Source: a virus. Taken from it: a stretch of 44,035 bases of DNA. Where the stretch lies: positions 1-44,035 of IMG/VR virus record IMGVR_UViG_3300042310_000471, one strand, 5' to 3'. The translations under genes were made by a program, and so were the position numbers. Each line of letters opens with the position of its first letter. Within the stretch, counting starts at the first letter, position 1. Shown piece after piece: positions 1-44,035 of the stretch. Under the pieces are notes generated by a model that was not told the DNA's origin, did not search any database, and saw only the letters and a list, made by a program, of their open reading frames with translations.

Positions 1-127
1 AGTTTTAAGTCAGCCGCTGATTCTAAATCTATCTCAGGTAAGTTGGTGCAGGTGCCATTGCGTACAGCAAGTGGCGCTCCGTATGTTGTAGGCGCTGGCA
101 AGCTTGAGGTTGGATTCAACCCAGACT
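1..127. repeat. Terminal overlap, copy 1 (identical to 43909-44035)
   Basis: These 127 bases are identical to the last 127 bases of the window. A reading frame enters at base 1 in frame with the gene that runs off the right end, so the window is a linearised circle with a unit of 43,908 bp. The length 127 equals a common maximum assembler k-mer, so I infer an assembly overlap rather than a biological terminal repeat. Confidence 0.95.
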
Positions 128-1620
128 TCCTAAACCTTACTTACCACGTGGCCTTTCACCGCATTCGATACCCTGTCACTGAAGAAGGTGGCACAGGCAA
201 CAGGTTTATGACGCAGGTTTATGACCCAGGTTTTATACCTGAGACAGCACCAGCAAGTCATACTGTCGGCGCCTATCAAACCAACGCGGCTACATCTTCA
301 AGTGTTTCCCTGTTCAATCAAAACGCTGGCACATACACTATCGGCACTGACAGGTTCTTCCGTCATAGGTTACTTCTGTCTACTACTAACGCTATTTACA
401 CACCAATGATTTATGGTATTTACCTGCGTTGGGAGAAGCTTAGAGTAACCAGAGCAACAACACCAGTACTCATTGACAGATACAGCCACCTTGAGTTTTT
501 CGATGATGACTTGGCATATGGTGGTGGACGAGTCAAAGCAACGCACGTAGCACAAAACGAAATTACTATTGTGGAGCGTGGTGATACTACCTACAAGATT
601 GAGCGTACCGATGACCCAACGGTAGCCACACCTACATGGGTCACACAGCAGACTGGATGGGCCAGGCTGTCATCTTGTGATGTGTTCTTGGACAATGCCG
701 GTACTAACTCTTTTGCGTACAGGTACGAAGCTGAATGGGAGCTTACGAGCGAGATTGGTAGATTCAATGAAGTCAACCAATACCTGCACACAGCATTCGA
801 TGGAACCAACATTGGGTCTGCCATCAACAACGTTCTAAATGCAGCTGGGTACGACGCTATTCCAACGATAGACCTACCTGCCGATGCTATCAATACGATT
901 GTCCCTGTTCCTCCACGTGGGCAATCATGGAGGCATGGAACAAAGACCGGTGATCGTGGAGACAAAATCATCCGTCAGTTGTTAATGTTACTTCGTAAGC
1001 AATTCGTGGAATATCGATTACGTTGGGATCAAATCAATTACAAATGGGTGCTGGAAGCAAAACCCGCTTACAACGCAGCAACTATTTGGAAGTTTGTACC
1101 CAACCCGGCGGACCACAATGTCGCATCATATAAAATCTGCGTAGGTGAATCACCCAAGGTTTATACGATAAACGTATCTCCACCAGAAACTAACTACATC
1201 AATGGTGTTGGAACGACAACAGCACAGAACGATGCAGCACGTGTGCCAGCTGCAAATCCGTTGATTAACCGTGCAAGCATCTTTGACTCCAATAGTCCTG
1301 ATTACCTTGGTCGAATTATTACCTCTATGCCTATCTTTGTTCCGTACATTCAACCTGAAGACATTTTAAAGATGTCAAGGCGTGTGTATGATGCGGCAGC
1401 ACAACGGCGCTTCCAACTCAAGGTCTGTTCGTTCTATTATGTCGATGGCTTTCAGCCTGGTGCTCGATGTCGGATGTTAATGGTCAATGGTGTAGATACA
1501 GATTACGATGACCTATACATGAAGCGTCGTACCGTAGTTATCAGCCGTGATAGCGGTGGTATCGTCGCTCCAAAGGTTGAATATAACTGTGAGTCTAACT
1601 ACGTAAGTACGGTGTATTAA
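1..1620 (+). CDS. Large tail hub/tip protein, C-terminal part (continues from 43159)
   Basis: The frame is open from base 1 and joins, across the circular junction, the gene that starts at 43159; the whole product would be 789 residues. The TTG at 43 is not a real start. The gene lies directly after the tape measure and before a beta-rich tip protein, the position of distal-tail, tail-hub or baseplate proteins in siphoviruses. I recognise no catalytic motif; the sequence is rich in Thr, Asn, Tyr and Val, as expected for a beta-sheet structural protein. It ends in TAATG, overlapping the next start by one base. The role is inferred from position only. Confidence 0.8.
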   Translation, partial: SFKSAADSKSISGKLVQVPLRTASGAPYVVGAGKLEVGFNPDFLNLTYHVAFHRIRYPVTEEGGTGNRFMTQVYDPGFIPETAPASHTVGAYQTNAATSSSVSLFNQNAGTYTIGTDRFFRHRLLLSTTNAIYTPMIYGIYLRWEKLRVTRATTPVLIDRYSHLEFFDDDLAYGGGRVKATHVAQNEITIVERGDTTYKIERTDDPTVATPTWVTQQTGWARLSSCDVFLDNAGTNSFAYRYEAEWELTSEIGRFNEVNQYLHTAFDGTNIGSAINNVLNAAGYDAIPTIDLPADAINTIVPVPPRGQSWRHGTKTGDRGDKIIRQLLMLLRKQFVEYRLRWDQINYKWVLEAKPAYNAATIWKFVPNPADHNVASYKICVGESPKVYTINVSPPETNYINGVGTTTAQNDAARVPAANPLINRASIFDSNSPDYLGRIITSMPIFVPYIQPEDILKMSRRVYDAAAQRRFQLKVCSFYYVDGFQPGARCRMLMVNGVDTDYDDLYMKRRTVVISRDSGGIVAPKVEYNCESNYVSTVY

Positions 1621-1868
1621 TGAATATTCGAACACAGATTGACATGCAACAGCAAGAGTTTCGCCGTCAGTCATTCTTGAGTGGGCAGATCAATGGCACA
1701 GTTGGATTTAACTCAGAGCGTGAGTTAAACGCTAACGTCTCCACGTTCCATGAGCTACCCGTATACGTGTCACCCAACTGGAATTTCGTACAGCAGGATG
1801 GCTCTGGTAACTTCTACATTCTTGATGGTTACTCTATGACCGGTGGTCCGGACGTACCTAGACCATAA
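1620..1868 (+). CDS. Small tail-associated protein, unknown function
   Basis: An 82-residue protein whose ATG overlaps the preceding stop by one base (TAATG) and whose own stop overlaps the next start in the same way. The N-terminus is polar and Gln/Arg-rich (MNIRTQIDMQQQEFRRQSF) and could form a helix; the rest is Asn/Ser/Gly-rich. The tight coupling between two large tail genes suggests a minor tail structural or assembly protein. No family recognised. Confidence 0.7.
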   Translation: MNIRTQIDMQQQEFRRQSFLSGQINGTVGFNSERELNANVSTFHELPVYVSPNWNFVQQDGSGNFYILDGYSMTGGPDVPRP

Positions 1869-4816
1869 TGCCATTCCTTGACGGTACACGTACCAGTACA
1901 TTGACAATGGACCACACGCAGGATGTGTTGGTAACCATTACAAACCCTATTGGTATTCTTCCACCACCGTCTTGGGATGGTCAGCTAAAAAACAAGGGCA
2001 CTAACTTCACGTTTAGTGGCCACCTTGGTTTTAGTGGACAGTTGACAATAGTTTCGACAAGGTACGGGATCAATGCAACTACATGGGGATGGGACCTAAA
2101 GGCTACAGTAGTAGTTAGTAATGGGCACGGCGCGACGCAGACAACAACGGTTACTGTTGCTACTGGCACTTCTACTGCTTACTTTGTTGATGCCGCCGCA
2201 ACCTATGCTGGATCGTTTAGTGCCAGTGTTGGCACAGACAAGTTGTGGGACATCGCAGAAGCGGCGTTTAGTTCATCTAGTGCTCCAACTCAGTTTCCAT
2301 CACAGACTTCGTACACTTGGTATGAGAGAAGTACAGTAGGATCCACAGCTACATGTAGTCTGTCCGTTGGTGGTTCTACAGTCACGGCTACCAATACGGT
2401 GTCGGCAACCAGGCAGACTGCAAACTACACAGCAAGCCTAAGCGCCAATGGTGCTGTTACCGGTCCTATGACTCATGACTTCGGCGTCACCGAAATCAAG
2501 GTCAATGGCACAACCGTACCGGACCTATCGCATAACCAGACTCAAGGTATACAAACCGCTACTGAATGGTCGTTAGGGTTGGAAGCCGATGACCCGCTTG
2601 GTATCTATCGCAGTGCATCTGGCACAATAAGTACAAGCGTGTGCCTACCTCGCAGTGTTGGCATGTTTGGACGCATCCGTGCTTGGGATGGCGCGTACCC
2701 AGACTCAGTCACAGTCGCGATTGCGGGCTACGATGGAAGTTCACGCAACGTTACTGCATCAAGTGGTAGTTGGGCAGGTAACGACACGTTCAATAACTAC
2801 TCGTCAACCACGACGCTAACAGACATGACTGCTGGTACAGGAACGCTGACTACGTCGCTCAATGACGTACCTACGTGGATATCAGCCGCCTTATCTGGAT
2901 CGTCACTGACGACTAACGGAGACAACAACACAGACACGCGTGTGATGTTTCGTGGTTGGCGCTTCACTGGTTGGTCGGTTGCAGAGACTAATAACCGTTC
3001 CATTTCTGGTACAGGTAACGACCGTACATACACACCGTTTGAAGGCATGTCTGGCTACCGTTACTTAGATGTTCAAGTCAAAGCACAGAGTGGCACAAGT
3101 GTGCCTGGTGTCATCACCCTGACTGACTATCACGGCAACACCAAGACGTGGAACGTGACCGGCGCAACGACATCGTATGCCACCGTGACGCTTGACTTGT
3201 GTTCTCCTGATTCACATTCAGTGGCCGCAATACCGGACAAAGACCCAAAGGATAATCCGTACCCACGGAAGAACACCACCAGCACGTCGTTTGCTGGCTC
3301 AGAGAGCGTCGATAGCGCGTTCTGGGGTGTTACTTCCTGCCAGAGGTTACGCGTGTCTAGTGGGGCAATAGACATCGGCACAACGATTCTCAAGTATACG
3401 AATACGGATTCCACGTACGTCCCAGACACACCGACATCTGTCTTTGAGCGTGTTACTCCTGCGATTGTTGCGGAAGTTGGAACGACAACTTACTTCTACG
3501 GACGCAGATTTTGGCAACAAGATCGCGATGGCCGTAACGAAGAGGAGAGCGACGTCCATTGGCAGATGACTGTCGGTGGTGGGACAGGTGTTACTACTTA
3601 CACTGTTAGTATGCTTACTATCGCGCAGCTCGCATCACAGGTTAATGCAAGTGACGTAAGTATTGTCAGGCATCCGGGTTGGGTTATGACTAGATCCGTT
3701 GCACAGCCTGGCGGTGGAACATGTGCGGCATCGCAACCACCTTTGCGTGATTGCTACCTCAATGGTGACACAGGATACGCTACGTGGTTGTATGGTGGCG
3801 GCGCCTTGCTTACACCTAACGCTACATCTGGTACAGACTTTGCCTACGGGCACCAGATAACAGCTGGCACGATTACAGCGCAGACAGTCTTCGACCGCAT
3901 CAATGGGAATTTCCCACCTGACTTGTACGATCCATTCGACGTCAACGGCGGCACAGACAGCGCTTTGTATCTTGGTGGTGTGTCTTTACTTCGTGGCATC
4001 GCGCACGGTGGGTTACTTGACACCAACGGTGAGATAGTTACTACTGGCACGGTGGACTTGATACGCACTAGTGACAGCAGTAACCGGGGTTCAGATTCGA
4101 CCATAGACGCGCAGGGAAGATACTACACTGGCACACCTTGGGGACTAGGCGAAGTAAACCACCACGCAGACTACGTTACCAAAAGTCAAAACATAAACCC
4201 TGTGCATACCAGCCACCGACACCGTGTGTGGTTCCGCGATGTCCTACAAGAAATCTTCTCTGCTATCGAAGCGTTTAAGAACAAAGGATTTCTGATGCTG
4301 GGTAAAGCTACTAAGATCAACGTGCGATGGCAAGACAATCCTTTGACTGAGCGGTTACCGGGTACGGTCATCACGTCAGACAACATTGTTAAGTTACGAG
4401 ATTCTGACAACAACGGTGACTACATCTTTATCTTGATAAAGGGAAGCACAAGTTACACGCTGAGTTATACAACGGACAACGGCAATACAAAGGGAGACTA
4501 CCTTACAGTGACAGCAGGTACAGCCGGGTTTGAATGCGACACTAACCGTGGGTTGCTTATCATCATCTACGACGACGGCACTACGGCATCACCAGGGAAC
4601 ATCAAGTACAGATTGAGTAGAGATCAAGGCACTACTTGGACTACCGCTGCCAACTGCACAATTAACAGCGTTACTCCACAGGTAGGTAAAGTGCTTGACA
4701 CAAGTTACGATCCACACCTTGGTGGGATGTTGTATTCAATCTTTGACATTGGTGGAACAAAGAAGGTCTGTCGCTCTACTGACTTAGGAGCAACATGGGA
4801 AGTAGTCCTTACATAA
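1868..4816 (+). CDS. Large beta-rich tail tip/receptor-binding candidate with BNR-like repeats
   Basis: A 982-residue protein, very rich in Thr, Ser, Gly and Val with almost no charged clusters in its first 700 residues, typical of stacked beta or Ig-like modules. The last 150 residues contain Asp-box (BNR)-like turns of the form S-x-D-x-G-x-T-W: SRDQGTTWT and STDLGATWE, with a weaker copy at TTDNGNTK. Such repeats occur in sialidase-type beta-propellers and in phage tip proteins that bind glycans. It is the last gene of the tail module and is followed by a strong terminator. A receptor-binding or tip role is inferred from position and repeats; enzymatic activity cannot be claimed. Confidence 0.75.
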   Translation: MPFLDGTRTSTLTMDHTQDVLVTITNPIGILPPPSWDGQLKNKGTNFTFSGHLGFSGQLTIVSTRYGINATTWGWDLKATVVVSNGHGATQTTTVTVATGTSTAYFVDAAATYAGSFSASVGTDKLWDIAEAAFSSSSAPTQFPSQTSYTWYERSTVGSTATCSLSVGGSTVTATNTVSATRQTANYTASLSANGAVTGPMTHDFGVTEIKVNGTTVPDLSHNQTQGIQTATEWSLGLEADDPLGIYRSASGTISTSVCLPRSVGMFGRIRAWDGAYPDSVTVAIAGYDGSSRNVTASSGSWAGNDTFNNYSSTTTLTDMTAGTGTLTTSLNDVPTWISAALSGSSLTTNGDNNTDTRVMFRGWRFTGWSVAETNNRSISGTGNDRTYTPFEGMSGYRYLDVQVKAQSGTSVPGVITLTDYHGNTKTWNVTGATTSYATVTLDLCSPDSHSVAAIPDKDPKDNPYPRKNTTSTSFAGSESVDSAFWGVTSCQRLRVSSGAIDIGTTILKYTNTDSTYVPDTPTSVFERVTPAIVAEVGTTTYFYGRRFWQQDRDGRNEEESDVHWQMTVGGGTGVTTYTVSMLTIAQLASQVNASDVSIVRHPGWVMTRSVAQPGGGTCAASQPPLRDCYLNGDTGYATWLYGGGALLTPNATSGTDFAYGHQITAGTITAQTVFDRINGNFPPDLYDPFDVNGGTDSALYLGGVSLLRGIAHGGLLDTNGEIVTTGTVDLIRTSDSSNRGSDSTIDAQGRYYTGTPWGLGEVNHHADYVTKSQNINPVHTSHRHRVWFRDVLQEIFSAIEAFKNKGFLMLGKATKINVRWQDNPLTERLPGTVITSDNIVKLRDSDNNGDYIFILIKGSTSYTLSYTTDNGNTKGDYLTVTAGTAGFECDTNRGLLIIIYDDGTTASPGNIKYRLSRDQGTTWTTAANCTINSVTPQVGKVLDTSYDPHLGGMLYSIFDIGGTKKVCRSTDLGATWEVVLT

Positions 4817-4817
4817 A

Positions 4818-4847
4818 AAAGCCCGCCTTGGGGAAAAAGCGGGCTTT
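4818..4847 (+). terminator. Intrinsic terminator of the late/tail operon
   Basis: Perfect 9-bp stem AAAGCCCGC/GCGGGCTTT with a 12-base loop, starting one base after the stop codon of the tip gene. The run after the stem is only TTT-GC, so termination may not be complete. The downstream bases CTTTGCTACATAAGGGG recur almost unchanged at 7304-7321. Confidence 0.8.
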
Positions 4848-4867
4848 GCTACATAAGGGGGAAAGAC

Positions 4868-4906
4868 ATGAACCGTAGCAATAAGAGTATACACATATTC
4901 CAATGA
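4868..4906 (+). CDS. 12-residue leader peptide coupled to the LuxR-type gene
   Basis: An ATG with a strong upstream AAGGGGGAAAG reads MNRSNKSIHIFQ and then a stop. The stop overlaps the ATG at 4903 (AATGA), so ribosomes finishing the leader could restart on the regulator gene, which has no good ribosome-binding site of its own. This is the arrangement of translationally coupled leader peptides. Coding potential rests only on the site and the overlap. Confidence 0.45.
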   Translation: MNRSNKSIHIFQ

Positions 4907-5142
4907 ATACCCAAGATAACCAAGCCCAAAAAGAGTTAACGCGACAACAGAAACGCGTTTGGGCAGCGGTGACTCAGCTTGGATTCTACGGTGCAGCCAA
5001 AGTGCTAAAGAAAAGTGAACGCACACTTGAATGGCACATGTACCGAATATCAAAAACACTTGGCACTAACAACAGACACGAGCAAGCAAAACTTTTGGGA
5101 ATCCGCATCAGGATAGAACGCATTAATGTTGACGGTGCGTGA
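4903..5142 (+). CDS. LuxR/GerE-type helix-turn-helix regulator
   Basis: A 79-residue protein. Residues about 12-65 fit the GerE/LuxR DNA-binding domain: LTRQQKRVWAAVTQLGF, then KVLKKSERTLEWHMYRISKTLG and NNRHEQAKLLG, matching the conserved L-T-x-R-E, the recognition helix with R-T-V-x-x-H and the K-L-G-x-x-N-R tail. No receiver or ligand domain is present, so it is a bare DNA-binding module, as found in some phage transcription activators. It is the first gene after the tail terminator and is probably an early regulator. Its likely targets include the promoter at 5129-5158, but this is inference. Confidence 0.75.
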   Translation: MNTQDNQAQKELTRQQKRVWAAVTQLGFYGAAKVLKKSERTLEWHMYRISKTLGTNNRHEQAKLLGIRIRIERINVDGA

Positions 5143-5158
5143 ATCTATGTGACATAAT
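5129..5158 (+). promoter_or_regulatory. Sigma70-like promoter upstream of ERF gene
   Basis: TTGACG, 18-bp spacer, CATAAT. The -35 lies in the last codons of the LuxR-type gene. The -10 is the left arm of a palindrome described separately, so a bound regulator would block or recruit polymerase. Confidence 0.55.
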
Positions 5159-5169
5159 GCCTCATTATG
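5153..5169. promoter_or_regulatory. Palindromic operator candidate CATAATG-N3-CATTATG
   Basis: Perfect 7-bp inverted repeat with a 3-base centre. It covers the -10 hexamer and the probable transcription start of the recombination operon. The upstream LuxR-type protein is an obvious candidate ligand; this is inference. Confidence 0.5.
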
Positions 5170-5178
5170 GAGGTAGAT

Positions 5179-5838
5179 ATGGAACGCACAAGCGTAGAGT
5201 TAGACAAGATTGCACCGGCCCTTGTGGGGATACACAATGAGTTACGTGCGATTGTAAAGGATTCCAAGAATCCAGCATTCAAGAGTAAGTATGCATCGTT
5301 GGATGCTATTCTCGACACCATCCGTCCAATACTGGTGAAGCACGGTTGCTTCGTTACGCAAACGGTAACCGAGGGTTCGACACATAACGTTACGATGCGT
5401 CGTAAGCAAAACAACGAGCAGACCGACCAGACAGTGGAGACCTTCCAAGAGACGTCTGTTTTCACCATTACAGCGGTCTCACGTTGTATCCATCTGTCCG
5501 GTCAATGGATCGAATCCTACAGCATCGTCCCTGTTGCTAAGTTTGACGCCCATGGTTTGGGAGCTGCACAAACATACGCACGAAGGTTTTCCCTTGCTAG
5601 TCTTCTCGCACTTGCGACAGACGAAGATGACGATGGGAACGCCGCAACACATGCTGTTGTCCCTGTCCAGAAACCTATCGGCATTGGCGATCAGTTTTGG
5701 ATGGCAGTCAATCAACGCTATGGCACAGACTTGACGCCTGACCGTAAAAAGGAAATCTATATGGAGTTTTCTGGTACGGATAAGCCATCACCGGAAGGCT
5801 ACACCTTGGCACTGAGAAAGTTGCAGGAGAAGAAATGA
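5179..5838 (+). CDS. erf: ERF-family single-strand annealing recombinase
   Basis: About 219 residues from the ATG at 5179, chosen because GGAGGT at 5169-5174 is well spaced for it; the in-frame ATG at 5167 has no site. The N-terminal part fits the ERF family (P22 Erf type): KNPAFKSKYASLDAILDTIRPIL, the HG turn, and DAHGLGAAQTYARRFSLASLLALATDEDDDGNAA, with the conserved G-x-x-x-T-Y-x-R-R and the acidic D-E-D-D-D-G stretch. ERF proteins form rings that anneal complementary single strands in phage recombination and genome circularisation. It is followed at once by a membrane protein and a Gam/Gp157-like protein, the usual ERF neighbourhood. Confidence 0.9.
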   Translation: MERTSVELDKIAPALVGIHNELRAIVKDSKNPAFKSKYASLDAILDTIRPILVKHGCFVTQTVTEGSTHNVTMRRKQNNEQTDQTVETFQETSVFTITAVSRCIHLSGQWIESYSIVPVAKFDAHGLGAAQTYARRFSLASLLALATDEDDDGNAATHAVVPVQKPIGIGDQFWMAVNQRYGTDLTPDRKKEIYMEFSGTDKPSPEGYTLALRKLQEKK

Positions 5839-6131
5839 GTTACATCTTAGTTAGTCTATTTTGTACGACGCTTGGTTTTATCGTGGGAGGATTTGTTCTC
5901 CTCCCAAAGCGCATTGAAGATGACACCATCATTCAATACACAAATCAGCGTGGTGAGTTGGTCTTTGCTAGGACGGTTGGTCATCAGTATCAAGGTACAG
6001 ACTTTGTTTCAGTACAGCGGTGCGATGAAGCTGGGGAGCCAATCGGCATTGTGTTTGTGTTGGATGCAAATCGTTTGACTTACAAAGATAGCAAGGGGAC
6101 ATCATGGACGAAACAAGTCTTCAACAAATAG
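5835..6131 (+). CDS. Small membrane-anchored protein, unknown
   Basis: A 98-residue protein overlapping the ERF stop (ATGA). The first 24 residues (MSYILVSLFCTTLGFIVGGF plus VLLP) form one hydrophobic helix followed by KR, consistent with an N-terminal anchor. The remaining 70 residues are soluble and polar. Its end overlaps the next gene by 28 bases. No family recognised; its place between recombination genes may only reflect operon packing. Confidence 0.7.
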   Translation: MSYILVSLFCTTLGFIVGGFVLLPKRIEDDTIIQYTNQRGELVFARTVGHQYQGTDFVSVQRCDEAGEPIGIVFVLDANRLTYKDSKGTSWTKQVFNK

Positions 6132-6652
6132 AGGTGTGTGGTGATTGGATGGTAGACGTCGAAACAGGTGAGATTGTAGGTATGGCTCCTGACAGCAACA
6201 AGTACATCAAGCGTGTGGAAACAATCCACGACCTTGAGCGCTACATGTCTAACCTCATGGAAATGGAAACCGATCTTGCTGCACGTAAGTTGGCGCTCGC
6301 TGCGATTATAGAGAATGCCAACAAACTGATTGGTCAGCTGTCAGCGCGTGTTGATTGGTACAAACTAAAGCACCACGATGAGATCCGTTGTGTAGCTGAG
6401 GGAAACCTGCAACGTGGAAGCAAAACATATCGCTGTGTTTACGGCACGGTCAGCTTCCGTAAGAAGAATCCTCGTATTGTTGTCAAGGATGACGAAAAGG
6501 CTGTTGCTTGGGCAGAGGAACACGTGCCTGGTGCTGTCGTCACCACGAAGAAAGTCCTCGTGTCCAAGGTAGACATCGAAAGCTTGCCAGAAGACTCTGA
6601 TGCGTTCGAAGTCATTCCTGCTGAGGAAAGCATGGCAATCAAAACGCTATGA
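6104..6652 (+). CDS. Gp157/Gam-like protein (putative host-nuclease inhibitor)
   Basis: A 182-residue protein. Residues about 40-105 form a long charged helix or coiled coil, followed by a short beta region GSKTYRCVYGTVSFRKKNP and a stretch with DEKAVAWAEEHVPGAV. This layout resembles siphovirus Gp157 and Mu-Gam-type proteins, in which a helical hairpin precedes a small beta domain. Gam proteins bind DNA ends and shield them from RecBCD-type nucleases; Gp157 has been linked to phage resistance or recombination. Adjacency to ERF supports the assignment. Family call by pattern, not by search. Confidence 0.7.
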   Translation: MDETSLQQIEVCGDWMVDVETGEIVGMAPDSNKYIKRVETIHDLERYMSNLMEMETDLAARKLALAAIIENANKLIGQLSARVDWYKLKHHDEIRCVAEGNLQRGSKTYRCVYGTVSFRKKNPRIVVKDDEKAVAWAEEHVPGAVVTTKKVLVSKVDIESLPEDSDAFEVIPAEESMAIKTL

Positions 6653-6921
6653 CATTGAAAGATGTTGACGCGTTCATCACAGAGGAGTTTTCAACGAACG
6701 CTAGATTCGTTCGTTGGATACGTCCTGTGTACTGCGATGGTCTTACGCTGACGAACGTCACAACCAAGAACGAACCTGAATACATTCGGTTGATTCAGAT
6801 TTCATGGAAGGGTGACGTGGTTAGCACTATCAACTTTGACCACGACATACGCAAGTGGTCAGAGGGACGAAGGCACATAGCCTTTCGCATTTGGAAGGAG
6901 ATAGAAAAGTTTAATGCCTGA
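6649..6921 (+). CDS. Hypothetical early protein
   Basis: 90 residues, overlapping the preceding stop (ATGA) and the next start by 8 bases. Rich in Arg, Trp and Thr, with the segment RLIQISWKGDVVSTINFDHD suggestive of a small alpha/beta fold. No motif recognised. Expressed in the recombination/replication operon. Confidence 0.65.
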   Translation: MTLKDVDAFITEEFSTNARFVRWIRPVYCDGLTLTNVTTKNEPEYIRLIQISWKGDVVSTINFDHDIRKWSEGRRHIAFRIWKEIEKFNA

Positions 6922-7273
6922 ATACGCTTTTCATGCACGGAGAGCAACCAAGGTCGGAAGTCGAATCAACATCGGCCTCCGACCGTTTATGCTTCGCTTC
7001 TCTAAGGATGAGTTAGAATTCATTTATGCCGCAGCTGAACGACGTGGTTTGTACGTCTCAGCACTCGCCAGGGAAGCTGGACAGTTACTTATCAGCGGTG
7101 CACTGCAACCGGTGCTAAAGCGAGCAGTAACACGCAGGGAAGAGAGACTACAGATCAACCTAGGGGAAACGGTCCATAGTCAGCTACAGCAGTTCTGTGA
7201 TAGCAAGAAACCAAGATGGATGCTTACAACAGTACTACGATCGGCGATGTTAGACATTGCGAGAATGAGATAG
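6914..7273 (+). CDS. Putative tandem ribbon-helix-helix-like protein
   Basis: 119 residues with two similar halves. Residues about 20-62 (NIGLRPFMLRFSKDELEFI, then ALAREAGQLLI) and 77-118 (RLQINLGETVHSQLQQF, then TTVLRSAMLDIAR) each show a short beta strand followed by two helices, as in ribbon-helix-helix DNA-binding proteins. A fused RHH pair could act as a single-chain dimer. This is a structural guess. It is followed by a terminator-like hairpin and a strong ribosome-binding site for the replication gene. Confidence 0.6.
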   Translation: MPEYAFHARRATKVGSRINIGLRPFMLRFSKDELEFIYAAAERRGLYVSALAREAGQLLISGALQPVLKRAVTRREERLQINLGETVHSQLQQFCDSKKPRWMLTTVLRSAMLDIARMR

Positions 7274-7283
7274 ACGACCAGGG

Positions 7284-7303
7284 ACCCGGTTTTGTAGCCG
7301 GGT
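7284..7303 (+). terminator. Weak hairpin terminator plus recurring RBS element
   Basis: ACCCGG/CCGGGT, 6-bp stem, 8-base loop, followed by TCTTTGC. The following CTTTGCTACACAAGGGG repeats the block after the tail terminator (4844-4861) with one difference in that stretch. In both places it supplies the AAGGGG ribosome-binding site of the next gene, so a hairpin-plus-RBS unit seems to have been copied. Confidence 0.45.
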
Positions 7304-7326
7304 TCTTTGCTACACAAGGGGAAAAT

Positions 7327-8148
7327 ATGTGGGTAAAACTAGACTGTAAATTGCCAATGAACAAAGCTGTTCGGCGGCTATCCGGTGATGCGTTCCGGTG
7401 GTACATATACGCACTCTGCTACTGCGGGGAACACCTGACAGACGGACGTTTAGACAGCATGGATGTTGAGACAATTACCGCGTGTATGCGCGTTCCTGAG
7501 TCAGCATTTACCGAGTGTTTGACGTCCGGCTTACTGCGCGAAACAGACGCTTGGCAGTATGAATTTGTGGGCTTTACGGACACTCAAACATCACGTGATT
7601 ACGTCGAAAAACGACGAGCTGATGACCGTGCTCGAAAGGCAAAAGTAGTTCCACGCCGCAACAATTCCGCAGCGGAATCCGCACCGGAATCCACAGTGGA
7701 GTCCGCAGTAGATTCCACGCGTATAGAATTAAGAATTAAGAATAAAGAAATAGAATCAGATAAAGATATATGTATAAGAGAAGTAATTACTAATTCATCG
7801 ATTGCTGTCGCAACCGAGGCATTGACTCCAAAGGTATGCGTAGCTATGTACGTGGATGCATGGCGAGAGAAGTACGGGAGTGCCCCTACAGCCTCGCTAG
7901 GCGCCCTAGGGGCGCACTTTAAGCGTGTCATTGGCAAAACGCCCGATGAGACTATAAAGTCGTCCATTCTGGCGTTCTTTAGGCTATCTGATCCGTGGGT
8001 TTTACAGAACGCTCACAAGCCTACAATTTTGGTATCTCAATGGGATTCTTTGGTGACTGGAAGTGCAATGATAAAGACATCAAAACGCTCACTGAGTCTT
8101 GATGTCGCAGACAGATTTCGCGAATCTATTTTGGAGCAAATGTCATGA
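7327..8148 (+). CDS. Replication initiator (lambda O / replisome organiser type) with internal origin
   Basis: 273 residues from the ATG at 7327, preceded by AAGGGGAAA; earlier in-frame codons lie in the hairpin region. Residues 1-95 (MWVKLDCKLPMNKAVRRLSG, WYIYALCYCG, LDSMDVETITACM) fit the winged-helix N-terminal domain of phage replisome organisers. Residues about 110-160 form a low-complexity linker (E-S-A-P-E-S-T-V-E-S-A-V-D-S-T) whose DNA holds 12-bp iterons and an AT-rich tract. The C-terminal 120 residues may contact the helicase loader encoded next. Lambda O has the same architecture, with the origin inside the gene. Start and iterons are seen; the replication role is inferred. Confidence 0.75.
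   Translation: MWVKLDCKLPMNKAVRRLSGDAFRWYIYALCYCGEHLTDGRLDSMDVETITACMRVPESAFTECLTSGLLRETDAWQYEFVGFTDTQTSRDYVEKRRADDRARKAKVVPRRNNSAAESAPESTVESAVDSTRIELRIKNKEIESDKDICIREVITNSSIAVATEALTPKVCVAMYVDAWREKYGSAPTASLGALGAHFKRVIGKTPDETIKSSILAFFRLSDPWVLQNAHKPTILVSQWDSLVTGSAMIKTSKRSLSLDVADRFRESILEQMS
7660..7800. other. Probable replication origin (iterons plus AT-rich unwinding tract)
   Basis: Four tandem 12-bp repeats at 7672-7719 (a fifth, degenerate copy at 7660-7671) are followed by about 80 bases made almost only of A and T with scattered G (7720-7800, for example AGAATTAAGAATTAAGAA). Iterons next to an unwinding tract inside the initiator gene are the design of lambda-type origins. Function not tested. 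Confidence 0.6.
7672..7719 (+). repeat. Four tandem 12-bp iterons
   Basis: Units GCGGAATCCGCA, CCGGAATCCACA, GTGGAGTCCGCA and GTAGATTCCACG share a G-G-A-x-T-C-C core. The core is itself near-palindromic, as expected for a dimeric initiator-binding site. They encode the Glu-Ser/Asp-Ser linker repeats of the initiator. Confidence 0.8.
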
Positions 8149-8549
8149 ACGAAATAGCAACGAGAAGTGGTGTGGATGCCGAAGCAATCCGCCACGTTGT
8201 GGATCGCATAGTGCCTATCCTGGCTCGCTATCAGGGTGTCACGATAGATGAGACAGACTGCAAGTTATACGCTCAGGCTTGCCGTTCTCTGGCACAGCCT
8301 TACAACCCAAAAGGGTTGAATGAGTTAGAGATGAAAATCCGCAGGGAGTGCAAGTTTCGACCGACACCAAAGGAAGTCGAAGATTGGTCGGATGAGATAT
8401 CGCGTAGACATTCAGCGGCCAATGAAGCGGCGCGTCGCATCATGACAGCCACGCAAGCGATATCACCGCATCCGGAAGAGGACGAAAGAGCACGTGAGCG
8501 CTTCCGTCAAAAGTTTCGTGAGTTGATATCAGGAATGAGGATGCCATGA
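8145..8549 (+). CDS. Probable helicase loader (lambda P-like position)
   Basis: 134 residues, overlapping the initiator stop by four bases (ATGA). Helical and charged throughout. Residues about 66-82 (RRECKFRPTPKEVEDWSDE) recall the F-x-P-T/S-x-x-E segment common in phage P-type and DnaC-like loaders, and the C-terminus is Arg/Glu-rich. No Walker motifs, which agrees with P-type rather than DnaC-type loaders. The assignment rests mostly on position after an O-like initiator. Confidence 0.5.
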   Translation: MNEIATRSGVDAEAIRHVVDRIVPILARYQGVTIDETDCKLYAQACRSLAQPYNPKGLNELEMKIRRECKFRPTPKEVEDWSDEISRRHSAANEAARRIMTATQAISPHPEEDERARERFRQKFRELISGMRMP

Positions 8550-8899
8550 AATGGCGAGGTAGAAGACTTAAGTATGATCCGCTAGCTGAACACAGCGGCT
8601 ACAAGCATGCACCGCGAAGGCGTGTGAAGCTTTGTATTGAGAATGACTTGATGACGTACAGAGATGCAGCCATCTTCTTGCGTATGAATCCATCAACACT
8701 ACGTTGTTACAAGCATCGAGGGATTTTCACCGGCGAGAAGATGGGAAAGATATTTCTACTTCACGGGGAAAGTGTCCGTGCTTACATGGCAGCGAACGAT
8801 CCAGAAACTCTTCGGTGGTGGTTGACTCAGCGACCAGACATTTTGACCGGTCCGATTCTAGATGAGATGAAAGCAAACCAAGATGACAGCACAGTGTAG
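8546..8899 (+). CDS. Excisionase/MerR-like winged helix-turn-helix protein
   Basis: 117 residues. Residues about 35-80 (LMTYRDAAIFLRMNPSTLRC, YKHRGIF, KIFLLHGESVRAYM) match the excisionase-type DNA-binding fold: T/S-x-x-x-A-A-x-x-L, a recognition helix and a beta-wing. The N-terminus is very basic (MKWRGRRLKY, then RRRVK). It overlaps both neighbours. As no integrase is visible, it is more likely a transcription or replication regulator than a true Xis. Confidence 0.65.
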   Translation: MKWRGRRLKYDPLAEHSGYKHAPRRRVKLCIENDLMTYRDAAIFLRMNPSTLRCYKHRGIFTGEKMGKIFLLHGESVRAYMAANDPETLRWWLTQRPDILTGPILDEMKANQDDSTV

Positions 8900-9317
8900 G
8901 AAATGCGGTGCCGAGGGAGTCGCTACAGAGGGCGCACACGGCACAATGCTAGTCAACTGTACAAAGTGTGGGACGCTTGGATTTGGTAACGTCCTGAAGA
9001 AGAAAAACAAATATAGAAACACACGTGTCTATTCAATTGAACACGGAAACTTTGACTCCAAGATGGAGTTTAAACGCTTTGGTGTTTTGATGATGTTAGA
9101 AAAGGCCGGTGATATACAGGATCTCAAGCGCCAGGTTAGATACAAACTGGAGCATGAGGGAGTGTTCTTTGGAATCTACATAGCTGACTTTGTGTACCAG
9201 CAAAGCGGACAGACAATAGTCGAAGACGTCAAGGGACATAAGACAGCCACGTACAAGACTAAAAAGCGATTGATGAAATCAATACACGGTATTGACATAT
9301 TAGAAACCTCCTGCTAA
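8883..9317 (+). CDS. Zinc-ribbon plus DUF1064-type nuclease
   Basis: 144 residues. Residues 5-30 contain two C-x-x-C pairs (CRKCG and CTKCG), a zinc ribbon. Residues about 40-140 match DUF1064: KYRNTRV, DSKMEFKRF with the conserved Glu, then IYIADFVY and VEDVKGHKTATYKTKKRLM, the D-x(n)-E-x-K pattern of restriction-endonuclease-like folds. DUF1064 proteins are small phage nucleases, possibly Holliday-junction resolvases. The N-terminal zinc ribbon is an addition I do not associate with the typical family member. The gene ends at a strong promoter for the next gene, whose -35 and -10 lie within its last codons. Confidence 0.75.
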   Translation: MTAQCRKCGAEGVATEGAHGTMLVNCTKCGTLGFGNVLKKKNKYRNTRVYSIEHGNFDSKMEFKRFGVLMMLEKAGDIQDLKRQVRYKLEHEGVFFGIYIADFVYQQSGQTIVEDVKGHKTATYKTKKRLMKSIHGIDILETSC

Positions 9318-9320
9318 TAT
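9292..9320 (+). promoter_or_regulatory. Strong sigma70-like promoter for the small HTH gene
   Basis: TTGACA, 17-bp spacer, TAATAT. The -35 is a perfect consensus match. It is followed two bases downstream by a palindrome. The transcript would start about 9327, inside the palindrome, about 30 bases before the ATG at 9357. Confidence 0.75.
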
Positions 9321-9321
9321 C

Positions 9322-9340
9322 TGCGTGTTATGTTCACGCA
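9322..9340. promoter_or_regulatory. Palindromic operator TGCGTG-N7-CACGCA
   Basis: Perfect 6-bp arms with a 7-base centre, covering the expected transcription start of the Cro/repressor-like gene. The size suits an XRE-type dimer and suggests autoregulation by the product of 9357-9632. Confidence 0.6.
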
Positions 9341-9356
9341 AGTAAAGGGGAGTCTA

Positions 9357-9632
9357 ATGACTGGTAGTGATTTATCGAAAGCTCTTGGAGTGACCGACGG
9401 TGTAGTGTCAAGGTATGCGCGTGGTAAGAATATGCCATCACAAAAGCGCATCAAAGAAATTGCTGGCATTACGGGTGTCACATTTACTGAGTGTTCTGCG
9501 ATGTACTTAGTGGCGAACATTCGCTATCACTACGGTGAAGATGTTCTGAAGGCCGTGCAAGCTCACGGTCTCGACAATAGCGACGTTGCAGCTGTCGCAC
9601 AAATCATTGCTGCACTGAAGGGGAATCAGTAG
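9357..9632 (+). CDS. Small Cro/XRE-like DNA-binding protein
   Basis: 91 residues from the ATG at 9357, chosen for the AAAGGGGAG just upstream; an upstream in-frame ATG at 9330 lies inside the operator. Residues 4-50 (GSDLSKALGVTDGVVSRYARGKNMPSQKRIKEIA) fit an XRE-type helix-turn-helix with the S-R-Y-x-x-G-K-x-x-P signature. It has its own promoter and palindromic operator, as expected of a Cro-like or copy-control regulator. With no integrase in view, a lytic or early-gene switch seems more likely than lysogeny control. Confidence 0.8.
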   Translation: MTGSDLSKALGVTDGVVSRYARGKNMPSQKRIKEIAGITGVTFTECSAMYLVANIRYHYGEDVLKAVQAHGLDNSDVAAVAQIIAALKGNQ

Positions 9633-9634
9633 TT

Positions 9635-10102
9635 ATGAACACGTACCAAGCAATCTGGACAGAGACAGGTTCTGTACAGAAAACAATAAGTGGAATCATC
9701 AAGCATCTTCGTGAGACTGAAGATGTGCGCGTAGTCAACGCAGTTATCTCGATGGACACCAAAGGTGATCATCATGCTTGCAGTGCGCTCGTAAAGTTTA
9801 CGTTGGTCGGTAAGTATGAGCCGAAAGAGATCGTAGTAGAAGTCAACACACACTTCAAACAGGTTTCTATCGACCCAGACCTTAACTACGGAAACCGTGT
9901 AATGGACACAGTCAGCTTTACCATTGCAAGGATTACCGAAGATGACTTCGAGCGCATCTGGATGTACACAGCAGATGAGTTTGACGACAATGCTCACATG
10001 TGGAACCAGCACGTCAAGGAATCTGAGACCATCGCAGACTATCTTCACCAATACGATTATTGGCGTAAGCAAGACGCGATATTCAACCCAAAACACCCGT
10101 AA
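9635..10102 (+). CDS. Hypothetical protein
   Basis: 155 residues starting two bases after the XRE-like gene stop, so co-transcribed with it. Composition is ordinary and acidic (many Asp/Glu) with no membrane segment. The C-terminal third is rich in aromatic residues and Asp. I recognise no family. It might be an early takeover protein, but nothing in the sequence shows that. Confidence 0.65.
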   Translation: MNTYQAIWTETGSVQKTISGIIKHLRETEDVRVVNAVISMDTKGDHHACSALVKFTLVGKYEPKEIVVEVNTHFKQVSIDPDLNYGNRVMDTVSFTIARITEDDFERIWMYTADEFDDNAHMWNQHVKESETIADYLHQYDYWRKQDAIFNPKHP

Positions 10103-10154
10103 TAACTGGCCAACATCGTATAGCCAAACGGGACGGTCAAACGGACGGACAGGT

Positions 10155-10205
10155 GAGCGCTACATTTATACATTCGTATCCTAAAGCGAATCAAATGTAG
10201 TGCTC
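10155..10205. repeat. Long two-tier stem-loop between early genes
   Basis: GAGCGCTACATTT pairs with AAATGTAGTGCTC (13 bp, one mismatch), and the loop contains a second stem ATTCG/CGAAT. Pairing continues outward with GG/CC after one mismatch. No T-run follows, so it is not a plain terminator; a structured leader, processing site or small RNA is possible. The rest of the 166-bp gap holds a GGAC-repeat fragment at about 10130-10152 and nothing else recognised. Confidence 0.5.
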
Positions 10206-10268
10206 TCCTAAAAAATCACAAAGTGTTAGATGTAGTCACAACAGTTGACGCAAGTGGAGATGTAGACA

Positions 10269-10757
10269 ATGGATAAGTGTCCAAAGTGCGGTGTACCCGC
10301 AATGCAAGTAGAGAACGGTGAGTGTATCGAGTGCCGTTTGTTTCAAGTACACCGCGATCCAGAACCGGTGACGTTCGCAGAGAAGCTCAAGGTGCTCGTG
10401 TCTCGCCCAGGCACAGACACGTTCTTCACGCTCATGGCGCCCCTGTGGGCAGGGAGGATAGCTGTTCGCTTTCTTCCTGTTCCTACAGGGAAATGTGTCA
10501 AGTATCTGTACTTCGAAAGAGGTAGCCTGGTTACCATGGCTGTGCACTTCAAAAGCAATGCAATGGATGATTCTAAACTGAGCATGATGGATCTAGAATC
10601 CGACCAATGGCATTTGCTGCCAGAGGATATGGAATTCAGCTCCCCGGTAGAAGACCGGGAAGCACGTGCCATCAGAGTCTTGAACCACTTCAGTACAGAT
10701 GATCGCAAGCGCTTCTTCGCACACTGTGAACATGCCGAGACTTGGATGGACCAGTAA
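10269..10757 (+). CDS. Zinc-ribbon protein, unknown function
   Basis: 162 residues. The first 25 hold two C-x-x-C pairs (CPKCG and CIECR) spaced 15 apart, a treble-clef or zinc-ribbon knuckle. The remaining 135 residues have no motif I know. The gene stands alone: a 166-bp structured gap precedes it, and GGAC tetranucleotide repeats flank it on both sides (about 10130 and 10761), the second beginning three bases after the stop codon. This isolation suggests a separately acquired unit. Confidence 0.7.
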   Translation: MDKCPKCGVPAMQVENGECIECRLFQVHRDPEPVTFAEKLKVLVSRPGTDTFFTLMAPLWAGRIAVRFLPVPTGKCVKYLYFERGSLVTMAVHFKSNAMDDSKLSMMDLESDQWHLLPEDMEFSSPVEDREARAIRVLNHFSTDDRKRFFAHCEHAETWMDQ

Positions 10758-10760
10758 ACA

Positions 10761-10783
10761 GGACGGACGGACGGACGGACGGG
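10761..10783 (+). repeat. GGAC tetranucleotide tract, five copies
   Basis: Five exact GGAC units and a partial sixth, starting three bases after the stop codon of the zinc-ribbon gene. A second long tract lies at 11027-11048 and a short one near 10130-10152. Confidence 0.9.
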
Positions 10784-10821
10784 CGCGTATGTACATAGTG
10801 AGCGTACGCAATGCATAGTGA

Positions 10822-10853
10822 GCACGGTAGGAGAATATCCAACCGTGCTTTTT
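10822..10853 (+). terminator. Intrinsic terminator of the early operon
   Basis: GCACGGT/ACCGTGC 7-bp stem with an inner GGA/TCC stem in the loop, followed by five T and then CTTTG. Ends transcription through the zinc-ribbon gene before the gene-free region. Confidence 0.8.
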
Positions 10854-10947
10854 CTTTGTCTCTTTGTGGAGTCTGAAAGCTGATATAGACTCCACAAGAT
10901 GCATCGATGCGTACCTGATGTGTTGGATGCATGTAGGGTGCGTGTAC

Positions 10948-10991
10948 CGCACGTAACTGCACGTATATGCGCACGTAACCGCACGTATATG
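10948..10991 (+). repeat. Two tandem 22-bp repeats rich in GCACGTA
   Basis: Two 22-bp units that differ at one base; each contains two GCACGTA half-sites 11 bp apart, about one helical turn. The even spacing of four half-sites looks like a protein-binding array. Confidence 0.75.
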
Positions 10992-11026
10992 TGAAAACCC
11001 AAGACGGGCGGCCAAAACGGAAGCAA

Positions 11027-11048
11027 GACGGACGGACGGACGGACGGA
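11027..11048 (+). repeat. Second GACG tract, five copies
   Basis: Five GACG units in register plus a partial one. Directly followed at 11051-11080 by three 10-bp units of the type TGTGTGTGCA. Confidence 0.9.
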
Positions 11049-11050
11049 GG

Positions 11051-11080
11051 GGTGTGTGCATGTGTGTGCATGTGTGTCCA
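11051..11080 (+). repeat. Three 10-bp TG-rich tandem units
   Basis: Units GGTGTGTGCA, TGTGTGTGCA and TGTGTGTCCA. Alternating purine-pyrimidine sequence of this kind can form non-B DNA. Confidence 0.8.
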
Positions 11081-11434
11081 CGTCGCAAATGTGTTGGGAT
11101 CCATACCGGTCTGATCTGCAGCTTGCTGCATTGCATATTGGATTCTAAAACAAACGGGTAAACCCTGGCGATCGTAAAGGACCGGACGTAGCTGCAAACC
11201 GGACGCAATTAAGGCTGCTGCGGGTGTTCTATGGATCAGGTTTGCGGGTTTATATGTCAAGGTATGCATGCGTTTTAGGATGTACATGTGAGCGTTTGAG
11301 CGCCACGCCTAGCGATTAAATCACGTGTATATGTACACCCGCGCATCCGCGAGGAAAATTATCTGGAATCTCACGCGCGCGCGATTCCATTCTATGCAAA
11401 ATCATTTTTGTATCTGCATTTGATCGCTGCAAGT

Positions 11435-11476
11435 AGCAGGTATCCGGCAGCAGGTAGCAGGTATTCGGCAGCAGGT
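11435..11476 (+). repeat. Two tandem 21-bp repeats
   Basis: Two 21-bp units starting AGCAGGTAT and ending GGCAGCAGGT, differing at one base. They lie between the simple-repeat region and the island promoter; no coding role seen. Confidence 0.85.
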
Positions 11477-11487
11477 GCCATGCCCGG

Positions 11488-11568
11488 TATTGATCGCCCG
11501 CTGCGCAGCATGCGCGCCCGCGATCCCTGCAGCGCCTGCGAGCTCGCACCCGGTGTATTGATCGCCCG
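11488..11568 (+). repeat. Interspersed words TATTGATCGCCCG and CCCGCTGCGCAGCA (left flank)
   Basis: TATTGATCGCCCG occurs at 11488 and 11556 and again at 14405; CCCGCTGCGCAGCA occurs at 11497 and again at 14463. The two gene-free flanks of the island therefore share exact 13-14-base words. Confidence 0.8.
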
Positions 11569-11613
11569 GGCGCGTGTATCTGTTACACCTGAAAAATAGC
11601 TGCATGCTACACC

Positions 11614-11643
11614 TTGACATAATCGCGCCTATGCCTATATAAC
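11614..11643 (+). promoter_or_regulatory. Island promoter 1 (TTGACA-N18-TATAAC)
   Basis: Perfect -35, 18-bp spacer containing ATCGCGCCTAT, and TATAAC. Promoter 2 (13275) and the one in the late-gene cassette (33661) have the same -35, the same spacer length and nearly the same spacer sequence, so the three are copies of one element. Start codon follows at 11672 after GGTGGTATCGG. Confidence 0.85.
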
Positions 11644-11671
11644 CAACTATCAAACCAACAGGTGGTATCGG

Positions 11672-12214
11672 ATGGAACCAATTATTTTTAACCGGCCGGA
11701 TATCCGCGAATTAGCGGGTGAATTGATCAAATGCGGAATTTGTACGGGTGTAAATGTTAGCGGGCATATTGTCGCAAATTGGGCGCATTTCGGCCCGGCC
11801 GTGATTTATGTTAATAGCTGCTGCGATACTGAATTTATATGCCCGTCAAGGGTCGCGTACCGGGCCGGTGATTATGTCAATTCCCGGAAATCATACCTGC
11901 AGCGGATAACAGAAAACGCGATCGCCGCGGTATTACACGAAATGTGCGAAAACTGCAGCGTTAAACCGGTTTGCTGCGCAGCAAACGACGAATTCGAATT
12001 ACGCGAAATAGAAGAATCACATGCAGCATTTGAATACCTCAAAAATGGTGATTATGAATTCGTACGCGATCGCGCGCATGAATTAGGTATTGATGCTGCA
12101 CATTTGTACCTTGACGGTGAAAACCAACTGCAGCTAACAATTAATGGAACGGATGCATACCGGGTGAAATTCCGGGTGTATTTTTCTGATCAGATAATAG
12201 GGGAAATCGAATAA
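11672..12214 (+). CDS. Island protein, paralogue of the late-operon cassette protein
   Basis: 180 residues, unknown family. Residues 1-91 align with the 95-residue product of 33718-34005: both begin M-E-x-I-x-F-x-R-x-D-x-R-E-L-A-x-E-L, share Y-V/I-N-S-C and C-P-S, and have a Y-V-N before a C-terminal helix. The extra 90 residues here contain a cysteine cluster (CENCSVKPVCC) and a second, acidic half. Seven or more cysteines may bind metal. Codon choice is GAA/AAA-only, unlike the rest of the phage. It opens an operon with the next two genes. Confidence 0.7.
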   Translation: MEPIIFNRPDIRELAGELIKCGICTGVNVSGHIVANWAHFGPAVIYVNSCCDTEFICPSRVAYRAGDYVNSRKSYLQRITENAIAAVLHEMCENCSVKPVCCAANDEFELREIEESHAAFEYLKNGDYEFVRDRAHELGIDAAHLYLDGENQLQLTINGTDAYRVKFRVYFSDQIIGEIE

Positions 12215-12456
12215 TGGGAAATGTAGAAAATACCGGTTTGACTGTGCACGATGTCAAACGAGAAATAATGGAAAATCCTAAATTGCGGGCATTTGTAAAT
12301 GAATGGATTTCGTACGGGTTCGAACCAAGCTTAAAGGATTTTTACGCGATCACAAATTCAGGCGCGGGTGTATCCGGTTGGTGTATCACCGCGATTTGTA
12401 CCGCTACTGAATTGCGATCAGACAATTGGAAATTGGGAGAATGGGGGAAAAAATGA
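12214..12456 (+). CDS. Hypothetical island protein
   Basis: 80 residues, its ATG overlapping the previous stop by one base and its stop overlapping the next start (ATGA). The N-terminal half is charged and helical; the second half contains WCITAICTATE. No family recognised. Tight overlap on both sides means it is co-translated with its neighbours. Confidence 0.6.
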   Translation: MGNVENTGLTVHDVKREIMENPKLRAFVNEWISYGFEPSLKDFYAITNSGAGVSGWCITAICTATELRSDNWKLGEWGKK

Positions 12457-13220
12457 AAACACTTATGACGGTAAACAATTCAGGCGCGCTTGACATCAAA
12501 CCACGCGATACTACAAAAATATCTGATTTGATCGCAGCGGTAGAAAAATCAGACAATGACAAAATTGGCCCGTGTAGCTGCACATGGGTTGCACAAATAT
12601 CATGCCCGCCCGCATGCCCGCATATGGGCGCCGGGTGTTATGCGGAAGGTGGTATGGCGGGCTTTACTACGTCAAGGTTAAACCGTGCAGCGGCAGAATT
12701 TGCTACCCTATCACCTGCAGCGATCGCAATGATAGAAGCTGCAGGGATCGATCAATTAACCGGGCGCCGGGATTTACGTTTGCATGTAGTAGGCGACGCT
12801 AGGACCGATAAAGCGGCGCAAATTCTATCTGCTGCTGTGGATAGGTTTATAGCCCGTGGTGCAGCTAAAGGTAAAACCGTACGCGTTTGGACGTATACGC
12901 ATGCCCGCGATACACGCCGCGAATCGTGGGGCCGCATATCGGTTTTACGATCGTGCGAAACAATGCCACAAGTGCGCGCCGCGCATGCTGCCGGGTTTGC
13001 TGCTGCGATTGTTTTACCGGAACACACACACGATCGCGCATATAAACTTGACGCCGAATTTACCGGTATCCCATGCCCGGAACAAACCGGGCGCGCCGCT
13101 AATTGCATTTCATGCGGGCTATGCATGCAAGATAGCAAATTACACGCTAGAAAACGGGTAATTGTATTTGCTGCGCACGGGCAGGGGAAAAAGAAAATGC
13201 TACACCTTAAAACGGTGTAG
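12453..13220 (+). CDS. Cysteine-rich putative metal/Fe-S protein (DUF7227/Gp88-like)
   Basis: 255 residues from the ATG at 12453 with GGGGGAAAAA upstream. The N-terminal part has cysteines at 41, 43, 51, 55 and 62 (CSCTW, CPPACP, GAGCYAE) and the C-terminal part has PCPEQTGR followed by CISCGLC near residues 205-225. The central region (LRLHVVGDARTDKAAQILSA, VRVWTYTHAR) looks like a TIM-barrel strand-helix series. Phage proteins of the DUF7227 or Gp88 type share these N-terminal C-P-x-x-C-P and C-terminal C-x-x-C-x-x-C signatures; their function is not known to me. The stop codon lies inside a hairpin. Confidence 0.65.
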   Translation: MKTLMTVNNSGALDIKPRDTTKISDLIAAVEKSDNDKIGPCSCTWVAQISCPPACPHMGAGCYAEGGMAGFTTSRLNRAAAEFATLSPAAIAMIEAAGIDQLTGRRDLRLHVVGDARTDKAAQILSAAVDRFIARGAAKGKTVRVWTYTHARDTRRESWGRISVLRSCETMPQVRAAHAAGFAAAIVLPEHTHDRAYKLDAEFTGIPCPEQTGRAANCISCGLCMQDSKLHARKRVIVFAAHGQGKKKMLHLKTV

Positions 13221-13221
13221 C
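13199..13221 (+). terminator. Hairpin over the stop codon of the cysteine-rich gene
   Basis: GCTACACC/GGTGTAGC, perfect 8-bp stem, 7-base loop; the TAG stop is in the right arm. No T-run follows, so it may act as an mRNA 3-prime stabiliser or with the next hairpin. Confidence 0.5.
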
Positions 13222-13245
13222 TATCACCAGGGATCGCCCGCTAAA

Positions 13246-13276
13246 AATACCCGCGTGAATTCACCATGCGGGTATT
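13246..13276 (+). terminator. Hairpin overlapping the next promoter
   Basis: AATACCCGC/GCGGGTATT, 9-bp perfect stem, 13-base loop. Its last two bases are the first two of the -35 of island promoter 2, so termination of the first operon and initiation of the second are packed together. Confidence 0.6.
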
Positions 13277-13304
13277 GACACAATAGCGCCTATACGTGTA
13301 TAAC
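13275..13304 (+). promoter_or_regulatory. Island promoter 2 (TTGACA-N18-TATAAC)
   Basis: Same design and spacer motif (AATAGCGCCTATACG) as promoter 1. Drives the cluster of very small genes that begins at 13336. Confidence 0.85.
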
Positions 13305-13335
13305 TAAACATCAAACGAGATAGGGTAGAAATCAA

Positions 13336-13431
13336 ATGTTCAAACGTTTTCAGGTATCGCTAGATGATCTTATGTTGGTTTACTGCAGCATTTTAGCTGC
13401 AGGTATGATCGTTGCTTTATTCTTTATATAG
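13336..13431 (+). CDS. 31-residue membrane protein
   Basis: MFKRFQVSLDDLMLVYCSIL and then a hydrophobic end AAGMIVALFFI. One predicted transmembrane helix with a basic N-terminus. First gene after island promoter 2. Function unknown. Confidence 0.55.
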   Translation: MFKRFQVSLDDLMLVYCSILAAGMIVALFFI

Positions 13432-13441
13432 GGGAAATCAA

Positions 13442-13540
13442 ATGTTAATTAGTTATCTGATCGCCGGGTTTATCGTTGCTGCATTTCTAGCATTTGGCAT
13501 TTATTCGATCGTCGTAAAGGGCGAAACACTAGCGGGTTAA
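13442..13540 (+). CDS. 32-residue membrane protein
   Basis: Starts after GGGGAAATCAA. Residues 2-24 are hydrophobic (LISYLIAGFIVAAFLAFGIY), with a short polar tail VVKGETLAG. One transmembrane helix. Function unknown. Confidence 0.6.
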   Translation: MLISYLIAGFIVAAFLAFGIYSIVVKGETLAG

Positions 13541-13553
13541 GGGATCAATAAAA

Positions 13554-13646
13554 ATGATTATTGTAGGCTGCATTCTAGTATTTTTGTTTGCGCTGTTATG
13601 CGTTTGTAGCGGGCCTAATTGCGGGCCGTGGAAAGGTGGAAAGTAA
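13554..13646 (+). CDS. 30-residue membrane peptide with cysteines
   Basis: MIIVGCILVFLFALLCVCSG followed by PNCGPWKGGK. The helix is followed by a cysteine motif that resembles a lipobox, but the peptide is too short to call a lipoprotein. The ribosome-binding site is weak (AAGGGATC). The stop codon abuts the next start. Confidence 0.5.
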   Translation: MIIVGCILVFLFALLCVCSGPNCGPWKGGK

Positions 13647-13838
13647 TTGACTTTGTATACAATAATTGCATTTGCGATAATGCAACAAACGCTATTTTTA
13701 GGCGCGTTTTTGATTTTCCGCCGCAGGGTAAATACCGGCCGTGCTATTTACTACGGTTACATTGCAAGCTTGCAAGGTTGCGGCATTGTAGCCGCGGTAT
13801 TGATCGTGCGTCATTTAATCGGTTTGCTTTACCTTTAA
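13647..13838 (+). CDS. 63-residue two-helix membrane protein
   Basis: TTG start directly after the previous TAA, so expression probably depends on coupling. Two hydrophobic helices (about 2-24 and 36-62) separated by a basic turn FRRRVNTGR. This hairpin form resembles small holins, but size and context do not prove that. Confidence 0.5.
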   Translation: MTLYTIIAFAIMQQTLFLGAFLIFRRRVNTGRAIYYGYIASLQGCGIVAAVLIVRHLIGLLYL

Positions 13839-13860
13839 GGTAGCAGGGGGAAAATCAAAA

Positions 13861-14112
13861 ATGGATCAACTGAATTCTATACACGTAACAATACACCTGA
13901 AAACGGATCGCATTATGCAACCTTCAAAATGCGCGTACGTTCCAAATTGGGCGGATATTGATCGTTTGCTTGACGGCTTGACCGGTGCCATTATAACCGG
14001 GCAGATATCGCACGAATTTTTGACGGGCGCAATTGTATCTGCTACCAAATTGTCGGAATTTGATACCCGGAAATTCAAATATAACGGGTTAGAATGGGTG
14101 AAGGTGTATTAA
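13861..14112 (+). CDS. Soluble 83-residue island protein
   Basis: Starts after CAGGGGGAAAATCAAAA. No membrane segment; mixed alpha/beta composition with NWADIDRLLDGLTGAIITGQ. The only clearly soluble product in this cluster. No family recognised. Its stop overlaps the next start (TAATG). Confidence 0.6.
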   Translation: MDQLNSIHVTIHLKTDRIMQPSKCAYVPNWADIDRLLDGLTGAIITGQISHEFLTGAIVSATKLSEFDTRKFKYNGLEWVKVY

Positions 14113-14225
14113 TGTTAGTACTAATTGCAACGGCGCTTTTAAGTATCGGTTTGCTAGCTGCAGCGATCGCGTTTTCTACTTTGTGGAATTCTGCGGATGC
14201 AATGGAAAAATATAACGCGGATTAA
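14112..14225 (+). CDS. 37-residue membrane protein
   Basis: MLVLIATALLSIGLLAAAIA followed by FSTLWNSADAMEKYNAD: one N-terminal helix and an acidic tail. Last gene of the cluster, 21 bases before a strong terminator. Contains one GCGATCGC octamer. Confidence 0.55.
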   Translation: MLVLIATALLSIGLLAAAIAFSTLWNSADAMEKYNAD

Positions 14226-14246
14226 CACGCGCACAAATCAGAAATC

Positions 14247-14271
14247 AAACCCGGGCCTATAACCCGGGTTT
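14247..14271 (+). terminator. Terminator of the small-gene operon
   Basis: AAACCCGGG/CCCGGGTTT perfect 9-bp stem, 7-base loop, followed by ATTCTATTT. Confidence 0.8.
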
Positions 14272-15075
14272 ATTCTATTTAGGGCCGATTATGCATTTGA
14301 TCCCTAAATGCCCGCGTACGGGCAAATTACGCGCCTATGATGCATCAATACACCCGGCAGCCTATCGCCCGTGATAGCTGCAGATAACAGATACACGCGC
14401 CCGCTATTGATCGCCCGATACTGTTACACCTTCACCAGGGTGCACCAGGGTGCAACGTTGCACCCGCTGCGCAGCAGGGATATATGCCCGCTACACCTTG
14501 GCACACTTCACCAGGTGCGCACCAGGGATCAATACACCCGGTGATAGCTGCAGCCTATAGGCCCGCGATCAACAGCTACACCCGGTAGCAGAAAACCCGC
14601 CCGTACGGCCGTTATACGGCCCCGTACGCTACACCCGCCCGCGTCAAGGTTTACGGGTTGCATGTAACAAATGGAAATCCAAAATCTGGCCACGCCTTAA
14701 TTATGTATTTTGCGGGCGCCTATTACATCAAACCGGGCAAATGTAAGAATTCCATACCTGCAGCTTGACGCGATCACCACCGCTACATTCTCAATACCCG
14801 GGTTTATATCGCTTGACTTGACGTGCCATTTATACGCTAGTGTTCTAAATATCCCCCCTGTTATCCGCGCATTCTATTCCCCCTGCTACAACCTATAGAG
14901 GGGCCTAACGAAATCGAAAAGGCTAGATCGCAATAGGTAACCCATCAATTTTCTCACTTTCGCCTCCTGTCCATTAGTCACAAGCTCTAAGGCATCTGTT
15001 AAAAATAGTTGTATTATTTGTATGGTTTTTTGTTTTGTCCTCTAGCATTGGAATTTGTGTAGGACATATTATTAA

Positions 15076-15143
15076 ATATATCTACTAAGAAGTAAGAGTT
15101 TTAGAATTTGATTGATTGAAAACTTACTTCTTAGTAGATATAT
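15076..15143. repeat. Perfect 21-bp inverted repeat upstream of the methyltransferase
   Basis: Arms 15076-15096 and 15123-15143 are perfect reverse complements (core CTACTAAGAAGTAAG) with a 26-base centre. The right arm contains the -10 region of the promoter below, so it may be an operator pair. It could also be the end of a lost element. Confidence 0.9.
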
Positions 15144-15144
15144 A
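15116..15144 (+). promoter_or_regulatory. Promoter of the methyltransferase gene
   Basis: TTGAAA, 17-bp spacer, TATATA. The spacer and -10 lie in the right arm of the inverted repeat, so binding to the repeat would control initiation. Confidence 0.55.
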
Positions 15145-15194
15145 GTCTAATTAGTATAAGGGTTGGTTGACGTATTAGGGTCAAGGGGAAGATT

Positions 15195-16505
15195 ATGTAT
15201 ACGTTGTTGTTTGGTGACTGTCTGGATGTGTTGTCATCTGTTGATGATTGCAGTGTTGACAGTGTTGTTTGTGATCCACCTTATGGTTTGAGTTTCATGG
15301 GTAAGAGGTGGGACTATGATGTTCCATCTGTTGCTATATGGAGAGAGTGTTTAAGGGTGTTGAAGCCTGGTGGTTACTTGTTGGCGTTTGCTGGTAGTAG
15401 GACTCAGCATCGTATGGCGGTGAATATCGAGGATGCTGGGTTTGAGATTAGGGACATGATTGCTTGGGTTTACGGGAGTGGGTTTCCCAAGAGTCATAAC
15501 GTGAGTTGTTCTATAGATAAGATGGCTGGTCATGGGAATCGGGGTAGGGCTATACCTACTGTTGGTAGTTACCAGTCGTCTGATGTGGATCAGGAGAACA
15601 AGCTTACTAGTAATCCTGTAGGTCCTTATGTTGCGAAGACAGATGAGGCTAAGAGGTGGTCGGGTTATGGGTCAGCACTGAAGCCTAGTATTGAGCCTAT
15701 TACGGTGGCAAGGAAGCCGCTTGATGGAACGATAGCTGAGAATGTCTTGAAGTGGGGCACTGGTGCTATGAATATAGATGGCTGCCGTGTACCTATGGAT
15801 CAGGGTGACTTTGATAAGTTGTCTCGTGGTGTGGATGCTATACGTGAGCGTGGCGGATCCATGGACAACAGCTGGAAGAATAGCAGTGACTTAAGTGGCG
15901 CTAACCCAGCGAATCCGTTAGGTAGATGGCCAGCTAACTTCATCCATGATGGCAGCCAAGAGGTATTGGACTTGTTCCCTGATGCCAAGGGTGGTTCTTG
16001 GGTTAATACAGATGGCGCTCGTCACTTTAACAATAACGGGAAGAAGACCGGGCATGTCGCTTCTGGTCGAAGCGATTCTTCTAGTGGTTCTGCTGCTCGC
16101 TTCTTCTATTGTCCTAAGGCCAACAAGGCTGATCGCAATGAAGGGCTAGACGACTTCGAAGAGCAGTACAACCGTGGCAGCGGTACGCATAACAACGGAC
16201 AGGGTAATACCCGTCTAGGGAATGCAGCTGAGAGAGCCGCTGGTATCACACATGTGGAGTTACAGAAGGTAAGTAACCCGCATCCAACGGTAAAGCCTAC
16301 AGATCTTATGCGTTACCTATGTCGGTTGGTTACTCAGCCTGGTGGCACTGTGCTGGACCCGTTCATGGGTTCTGGGACTACAGGTAAAGCTGCTATGCGT
16401 GAAGGGTTTGAGTTTATAGGCTGCGAAATGGACCTTGAGTACTACAAGATAGCAACTGCGCGTATCGTGCATGCCTACAAACAAAAAAACCACCAGACAT
16501 CATAG
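15195..16505 (+). CDS. Orphan DNA methyltransferase (N6-adenine or N4-cytosine, beta-class order)
   Basis: 436 residues, ATG after AAGGGGAAG. Residues 28-34 are DPPYGLS (catalytic motif IV), followed by WRECLRVLKPGGYLLAF. Near the C-terminus, GGTVLDPFMGSGTTGKAA is the SAM-binding F-x-G-x-G motif. Motif IV first and motif I last is the beta-class order. The 250-residue middle contains the target recognition region, rich in Gly, Asn and Ser. No restriction partner lies nearby, so it is probably an anti-restriction or regulatory methylase. Codons are T-rich and differ from both the island and the late genes. Confidence 0.85.
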   Translation: MYTLLFGDCLDVLSSVDDCSVDSVVCDPPYGLSFMGKRWDYDVPSVAIWRECLRVLKPGGYLLAFAGSRTQHRMAVNIEDAGFEIRDMIAWVYGSGFPKSHNVSCSIDKMAGHGNRGRAIPTVGSYQSSDVDQENKLTSNPVGPYVAKTDEAKRWSGYGSALKPSIEPITVARKPLDGTIAENVLKWGTGAMNIDGCRVPMDQGDFDKLSRGVDAIRERGGSMDNSWKNSSDLSGANPANPLGRWPANFIHDGSQEVLDLFPDAKGGSWVNTDGARHFNNNGKKTGHVASGRSDSSSGSAARFFYCPKANKADRNEGLDDFEEQYNRGSGTHNNGQGNTRLGNAAERAAGITHVELQKVSNPHPTVKPTDLMRYLCRLVTQPGGTVLDPFMGSGTTGKAAMREGFEFIGCEMDLEYYKIATARIVHAYKQKNHQTS

Positions 16506-16543
16506 GTTTCGTCCAGCAAGCTGGGTCTATGCGATCCGGTGGT
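16489..16543. terminator. Bidirectional branched terminator
   Basis: ACCACC pairs with GGTGGT, enclosing CATAG/CTATG and CCAG/CTGG stems. A-run on the left (16483-16489) and TCTTCTT on the right suit termination from both sides. It lies at the end of the methyltransferase gene, facing the minus-strand operon. Confidence 0.6.
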
Positions 16544-16603
16544 CTTCTTGTGAGTCAGTAGTTGTTTCAAACGTAGTCAGGTTGCCCTGCCGTCTCCATT
16601 GTA

Positions 16604-16673
16604 AGTTGTAAAGAAATACTTTACAACTGGAGCCAGTTATCAATTACCAATCCAAGGTTGTTATCCTGGCTCC
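16604..16673 (-). repeat. Two adjacent stem-loops downstream of the minus-strand operon
   Basis: AGTTGTAAAG-N5-CTTTACAACT (16604-16628, perfect 10-bp) followed by GGAGCCAG/CTGGCTCC (16629-16636 with 16666-16673, perfect 8-bp). They lie just past the last gene (16678) and probably form its transcript end. The first matches the style of a hairpin at 17146-17170. Confidence 0.65.
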
Positions 16674-16677
16674 ACGT

Positions 16678-16917
16678 CTAGTTAGATTCTACCTTTTTGT
16701 TGACGTCAACAACATGGTCCCAGTCATCGATGTGCCAGTCATCTGCTGCGATGTCCTTGGGTTCTAGGTCAAGGTGCTTGGATAACATCGCGTTGTTTGG
16801 ACCGTACACCCAGATAAACATGTTCTCTGGTTCGTCGTAGTACATGTACTTCCTCCAGTCATATCGGCTGATCGGCTGGCCTTCCATGAGTGCATCAACC
16901 ACTTCGCTAAACTTCAT
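16678..16917 (-). CDS. DUF2829/Tad2-like protein 1
   Basis: 79 residues from the ATG at 16917, with GGGAGGT upstream. It begins MKFSEVVDALMEGQPISRYDW and later has LEPKDIAADDWHIDDW. DUF2829 (Tad2) proteins typically start M-x-F-x-E-A-L-x-x-L-K-x-G-x-x-V-x-R-x-x-W and end D-L-x-A-x-D-W. Tad2 binds and sequesters the nucleotide signals of the Thoeris defence system. Last gene of a six-gene minus-strand operon; its start overlaps the preceding stop (ATGA). The family call rests on N- and C-terminal pattern; ligand residues cannot be judged. Confidence 0.65.
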   Translation of the reverse strand: MKFSEVVDALMEGQPISRYDWRKYMYYDEPENMFIWVYGPNNAMLSKHLDLEPKDIAADDWHIDDWDHVVDVNKKVESN

Positions 16918-17132
16918 TTTGTTACCTCCCAAGAGTCGCAAGATAAATCTTTGGGTGTCAGATCTAACGTTGTGTACGACTGAATTTTGTAAATCTCTCC
17001 ATCTGATGTCATGTAGAAGTCAAACGTATTGCACTCTTCGTCATACTTCAAGAAAGCTGTGGTGTCATCCCAACTGGTTTTGCGTACACGCTTGCCTTGC
17101 ATGAGTGCTTCGGCTACTTCACTAAACTTCAT
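16914..17132 (-). CDS. DUF2829/Tad2-like protein 2
   Basis: 72 residues from the ATG at 17132, preceded by GGGAGGTAGAGGG. Starts MKFSEVAEALMQGKRVRKTSW and ends LTPKDLSCDSWEVTK. Its first 12 residues are nearly identical to protein 1, so the two are recent paralogues, but the centre differs (DDTTAFLKYDEECNTFDFYM against RKYMYYDEPENMFIWVYG). It is separated from the gene before it by 93 bases holding a hairpin and two direct repeats, the only gap in this operon. Confidence 0.65.
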   Translation of the reverse strand: MKFSEVAEALMQGKRVRKTSWDDTTAFLKYDEECNTFDFYMTSDGEIYKIQSYTTLDLTPKDLSCDSWEVTK

Positions 17133-17145
17133 CCCTCTACCTCCC

Positions 17146-17170
17146 AACTTGTAAGGATTTCTTACAAGTT
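17146..17170 (-). promoter_or_regulatory. Hairpin next to the ribosome-binding site of Tad2-like 2
   Basis: AACTTGTAAG-N5-CTTACAAGTT, perfect 10-bp arms, ends one base before the GGGAGG site on the minus strand. It could protect the mRNA after processing or modulate translation. Confidence 0.6.
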
Positions 17171-17179
17171 CAACTGTTG

Positions 17180-17218
17180 CCAAAATGGAAAGAGTTAGTG
17201 GTACGTTCCAAAATGGAA
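17180..17218. repeat. Two direct repeats CCAAAATGGAA (operator candidates)
   Basis: Copies at 17180-17190 and 17208-17218, 28 bp apart start to start. The core CCAAAATGG is nearly palindromic and the right copy extends to TTCCAAAATGGAA. They lie between the HTH-fusion gene and the two downstream Tad2-like genes, where an autoregulatory site would be expected. Confidence 0.65.
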
Positions 17219-17225
17219 CCAACCA

Positions 17226-17630
17226 CTATTGAGTCTGCTCCGGTGTTGCTACTGCATCCCACGTAAGTACAACCCAATCCTTAGCCATCAAGTCTTCAAG
17301 GGAGAAATCGATGGTGTACAAGATGATTTCACATCCGCTTTCATTGTTGACTTGAAGGAACCAGTGTTCCCCTAGGTCGTAGTAGTAGTAGAGCTTATCT
17401 GGCCAACACACACGCCTAAAGGGCAACCCAGTCTTGATTAGGTTCATGCAGCTAAAGAGGGAAGACCGTTTGAGTTTAACTTCACCTCTGATTTGTGCAT
17501 CCTTTATCTTGTGCACCGTGGTTATGCTGACGCCAAATGACCTAGCAATCGTGTCTAGTGTTTGACCTTGCGTAATCATCTGACGTATTTGGACCATCTG
17601 CTCATCGGTCAGTTTTCTTCGTTTATCCAT
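17226..17630 (-). CDS. Helix-turn-helix fused to a DUF2829/Tad2-like domain (protein 3)
   Basis: 134 residues. Residues 1-50 are a resolvase-type helix-turn-helix (LTDEQMVQIRQMI, TLDTIARSFGVSITTVHKIK). Residues about 55-130 repeat the Tad2-like layout: SSLFSCMNLIKTGLPFRRVCW at the start and FSLEDLMAKDWVVLTWD at the end. The fusion of DNA binding with a small-molecule-binding fold suggests a ligand-responsive regulator. Start overlaps the preceding stop (TAATG). The direct repeats just downstream are candidate binding sites. Domain calls by pattern only. Confidence 0.65.
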   Translation of the reverse strand: MDKRRKLTDEQMVQIRQMITQGQTLDTIARSFGVSITTVHKIKDAQIRGEVKLKRSSLFSCMNLIKTGLPFRRVCWPDKLYYYYDLGEHWFLQVNNESGCEIILYTIDFSLEDLMAKDWVVLTWDAVATPEQTQ

Positions 17631-17932
17631 TAGTCTTCGTACGCAATCTCACGGTTAAAGTCTTTGAGGATTTCGGTAAGCTCTTCCAGCCACTCGTCCA
17701 CTACCGTTGTCTCGATCAACTCATCGACCATGTCAAGGACTGCCTGGTGATGTGGTTCTGGTTGAAGGGTGCCGTGCTTGACGTTACGCATCTCTTGGAT
17801 GACTGCACCAACGATTACCTGCTCGCATCTAGCGATCACAGCACCGTATCCGTTATCTGCACAGACTTCGTAGAATTCAATCCAGTGCTTAGGGAAGTCA
17901 AACCCGTTATCTTTTACTGATATGTGTGTCAT
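17630..17932 (-). CDS. Hypothetical protein in the Tad2-like operon
   Basis: 100 residues from the ATG at 17932 with GGGAG upstream. Acidic and helical, with EPHHQAVLDMVDELIETTVV and many Glu/Asp at the C-terminus. It shows neither the N-terminal nor the D-W pattern of its neighbours. Both ends overlap adjacent genes by one to four bases. Function unknown. Confidence 0.65.
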   Translation of the reverse strand: MTHISVKDNGFDFPKHWIEFYEVCADNGYGAVIARCEQVIVGAVIQEMRNVKHGTLQPEPHHQAVLDMVDELIETTVVDEWLEELTEILKDFNREIAYED

Positions 17933-18147
17933 AGAACAATCTCCCAATCGTCTCGAATCTTTTGTAATTGCTTGTCGTATAAGTCGGAAGCTGCTGGACT
18001 CCACACCATGCGATTCCCTGATGGGAAATGGAGTACTAGATGATCCGCTTGTGTTGTAGGTAGGCGTACTATCATCCCTTCCGCCCATGCTTTACGTCGT
18101 ATTCCGCGTCCTTCAAATAGACACCGGTACGATTCACCGAAATTCAT
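17929..18147 (-). CDS. DUF2829/Tad2-like protein 4 (closest to the family pattern)
   Basis: 72 residues from the ATG at 18147 with GTGGAG upstream. MNFGESYRCLFEGRGIRRKAW followed by AEGM is very near the family start M-N-F-G-x-A-x-x-x-L-x-x-G-x-x-x-R-x-x-W-x-G, and the C-terminus has MVWSPAASDL and RDDWEIVL, matching the family W-x-P-S-x-x-D-L and D-W-E-V. It is the best single candidate in the cluster for a Thoeris signal sponge. Confidence 0.7.
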   Translation of the reverse strand: MNFGESYRCLFEGRGIRRKAWAEGMIVRLPTTQADHLVLHFPSGNRMVWSPAASDLYDKQLQKIRDDWEIVL

Positions 18148-18335
18148 GGAATGTACTCCACCCAATCATTGGACAACATGTCTGCTGATGACAACGTAGC
18201 ATGACCTTCAAAAATACGGTTGCCACCGCCATCAAGCCGATATCTGATAATGGACTTCTCTACCAACTGAAGAAGCCAGCGAGCTTCAAACCGAGTGACA
18301 GGTGTGCCCTTCATCAACTCGGAGAATGCCCACAT
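18144..18335 (-). CDS. DUF2829/Tad2-like protein 5 (divergent)
   Basis: 63 residues if started at the ATG at 18335 (MWAFSELMKGTPVTRFEARW); an upstream ATG at 18389 would give 81 but has no better site. It keeps F-S-E-L-M-x-G-x-x-V-x-R and ends SSADMLSNDWVEYIP, but the tryptophan after the Arg is shifted. First gene of the operon, transcribed away from the MuF-type gene. Confidence 0.55.
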   Translation of the reverse strand: MWAFSELMKGTPVTRFEARWLLQLVEKSIIRYRLDGGGNRIFEGHATLSSADMLSNDWVEYIP

Positions 18336-18445
18336 GAAACCTTGTCTTTTTCCCAATGTATGTCTCCCCACATGCCGTGATAGCATCAAAATGCGTTACA
18401 CTATTCTATAACAAGTGTTGGTTGTATAGCAAGGAGAATGTTCTT
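18336..18445. promoter_or_regulatory. Divergent promoter region between Tad2-like operon and MuF gene
   Basis: 110 bases. On plus, TATAAC at about 18402-18407 is a possible -10 without a clear -35. On minus, TTGCTA-N16-TATAGA overlaps the same bases. The two directions may therefore compete. Exact start sites are uncertain. Confidence 0.35.
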
Positions 18446-19534
18446 ATGGACAATGAATGGATGGTTTACGTGTGTGGTGAGCATTGTTGCTCTTCTAGGA
18501 ACAAGTCACTTAAGAAGGACACATTCAACTTGATTGGTGGTGCGCTTGGTTATTACAGGGACGAGATTGACTCTGTGCTAACACAGGCAAAAGACAAACT
18601 AAGTAGCACGTTTGTGAACGTGTACGATCGCGTCATTGACATCCTTGCTATGTCTCAGCAGCCTGATGTTACTGTGTTTCAGATTCAGCAGTACTACCGT
18701 GAAATCATTGACTTACTGCAGGATCCAGACAAGCAAACGCAGTATGTGCAAAGCGTAGAAGAAGACATAACTGTTTCCCAGGATGCGGCTATCGCAGCTA
18801 CATTGACGTTCTACCCGTCGGTCATCATTGCCAACATGGGCAAGAAGCCAGCACGGGTTATGAAACCTACTATCCGCACTCCAGGGAAAGATGAATTCGT
18901 TACTGGTATCAGTTTTGGTGGTACGGCAATCGCAAACATAATCAGCGACACAACCACAGATGTGTTCACGCGAATCACAACCAAGTTTAGGGAATACATC
19001 ACCAACCCTGACTTGACTCGTGAGGATTTCATTGACTCTGTAAACGAAGCTATAGATACGATCGATAGCTACGCTGAGAATATATCCACTACGGAAGTAG
19101 AGGCTACTACACGACGCGTTGTGAAGCGCATCAATGCCTTGAACCAGCCACTGGTGAAGTCATACCGACGTGTTGCGGTCATCGACAACAAGACTTGCGT
19201 AGGATGCCTGGCGCTTCATGGAAAGCTTTATGCATTGGTAGATGAGTTTGAGTCGCATCCTCGGTGTAGGTGTATGTTGGTGCCGGTTACAATGACTTGG
19301 ATGGAGTATGCATCTGTTCAGGGTGGCGCCGTACCTAACTACATGTCACTGGATCAGATACTGGGAATGATGCCACGTGCGATACTGGCTGACATCCTTG
19401 GTCCGGGACGACTTGCTCTATATGATGCTGGACTGCCACTGGAACGCATGATATATATTGAACAGACAGCGGAGTATGGCCACCTAATCCGAATTACTCC
19501 GTTGTATGTCTTGCGCGAACAAGGCATTCCCTAG
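18446..19534 (+). CDS. MuF-type minor head protein, separate from the head genes
   Basis: 362 residues from the ATG at 18446 with AAGGAGAA upstream. Residues about 225-280 carry the phage Mu gpF (head morphogenesis) signature: RRVAVIDNKTCVGCLALHGK then HPRCRCMLVP, that is R-x-x-x-x-D-x-x-T-C-x-x-C-x-x-x-x-G and H-P-x-C-R-C. MuF proteins associate with the portal and are ejected with DNA. Usually the gene follows the portal; here it is 9 kb upstream in its own unit. The N-terminal 40 residues contain CGEHCCSS. A repurposed or toxin-carrying MuF cannot be excluded. Confidence 0.8.
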   Translation: MDNEWMVYVCGEHCCSSRNKSLKKDTFNLIGGALGYYRDEIDSVLTQAKDKLSSTFVNVYDRVIDILAMSQQPDVTVFQIQQYYREIIDLLQDPDKQTQYVQSVEEDITVSQDAAIAATLTFYPSVIIANMGKKPARVMKPTIRTPGKDEFVTGISFGGTAIANIISDTTTDVFTRITTKFREYITNPDLTREDFIDSVNEAIDTIDSYAENISTTEVEATTRRVVKRINALNQPLVKSYRRVAVIDNKTCVGCLALHGKLYALVDEFESHPRCRCMLVPVTMTWMEYASVQGGAVPNYMSLDQILGMMPRAILADILGPGRLALYDAGLPLERMIYIEQTAEYGHLIRITPLYVLREQGIP

Positions 19535-19551
19535 TCTTCATGTCCAAACCT

Positions 19552-19579
19552 AAAGGGTATCTTCGGATGCCCTTTTTTT
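19552..19579 (+). terminator. Intrinsic terminator with TTCG tetraloop
   Basis: AAAGGGTATC/GATGCCCTTT stem (one G-T pair), TTCG loop, then TTTTG. Closes the MuF unit. The 94 bases up to 19673 hold no gene; a promoter for the next gene is likely but not clear. Confidence 0.85.
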
Positions 19580-19673
19580 GTGCTAAGGCGTGGGTCAAGT
19601 ATAGGCACGTGCATTCTGACAGCCGTTAACACGTAATACTACACACACCAAATTATCTGTCAATAATCAAATT

Positions 19674-20567
19674 ATGACAGTAATCGAGCATGTAACAGGA
19701 AGCACAGTCAAAGTAGCCTTGATGTCGGACTTGCACATCGGATCGTTGCATACCGATTACAAGTTAATTGACCAAGAGCTGAAGCGAGCAAAAGACTTAG
19801 ACGCTCTCATTGCAATCAATGGTGACGTCTTTGACGCCATCCTCCCTGGTGATAGGAAGCGTTACCGGGCTAACAACTTACACCCACGGATGTTTACCGC
19901 TGGCGATGACATGATCGGCGAATCAATCAGGTGGGCTGCCGAGATTCTCCAACCGTACGCTGATCGCATCATCATGATTGGTGACGGGAATCACGATGAC
20001 AGTGTCGCTAGATTCCATCACATCGAGCCAGTGAAGCATCTATGCATCCTACTTGCCAAGGAGTCAGGTAAGTCAATCAGCTACGGTGGCTATCATGGGT
20101 TTCTGCACTTCAGGATGAGCATGGGCAACCATGAGAAGCGCGGGTATGGGCATTACGTCATTCACTACCATCACGGCGCTGGTGGTGGAGCGCCTGTAAC
20201 CAAGGGTGCCATTACGTTCTCACGTGCTCAGATGTGGCTAGAGGGTGTTGATGCCATATGGCGTGGACACACGCACAATAGGCAAGCTGGACGCGATGGC
20301 AAGGTGTTCTTTGACAAGGGTAAGGTCAAGCTTGAAAACAGAGTGACTCACAAAGACGTATTAACTATCCGTACCGGAGCGTACATGGATACATACGTTG
20401 GAACAACATCAAGCCACCTAATGGAGTTTGGCCGTAAGGATAACTACGGTGCACTGATGGATGGCAGTGCTCTTCCAAAAGGTGGCATGATACTAGAGCT
20501 TGAATGTACTGATGACCAGCAAACTAACAAACGTGAACTTGTGGTCAACAGTCGCCTGATTATCTAA
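19674..20567 (+). CDS. Calcineurin-like metallophosphoesterase
   Basis: 297 residues. Motifs in order: MSDLHIGS (D-x-H, about 18-25), INGDVFD (G-D, about 49-55), GDGNHDD (G-N-H-D, about 103-109), the HYHHGAGGG stretch and WRGHTHNR (G-H-x-H, about 196-203). All metal-binding positions of the family are present. Phage members may act as nucleases or as phosphatases of nucleotides; the target here is unknown. It could serve DNA processing or removal of host cyclic-nucleotide signals, which would suit the Tad2-like neighbours, but that is speculation. Its 3-prime end overlaps the convergent dUTPase gene by four bases. Confidence 0.85.
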   Translation: MTVIEHVTGSTVKVALMSDLHIGSLHTDYKLIDQELKRAKDLDALIAINGDVFDAILPGDRKRYRANNLHPRMFTAGDDMIGESIRWAAEILQPYADRIIMIGDGNHDDSVARFHHIEPVKHLCILLAKESGKSISYGGYHGFLHFRMSMGNHEKRGYGHYVIHYHHGAGGGAPVTKGAITFSRAQMWLEGVDAIWRGHTHNRQAGRDGKVFFDKGKVKLENRVTHKDVLTIRTGAYMDTYVGTTSSHLMEFGRKDNYGALMDGSALPKGGMILELECTDDQQTNKRELVVNSRLII

Positions 20568-20989
20568 CCTGTACTGCCAAAGCCACCAAGGCGTAGTGTC
20601 TCGTTCGTTCCTACTTGCCCTTTATGCTCAAGAACAACGCATTGAGCTATGCGAGATCTGGGCTGAATGAAAACGTTTGCGTAGCCACAATTGGTTAAGA
20701 TGACCTGTATCTCGTGCCCAACAAAGTCAGCATCAATGATGCCTGGTGCATTCAACACATAGATTCCATGGTCGATTGCTAGTCCAGATCTGCTACAGAC
20801 TGCAAGAAGGTAGTTATCAGGCATGTCGTTGGTAAGGCAGACGCCAGTAGGTACCAATACACGCTCACCAGGATGTATGGTCAGTTGGCTATCAATACGT
20901 GCTCTTAGGTCGTAACCAGCGGACCGCGTCGTCTGTTGCGCAGGAAGGAATACTTCCTCGTCTGTGTTCATCAATGCAAAGATGTTCAT
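20564..20989 (-). CDS. dut: dUTPase (trimeric type)
   Basis: 141 residues. Five-motif layout of trimeric dUTPases: SAGYDLRA (motif 1), SRSGLA (motif 2), VLNAPGIIDADFVGHEIQV (motif 3), FIQPRSRIAQCVV (motif 4, Q-x-x-x-x-x-A-Q) and LRLGGFGSTG (motif 5, the C-terminal arm). It hydrolyses dUTP to dUMP, limiting uracil in DNA and feeding dUMP to the ThyX encoded directly upstream (stop/start overlap). Confidence 0.92.
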   Translation of the reverse strand: MNIFALMNTDEEVFLPAQQTTRSAGYDLRARIDSQLTIHPGERVLVPTGVCLTNDMPDNYLLAVCSRSGLAIDHGIYVLNAPGIIDADFVGHEIQVILTNCGYANVFIQPRSRIAQCVVLEHKGQVGTNETLRLGGFGSTG

Positions 20990-21696
20990 TATTTTGATAT
21001 ATCCGTTTGATCGTCGCCGTCAATGTCTTTGACGATGTCGTAAGTTGGCTTATTTGTATTCCACATAGCTGCGTAGATTGTTGGCAACTGCTCTTCGATG
21101 ATGAGTTTAATGTCGTTGGCTATTTGACGGTGCTCATACTGTGTGTCGTCCTGCGTTCGTAGGTCAACGTAGTGCAGCCAGTCACGGATGTTGCCAGCCA
21201 TGTACATGCGTGTCGGTGTTGCAAGTGGCAATATCATTCGCGCTGTCTCTGTTGCAAACCCTGACTGCAACAAGTCGTTGTAAACAGTGAATGCGCTTTG
21301 GACTACTTCATCTGCCCGTATGAGCACTAGTTGTTGATGATCAGTTAGTTCTTCCCACTCTGGTAATGGCAAGCTTGATTGGCGGTTGTGTGAGCCAGAG
21401 AGGCGTTGCATACTGATTACCTTTGGTGGCTCTGATGGTACAGGTGCATATCTTTGTGAAAATTCTTGGAATGAAAAGGATCTATGTCTAAGAATCTGTG
21501 CAGCTATAGCCCGTGATGTTTTGATTTCAATAACCATGTGCGCCATCTCAAAGATGCTCCAGTGTTTGTGGCTGATGCAGTACTTGAGAAGACGTGTTAT
21601 CTCTGGGTTCTCTTGGTTTGGTGATGACACGCGAGCGCAGTAAGCAATGTGTTGCTCTGCGTCCGGTGTAATCGTTACAAGTTTAGCGATGTTCAT
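20989..21696 (-). CDS. thyX: Flavin-dependent thymidylate synthase ThyX
   Basis: 235 residues. The ThyX signature R-H-R-x-x-S-x-x-E-x-S-x-R-Y is present at residues 70-83 (RHRSFSFQEFSQRY), as are the His-rich N-terminal helix region and NIRDWLHYVDLR near residue 170. It makes dTMP from dUMP using FAD and methylene-folate, independently of ThyA. Its gene overlaps both dUTPase and the C5-methyltransferase genes, so thymidine supply and DNA methylation are in one operon. Confidence 0.93.
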   Translation of the reverse strand: MNIAKLVTITPDAEQHIAYCARVSSPNQENPEITRLLKYCISHKHWSIFEMAHMVIEIKTSRAIAAQILRHRSFSFQEFSQRYAPVPSEPPKVISMQRLSGSHNRQSSLPLPEWEELTDHQQLVLIRADEVVQSAFTVYNDLLQSGFATETARMILPLATPTRMYMAGNIRDWLHYVDLRTQDDTQYEHRQIANDIKLIIEEQLPTIYAAMWNTNKPTYDIVKDIDGDDQTDISK

Positions 21697-22720
21697 TTAT
21701 TCTCTCCCCAATCCAGCGCATGACAGGTACAGCCATTGAGTTGCCAAGTGCCTTGTATCTTGGCCCGTCTGGAGTCTCTGGCATGATGTTAGTGTATCCA
21801 TCAGGGAATCCCTGCAAGCGTTCACACTCGGTCGGTGTGAGCCTTCGTACTTGTTGGTTGCAATCAACAAGAATGCGTCCGGAGTTGCCATCCTGCCCGT
21901 TCAACCCACCACCCATATGCGCTCCATCTGACAACGTGCCACAGATTCGCTTAACCCACGCGCCACAACAATTCAATCCTTCATCATATGGCGTGTGATG
22001 TAGGCCACTAGTCCATTCTTCACACCAAGGGCAGTACGCATCTTCAATGCACCAGCATCCGCATTCATCCCAATCGCAGCTATGTTCTACGCACCAGACT
22101 CCACTTTCTGTTTCATCGCTTCTTGTAAAGCCATCGGAAGTTTTCCCTTTGTTGCTTGCCTCCGCAGGTATCCCTCGCAGGCTTTCTGGCTCAAGTAGTA
22201 CTTCTGCGGCACGTCTGCTGTCCCCTGAAGAATGTGCGACAACAAAGACTCTTCTACGGCGCTGGGGTACTCCAAAGTATTGAGCATCAAGCACTCGGTA
22301 GGCCCACCCATACCCGATGTCGCCCAACGCCCCGACGAAGGAACCAAAATCCCGTCCTCCTGAGCTTGACAAAACACCGGGGACGTTTTCCCAGACAACA
22401 TATTCCGGCCTGTAGTGCTCAACCATGTCAATGAAGGTGAGCGCAAGGTTTCCTCTTGGATCGTCAAGTCCTTTTCGTCGGCCAGCAATAGAGAATGCTT
22501 GGCACGGGGTGCCTCCAACGATAAGGTCAACTGTTTTTCTGTCAAGATTCCATTCCTTATACTTGGTCATGTCGCCCAGGTTAGGGACATGTGGATAGTG
22601 ATGTGCTAATACCTGCGATGGAAACTTTTCAATCTCAGCAAAAGCAACAGGAGTCCACCCCAAGGACTCCCAGGCTACCGATGCGGCTTCAATGCCACTG
22701 CACACAGACAAGTAACGCAT
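21683..22720 (-). CDS. C5-cytosine DNA methyltransferase with cysteine-rich insert
   Basis: 345 residues from the ATG at 22720, one base overlapping the previous stop. Motifs: SVCSGIEAASVAWESLG (I), GGTPCQAFSIAG with catalytic Cys73 (IV), WENVPG (VI, about 110-115), QRRRRVFVVA (VIII), LTPTECERLQGFPDGY (IX) and GNSMAVPV (X). The target-recognition region (about 165-285) holds ten cysteines between 210 and 260 with C-x-x-C pairs and nearby histidines, a probable zinc-binding insert. No restriction enzyme accompanies it. It probably protects phage DNA from host restriction. Confidence 0.9.
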   Translation of the reverse strand: MRYLSVCSGIEAASVAWESLGWTPVAFAEIEKFPSQVLAHHYPHVPNLGDMTKYKEWNLDRKTVDLIVGGTPCQAFSIAGRRKGLDDPRGNLALTFIDMVEHYRPEYVVWENVPGVLSSSGGRDFGSFVGALGDIGYGWAYRVLDAQYFGVPQRRRRVFVVAHSSGDSRRAAEVLLEPESLRGIPAEASNKGKTSDGFTRSDETESGVWCVEHSCDWDECGCWCIEDAYCPWCEEWTSGLHHTPYDEGLNCCGAWVKRICGTLSDGAHMGGGLNGQDGNSGRILVDCNQQVRRLTPTECERLQGFPDGYTNIMPETPDGPRYKALGNSMAVPVMRWIGERINEHR

Positions 22721-22926
22721 TATCTGACGCCAAGTGCTTTCAACCATAAAGGTGTTTGTGTTTCCTTAGTCACAGCAACGTGTGTCTTAAGGTCTTTGGC
22801 TGCTAGGTCAAGCGTTCTTTCAATCTCTGGTCGAATGGCGCCTTCGATAGCCAAGCACTTAGCTTCGCACGACGCGGCAATGATGACTTCCATTAACTCA
22901 CGGACTCTCTGGTTACGGTTTCTCAT
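22720..22926 (-). CDS. Hypothetical small protein upstream of C5-methyltransferase
   Basis: 68 residues, strongly basic N-terminus (MRNRNQRVREL) then a helical, Ala/Glu-rich body. AGGAGGGG precedes the start. Coupled to the methyltransferase by TAATG. No family recognised. Confidence 0.65.
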   Translation of the reverse strand: MRNRNQRVRELMEVIIAASCEAKCLAIEGAIRPEIERTLDLAAKDLKTHVAVTKETQTPLWLKALGVR

Positions 22927-22954
22927 ATTCCCCTCCTGTTTACACAGTCAGGGA

Positions 22955-22984
22955 ATCATACACTGGCGTCAACATTTACCGCAA
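22955..22984 (-). promoter_or_regulatory. Minus-strand promoter for methyltransferase-thyX-dut operon
   Basis: Reading minus: TTGCGG, 18-bp spacer, TATGAT, then 28 bases to the ATG at 22926. Lies in the 94-bp gap after the endolysin gene. Confidence 0.5.
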
Positions 22985-23020
22985 CACGGTGTGATGTAAC
23001 TCACAAGTAAACCTTGTCAG

Positions 23021-23560
23021 TTAGAAATTCAGCTTGATGAATCCACCATGCAACCCAAACTCATCCCAGTCACGGACCTTTGGGTAATATCCGTCCCCAT
23101 CACGTTCATCGCCGTTATGGTTTTCAGGGCATGTGTTACCTTCGATTGTTAGCACCCCGGTTCCATCAGATCGTATCTTGTCGATTTGTCCCATATGTGC
23201 GTGTCGGTTTAGTGCCTTGAACCAGAAGCAAGCGATGTCACCTTCATCGAGTAGATGTGGTTGTGTGCGAGCTGCAGACACCGGTATCCAGTAACCGTAT
23301 TTCTTTGCCCATCGAACGTAGTCAGGAGTGTAACCAGTGCGTGGCATTGTCTCGTCGTACTTCACGCCAAAAGATGTGGCCGCTTGCTTCAGGCGGAAGC
23401 GTACAACTGCTACACACCAAGGGTTTCCTGGTGGTAACGATGGAATACAGGATGCCAAGTAAGCTTCGACCGCTTTACCACGGTTGTTGCCTTCTTCTTG
23501 TACACCTAGGTTGAGTCTAGCAAACTCAATAGATTTGAGTGCAATAGGCCTATCAGACAT
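23021..23560 (-). CDS. CHAP-like endolysin
   Basis: 179 residues from the ATG at 23560, with GGAGGAAAG upstream; longer in-frame extensions lack a site. Features of a CHAP/NlpC-type amidase-peptidase: NPWCVAVVRF (catalytic Cys49), DEGDIACFWF, then RHAHMGQID (His122) and TIEGN (Asn/Glu position near 139-142). Such enzymes cut peptidoglycan cross-links for lysis. No cell-wall binding domain is visible. The gene lies on the minus strand apart from the candidate holin genes (32993-33555), so lysis genes may be split. Confidence 0.8.
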   Translation of the reverse strand: MSDRPIALKSIEFARLNLGVQEEGNNRGKAVEAYLASCIPSLPPGNPWCVAVVRFRLKQAATSFGVKYDETMPRTGYTPDYVRWAKKYGYWIPVSAARTQPHLLDEGDIACFWFKALNRHAHMGQIDKIRSDGTGVLTIEGNTCPENHNGDERDGDGYYPKVRDWDEFGLHGGFIKLNF

Positions 23561-23912
23561 GTTTCTTTCCTCCATCGTATTTGGTTCCATGATTACTAAG
23601 GATAAGTGCATCCCTGAGATATGTACATTCTTTCTTAGCCGTGATTCGTCCCACGGATCCAAGGATGCGTCCATATTTATCTGACTTATGATTCTCCACA
23701 CGTACTAGGTATTTATCAGGTGGCTCGTTTATCATCCACAGGGAAGTAAACTCTCTGGCAAGCTTTCCTTCAAGTGTAGCAATCTCAGGTGTGTCTACTC
23801 CTGAAACACGGACATGCTTATCCTGCAACCAAACACCAAAGCCTAAATCGATATCAACAACTAGTGTGTCTCCATCAATTATTCTCTTTAGTCTTATTGC
23901 GTACTCGTACAT
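23553..23912 (-). CDS. SNase-like (thermonuclease) nuclease
   Basis: 119 residues, AAGGA upstream. Residues 7-45 (RLKRIIDGDTLVVDIDLGFG then VRVSGVDTPE) match the staphylococcal nuclease fold: D-G-D-T with metal-binding Asp and R-x-x-x-V-D-T-P-E. Later motifs (KYLVRVENHKSDKYGRILGSV) give the second catalytic Arg. At 119 residues it is near the minimal OB-fold size. Overlaps the endolysin start by 8 bases. Role could be host DNA degradation. Confidence 0.85.
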   Translation of the reverse strand: MYEYAIRLKRIIDGDTLVVDIDLGFGVWLQDKHVRVSGVDTPEIATLEGKLAREFTSLWMINEPPDKYLVRVENHKSDKYGRILGSVGRITAKKECTYLRDALILSNHGTKYDGGKKHV

Positions 23913-24411
23913 TCAGTTTTCCTTTTGCTCGCAGGTCCAGCAAGCGTTGCCTACGACCTTCTCTCAAGATGCGCTTTTGCTCATTGTCTCTTTGGTCCGC
24001 AATGTGATCGGACATCGCAATAAGCTTTGACAGATTCTCGCGCATGGCTGGCATGTTTGCCTCAATCATAAGAGACATACATTGGATAGAGATTGCTTCA
24101 TCCCTGAGTTGCCTGAGTTGCGCTTTGTTCAAGGTGCTCAGTGGCTTGAGTGTAATAAGATGGTGTGCGTACAGAGGATTACTTATAAGTATTAATCTGC
24201 GTATCGTCTTATGTAGCCCTTGTTCTTTTATAATGGTGAACAAGTGTTCAGGTAATCGTATACACGTTTTCGTCTGTGGGTCGGACTGGTAATCAACAGG
24301 CCACTTACCAAAGTCGTCTTCTGCTCCAGTCATCTCTTTGGTCATGCATATAGGCTGAGTCGCGGTGTACCCGTGAATACTCGGCTGCTTGCTGATTTTT
24401 GCGTCACGCAT
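23875..24411 (-). CDS. Hypothetical protein, first gene of a minus-strand operon
   Basis: About 178 residues if started at the ATG at 24411; no ribosome-binding site is visible there and a start at 24345 or 24333 is possible. The C-terminal 45 residues are strongly basic (QKRILREGRRQRLLDLRAKG and more), suggesting nucleic-acid binding; the middle is helical (LPEHLFTIIKEQGLHKTIRR). No family recognised. Its 5-prime end overlaps the plus-strand promoter at 24399-24427. Confidence 0.6.
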   Translation of the reverse strand: MRDAKISKQPSIHGYTATQPICMTKEMTGAEDDFGKWPVDYQSDPQTKTCIRLPEHLFTIIKEQGLHKTIRRLILISNPLYAHHLITLKPLSTLNKAQLRQLRDEAISIQCMSLMIEANMPAMRENLSKLIAMSDHIADQRDNEQKRILREGRRQRLLDLRAKGKLNVRVRNKTKENN

Positions 24412-24427
24412 AGGTAAAGTGTATAGT
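24399..24427 (+). promoter_or_regulatory. Plus-strand promoter for the SSB-terminase-head operon
   Basis: TTGCGT, 17-bp spacer, TATAGT, followed by an A-run and AGGAG before the ATG at 24458. It overlaps the start of the divergent gene. Confidence 0.6.
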
Positions 24428-24457
24428 AAAAAAACCTCACTTACTAGGAGAGTACGC

Positions 24458-24778
24458 ATGGAACCAGTGTGGCAGTTCGATACGGTTAACGGTGCAGAGC
24501 GCATTGTTCGCCTTCAAGTTGGATCGGAAGTAAAGGCGATTATTCACCTTTCTCCATCCTCGTTTGTTGCAAACGTTTACGATGAAACCAATGCAGGACA
24601 AGAAGTCTTTCAAAAGGTTTGCGAAGCGCAGGATTGGGTTTTCTCTAAGCTGAATTTCAGCGGCACACATGACACCAAGCATGAGTTTGATGTCGATGCT
24701 GTTCAAGCAGTAGACGAGAATATCGCCCAGGTTCCAAAGCCTCGTAAGCCCAAGGTGTCTGTTCCGAGTGAAGGATAA
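24458..24778 (+). CDS. Hypothetical protein
   Basis: 106 residues from the ATG at 24458 (TAGGAGAG upstream). Central beta-rich region and a Lys/Pro-rich tail (PKPRKPKVSVPSEG). No family recognised. First gene of the operon that carries SSB and the packaging genes, so possibly a DNA-associated protein. Confidence 0.7.
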   Translation: MEPVWQFDTVNGAERIVRLQVGSEVKAIIHLSPSSFVANVYDETNAGQEVFQKVCEAQDWVFSKLNFSGTHDTKHEFDVDAVQAVDENIAQVPKPRKPKVSVPSEG

Positions 24779-25055
24779 CAGTCACTACGATAGATATCTG
24801 CTACGTCCAACCGACGTAGCGGATTCTTGGCAACTGAGTAGGTATCTTTTCACGGCGATCAAATACATCCAACGTCGTGGGAATAAAGAAGGATGTACTT
24901 ATCATGGGGACTTGGCTAAAGCTATTTGGTACTTAGCCAAGGAATTTACGGGAAGCGATGACGCAGCTGAAGAAATCAAAAAAGCAGTCTGGCGTCTAAA
25001 GGAGTTAGTAGACTTAGATGATGAATCAAGTAGCACTAGTGGGCAGGATAACTAA
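24768..25055 (+). CDS. DUF3310 protein
   Basis: 95 residues with a GTG start at 24768 that overlaps the previous stop. The DUF3310 pattern is clear: HY at 6-7, FTAIKYIQRRGNKEG and GDLAKAIWYLAKEF (K-Y-I-x-R and D-L-x-K-A-x-W-Y-L). DUF3310 proteins are common in phages, often near nucleotide or replication genes; biochemical role unknown to me. The C-terminal part overlaps the SSB gene by 38 bases. Confidence 0.8.
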   Translation: MKDNSHYDRYLLRPTDVADSWQLSRYLFTAIKYIQRRGNKEGCTYHGDLAKAIWYLAKEFTGSDDAAEEIKKAVWRLKELVDLDDESSSTSGQDN

Positions 25056-25404
25056 AGATCCATCTTTCGTTGGGACAGGCGCATCACCTCGATGTAACTT
25101 CTCTGTTGCTGTAGACCGACCTTACATGAAGGACAAGGAGAAGCAGACTGACTTCTTCGACTGTGTAACATGGGGTAAGACTGCTGAGTTTGTCGGCAAG
25201 TATATTGAAAAAGGGCGCCTTGTTGCCATCACGGGACGCATTGAAATCAATGTTGTGCAATCCATGGATGGTTCACAGAAGCGGTTTACGAACATCGTTG
25301 TTGCTAACGTCTCTCCTCTCACAAAGGGTAGTAAAGACGAAGGCGCACCGACAGGTGGAGTAAGCCCGGTAAACGTCTCTGACATTGAGGACCCGTTCGC
25401 TTAA
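25018..25404 (+). CDS. ssb: Single-stranded DNA-binding protein
   Basis: 128 residues; the start is ATG at 25018 or 25021. OB-fold signature: NQVALVGRITKDP, NFSVAVDRPY, TDFFDCVTWGKTAEFVGKYI and KGRLVAITGRIEIN. The acidic end DIEDPFA matches the SSB C-terminal tip (D-x-D-x-P-F) that recruits partner proteins. No long linker, so shorter than bacterial SSB. Serves replication and ERF recombination. Confidence 0.92.
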   Translation: MMNQVALVGRITKDPSFVGTGASPRCNFSVAVDRPYMKDKEKQTDFFDCVTWGKTAEFVGKYIEKGRLVAITGRIEINVVQSMDGSQKRFTNIVVANVSPLTKGSKDEGAPTGGVSPVNVSDIEDPFA

Positions 25405-25928
25405 TGTCTAAGCACATAGCCAACGAAAACCTTTTACAGCGTGAAGCTTTTGAGACTTACTTTAGCCTTGGTGACACAAGGGACAGGAATCTACAAAAGG
25501 TAGCTGATAAACACCACGTATCAATACAGACGGTACGAAGTTGGCGACGTAACTTTAGTTGGGAAACAAGGACACTTCAGCGTGATGCCGAGGTGTCTGC
25601 CCAATTAACAAAGTCTTCCGTGACCTCTGTTGCAGTTGCTAAGGCTGCATACATCGACATCATTGATGAGACTATCGAGCAGTGGAAGCAAAACCTCCAG
25701 CGCGGTGAGATACGTCTTGACACAGTAGATGACTTACAGAAAATGGTCAAACTTAGGCTACTCCTGGCCGGTGAGAACACTGAGAATGTTGGCATCGGAC
25801 CATCTGGATCGTGGATGGTTTTAGCAGAGCAGTATGGCTTATCGCATGAAGAGATTCTTGCTGAAGCGCAACTGATAGCCGCTAAACCAGAACCTGAAGA
25901 GATAGAGGAAGCACAAGTCATTGAGTAA
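25404..25928 (+). CDS. terS: Terminase small subunit
   Basis: 174 residues. Residues 1-60 contain a helix-turn-helix of the small-terminase type (FSLGDTRDRNLQKVADKHHV, SIQTVRSWRRNFSWETR). The middle is a long helix for oligomerisation. The end is acidic (EEIEEAQVIE). It starts on the SSB stop (TAATG) and overlaps the large subunit gene by eight bases. Binds the packaging site on phage DNA. Confidence 0.85.
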   Translation: MSKHIANENLLQREAFETYFSLGDTRDRNLQKVADKHHVSIQTVRSWRRNFSWETRTLQRDAEVSAQLTKSSVTSVAVAKAAYIDIIDETIEQWKQNLQRGEIRLDTVDDLQKMVKLRLLLAGENTENVGIGPSGSWMVLAEQYGLSHEEILAEAQLIAAKPEPEEIEEAQVIE

Positions 25929-27390
25929 GATTCAAGAGTCTGCCGCTACATCCGCTCTGATGGCAGAAGCCGCAAAGAGAGCATACGAAAAGAGAATAAG
26001 TGCAGCACGAATTAGTCTTACTGAATTTGCTGGTTTCGTTGATCGCAAGGCTGCGGAACAATACAAAGCAAGACACCTAAAGGTACTAGCCAAGGAGCTT
26101 GAGTTAGTCGAAAGCGGTCACGTTGATCGCTTGATGGTATTCATGCCACCGAGACACTGGAAGTCTTCTACAGTCTCTGAGAAGTTTCCTGCATGGTTTC
26201 TTGGTAGAGACCCACGGCGAACAATCATCCATTGTTCATACTCTAACGACTTGGCTGAACAGTTTAGCCGTTCTGTCCGTGACACCATACAAAGCAACCG
26301 CGACTTTGCCGCTGTGTTTCCTGATTGCCAGTTAGCCACCGACCAGCGTAATGCACAGACATGGGCGCTCCTGTGGGCGCACAGAGCCACATACAGAGCA
26401 GCTGGTGTTGGTGGTGGTATCACAGGACGTGGTGCTGACCTTATCCTTATTGACGACCCTGTAGCAGATGAAGAAGCAGTGTGGACTGAAGATAGACGCG
26501 AGAGTCTATGGCGGTGGTATCAGTCTAAGCTTCGTACACGTCTTGAGCCTGGTGGTCGCATTATCCTGATTATGACCCGCTGGCATGAGGATGACTTGGC
26601 CGGTCGTTTGATTGAAGAGATGAAGCATGCTGGTGAAAAGTGGAAGATTGTAAGCTTCCCCGCTATCGCTGAACCTGATTCAGCGGATGACACAGATGTC
26701 CTTGGTAGAACATATGGTCAGGCATTATGGCCAGAGCGATACGACACTAAAGAGTTAGCCGGGTTACGTGCTGCTGTTAGTGAGCGTGTATGGAATAGTC
26801 AATACCAACAGAGACCAAGCACACAACAAGGAAACATGATTCTTGCTGACAACATCCTTGAAGGTAATCCTCCAGAGATGAAAGCGCAAGTAAGAGGATG
26901 GGACTTAGCATCGACCAAGGGTAAGGGTGACTTTACAGTTGGTGTCTTAGTTGGTCTTGGTGAGGATGGTAACTACTGGATTCTCGATGTTGTCCGTAAG
27001 CAGTTAGCAACAAACGAACGCGATGAAATGATTCGTGTTACGTGTATGGTTGACGGCATGGAAGAAACCATTCAGCGGTTTCCACAAGACCCTGGTGCAG
27101 CAGGTAAATCGTTAGTTGCGAGTATAACTAGGATGTTGTCTGGACATAGACTAAGGTTCAAAGCGATATCTGGTGACAAGACTATTCGTGCTGATCCGAT
27201 GTCAAGTCAAGTAAACCAAGGGCATTTCCGCATGGTAAAGGCCGAATGGAATAGTATAGTAGTGGATGAATTGAAGATGTTTCCTAATGGGAAGCACGAC
27301 GACATCGTTGACGCTTTGGCTGACGCATTCACGACTCTTGCTGAGGAAACAGCGCGTCGCCAAGTCAGCGTTAATTGGGATGTGTTTTAA
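25921..27390 (+). CDS. terL: Terminase large subunit
   Basis: 489 residues from a TTG at 25921 overlapping terS. ATPase: MPPRHWKSS (deviant Walker A, 75-83), DLILIDDPV (Walker B with Asp-Asp, about 173-181), IMTRWHEDDL (coupling motif, about 216-225). RNase H-like nuclease: VRGWDLAS (first Asp, about 324-331) and NGKHDDIVDALAD (last Asp pair, about 455-467). The P-P-R-H-x-K-S form of Walker A is common in phage terminases. Powers headful or cos packaging; the type cannot be told from sequence alone. Confidence 0.95.
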   Translation: MSKIQESAATSALMAEAAKRAYEKRISAARISLTEFAGFVDRKAAEQYKARHLKVLAKELELVESGHVDRLMVFMPPRHWKSSTVSEKFPAWFLGRDPRRTIIHCSYSNDLAEQFSRSVRDTIQSNRDFAAVFPDCQLATDQRNAQTWALLWAHRATYRAAGVGGGITGRGADLILIDDPVADEEAVWTEDRRESLWRWYQSKLRTRLEPGGRIILIMTRWHEDDLAGRLIEEMKHAGEKWKIVSFPAIAEPDSADDTDVLGRTYGQALWPERYDTKELAGLRAAVSERVWNSQYQQRPSTQQGNMILADNILEGNPPEMKAQVRGWDLASTKGKGDFTVGVLVGLGEDGNYWILDVVRKQLATNERDEMIRVTCMVDGMEETIQRFPQDPGAAGKSLVASITRMLSGHRLRFKAISGDKTIRADPMSSQVNQGHFRMVKAEWNSIVVDELKMFPNGKHDDIVDALADAFTTLAEETARRQVSVNWDVF

Positions 27391-27470
27391 GCAAGTGTAT
27401 AGACTTGAAGTTGATTATCTGATTGCGTATTGGCTTTTGTATCGGTCTGTATACTTTTTAGCGAGGCTAC

Positions 27471-28910
27471 ATGGCATTCTGGGATAAAGCTTTACATAAG
27501 CTTGGTTTGAAAAGAGCAAACGAGTTGTCTATCGGTGACGACACTCCATTACCTCGTTACGCCTATGGCCAGTTCATTACTGGGTTCCAGTCATTCTCCG
27601 ACCTTCTTAGTCCTTACCGTACCCTTGACCCAGCGCAAGCCAATGAAGGTAGAGACAATGCTATCGTTAGCATCTGCATTAACTTCATAGCTACGTCATG
27701 GCAACAAGCACCTGTATCTGTAGGTACTCGCGACGGAGTCAACTACAAGGGACTTGAAAAACAGCATCCCCTTGAGAACCTGATCGAGTTTCCTAACGAC
27801 CATTACGGTGGAACACAACTTGTGTGGGCAGTGATGACCGATGTCATCCGTAAAGGTAACGGATACATCTACGTCACTCGCGACAGGGAAAACACTCCTA
27901 TCCGCCTTCTGTGGATTCCTGCACGTTGGATACGTCCTATCCCGAACGACGCTGGCTATCTGGACTATTACGAATATAGCCCGTTCGGCGACATGATGAA
28001 GTTGAAGAAGGAAGACGTAGTCCATGTCAAGTATGGAATCGATGAGCGTTTACCTCTACAAGGTGTTTCGCCGCTTGCGGCTTTGTATCGTGAAATCATT
28101 ACCGACAACTCGTACAGTGATTTCAGTGCTGGACTTGCTTCCTCCGGTGGCGTACCTCCGGTCGTATTTACCCCCAAAGTCCTAAAGCTTGAGGGTGGTG
28201 AACAAGCGGCGCCGATGACACCAGAGCAAGCAGACAACATGACACGTCGCTTGCAAGAGAAGATGTCTCGTGAACCAGGCAAGCCTAGGTTTATCCCTGG
28301 CGCCTTGGACATGCATCAGCTTGGATTCAAGCCAGATGAGATGGCGTTGAATGATGTACGTTCAATGCCTGAGACACGTATTCCTGCATCGCTTGGTCTT
28401 GATCCGCTGGCACTTGGTCTTTGGACTGGTGTGCAACGCGCAACGTTCAACAACAAGCAAGAGTCAATCAAGCAGTCATGGCGTAGTGGCATCTTGCCAT
28501 TCATGAAGATGTTTGCTTATGAGTTAACTCGTAAGGTCCTACGAACATATCCTGACAGTGAAGACCTTTGGGTGTTTTACGATACGTCAGGCATCCTTGA
28601 GCTGAAGTCTGATGTACTTGATTCCCGTCGTGAAGCACGTGCAGACGTTCTTGCTGGAATTATTACTGTTGACGAAGCGCGTGAAGAAGTTGGTAGAGAG
28701 TTGTCGTTCCACGAAGCAATGGAAGCTGACTTGGAAAGCGTGGAAGCACGTAACGAGTATCTATCGCAGACTGAAGCGCCAGTTATTACTCCTTCATTGG
28801 CATCAACAAAACCCCGTGGTGAAGACATTTCACGCAGGGAACAAGCAAGTGAAGAGATGCATATTCCGTCACCATCGGATTTGGAAAAGGTTGGTGGGTC
28901 AAGCAGATGA
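27471..28910 (+). CDS. Portal protein (HK97 family)
   Basis: 479 residues. Family features: an N-terminal acidic region, AIVSICINFIATSWQQAPVS, the wing segment PIRLLWIPARWIRPIPND, EYSPFGDMMKLKKEDVVHVK, PLQGVSPLAALYREI, and the stem region DVRSMPETRIPASLGLDP. Forms the dodecameric gate for DNA. The last four bases overlap the protease gene. The 80 bases before it show no gene; a weak promoter may be there. Confidence 0.92.
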   Translation: MAFWDKALHKLGLKRANELSIGDDTPLPRYAYGQFITGFQSFSDLLSPYRTLDPAQANEGRDNAIVSICINFIATSWQQAPVSVGTRDGVNYKGLEKQHPLENLIEFPNDHYGGTQLVWAVMTDVIRKGNGYIYVTRDRENTPIRLLWIPARWIRPIPNDAGYLDYYEYSPFGDMMKLKKEDVVHVKYGIDERLPLQGVSPLAALYREIITDNSYSDFSAGLASSGGVPPVVFTPKVLKLEGGEQAAPMTPEQADNMTRRLQEKMSREPGKPRFIPGALDMHQLGFKPDEMALNDVRSMPETRIPASLGLDPLALGLWTGVQRATFNNKQESIKQSWRSGILPFMKMFAYELTRKVLRTYPDSEDLWVFYDTSGILELKSDVLDSRREARADVLAGIITVDEAREEVGRELSFHEAMEADLESVEARNEYLSQTEAPVITPSLASTKPRGEDISRREQASEEMHIPSPSDLEKVGGSSR

Positions 28911-30283
28911 ATAACGAAGTCTTGTGCTGGATTGGAGATGCAGTAAAGGCATCATCCGATGGACGCTTTTCAGGTTACTTAGTACGCTTTGATAATCAAG
29001 GCGGAGCTAACGATACCACTGGCGAATACTTTACACGCAACACCGATTTTGGACGTCCTTTGAAATCCGGTGATGTGTTTGACTTGAACCTTTACTATGG
29101 ACACGGGTTTACCGATGTCTTTGGTAATCAGGTTATTGGTCACGGTAAAGTAAAGATGGATGAAGCTGGCCTTTGGTATGAAGGTCAGATCGAAATCAAC
29201 AACAAGTACATGGCTAAGGTTGCTCAACTATTGAAAGAGGGACGCCTTGGACTTTCTAGTGGTGCTGCTCCTCATCTCGTTTCGTACAATCGCAAGAGCG
29301 CTGAACGTAAAGAGATTCTTTCTTGGCCTATCGCTGAAGCGTCATTGACTCCTTGTCCAGCTGAACCACGCAACTCTGTAATGCCTGTAAAGTCTTTGAT
29401 GATGAATACAGTCAAGGAAGAAAAGACATTCAAACCTACCTCCGGTATGAAGTCTGCTGCGAAGAGAGCTATCGCATGGCGCGAAGATGGACACGACGGT
29501 GCTACCGCAGTTGGATGGGCAAGAGCCAATCAGATTGTCAAGGGCGAAGCGTTGTCTGCAAAGACAGTGCTTAGGATGTATTCGTTCTTCAGCCGCCACG
29601 AAGTGGACAAAAAGGCTAAAGGGTTTAGCACGGGAGAAGAAGGTTTCCCATCCCCTGGTCGCGTTGCATGGGACGCATGGGGTGGAGACGCTGGATTCTC
29701 CTTTGCTAAGAGATGTCGTAATACCATTATGAATAACAAGTCTATGTTTGGCCCCTACGATGCAGACGACATGGAAGACGACGACGAAGAAGAGAAGATG
29801 TCTCACAAAGTCGAAATGGAAGACGAAGAAGAAGACGAAGGTATTCCTGAAGACGAGGCTGGAGAAGAAGCTGAAGACACCGGGATGCTTGGTAGTATCA
29901 ACGACGAATTATCTTTGTATGGTTTACAGATGTTGTTTGGTCGTTTGATGACGTATATTGCTAACAACCCGGATGAACCGGAAATGGTTGGTGAAGCGTT
30001 GGATGAATTTGCAGATAAGGCTAAGATTGTCGTCTCGCATATTGATGCGATTGGCGATGACTTTATGAATCAAGTCAAGTCTGTACAATTGACAACGGTA
30101 AGAGACTTTGAAAAGTGGTTACATACAAGTGGACGCTTTTCTAAGAGTGATGCGAAGATAATTGCATCGCAAGGCTGGAAGCAGCGGGATGTCGCGAAAG
30201 CCGAATCACAGTCAGCATTGGTGGAAGCTCTGAAGGCTAGTGCTGAAATAGATAACACAATCTTTGAGCTATCAATCAAGTAA
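28907..30283 (+). CDS. Prohead protease fused to a scaffold-like acidic domain
   Basis: 458 residues, far longer than the usual 180-220 for HK97-type proteases. Residues 1-165: S78-like protease with catalytic His in LYYGHGF (about 63-66), Ser in LGLSSGAAPH (about 114-123) and the WPIAEASLTPCPAEP end motif. Residues about 167-275: a phage domain with AVGWARANQIVKGE, MYSFFSRHEVDKK and PSPGRVAWDAWGGDAG. Residues about 280-325: a long Asp/Glu tract. Then a helical C-terminus. I infer that protease and scaffold are one chain. Confidence 0.85.
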   Translation: MNNEVLCWIGDAVKASSDGRFSGYLVRFDNQGGANDTTGEYFTRNTDFGRPLKSGDVFDLNLYYGHGFTDVFGNQVIGHGKVKMDEAGLWYEGQIEINNKYMAKVAQLLKEGRLGLSSGAAPHLVSYNRKSAERKEILSWPIAEASLTPCPAEPRNSVMPVKSLMMNTVKEEKTFKPTSGMKSAAKRAIAWREDGHDGATAVGWARANQIVKGEALSAKTVLRMYSFFSRHEVDKKAKGFSTGEEGFPSPGRVAWDAWGGDAGFSFAKRCRNTIMNNKSMFGPYDADDMEDDDEEEKMSHKVEMEDEEEDEGIPEDEAGEEAEDTGMLGSINDELSLYGLQMLFGRLMTYIANNPDEPEMVGEALDEFADKAKIVVSHIDAIGDDFMNQVKSVQLTTVRDFEKWLHTSGRFSKSDAKIIASQGWKQRDVAKAESQSALVEALKASAEIDNTIFELSIK

Positions 30284-30294
30284 GGAGAGATCAA

Positions 30295-31614
30295 ATGGAT
30301 CTTAACAAGATTGTCGATGGTATCAAAGCCAAGTCGGCAGAACGCGATCAGATTCTTGGTAAGGCTGATTTCTGTGGCGACGACCTGGCAAAGGTAAAGT
30401 CGATCAACGATGCAATCATTGTTGCTAAGTCACAGTATGAAGCAATCAAGACAGCACAGGATGAGAAGGCGTGGTTGTCCGAACCAGTGAACGAGCTTCC
30501 TGGCAATGTTCATTACGCTAAGGCTGGTCACGCAGACATCGAGCGTAGCCGTCAGTCCATGGAAGTCAACCAAATTGGTGAAGGTACATTTACCAAGAGT
30601 GTTTGGACACACATGAACACCGATGGTTACAAGCAAGCTTTCCATGAATACCTTCGTAAGGGTATTACCGGCATGGGTGCAACTGCTCGTAAAGACCTCG
30701 AAGTTGGACTTGACCCACAGGGTGGTTACTTTGTAACACCTGAAATCATCAACCGTGTTGTTAGCCGCTTGGCTACTCCTACCCGTGTTGCTGGTCTTGT
30801 TACTCAGCTTTCCACAAGCCGTGATGCTGTCGAAATGCCAAAGGTCAACTATGTTGACAGCAACGACATCTACAGCACTGGATTCCGCGTTACTTACACC
30901 GGTGAGCAAGCGGGAACAGATGAAGGACTCGTAGACGACGCTGACCTCTTTGGCCAGACTCGTATCGATGTCTACACTGGAATGATGAAAAGCCGTATCA
31001 CCCGCAACATGCTGGAAGATGCTGCCATCGACATTCAGGGATGGATTGCTGACAAGTTTGATGAGACCATCGCACTTGAGCGCGACCGCATGATTCTTAG
31101 TGGTTCCGGTGTCAACCAGCCACTTGGTATCCTGTCCGCAATCGGCACAGCTGATGCGCCACGTATTGTCAACTCTGGCTCTGCTTCTGCTCTTACTGCT
31201 GACGGACTTATTGATCTTATCGATACGCTCCCAGAACAGTACAACGAGAACATCCGTGTTGTCATGAACCGTGTAAGCACGAAGCGTTCTGTTGACAAAC
31301 TCAAGGACCTTCAGAACCGCTACCTGTTTGCTTATGGTTATCAGGATTCTGGTCTTGCTGGAAGCCGAGTGGATACGTTGCTTGGCTACCCTGTTATCTA
31401 CAGTGGTTTCATGCCTAACGTTGCGGCTAACGCATACCCTGTCATCTCTGGTGACTGGTCTGGTTACTACTTGGTCAATCGCCTTGGACTCTCCATCCAG
31501 GTTCTTCTTGAGCGCTACGCTGAGAACAACAAGGTTGGACTTGTTGGACGCTTCCGCCATGGTGGACGCCCAGTAGAGAACTGGAAGCTGATTGCCCATA
31601 AGGTATCCGCTTAG
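30295..31614 (+). CDS. Major capsid protein (HK97 fold)
   Basis: 439 residues, AAGGAGAG upstream. N-terminal 110 residues form the helical delta/scaffold domain. From about 135 the mature part begins with DLEVGLDPQGGYFVTPEIIN, a standard HK97 signature, then E-loop region TYTGEQAGTDEG and the P- and A-domains (IALERDRMILSGSGVNQPLG, GLIDLIDTLPEQY). The protease-scaffold fusion upstream should remove the delta domain. Codon use is that of a highly expressed gene. Confidence 0.95.
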   Translation: MDLNKIVDGIKAKSAERDQILGKADFCGDDLAKVKSINDAIIVAKSQYEAIKTAQDEKAWLSEPVNELPGNVHYAKAGHADIERSRQSMEVNQIGEGTFTKSVWTHMNTDGYKQAFHEYLRKGITGMGATARKDLEVGLDPQGGYFVTPEIINRVVSRLATPTRVAGLVTQLSTSRDAVEMPKVNYVDSNDIYSTGFRVTYTGEQAGTDEGLVDDADLFGQTRIDVYTGMMKSRITRNMLEDAAIDIQGWIADKFDETIALERDRMILSGSGVNQPLGILSAIGTADAPRIVNSGSASALTADGLIDLIDTLPEQYNENIRVVMNRVSTKRSVDKLKDLQNRYLFAYGYQDSGLAGSRVDTLLGYPVIYSGFMPNVAANAYPVISGDWSGYYLVNRLGLSIQVLLERYAENNKVGLVGRFRHGGRPVENWKLIAHKVSA

Positions 31615-31620
31615 TGATGT

Positions 31621-31646
31621 AGGGGAGGGTAACACCTCCCCTTTTG
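31621..31646 (+). terminator. Terminator-like hairpin after the capsid gene
   Basis: GGGGAGG/CCTCCCC, 7-bp stem, followed by TTTT. Likely tunes capsid against downstream connector expression. Confidence 0.75.
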
Positions 31647-31659
31647 AAAGGAAACTATT

Positions 31660-32106
31660 ATGGTTCTTAGACAAATCCAAAAAGAGATTTACCACAAGCG
31701 TATGAAGCCAGATGGTACCAACTTTGTTGGCGCTGCTGGTTCGACCGCTATCACGAGTGACAGCATTGACGTTGTTGGATTCAACAACATCTGCTTCCAG
31801 TTGGTAATGGGTGCTATTGTCTCTACCGCAGTTACTAGCGCAAAGATTCAGTGGTCTGATGACAACTCCACCTTTACTGATGTAACAGGTGGAAGTGTTA
31901 CAATCGCTGATACTGATGACAACAAGATTGTCTTTTTCGAAGTGCACAAGCCAAAGAAACGCTACTTCCGTGTCGTTACTAGCCGTGCAACAGCAAACGC
32001 AACGGTTGATTACCTTGACGCTAAGTTGTGGAATGCAACACAGGTACCTGTGACGCAGGATACGACCACTGTCGAAGGCGGCATCTTCCTCAACGGCGGA
32101 TCGTAG
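31660..32106 (+). CDS. Putative capsid decoration or cement protein
   Basis: 148 residues after AAAGGAAAC. Beta-rich, Thr/Val/Ala-heavy, with SAKIQWSDDNSTFTDVTGGS and RYFRVVTSRATANATVDYL. Position between capsid and connector genes is typical of decoration proteins. The fold cannot be confirmed by eye. Confidence 0.65.
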   Translation: MVLRQIQKEIYHKRMKPDGTNFVGAAGSTAITSDSIDVVGFNNICFQLVMGAIVSTAVTSAKIQWSDDNSTFTDVTGGSVTIADTDDNKIVFFEVHKPKKRYFRVVTSRATANATVDYLDAKLWNATQVPVTQDTTTVEGGIFLNGGS

Positions 32107-32121
32107 TTATAGGCGGTAGAC

Positions 32122-32598
32122 GTGACACAGATAGAAGCAATCAACTGGCTGACGACTTACGCTGATGCCAATATAGATCCGGTCTTATCACCGGATGAAT
32201 TGGTACAGCTAGTCAATCGGTACAAGATTGGTAACGACTGGGTTGCGTCTACTACCTTTAACGGCAACTACCGCATCCGTGTAACTACCAGCAACAGGCT
32301 ATACCGTTGTATAGAGACTGGTACTACCGGTGCAACTCAACCTTCATGGCCTACCTTACGCGCAAGCAGGGTAGGCTATGTCGTCACAGATAATACGTGC
32401 TACTGGCAAGATGAAGGTGATGCGCCGACAGATAACTACGACTTGTCTGGTCTTGCTAAGGCGGCATGGACACTCAAAGCAGCTAAGTGTGTGAACGATA
32501 TCAACACTAGTGACGAGTGGCTCCAACTTGAATTGCAACAGCGACACTCACACTGTGTACGCATGGCTAACACCTTTATGGACATGTGGGTTCCGTGA
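32122..32598 (+). CDS. Head-tail connector/adaptor protein
   Basis: 158 residues from a GTG at 32122. Begins with a helix (TQIEAINWLTTYAD) and ends with a helical region (LSGLAKAAWTLKAAKC, WLQLELQQRHSHCVRMANTF) as in gp6/gp15-type adaptors. The middle (about 35-100) is a small beta insert with YRCIETGTTGATQPSWP, a pattern often found in phage carbohydrate-binding or accessory modules. Adaptor role inferred from place. Confidence 0.65.
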   Translation: MTQIEAINWLTTYADANIDPVLSPDELVQLVNRYKIGNDWVASTTFNGNYRIRVTTSNRLYRCIETGTTGATQPSWPTLRASRVGYVVTDNTCYWQDEGDAPTDNYDLSGLAKAAWTLKAAKCVNDINTSDEWLQLELQQRHSHCVRMANTFMDMWVP

Positions 32599-32996
32599 TA
32601 CCTGCAACACCAGGTAAAGGGATGATGGGCTACTTGTCTACGCAGATGCAAGCGCGTTTGCTTACTGACACGGCGTTTGCGCTAAGGCCGATCAACACTG
32701 GACCTACTACAAGTATTGGGTCTGCCAACGTACAGTACACACTTGTACCGGCGCCTGGTGGTTACAAGACTTTTCCTTGTCGTGTGCGATTACCACGACA
32801 GGCACGTAACGAAGAGTTTGCTGGAAAGAAGACGCAACCTTTGTACGATGCTGAGATTATCCTTCCTGCTGATACTGAAGTAACACAGTATGAGCGATTG
32901 AGGGTGAATAACATTGACTACATGATTACGGGTAGTGACCCCGGTAGAACAGATGCAGTTTTTATCACTGTGAAAGCCGAGAGACGTAAACCGTGA
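32586..32996 (+). CDS. Head closure/stopper-like protein
   Basis: Up to 136 residues; the better start may be the GTG at 32595, which overlaps the previous stop as GTGA. The C-terminal two-thirds form a small beta barrel: TFPCRVRLPRQARNEEFAGK, AEIILPADTEVTQYERLRVN, NIDYMITGSDPGRTDAVFIT, with the I-N-x-x-x-Y pattern common in stopper proteins of the SPP1 gp16 type. Confidence 0.65.
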   Translation: MGSVIPATPGKGMMGYLSTQMQARLLTDTAFALRPINTGPTTSIGSANVQYTLVPAPGGYKTFPCRVRLPRQARNEEFAGKKTQPLYDAEIILPADTEVTQYERLRVNNIDYMITGSDPGRTDAVFITVKAERRKP

Positions 32997-33328
32997 ACAT
33001 TGCATATGGTCGCTTGTGGTGGGTTATTGTTGGTGCTTTCTTTGCTAGTGCATTACCAGCGTTCAATGCGGCTTGGGATGGCATGCCACTAAGGGATGAC
33101 TCTACGTTTGGTCATGTAATGAAGGTGGCTAGTATTGCAAGCATCGAAGCATTGCGAGCTGGCGTACCTGCTGTGATTACTGCTTTGATTGCGTTCTTCA
33201 TGCGACAGGATGCGGATATGCCAGCATTCAAGACTAACATTAAGTCGCAGATCGAAACAGATGTACGCAAAGACATTGAAACCCAGATACTCTCCCGCTA
33301 CACGGAAGCAGGAAAGGAAGTCAGATGA
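32993..33328 (+). CDS. Two-helix membrane protein (holin candidate)
   Basis: 111 residues from a GTG overlapping the previous stop. Two hydrophobic segments: 8-26 (LWWVIVGAFFASALPAFNA) and about 52-70 (ALRAGVPAVITALIAFFM), then a charged tail. This topology fits a holin, although it is unusual among head-tail connector genes. Directly overlaps the next one-helix coiled-coil protein. Confidence 0.55.
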   Translation: MNIAYGRLWWVIVGAFFASALPAFNAAWDGMPLRDDSTFGHVMKVASIASIEALRAGVPAVITALIAFFMRQDADMPAFKTNIKSQIETDVRKDIETQILSRYTEAGKEVR

Positions 33329-33555
33329 GCTTAGAAGTTTGGCACTTGGTTGTGGCGGTGGCTACTTTGTTACTTCCTATTATGATGACTGCAATACAAA
33401 CAGCGATGGGCTTTGCTCGTATGGATGAGCAACTCCGCGGAATGCGGGATGAGATACAAGAAGTCAAGACACGTGGTAATCACATTGAGACACGCTTAGG
33501 AAAGATTGAAAGCCGTGTGTCGAACATCGAAGGTCGAATGGGACAAGTAAGATGA
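33325..33555 (+). CDS. Membrane-anchored coiled-coil protein (lysis accessory candidate)
   Basis: 76 residues: one N-terminal helix (VWHLVVAVATLLLPIMMTAI) followed by a heptad-rich segment (MDEQLRGMRDEIQEVKTRGN, LGKIESRVSNIEGRM). It resembles, in reversed order, XhlA-type lysis proteins. Paired with the two-helix protein it could form the holin unit, but direct evidence is lacking. Confidence 0.5.
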   Translation: MSLEVWHLVVAVATLLLPIMMTAIQTAMGFARMDEQLRGMRDEIQEVKTRGNHIETRLGKIESRVSNIEGRMGQVR

Positions 33556-33642
33556 ATAAATCTGCGATGTCTGCTACGCTGGGCGTTCCTCACGATGCCG
33601 TTCAAGGGTACGAATGCGAACAGCCTGAAGGTGGGCAAATGA
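33552..33642 (+). pseudogene. Frameshifted copy of the 40-residue module gene
   Basis: Compared with the intact gene at 36534-36656, this copy starts MNKSAMSATLGV and continues in the +1 frame as MPFKGTNANSLKVGK then stop at 33640. An extra base near 33587-33593 separates the frames. In the first frame reading continues through the cassette promoter to 33737. The copy is probably broken, or the second half is made from the internal ATG at 33594. Confidence 0.55.
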
Positions 33643-33660
33643 ACTTCCAAAACTACCGGC

Positions 33661-33690
33661 TTGACATAATCGCGCCTATAGGCCTACAAT
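33661..33690 (+). promoter_or_regulatory. Promoter inside the cassette, copy of the island promoters
   Basis: TTGACA, 18-bp spacer, TACAAT. The first 16 bases match the promoter at 11614 (TTGACATAATCGCGCC), and GGTATCGGATGGAAC before the gene is shared with the island copy. It provides transcription independent of the late operon. Confidence 0.8.
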
Positions 33691-33717
33691 CGGACATCAG
33701 CAAAGTGGAGGTATCGG

Positions 33718-34005
33718 ATGGAACATATCAATTTTGAGCGGGCAGATGTCAGAGAATTGGCAAACGAATTAGTTAGGCTTAGGGCATTGCCTGACATAGA
33801 CTTAGTGCAATATGTATACGACAATTGGTGGTGGTATGAAGCACCAATTGAGTATATTAACAGCTGCACTGATGCAGCCTACCTCTGTCCATCACATCTG
33901 GCAGTTGATGGGGAAAATTATGTTAACCGTTATCACCGTTACTTTTTTGATAAGGTGAAAAAAGCGATTGACACAATTTTAGAGGCAATGGAGGTGGGCA
34001 AATGA
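33718..34005 (+). CDS. Cassette protein, truncated paralogue of the island protein
   Basis: 95 residues, GTGGAGG upstream. Aligns with residues 1-91 of the 180-residue island protein; shared features are M-E-x-I-x-F-x-R-x-D-x-R-E-L-A-x-E-L, YINSC, CPS and NYVN. The final four residues (EVGK plus stop) come from the flanking repeat and match the end of the 40-residue module gene (LKVGK). Unlike the island copy it uses GAG freely, so it has been here long enough to drift. Function unknown; behaves like a moron gene. Confidence 0.75.
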   Translation: MEHINFERADVRELANELVRLRALPDIDLVQYVYDNWWWYEAPIEYINSCTDAAYLCPSHLAVDGENYVNRYHRYFFDKVKKAIDTILEAMEVGK

Positions 34006-34229
34006 ACCTAAGTAATGTTGTTGTCACACCACTTGTGACGAACCCTGCCGACTACAACATCAAAGCCGACATCATGAACGACGAGAATGTCAAGGTTGCA
34101 GACTTTGGTGTTGATGGCATTGATATGTTTACGTGGTGGGTTCAACAGGATGAAGCATTCCGTCAAAACATCGTGAATCAGTTCATCGTGATTATGGCTC
34201 AAGAAATCTACACAGGAACGGCTGAGTAA
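34002..34229 (+). CDS. Module protein A1 (75 residues)
   Basis: 75 residues, paralogue of 36653-36880. Both have NPADYN-(I/V)-KADI, FG-x-DGID-x-FTWWV and end with a helix and GTxE. The pattern suggests a small beta domain plus helix. Always directly before a beta-helix gene with TAATG overlap, so probably its chaperone or attachment partner. Confidence 0.75.
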   Translation: MNLSNVVVTPLVTNPADYNIKADIMNDENVKVADFGVDGIDMFTWWVQQDEAFRQNIVNQFIVIMAQEIYTGTAE

Positions 34230-36355
34230 TGGCAACTTATTATGTTCGTCCTGACGGCAGTGACTCAAACACTGGACTAGGCGCAACCACTGCTCTTGCG
34301 TGGCGTACCGTACAAAAAGCATTAGGTGCAACCGGCATAGGCTCTGGTGATATCGTCTACATCGCTCCCGGTCATTACAATGAAACGGTTACAGTTGGCG
34401 GTACATACTCGGCAGAAACACAAATCATTGGTGACCCGTCTGCTTCACAGTTTACTGGTGTGAATCCCGGTTATGTCAAACTTAGTCAATTTGCGTCAGC
34501 TGGAACATCAGCACGTAACCTTACGCAATTATTGATTTCTGCCAGCAAGTCTTACCTACACTTCAAAAACCTATACTTTGAGTTGGCGCAGGTTAGTGAA
34601 ATATTGATGAACTTTACAAACGCAAGGTTTATCAGTTTCACTGGGTGCGTGTTCTACCATAACCTACGCCCAGCTGTTGGTAACTACACGCTATCGATCA
34701 CAAACCCATCAGGACAAACATCAAACACGACAATACAAAATTGTGTCTTCTATAACAATCCATATGTGATTCTACAAAGTGTTGTGTCAGGTGATGCAAC
34801 AGTCCTGAAAAACAATCTTTTTGTAAATGGATATAACGAGGGCATTCAGTTGTTTCAATGTACAGCGACCGTTTATAACTGCACATTTGCTATTGCATCT
34901 GTCGGTATGCGTATAACGGGTAGTTCTGTTGTGACTGCAAATAACTGTTTATTCACTGCGTGTAATCAAGGCGTATTGATTTCAGCCGGGACATATAACG
35001 AAAACTACAACCGATACATCGGTAACAGCACAAACGTATCAGGGACATATACTCCCGGTGGCAATAGTTCATCAACTGGAATCACAGGTATTGAGTCAGC
35101 GTATAGCTTACTTCATTCGCTGAATAATGCAGTCGTATTTGGTAGCGTCAATGGTAGTCAGAATGCATCGTTTGGCACTGCGACAGGCGCACCTACAACA
35201 GACCTATTTGGTGTAGCGTGGACAGGTTCTTCTCCTGACGCTGGAGCAATTACATACCGTAATCCATCAGGTGTTGGTCAATACATCCCAACCGAGCGCA
35301 ACGCATCTACCATCACAATCGCACCCGGTTCCACCTCACAATCTATCGAACTCTATCTTGGTGCTACAGGTCTAACAGCCTCCACTTTTGGTCTCTCAGC
35401 GTATTACAACCGTACACGTAGTGCAGACGTACAGATAAACCTGCAAGCACGTAACATCACACAGAACTGGACTAGTGGTGGGTTCGCTGAAGTAAACCCT
35501 AACACAATGCCTGGCGTATATCGTTTGGATATTCCAAACGAGGCTTTAGTCGCAGGTGCAGACGACGTCACAGTTGTTGTCAGAGGAGCATCAGGTACCA
35601 ACGGTGCAGTGATGAGCATCAAACTTAGCTCCGGTGGTCTTACAACAGCACAGACTGCTAGTGCCGTATGGAACGCATTGACCAACGACCATACAACGCA
35701 CGGCACGTTTGGTTGGAATGTTCTACGTGCGGATCAAGACTCCAAGGAAGGCTTGGTTACTCTTCATCAGTCTGGTGGTGTCTCACGTGTAGATGCTGAC
35801 ATACACGCTGTTGTCAATGACACTGCTGCCGCTACTGCATTCAAGGGCGCATTGCTCCACGATGGAACAGGTTACGTTGATTCTGATGTTGTCCGCGTAT
35901 CAACAAGCACTGCTGCGGCTAATGAGTTAGAGGGCGCACTGCTACACAACGGCACAGATTACATTGACGCTAACTTGTTGTCTGGTAACTCTACTCGAGT
36001 GTTCGTTGGTCGATTCCAGATGACGCAGACAGGCACAACCCAAGGCGACATCATTGAAGCGTTTACAACAGACACTCCTGCGTTTGAGTTGCAGTTGTTT
36101 GATGGAGACAACAACCTTGTCCCTGTCACAGGGGCAACACTTGGCTTGCGTATCCTAGATGTGACGAGCACGGTGGTAGAGACAGGTACACCTACAATAG
36201 AATACGGAACAGGTGGAATCGTCAGATGGACAGCACCAGGGACGTATCTAAGTATTGGTTGTCCTGCTGGCATGTATCGGTTGTTCGTTGATCGCACAGT
36301 GAGTGGTACGACGACAACGTTTGGTCCGTTGCAGATAAAGGTACAAGTGCAATGA
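34229..36355 (+). CDS. Right-handed beta-helix fibre/spike protein 1
   Basis: 708 residues. N-terminus MATYYVRPDGSDSNTGLG and TALAWRTVQKALGA is the standard opening of DUF1565-like parallel beta-helix proteins. Residues about 60-330 are Asn/Val/Thr-rich beta-helix turns. Residues about 350-490 match the equivalent part of protein 2 closely (NASTITIAPGSTSQSIELYL). The C-terminal 100 residues are a beta domain ending TTTFGP. Its site between connector and neck genes suggests a head or neck fibre or a receptor/glycan-binding spike. Catalytic residues not identified. Confidence 0.75.
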   Translation: MATYYVRPDGSDSNTGLGATTALAWRTVQKALGATGIGSGDIVYIAPGHYNETVTVGGTYSAETQIIGDPSASQFTGVNPGYVKLSQFASAGTSARNLTQLLISASKSYLHFKNLYFELAQVSEILMNFTNARFISFTGCVFYHNLRPAVGNYTLSITNPSGQTSNTTIQNCVFYNNPYVILQSVVSGDATVLKNNLFVNGYNEGIQLFQCTATVYNCTFAIASVGMRITGSSVVTANNCLFTACNQGVLISAGTYNENYNRYIGNSTNVSGTYTPGGNSSSTGITGIESAYSLLHSLNNAVVFGSVNGSQNASFGTATGAPTTDLFGVAWTGSSPDAGAITYRNPSGVGQYIPTERNASTITIAPGSTSQSIELYLGATGLTASTFGLSAYYNRTRSADVQINLQARNITQNWTSGGFAEVNPNTMPGVYRLDIPNEALVAGADDVTVVVRGASGTNGAVMSIKLSSGGLTTAQTASAVWNALTNDHTTHGTFGWNVLRADQDSKEGLVTLHQSGGVSRVDADIHAVVNDTAAATAFKGALLHDGTGYVDSDVVRVSTSTAAANELEGALLHNGTDYIDANLLSGNSTRVFVGRFQMTQTGTTQGDIIEAFTTDTPAFELQLFDGDNNLVPVTGATLGLRILDVTSTVVETGTPTIEYGTGGIVRWTAPGTYLSIGCPAGMYRLFVDRTVSGTTTTFGPLQIKVQVQ

Positions 36356-36534
36356 GCTGGCTAAGTAAACTACTGAAGAAGAAGACTGGTTTACCAGAGG
36401 TAAAGATACCTTTCGGTGAGATGTTTGTAGTGAACCAGATTGTAGAGAACATTGACTTCCTGAGTACATCCGACCTTGAAAAGGTACGTGATGTGGTCAT
36501 GCTTGCTATTGATGCAAGGAAGGTGAAGAAGTGA
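36352..36534 (+). CDS. Small basic protein between the two modules
   Basis: 60 residues starting on the stop of spike 1. Basic N-terminus (MSWLSKLLKKKTGLPEVKIP) and a helical rest (STSDLEKVRDVVMLAIDARKVKK). No equivalent lies before the first module. Unknown function. Confidence 0.65.
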   Translation: MSWLSKLLKKKTGLPEVKIPFGEMFVVNQIVENIDFLSTSDLEKVRDVVMLAIDARKVKK

Positions 36535-36656
36535 TGGCACTCTATGGAAGCAAGGCTGTAGCGGCTGGTGTCACTGCTGCGATGAGTGCCGCGCTGGGCT
36601 TCTTGACGATGCCGTTCAAGGGTGTTGCGCCTAACGCGCTGAAGGTGGGTAAATGA
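36534..36656 (+). CDS. Module small protein, intact 40-residue copy
   Basis: MALYGSKAVAAGVTAAMSAA then LGFLTMPFKG and a tail to LKVGK. Ala-rich, moderately hydrophobic helix. Start overlaps the previous stop and its own stop overlaps the next start (ATGA). The corresponding gene before module 1 (33552) is frameshifted. Confidence 0.6.
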   Translation: MALYGSKAVAAGVTAAMSAALGFLTMPFKGVAPNALKVGK

Positions 36657-36880
36657 ACCTAGCAAATATTGTACTCACGCCTAACCCGCAGAACCCTGCC
36701 GACTATAACGTCAAGGCTGATATCACCAACGACCAAAACGAAGTCATCGGTACATTTGGCCCGGATGGTATTGACGTATTTACGTGGTGGGTTGCACAGG
36801 ATGTAGAGTTTCAACAGAATGTAGTTATGCAGTTTATGTGGGTAATGGCTAAAGAAATTATGTCAGGGACATCAGAATAA
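36653..36880 (+). CDS. Module protein A2 (75 residues)
   Basis: Paralogue of 34002-34229, about 55-60 percent identical by eye, with the shared NPADYNVKADI and FGPDGIDVFTWWV. TAATG overlap with the second beta-helix gene. Confidence 0.75.
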   Translation: MNLANIVLTPNPQNPADYNVKADITNDQNEVIGTFGPDGIDVFTWWVAQDVEFQQNVVMQFMWVMAKEIMSGTSE

Positions 36881-38898
36881 TGGCTACATACTACGTTCAG
36901 CCTAACGGAGCGGATTCTAATACTGGTCTCGGACCAGCTTCTGGTACAGCGTGGCGAACCGTTCAAAAAGCATTAGGAGCTACTGGTGTAACTTCTGGAG
37001 ATACGATCTATATTGCACCGGGTACGTACCGCGAATCGGTTACGGTTAACGGAACATATGCAAGTAATGTCAATATAATCGGTGATAGAAAAGCATCGCA
37101 ATTTTCAGGAATCAACTCAGGTTATGTACGCATAACAGGACTGGTTAGCGATGCGCTAAACATATCGACATACCTAGGTAACTTTGTCCTTAACGGTAAA
37201 TCATACTTGACGTTTGATTCGATATGGTTTGAAGGTATAGTCACATTTTCAGCAAATACGACAAATGTAAACTTCATAAGATGCCAAATCACAATGGCAA
37301 CAAATGCTCCTAACGGTGGCACGTCTATTCAAATAGATACAACAGGTCAGTTAAACATATTAATAGATAAGTGCTTCATACAGGGCGGGATATATGTTGT
37401 TGGCTCAGGAAACACCACTAACACAAGGTTCAATGCTTGTTTCTGGCAGTCAGCAAATGTATCTAGTGGTGGCATCGAGTGTCTAAATTCTGGTAGTCCA
37501 AGAATAACGATGTCTAACTTAACTGTCTTTGGTGCAGCATCTCAGCAGATATTTAGAGGTTATTCTCCTCCTGCAAATACTCTATTTGTATACAACTGTC
37601 TTATCGTCCCTGATTATGCATCTCCTACGTTTGGATGCGGAAACACGAACTGTATTGTAGAGGATGCAAATGTCGGCTACTTAACCAGGGGGGGCGGAGT
37701 AGCTGCTGGGGCAAATTCGAAACAGCTATACCATCGTGCATTTGTTGGAACGCCTGTTTACATTAATCCTATTGACGCTGAATTAATGCCTTACACGCCA
37801 CTAAATGGTGATGTCCTAATAGGCGCAGGGCTACCGGCATATTCATTTGGTACGGATTTTTATGGTAATGCCTGGGCTAATCCACCTTCGGTAGGAGCAT
37901 CCGAATTCAAATCCTTTAACGCGGTTAGTGTTTATATTCCAACAGATAGAAACGCGTCTACCATAACAATCGCTCCCGGCAGCACATCCCAAAGCATAGA
38001 ACTCTACCTAGGTGCCACAGGTCTAACAGCCTCCACCTCTGGTCTCTCAGCTCGCTACAACCGGACACGCACAGCCAGCGTATCTATCCCGCTGGTAGCC
38101 CGTACAATCGCGCAGGCGTGGACAGCAGGCGGCTTTGCCGAGGTAGACGCTACCAATATGCCGGGCGTCTACAGACTCGACATTCCCGATGCTGCCTTGG
38201 CTGCTGGTGCTGATGACGTGACTATCGTGGTGCGTGGTGCATCTGGTACAAACGGGGCGGTAATGACGGTGAAACTTAGCAGTGGTGGCTTGACATCTGC
38301 ACAGACTGCCTCGGCTGTCTGGGATGCAGCGACTGTTGGTTACAACACGGCTACAAACTTTGGTGGTGTCATAATGGAAACAAATGGCGTTGTCAACGGC
38401 ATTGAATCAACGGTTCAAGATATTCCATCAAACGTCTGGGATGAGCTAAAGGCTAACCACACAATACCTAACACGTTTGGTGATTATCTTGACACCAAGG
38501 TTTCTACTGGTGCTGACACAGCGCGTATTCAGCTTCGTCAAGGTCCGTTCCTCATTAAGCAGAATGCTATTGACAGTGTCATCACGGAAGTAAACCAATT
38601 CCTTTCAACAGTGCCTAACATCGAGATGGTGTTGATTGACAGTAGTGGTGGCTCAGTATCTGTGGCTGGATCAACGCTTGTTATGCGTGTACGAAACCAA
38701 GCAGGTACAGCAGTCGTCAATAACATAACTCCTACCGTCGCTTACGCTGATGGCGGTGTAATTAGATGGTCTCCTAACCTGTCGTGGAATGCTTTGACAG
38801 TTACGACGGCAGGTACATACCGCATTGTTGTAGAGCGTACAATGAGTGGTGTTACAACTACCTTTGGCCCATTCCTTGTGCAGTTAAGTAGCGGATAA
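36880..38898 (+). CDS. Right-handed beta-helix fibre/spike protein 2
   Basis: 672 residues with the same start (MATYYVQPNGADSNTGLGPA, AWRTVQKALGATGV) as spike 1. The first 80 residues and about 345-480 are highly alike, while the beta-helix core (about 85-335) is almost unrelated. This is the pattern expected when binding specificity varies while attachment parts are kept. The end (MSGVTTTFGPFLVQLSSG) parallels spike 1. Likely role as for spike 1. Confidence 0.75.
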   Translation: MATYYVQPNGADSNTGLGPASGTAWRTVQKALGATGVTSGDTIYIAPGTYRESVTVNGTYASNVNIIGDRKASQFSGINSGYVRITGLVSDALNISTYLGNFVLNGKSYLTFDSIWFEGIVTFSANTTNVNFIRCQITMATNAPNGGTSIQIDTTGQLNILIDKCFIQGGIYVVGSGNTTNTRFNACFWQSANVSSGGIECLNSGSPRITMSNLTVFGAASQQIFRGYSPPANTLFVYNCLIVPDYASPTFGCGNTNCIVEDANVGYLTRGGGVAAGANSKQLYHRAFVGTPVYINPIDAELMPYTPLNGDVLIGAGLPAYSFGTDFYGNAWANPPSVGASEFKSFNAVSVYIPTDRNASTITIAPGSTSQSIELYLGATGLTASTSGLSARYNRTRTASVSIPLVARTIAQAWTAGGFAEVDATNMPGVYRLDIPDAALAAGADDVTIVVRGASGTNGAVMTVKLSSGGLTSAQTASAVWDAATVGYNTATNFGGVIMETNGVVNGIESTVQDIPSNVWDELKANHTIPNTFGDYLDTKVSTGADTARIQLRQGPFLIKQNAIDSVITEVNQFLSTVPNIEMVLIDSSGGSVSVAGSTLVMRVRNQAGTAVVNNITPTVAYADGGVIRWSPNLSWNALTVTTAGTYRIVVERTMSGVTTTFGPFLVQLSSG

Positions 38899-39279
38899 AT
38901 GAAATACGTCACAGCCACTAGCAACGTACGCTCTGTCGCACTCAGTATAAAGAGTGGCGTTGCTACTGGTTTGCGTCCTGCCGCACAGCGTGTAGCCCAA
39001 TCTGCAAAGCGCTTTGCTACACCTAACACTGACACCGGCGAGTTACTGCAAAGCATCCGTGGTCGCAAGGTTAGCAAGTTTCAGGCTGAAGTCATCGCAG
39101 ATCCAGTTGGTGTCAACTGGGTTGGTAAGACTGTTCACTACGCTATCTTCCTTCACCAGGGACACCGTGCTCCTATCGTTGCTTACGGTGGAAACCCGTT
39201 CCTTATCAAGGCAATGGTAGAGCAGAAAGATAACGTGGAACGCATTGTCCGCGACAACATCGCACAGGTACTGCCATGA
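38899..39279 (+). CDS. Neck / tail-completion protein (HK97 gp10-like)
   Basis: 126 residues. Contains R-G-R-K followed by FQAEVIADPVGVNWVGKTVHYAIFLHQGH, similar to the V-G-x-x-x-x-Y-A-x-F-x-E-x-G-T pattern of HK97 gp10-type proteins, then NPFLIKAMVE and a C-terminal helix. Place just before the tail terminator gene supports the call. Confidence 0.75.
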   Translation: MKYVTATSNVRSVALSIKSGVATGLRPAAQRVAQSAKRFATPNTDTGELLQSIRGRKVSKFQAEVIADPVGVNWVGKTVHYAIFLHQGHRAPIVAYGGNPFLIKAMVEQKDNVERIVRDNIAQVLP

Positions 39280-39692
39280 GCATATACGAACCAAGGTTAG
39301 CAAGGCAGTGGATTAACAGCAAGCTGACTGCTACCAACGTACTAAACTTTGTCACTGGTGTCTACCAAGACTTAGCCGTCCAAGATGCTGTTAGCCCTTA
39401 TGTAATCATTGAAGAGATTGGCGGTTACGACCTTGAAGCTGGACACAGGCAGGGTGCATTTATTGAATTTCACGTACTGGTCGTGGGTTTTGCCGGACGC
39501 GATGACGACAATATGTACAATGCTATGGATGTAATAGATACTGCATTAATTAATGCGAACGAGACGTACGGTGGGTATCGCGTGATATGTCGCTCGTCTG
39601 CCATTGTTCCATCTACGATTGAACTTGGTGACGGTCAAGTCTATTGGCGTACTGTTGGACGAACCTGGCGAATATTCGTCAGTAACTTATAG
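39276..39692 (+). CDS. Tail terminator-like protein
   Basis: 138 residues with ATGA overlap. DUF3168/gpU-like layout: N-terminal helix, VYQDLAVQDAVSPYVIIEEI, a central hairpin with HVLVVGFAGRDDDNMYNAMDVIDTAL, then GYRVICRSSA. Caps the tail tube before head joining. Confidence 0.75.
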   Translation: MSIYEPRLARQWINSKLTATNVLNFVTGVYQDLAVQDAVSPYVIIEEIGGYDLEAGHRQGAFIEFHVLVVGFAGRDDDNMYNAMDVIDTALINANETYGGYRVICRSSAIVPSTIELGDGQVYWRTVGRTWRIFVSNL

Positions 39693-39701
39693 GAGTAAGA
39701 T

Positions 39702-40169
39702 ATGGCACTAATTCTTGAGGATATGTCAATCACCTTTTCGATTGGTGATGCATACACTCCCGGTACTGCACCAAACTGGACAGGTGCGGCAACGTATTCA
39801 TACTTGGGCGTCGCGCGATCAATTGAGATTTCGGATGAGTTTGACAGTGTGAATGCTGGAGGCGCGACAGGTATCAAGCGTCGTTACTTCAACCGCAATC
39901 AGACTATCCGCGTTCGTGGTGTTGTTACCTACAACGCACTCAACGTTCTGAACCTTCCACAGGCGAAGTCATTGGCCACGTATACACTTGGTCTTTACAA
40001 CATTAAGATAGCTGTAAAGAACAACAGTACGCTAACACCAACGCGAACCTTTGAAGGTGTGATGCGTCGTATGGCAATGTCTACAGACCAAGGTAACCCA
40101 CAAATCGAGGAGATGGAAATCGACTTGATGGCTGACTGGGGTTCCTACACAGTTAGTCAAGGAGCTTAA
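39702..40169 (+). CDS. Major tail tube protein 1
   Basis: 155 residues, AGGAG upstream. Beta-rich; shares with the next gene MALI-(L/M)-EDM, R-S-(I/V)-E-x-SDEFDSVNAGGA, GIKRRYFNR, TYNA and MSTDQGNP. Tube-protein folds have this mixed beta pattern, and the gene lies between terminator and chaperone. Highly expressed codon use. Confidence 0.8.
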   Translation: MALILEDMSITFSIGDAYTPGTAPNWTGAATYSYLGVARSIEISDEFDSVNAGGATGIKRRYFNRNQTIRVRGVVTYNALNVLNLPQAKSLATYTLGLYNIKIAVKNNSTLTPTRTFEGVMRRMAMSTDQGNPQIEEMEIDLMADWGSYTVSQGA

Positions 40170-40171
40170 CT

Positions 40172-40642
40172 ATGGCTTTGATTATGGAGGATATGGCTGT
40201 ACAGATTTGGGTATCTGCACTTCCATACGCGCCTACTGGGGCAGCGCCGACGTTTGTAACCAATAGTCAGATTATCGGTGTAAGCCGATCTGTTGAGTAT
40301 AGCGACGAGTTTGATTCCGTTAACGCTGGTGGTGCAGCGGGTATCAAGCGTCGCTATTTCAATAGGCAGCAGATGGTTCGTCTTCGCATGGTAACAACCT
40401 ACAATGCGGACAACGTATCAAACCTGTCGGCTATTCGTGGTCTTACTGTTTATTCACCGGTTGGTTATGTTGGCTACGTCCGTATTAAAAACAACGGCGC
40501 CCTTGCTACATACCAAGACTTTGTAGGAGTTATTCGAAGTTTTCGAATGAGTACTGATCAAGGTAATCCGCTGATTGAAGACATTGAGCTTGACGGTATG
40601 GCAGATACCACTGGCTGGTCCAGTGCTATAACACCTCCGTAA
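40172..40642 (+). CDS. Major tail tube protein 2 (paralogue)
   Basis: 156 residues, two bases after protein 1, about half identical by eye, with the conserved DEFDSVNAGGAAGIKRRYFN and RMSTDQGNPLIED. Most siphoviruses have a single tube protein. Two could build a mixed tube or give a specialised end ring. Confidence 0.8.
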   Translation: MALIMEDMAVQIWVSALPYAPTGAAPTFVTNSQIIGVSRSVEYSDEFDSVNAGGAAGIKRRYFNRQQMVRLRMVTTYNADNVSNLSAIRGLTVYSPVGYVGYVRIKNNGALATYQDFVGVIRSFRMSTDQGNPLIEDIELDGMADTTGWSSAITPP

Positions 40643-40660
40643 ATATAGTAATATGGCTAT

Positions 40661-41095
40661 ATGAAATTAGGCGACATTGTACAAAACGCTCCGAAATATG
40701 AGCGTCCCGCTGTTGAAGTAGATGTGACGGATTGGCTTGGTTCAGACGACGATAAGGTTATCCTTACATGGCGTCGCCCAGGTGTTCCACAGATTTATCA
40801 GTCAAGTATGGACGCTCAGGAGTTAATCAAGCGTTACCCTGATATTCCATTCCCATTGGCTATGGATATCTGCGCAATGGCAACTGCACACGAATTACCA
40901 CTACCATCGGAAGAATGGCCTACAGCATTGTTCTATACGTGGATCGCACAGAACCATATGGACTGCTTTGACTATCTCTTCCGCACATTCAATGATTCGT
41001 TTGCAGGTTTGAGTCAGGTACGTGGGTCGAAGCCTAACGACCTAAAAAACTCATCGTCCGAGTGTGCTCCAAGCACTGGAGAAGACACCCTTTAG
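40661..41095 (+). CDS. Tail assembly chaperone (G-type product)
   Basis: 144 residues. Acidic, helical; contains SEEWPTALFYTWIAQNHMDC. Position between tube and tape measure and a slippery site near its end (41044-41050) mark it as the lambda G equivalent. The unshifted product ends at the TAG at 41093. Confidence 0.8.
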   Translation: MKLGDIVQNAPKYERPAVEVDVTDWLGSDDDKVILTWRRPGVPQIYQSSMDAQELIKRYPDIPFPLAMDICAMATAHELPLPSEEWPTALFYTWIAQNHMDCFDYLFRTFNDSFAGLSQVRGSKPNDLKNSSSECAPSTGEDTL

Positions 41096-41223
41096 AGGTG
41101 GACCTCCCGTACTTTGCTTTGCTTGATCTGATCGAATTAGAGCAGATGGAGCAAAAAGAGTTCGCTCGGATGAAAAAGGAAAACGAGGAGAAATTCAGTG
41201 GCAACAGAACTCGGCGACATTAA
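40661..41223 (+). CDS. Tail assembly chaperone, -1 frameshifted (GT-type) product
   Basis: The heptamer A-AAA-AAC (41044-41050) is in the correct frame (CTA AAA AAC) for a -1 slip. After it the -1 frame is open for 57 more codons (LEVDLPYFALLDLIELEQME, then a Lys/Glu-rich tail) to a TAA at 41221, overlapping the tape measure start. The result is about 187 residues. Such G/GT fusion is conserved in siphovirus chaperones. Confidence 0.8.
41044..41050 (+). promoter_or_regulatory. Slippery heptamer AAAAAAC for -1 frameshift
   Basis: Canonical X-XXY-YYZ heptamer in the phase of the chaperone gene, 43 bases before the zero-frame stop. A downstream structure was not worked out. Confidence 0.8.
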
Positions 41224-43159
41224 GATACTTATTGATGTAGACGTCACTAGGTTTGAAGCCTCACTGAACAACGCTATGTCTCGTGCCACAAGCTCGTTCA
41301 ATCGAATGGGTGCGGGCATGGCGTCCTCTGTAAACGCGGCACTTAGTAGTGCCTTCCAACAGCAATACGGTGCTATTGGTTCGGGTGTAAGAAATGCATT
41401 TGCATCTGCGTTCGCGGCGGCTAACCAACAGCAAGCCCAGCAGATGGCACAGATGCGACAGAATCTCCGTACTGTTACCGCTGGCGTAGGTGGTTCTAGT
41501 AGCACTGGGAACATGACGCAACTAGGGCAATCAGCAGGAAACTCATTTGCTATAGGGTTTAGAAGTCCAATCCTCAACGCTATCGGCGCTATTCACAGCG
41601 CGATATATGGACTCAAAGATATCGGTCAACTTGTTGGAACAGCTACTGGTTTCAACATGGCAGCAAGTCTCGGCACGATCCAATCACAAATCAGTACATC
41701 CTTGAGAAGCACAAAACAAGGAGCGCTTATCACTGGTGAGTTGCAAGAGTTTGCAATGAAGACTCCTTTTGCAGCGGAAGATATTGCTGGTATCGGACGC
41801 AAGATGCTTGCTATGGGTACGCCTGGCAAGGACTTGATGTCTACTATATCTACTCTTGCAGATGCGACAGTAGCAAGTGGTGGTGGTGCATCTGAGCTTG
41901 CAGAGTTGTCTGAGTTTATTGCTAAGTTGCGCATGAATCCAAGGGCTATGGATTCCGATACGTTGCTTGGTCTTGTGCGCACAGGAGCACCACTACGACA
42001 AACAGCAGAGTCTATGGCTGGTCGCAGATTCGAAAACGAACAAGAAGCAACAATGTTCTTGCAGTCAAGACTTAGTGGTCGTGGTGCCAAGGGTGTTGAG
42101 GAATTACTTGCTGGTATTAATCGCTTTGCCGGTGGTTCTGCGGAAGCACTAGGTCGTACAAGCTTACCTTCGGTTACTCAGCGAGTATCCGAAAGTGCAC
42201 AAACCATGTTGATGGGCACAAGTGGTGGCGGTTTGAACATGGCGCTCGGTGGGATGAACCTGCTTGCTGACATGATGGGTGTGATTGGCAAACTCAATAG
42301 TGCGACTATGGGAGTGCCTGGTCTACTTTTACTGGTGGGCACATTTGGTTATTTGAAAAATGCATTCATGCAAGCCAAGAGTGGGCTTGATGCTTTTATT
42401 GCTAGTTTGACTGGCTTTACTACAACCATACAAACAGCACAAGCAAGGACTGCCCTTACTGGAGCGGCTGCATTACCACCTCCGATTCCGATGTTCCTAA
42501 GTAGCCAAGCGCAAATGATGGGTCAGATAAACCCAGCATATGCGGCAACACATATGATCGGGCCAAAGGGTGGGTACATCCCAATACCTCCACCGCCTCC
42601 GCCACCAGTACTTACTCCAATGCAGAAAATTAGTGCTGGGGTTCAAGGAAGAATGTCGGCAATGGGGGCAGGTTTAAGTGGTTTTGTTTCCAATATGCAA
42701 CCGGGAATGGCAGGACACCTTTTAACTGGCGGATTGATGATGGCTGGTATGGGTTTCTCACAAATGCTTGCAACTCAGCAATCAAATAACGTTGGTAATC
42801 AAAAGGCTATGGCTGAAAGCACACGGTTGCAAAATGCTCTTGGTGGAGCTGCATCAGGTGCAATGATTGGAAACATGGTTGGTATGTTATTCCCTGGTGT
42901 TGGGAACATTGTCGGTACCATTGCTGGAACATTGATTGGCGGTGCGGCTGGTTACTTGACATCTCCAGATCCAAGTGACCTACCAACTAAGGCAATAGAC
43001 GAAAACACCAAGGCGCTCAACAACGCTACTGTTGCTATGACTATGTTGGCGTCTAGTATTATCGGTGCTGGTCCACGTGGTGCAGGTGCTGTGTCCGCAA
43101 TCGAGCTTGAGATGTACATGGCGTCAAGGAACAACATGATGAACGTAGGTATTGGATAA
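41198..43159 (+). CDS. Tape measure protein
   Basis: 653 residues from a GTG at 41198 (GAGGAG upstream). Ala/Met/Gly/Gln-rich helical protein: the middle (TKQGALITGELQEFAMKTPF, AEDIAGIGRKMLAMG) matches the tape-measure core common to many siphoviruses. A Pro run (PIPPPPPPPVLTP, about 463-476) and a Gly-zipper segment near 548-587 (GAASGAMIGNMVG, GTIAGTLIGGAAGYL) suit membrane insertion on DNA ejection. Scaling of about 0.15 nm per residue suggests a tail near 100 nm. Confidence 0.88.
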   Translation: MATELGDIKILIDVDVTRFEASLNNAMSRATSSFNRMGAGMASSVNAALSSAFQQQYGAIGSGVRNAFASAFAAANQQQAQQMAQMRQNLRTVTAGVGGSSSTGNMTQLGQSAGNSFAIGFRSPILNAIGAIHSAIYGLKDIGQLVGTATGFNMAASLGTIQSQISTSLRSTKQGALITGELQEFAMKTPFAAEDIAGIGRKMLAMGTPGKDLMSTISTLADATVASGGGASELAELSEFIAKLRMNPRAMDSDTLLGLVRTGAPLRQTAESMAGRRFENEQEATMFLQSRLSGRGAKGVEELLAGINRFAGGSAEALGRTSLPSVTQRVSESAQTMLMGTSGGGLNMALGGMNLLADMMGVIGKLNSATMGVPGLLLLVGTFGYLKNAFMQAKSGLDAFIASLTGFTTTIQTAQARTALTGAAALPPPIPMFLSSQAQMMGQINPAYAATHMIGPKGGYIPIPPPPPPPVLTPMQKISAGVQGRMSAMGAGLSGFVSNMQPGMAGHLLTGGLMMAGMGFSQMLATQQSNNVGNQKAMAESTRLQNALGGAASGAMIGNMVGMLFPGVGNIVGTIAGTLIGGAAGYLTSPDPSDLPTKAIDENTKALNNATVAMTMLASSIIGAGPRGAGAVSAIELEMYMASRNNMMNVGIG

Positions 43160-44035
43160 TGCCTATCCCACAATGGCGTATTACGTTTGACGTTGAGAAC
43201 CGGATGACACAACGTCCAGGTTTTGCACAGTCGCCGTTTGGAACAAACATCACACAGTACGTGAAAACTACTTTGGATGAGAATACTTGGCAAGAACCAA
43301 TTACCGGCATGATTATGCTGAAGCCAAGTTTCCTAACAACTGACTGGGCTAACTCATCACACTGGTACGACGAATCTGTGCTAACGCGAGATGAGCCTTA
43401 CTGGGAATTGATGTGGCATGGATCGTCTGGAGACACCGTGTTCAACGGTAAGTTTCTAGCATCCGAAACACCTACGCTTGGCGTCAAGGTAATGCCAACC
43501 ATCTCCGGTGCTGTTCATACTCCACAATATGTAACCACTGCAAGTGTACCGTCAGACATCATTCGGATTGGCATGCAGACTGCTGCCGGTGCAAACACGA
43601 GTGTTGACGAAGGATTTGTAATCAATTGGAAAATCGCTAGTCGTGAAGTAATGACTAACAAGTATAGAAACTGCTTGTTCGTCGCAATTGAAAAGCTTGG
43701 CATACACATTGACTTCACTGGTAAATGTTCCGTGTATTGGTATGACGACCCAGTATCTGGGCAGTATCTGACCGCGACTCTAGTGGATTCATTTGACATT
43801 GGATCTATTACAGAGATGACAGGTAAGTGGCAGACACTGTCTATTATTCCTGTCCCTCAAATGGGTGTGTTGATTACGAACCACACCACTAAGTCAACGG
43901 TTCAAAAGAGTTTTAAGTCAGCCGCTGATTCTAAATCTATCTCAGGTAAGTTGGTGCAGGTGCCATTGCGTACAGCAAGTGGCGCTCCGTATGTTGTAGG
44001 CGCTGGCAAGCTTGAGGTTGGATTCAACCCAGACT
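43159..44035 (+). CDS. Large tail hub/tip protein, N-terminal part (continues at 1)
   Basis: ATG at 43159 on the tape measure stop (TAATG), MPIPQWRITFDVENR. The frame stays open to the window end and is in phase with 1-1620; without the 127-base overlap the gene is 2,370 bases, 789 residues. N-terminal 250 residues are beta-rich (WYDESVLTRDEPYWELMWHG, TGKWQTLSIIPVPQMGVLIT). Position right after the tape measure suggests a distal tail or hub protein. Confidence 0.8.
   Translation, partial: MPIPQWRITFDVENRMTQRPGFAQSPFGTNITQYVKTTLDENTWQEPITGMIMLKPSFLTTDWANSSHWYDESVLTRDEPYWELMWHGSSGDTVFNGKFLASETPTLGVKVMPTISGAVHTPQYVTTASVPSDIIRIGMQTAAGANTSVDEGFVINWKIASREVMTNKYRNCLFVAIEKLGIHIDFTGKCSVYWYDDPVSGQYLTATLVDSFDIGSITEMTGKWQTLSIIPVPQMGVLITNHTTKSTVQKSFKSAADSKSISGKLVQVPLRTASGAPYVVGAGKLEVGFNPD
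43909..44035. repeat. Terminal overlap, copy 2 (identical to 1-127)
   Basis: Exact copy of the first 127 bases; see the entry for 1-127. Remove one copy to obtain the circular unit. Confidence 0.95.

Follow-up and report, generated by a model that had tools for sequence, protein, structure and literature searches.

A variable phage operon of minimal Tad2-fold proteins with one copy fused to an HTH domain

Proteins of the Tad2 family are known for sequestering bacterial immune signals, and such sponges, as far as known, are usually encoded by one gene and have a recognised pocket. The label PF11195, under which the family is catalogued, cannot be read as "anti-Thoeris sponge" unless the pocket residues have been checked. 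The DNA stretch analysed in its full length (the window) is the IMG/VR virus record IMGVR_UViG_3300042310_000471 of 44,035 bases. An exact repeat of 127 bases is present at both of its ends (1-127 and 43909-44035), which makes it probable that the record is a complete phage genome, either circular or circularly permuted. The named phages searched contained no near relative, and relatives of its terminase, with an identity of ~41% or less, are scattered over many hosts and thus point to no particular one. The operon is located on the minus strand from 18356 to 16678 and comprises the following six genes, given in their order from F to A:

18144-18356, minus strand: gene F, a minimal Tad2-fold protein of ~70 aa
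17929-18147, minus strand: gene E, Tad2-like, 72 aa, over the PF11195 cut-off
17630-17932, minus strand: gene D, 100 aa, conserved in relatives, not Tad2-like
17226-17630, minus strand: gene C, a fusion of an HTH and a Tad2-like domain
16914-17132, minus strand: gene B, Tad2-like, 72 aa, over the PF11195 cut-off
16678-16917, minus strand: gene A, Tad2-like, 79 aa, with B as its nearest paralogue

The genes overlap by ATGA at the F/E, E/D and B/A junctions, the D/C junction reads TAATG and the only gap among them, of ~90 bases, lies between C and B. An initial annotation of this DNA had placed the start of F at the ATG at 18335. The start is most likely the TTG at 18356, since this codon is preceded by GGGGAG, the orthologues also start there and several of them are devoid of Met at the position of ATG 18335. 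DNA methyltransferases are present on both sides of the operon (15195-16505 and 21683-22747) and are possible anti-restriction genes; the types assigned are N6/N4 by Pfam and cytosine by the PADLOC models. The gene divergent from the operon is a head gene, Mu F-like by Pfam with a score below the cut-off. Elsewhere in the window, the ORFs 11672-12214 and 33718-34005 resemble paralogues of each other, both carrying R-x-D-[IV]-R-E-L-A and Y-[IV]-N-S-C, and Pfam returned no match for either of them.

Searches against PF11195 (Tad2-like, formerly DUF2829; curated Pfam cut-off of 25 bits) placed genes B (30.0 bits, E 7.5e-7) and E (29.2 bits, E 1.4e-6) over the cut-off, A narrowly below it (23.9 bits, E 6.2e-5) and C further below (14.4 bits, E 0.058), while no Pfam match was obtained for F. 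Leave-one-group-out profiles, from whose build the tested group was excluded to prevent circularity, scored 52.6 bits for A, 39.9 for B, 30.1 for C, 18.2 for E and 15.7 for F. With about 4000-8000 shuffled control sequences per group, the best shuffled score in any group was at most 11.8 bits, and all five groups scored above their own controls, including F as the weakest (15.7 bits versus at most 9.1 for its shuffles). The two doubtful cases, C (pLDDT 80.0) and F (pLDDT 86.9), were modelled with AlphaFold and the models compared with the PDB by Foldseek. SPO1 Tad2 was the top match of both with a probability of 1.00 (8smf in the case of C, for which HTH proteins also matched), and the nine best matches of F were all Tad2 chains (0.95-1.00). 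A profile of the array matched the solved structures of Myroides Tad2 (8.5e-10) and SPO1 Tad2 (3.1e-6). It is very likely that the five genes belong to the Tad2-like family, as had been claimed initially for five of the six operon genes; of the checks proposed at that time, the profile searches came out in favour of this assignment, with the DUF2829 cut-off itself passed by B and E, and so did the comparison of the folds of C and F with Tad2. Gene D was tried as a diverged Tad2 copy and rejected, its profile score of 9.3 falling within the null of column-shuffled alignments, and family searches gave no significant match for it. Pseudogenes or chance ORFs were rejected as well, since the orthologues are conserved and dN/dS, where it could be measured (B, C, E and F), lies far below 1. 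Purifying selection on the array copies is clear wherever it is measurable from the sequences, with dN/dS of 0 to 0.26 at unsaturated dS (0.02-0.24 for F and about 0.13-0.21 for B); A had a single comparison, which was saturated.

The gcADPR pocket of Tad2 is made up of the strand 1-2 loop, the strand 3-4 loop, strand 4, the loop following strand 4 and helix 3, with contributions from two protomers (PMC12043709). Ligands differ within the family: SPO1 Tad2 binds gcADPR and MoTad2 binds His-ADPR (PMC13299392). Within these pocket-lining loops, a set of 117 non-redundant canonical sequences carries two near-invariant motifs, namely W-N-G-K-G-M (between strands 1 and 2) and G-W-x-x-S-Q (before the last helix), although this set was partly picked by G-W-N-G-K and D-x-L-A-x-D-W, whose frequencies are therefore inflated, and G-W-x-x-S-Q was no selection pattern. 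Neither motif is found in A, B, C or F, and E is the sole copy to keep them in part (W-A-E-G-M and V-W-S-P-A-A-S-D). The core residues are kept in the copies, namely G, R (replaced by K in B), W (displaced in F by an insertion) and the D-W at the end (S-W in the case of B). The array proteins thus share with known Tad2 (SPO1 gp34.65, ModTad2/MoTad2, HgmTad2; PF11195) the succession of helix, beta strands and helix, the core G, R and W, the terminal D-W and their phage origin. However, known Tad2 is normally present in one copy per phage, is 84-104 aa in length in the solved structures and carries both pocket motifs, whereas this phage has five or six copies with domains of about 64-79 aa, mostly without these motifs and with one of them fused to an HTH.

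These differences bear directly on the possibility that each of the five copies acts as a sponge for gcADPR, His-ADPR or cyclic dinucleotides as known Tad2 does, with slight differences in preference. Their family and fold would agree with it, as would the W-x-x-G-M and W-S-P-x-x-S-D retained by E. Nevertheless, four of the five copies have lost both near-invariant motifs, the shortened domains are devoid of the stretch which binds cyclic dinucleotides in some Tad2, and the tree sets the copies apart from canonical Tad2 (support 95/94), and we regard such a bank as very doubtful. The initial proposal of an anti-Thoeris sponge bank therefore stands as far as the Tad2-like family, the exceptional number and the diverged, old paralogues are concerned, but not for sponges of the known ligands, as A, B, C and F are without the pocket motifs; the comparison of pocket residues which it had called for turned out against it for most of the copies. 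Since both motifs are absent from these four, the known Tad2 ligands are unlikely for most of the copies, and ligand binding itself may have been lost in those without the motifs. That at least one copy binds a nucleotide ligand appears to be about an even matter.

Loss of the pocket with conservation of the core would also fit a protein-binding scaffold, in which the copies would inhibit defence proteins by direct contact, an activity reported for the DUF2829 anti-CRISPR AcrIIA7. AcrIIA7 carries a DUF2829 domain and occurs in mobile elements (PMC6739104), and the array profile matches a PDB entry named AcrIIA7 (9kzr_A, E 1.3e-4). However, this weak match is confined to profile positions 2-28, the N-terminal part, and AcrIIA7 is longer (a chain of 158 aa in the PDB). 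We consider the scaffold reading rather unlikely.

Relatives of SPO1 Tad2 were present in 388 of 50,697 annotated phage records, at a total of 393 places. Among 50 virus records with canonical Tad2, 47 gave one match and three gave two, and 15 bacterial genomes gave one or two matches each; a search based on SPO1 Tad2 would miss copies as diverged as those of the array, and the comparison is accordingly a guide and no census. The earlier statement that phages usually carry one such gene is consistent with these counts, and five copies in one phage appear exceptional. Tandem copies nevertheless have a precedent, since Staphylococcus phage SpaA1 contains three DUF2829 genes (P60-P61 and P7), of which P60 and P61 form a tandem pair that overlaps at the ends, and the presence of DUF2829 proteins close to AcrIIA7 homologues has been described (PMC6739104). 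In contrast to the array, the three copies of SpaA1 are of the canonical Tad2 type and an HTH fusion is not reported there.

In close relatives of the window, whose terminases are nearly identical, the operon is retained but its contents vary. They repeatedly contain the types F, E, C, B and A, and additional types (X and Y) are present. Five copies were detected in each of G001, G018, G019 and G021, four in G004-G006 and one to three in more distant phages with the HTH-Tad2 gene. In G001, a B head is followed by the tail of A, and further types occur as insertions or are lacking, which shows exchange within the array. In the tree, the paralogue groups cluster across phages, most of them with good support, and therefore most of the duplications are older than the split of these phages. 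This turnover is relevant to the possibility of a hetero-oligomer, in which the co-translated copies would form one mixed complex with pockets made from different chains. The pockets of canonical Tad2 do lie between protomers (PMC12043709) and translational coupling would favour assembly. However, an obligate complex would not tolerate a copy set which varies among close relatives and is reduced to a single detected copy in some genomes; a mixed complex therefore seems quite unlikely.

The HTH of gene C had been overlooked in the initial annotation. Residues 1-50 (about 17481-17630) form a resolvase-type HTH (HTH_7, 29.7 bits, over the cut-off) and residues 57-124 (about 17259-17462) the Tad2-like domain; in the AlphaFold model, three N-terminal helices are followed by a helix, four strands and a helix. 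A scan of IMG/VR for relatives of C yielded 20 contigs matching across both domains and 7 more matching the HTH only, and no HTH-Tad2 fusion could be confirmed in the GTDB one-per-species bacterial and archaeal genomes. In the phages G045, G046 and G047, whose records may be fragments, the HTH-Tad2 gene is the sole detected copy, which counts against the reading preferred below. The closest entries among viral structure models are labelled Tad2-like and some of them exceed one domain in length; fusions of Tad2-like domains with other domains may thus exist elsewhere.

The HTH fusion of C suggests that one copy of the array has a regulatory role. AcrIIA15 consists of an autorepressor HTH joined to an inhibitor (PMC10901769). 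Like AcrIIA15 and other HTH-fused anti-CRISPRs, C is a small phage protein with an N-terminal HTH and a C-terminal domain of a counter-defence type; its C-terminal domain is, however, Tad2-like instead of a Cas9 inhibitor and its operator is only hypothetical. By this analogy, C would regulate its own operon. It could also be that C is a phage transcription factor which senses a host immune nucleotide via its Tad2-like domain and releases the bank of binders only when the signal appears, making the array an inducible counter-defence operon, but we judge this unlikely.

Three non-coding features in and around the operon were considered in connection with its expression:

18373-18480, minus strand: conserved non-coding block separating the operon from the divergent head gene, with a promoter-like site of TTGCTA, 18 nt and TAGAAT
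17146-17170, unstranded: perfect inverted repeat AACTTGTAAG-N5-CTTACAAGTT, between C and B
16604-16628, unstranded: perfect inverted repeat AGTTGTAAAG-N5-CTTTACAACT, downstream of A

The block is 87% identical to those of G018 and G021, compared with 68-73% for the adjoining alignable coding stretches, and is almost invariant across eight phage sequences with diverged coding sequence; matches of the kind of its promoter-like site occur near chance level. The two palindromes are the longest perfect inverted repeats of the window (loops of 3-9), and the pattern common to them, expected 0.03 times in the window, is seen twice and nowhere else. Downstream of the array, a related palindrome recurs in G001, G004, G005, G018, G019 and G021. 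The block or the palindromes could serve as an operator. As the operator of C they find no support, since both are also present in G018 and G021, which are without the HTH-Tad2 gene, and these sites are therefore not specific to C.

A probable further Tad2-like domain is encoded at a distance from the array and on the opposite strand:

10269-10757, plus strand: candidate Tad2-like domain, at residues about 51-117 of a protein of 162 aa

The protein carries an N-terminal zinc-ribbon-like CPKC...CIEC motif, and its orthologue profile scored 33.5 against the array profile, versus at most 18.6 in 150 column-shuffled controls. Since no Pfam match above the cut-off was obtained for it, we regard it as only a probable sixth copy, in this case in a putative fusion with a zinc ribbon. 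The probable zinc ribbon and the HTH of C would be in line with a regulatory set, in which the Tad2-like domains sense metabolites or signals, C acts as the DNA binder and phage genes are controlled, with no part in counter-defence. The divergent orientation of operon and head gene across the conserved block may be read in the same way, as may the weak matches of A, B, C and E to PHROG 643, which is labelled as a transcriptional regulator. However, four of the five copies are without a DNA-binding domain and the turnover of copies resembles that of counter-defence genes more than that of regulators; we consider a purely regulatory set to be distinctly improbable.

The reading that we tentatively prefer, while placing it a little short of even, is that of a rapidly diversifying counter-defence operon, in which minimal Tad2-fold binders address different targets and an HTH-Tad2 member regulates the operon to which it belongs. 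A counter-defence role as such seems to us somewhat more probable than its absence. By analogy with Tad2, each copy would be a minimal Tad2-fold protein forming small oligomers with pockets between the subunits. Given the different pocket loops, the most likely targets would be immune signals that differ from copy to copy, or other small-molecule or protein partners, and not the classic Thoeris signal. One promoter would drive all genes of the operon, with largely coupled translation, and C, via its HTH, would most likely limit or adjust operon expression, as in fusion anti-CRISPRs of the AcrIIA15 type. That a phage lineage carries a changing set of Tad2-fold proteins devoid of the known pocket, alongside a DNA-binding fusion, suggests an adaptation of the fold to regulation and to ligands or partners other than the known ones. 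The five or six compact proteins may thus be of use for finding new immune signals or targets.

Several further non-coding elements accompany the array and its relatives. Rfam gave no match in the operon region or in the downstream stem-loop region of the window. In G018 and G021, an abiF RNA (Rfam RF03085, above the gathering score) is located directly downstream of the array, adjoining the TTGTAA palindrome (L077, 4519-4555, minus strand; L079, 1351-1387, plus strand). As abiF RNAs are linked to abortive-infection genes, it is possible that the phage copy serves as a decoy or an antidote. ARAGORN detected no tRNA in the window; in the tail of the array in G018 and G021 (L077 and L079), a tRNA-like sequence is present (GGGCTGTTAGTTTAACGG...). 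Conserved non-coding stem-loops are found downstream of the array in the window (16540-16675) and in L071, L074, L077, L078 and L079, for example TGGAGCCAG...CTGGCTCCA with the loop ATAAC..CTTTGGATTGGTAATTGA, and, as judged by eye, their stems seem to vary on both sides between relatives, in the manner of covariation. Finally, the gap between C and B contains two copies of the 11-mer TTCCATTTTGG, 28 bases apart (17180-17218), which occurs nowhere else in the window, where 0.02 occurrences would be expected.

Follow-up and report, generated by a model that had tools for sequence, protein, structure and literature searches.

Lambdoid phage morons (Hendrix and colleagues, as quoted in PMC3029335) are promoter-bearing extra ORFs located between genes that are adjacent in relatives, with no transposase. 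In mycobacteriophage Island3 (Cluster I), the 3' end of the inserted gene 68 duplicates that of the gene before it, an arrangement explained by recombination between duplicated boundary sequences, not by transposition (PMC3029335). Boundary sequences and relaxed homologous recombination allow modules to be exchanged at short shared sequences, and phage annealing proteins promote recombination of diverged sequences (PMC2327257, PMC3945230), among them the Erf protein of phage D3 (PMC3945230).

The locus described here is a promoter-bearing cassette in the late operon of a phage record of 44,035 nucleotides (the window). The initial annotation called it a moron moved without a transposase. An extra promoter-bearing gene does separate two genes that are neighbours in relatives, and neither the cassette nor the adjoining DNA showed a transposase, integrase or inverted terminal repeat. 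It is not a textbook moron, however, since it lacks a terminator and its stop overlaps the next start; moreover, what it carries is no unrelated gene, but a shortened relative of the island gene of the same phage family. Island3 gene 68 is the nearest published parallel found, but its repeat is about 50-60 bp and no promoter was described for it, whereas the repeat of the cassette is a conserved translation-initiation boundary and a promoter is included. As in the boundary-sequence systems, modules appear to be exchanged at short shared sequences and an Erf-like protein is phage-encoded, but the boundary is a coding/Shine-Dalgarno element of one gene family. The cassette is probably a terminator-less, moron-like unit at the first tail-fibre module boundary, assembled and transferred through recombination at homology or microhomology, with Erf as a plausible aid. 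So read, it is a well-resolved example of phages gaining promoter-bearing genes without transposition.

Genome setting, cassette gene and promoter

The ends of the 44-kb record share an exact 127-bp repeat, so the window is probably a complete genome, either circular or terminally redundant. It encodes a terminase, a portal, a major head protein, two DNA methyltransferases, an Erf-like single-strand annealing protein as the candidate recombinase (5167-5838, plus strand (+); phrog_2324, 1.2e-35), and a Holliday junction resolvase (8883-9317, +; phrog_190, 3.8e-23). Family scans of selected window genes revealed no integrase. The late operon ends with two tail-fibre modules, each comprising a 75-aa gene and then a fibre-like protein, and each preceded by a small gene whose conserved C-terminal end in relatives is LKVGK-stop. 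The first module contains a B-type 75-aa gene (MNLSNVVVTP..., 34002-34229, +) and a 708-aa tail-fibre-like protein with a pectate-lyase-like N-terminal part (34229-36355, +; PF12708). The 75-aa gene of the second module is located at 36653-36880 (+). The small gene upstream of the first module (33552-33737, +) showed, by allele comparison, a one-base frameshift at 33579-33602, the point at which a one-base-longer chimera passes from one allele class to the other (CTGGGC.. and CTGGCG..). All related sites scored for this gene were in frame (88/88), the window alone being out of frame; a sequencing error is a possible cause.

The cassette gene (33718-34005, +) encodes 95 aa and consists of the first 91 codons of the island gene family followed by EVGK-stop from the module boundary. 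In the full-length island gene (11672-12214, +; 180 aa), a conserved tip and a conserved C-terminal domain enclose the variable residues 25-82. In the island genes of the window and four relatives, the first 24 residues and the C-terminal domain are conserved and the middle (approximately 25-82) is variable; the 91 residues of the cassette correspond to about the part preceding the C-terminal domain. Its description as the 5' half of the island gene is thus right as to extent (91 of 180 codons). The final codons had been regarded as borrowed from the target gene, and VGK-stop is indeed not island-derived, but its source is the LKVGK-stop of the upstream gene, with the stop overlapping the downstream ATG. 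The N-domain represented in the cassette was modeled by AlphaFold as four helices (mean pLDDT 81.4), and the full-length model was weak in the middle (pLDDT 67.5). For the cassette domain, no fold match was found in PDB or viral models. Searches with the cassette/island protein in phage records, plasmids, Pfam, PHROGs, and PADLOC, and by sequence- or fold-based structure comparison, yielded nothing usable, and scans of 84,980 prokaryote genomes revealed no relatives of the island gene (whole or C-domain). We would tentatively take the cassette domain to be, most likely, a stand-alone variant of the variable (partner-binding) domain of the island protein.

A 42-nt island-type promoter with a downstream ACATCA element was located at 33661-33702 (+). 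Its sigma-70-like part, TTGACA-N18-TACAAT (33661-33690), already recognized in the initial annotation, matches at 11 of 12 positions and is the best such site in 31.5-39.5 kb. With a weight matrix built on eight island promoters, cassettes left out, the site scored 39.7 bits, whereas 60 Markov-shuffled genomes gave 15.8 at best; in 1.27 Mb of fetched loci, scores above 14 bits were obtained only in islands (two copies each) and cassettes. Because of this score and this distribution, the cassette promoter is regarded as a real relative of the island promoters, with which it also shares the ACATCA element past the -10 box. A scan of viral contigs for the promoter pattern returned three further loci that had no nucleotide similarity to the window, so few that chance could explain them. 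The two island promoters of the window precede the full-length island gene (11614-11655, +) and very small hydrophobic ORFs (13275-13316, +), and their presence, together with the position of the island, suggests early expression of the latter. Like a moron, the cassette would have its own promoter, which may be active early or constitutively and give the helical domain expression independent of late control. With no terminator-like site at the cassette 3' end, the promoter might also read into the fibre genes.

Whether the cassette is maintained at all can be questioned. The truncated gene and its promoter might be decaying debris, that is, non-functional leftovers of module shuffling, a state compatible with a recombination origin. 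The conserved C-terminal domain is missing from the cassette gene, the upstream gene is frameshifted in the window, and the stub that precedes the promoter is stopped at codon 6 in one relative (L004). Nevertheless, the ORF is open in all copies, with no indels across 9% divergence; the -35 and -10 boxes and their spacing are preserved in all three cassette types; and the truncation falls at a domain end. For the cassette ORF against the island genes of two relatives (L005 and L007), dN/dS was near 0.2, part of which predates the truncation. Among cassettes, it was about 0.5 (17 nonsynonymous and 8 synonymous changes; simulated P about 0.03), which is suggestive of selection on the ORF within the cassette group and argues weakly for function. 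Statistical support for constraint is modest. The debris reading is considered unlikely but deserves attention. A more specific role is doubtful: the cassette could be a kept spare of the island hypervariable domain (residues 25-82) under an early-type promoter in the tail operon, providing either a donor for domain swaps or another specificity of a protein that evolves fast and faces the host or its defences, with the promoter giving early transcription of the accompanying fibre module.

Module boundary and joints of the insert

The 16-mer AGGTGGGCAAATGAAC occurs exactly at 33629-33644 (+) and 33992-34007 (+) and with one base different at 36643-36658 (+), as initially reported; with as many as 3 mismatches allowed, shuffled sequence would be expected to give 0.28 matches. 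The left copy comprises the Shine-Dalgarno sequence and stop/start overlap of an A-type 75-aa gene, and the right copy the Shine-Dalgarno sequence and start of the B-type gene together with the 3' end of the cassette ORF. The third copy, previously interpreted as the surviving uninterrupted site, is the same boundary ahead of the 75-aa gene of the second module and, hence, paralogous. The true empty site was found in relatives lacking the cassette, in which the upstream gene stands directly before the 75-aa gene. In a census covering 36 relatives of the downstream 75-aa gene and 80 (of 314) relatives of the A-type allele, the boundary string AAGGTGGGCAA (at most 1 mismatch) was found directly before ATG in 101 of 112 distinct related start sites, among which the cassette site of the window was counted only since its right junction retains AAGGTGGGCAA. 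Within the boundary lie a Shine-Dalgarno sequence, the terminal codons of the preceding gene, and an ATGA stop/start overlap; in the relatives listed, that gene finishes with the string and no cassette intervenes. First modules carried A-type genes in 16 relatives and B-type genes in 9; therefore, module exchange at the 75-aa gene boundary appears to be common and the boundary a regular exchange point. The cassette was the only insert among the 11 of 112 non-standard sites, and a general insertion hot spot was rejected.

The left joint was located by comparison with an A-type allele (L116). The window continues past the left 16-mer with TTCCAAAACTACCGGCTTGACATAATCGCG; from AAGG to CTTGA, the window and L116 agree at 36 of 37 bases, and beyond that at 3 of 12-13. 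The homology ends at TTGA, inside the -35 box of the cassette and 20 bases past the left 16-mer. Because it continues to 33664 and then drops to chance, the left flank (33629-33664, +) is shown, on the alleles compared, to be a 5' stub of an A-type 75-aa tail-module gene (MNFQNYRLD), joined within TTGA, while the right flank is an intact B-type gene. The tetranucleotide TTGA is common to both partners, belonging to the Leu-Glu codons of the A-type gene and to the promoter TTGACA. The repeats, the promoter, and the gene had been placed correctly, but the left end of the insert is at 33664/33665; with target-gene homology running to 33664, the novel DNA extends from about 33665 to 33990 (roughly 326 bp). 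At the right junction, a possible microhomology of only 2-3 bases was observed. The stubs of the three cassette types differ from one another, and some of the stub matching may derive from later allele exchange. The joint can be read nearly to the base, from the tail-gene stub into the -35 box, and later exchanges begin inside the new insert. As in mosaic exchange, a short conserved sequence common to alternative modules lies at the joint, and similarity between relatives changes sharply there. The stub frame, stopped at codon 6 in L004, is open in the window and L024 as a 32-codon frame running over the promoter into the cassette gene (33639-33737).

In the initial annotation, the 16-bp repeats were taken as the footprint of an insertion. 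A true mobile cassette, entering by a site-specific or transposition-like reaction with duplication of a 16-bp target, would account for the empty sites in relatives and for the flanking repeats, which are exact in the window and L004. This explanation is strongly disfavoured: the repeat is a gene boundary conserved also where no cassette lies, homology to the target gene continues on the left past the repeat as far as 33664, the right copy in L024-L026 has 3 of its 16 bases changed, and the unit comes without a recombinase gene. The promoter-gene unit had also been proposed for a search at other loci, and viral scans recovered it only in islands and at this one junction. Across the related sites, the flanking 16-mers are thus shown to be two pre-existing module boundaries, not a target-site duplication, and the exact repeat is accounted for by homology and the coding function of a translation-initiation boundary, not by an insertion reaction. 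More generally, the site is a warning that exact repeats on both sides of a gene in a phage operon may turn out to be conserved ribosome-binding boundaries.

Origin and later exchange

The same junction order (A stub, promoter, 95-aa gene, and B gene) was found in L004 and in the near-identical L024, L025, and L026, in contigs from separate assemblies, and an assembly artefact was rejected. Since L004 and L024-L026 have the same three-part junction, it probably arose once; since the window and L024 have diverged (91% identity in the cassette ORF and 77% in the next gene), it is probably old. The cassette was therefore hardly caught soon after insertion, as had been suggested: the three cassette types have one junction structure and are already diverged.

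A within-genome duplication, in which the phage placed a copy of its island promoter and of the 5' half of its island gene in the late operon, is improbable. The 19 bases TTGACATAATCGCGCCTAT do recur unchanged in the cassette and island promoters of the window, which is not so in L004 or L024 (local conversion of the cassette promoter is possible). However, the cassette protein has 35% identity to the window's own island gene product, and the window and L024 cassettes have 65-70% to the L005 and L007 products; the nucleotide identities are 49% against 72%, and one junction is common to the three cassette types. Contrary to what had been assumed, the cassette gene is accordingly not a copy of the window's own island gene.

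Under the preferred recombination origin, a piece of an L005/L007-like island, donated by a phage that had one, would have been joined at TTGA to codon 8-9 of an A-type gene, and its other end at the ATG/AAGG module boundary. Either the A module would have been replaced in this event, or an insertion would have been followed by exchange of the downstream module for the B type at the shared boundary. The intermediate of the latter course, an A-type gene with the cassette and an intact downstream half, was not found among the fetched relatives. Subsequently, the cassette would have travelled between genomes with the neighbouring gene and fibre by ordinary homologous exchange, and the Erf-like annealing protein of the phage is a plausible helper. 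Island and cassette occur together in one 37-kb contig (L005 and L025), and in the L007 contig the island is present and no cassette was found.

An example of such travel is seen in a 1.57-kb block (33712-35286, +), extending from the cassette leader to the fibre gene, in which the window and L004 differ at 2 positions. On the left, 44 differing positions were counted in 33560-33711, positions before 33582 being not alignable, and clear difference begins again from 35287. Because so few differences lie inside the block and many on both sides, the cassette gene, the B gene, and the first part of the fibre gene are taken to have moved together in a recent exchange, one crossover of which lay in the cassette leader.

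Composition and gene content of the island

The island gene and the cassette gene present the same domain in two genomic settings, which makes them useful for testing what shapes the odd island. The GC content of the cassette is 0.41, against 0.43-0.49 nearby, and its palindrome density is near the phage level. Four-base palindromes reach 106/kb in the island (10700-15000), where 62.5 are expected for random sequence, and the rest of the genome is depleted (45-47). The island excess is found in coding and non-coding parts alike. In the island genes of four relatives (L005, L007, L047, and L048), the density is 106-131 palindromes/kb, and in the cassette gene it is 51-66. Short GGAC repeats (GGACGGACGGACGGAC) are located in the left part of the island region (10756-11069). 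A cysteine-rich island gene (12426-13220) with DUF7227 and weak GP88 similarity adjoins the island gene in relatives as well. The second island promoter is followed, within 13275-13850, by several successive, very short hydrophobic ORFs, each some 30 codons long (e.g., MFKRFQVSLDDLMLVYCSILAAGMIVALFFI), and these possibly encode small membrane proteins.
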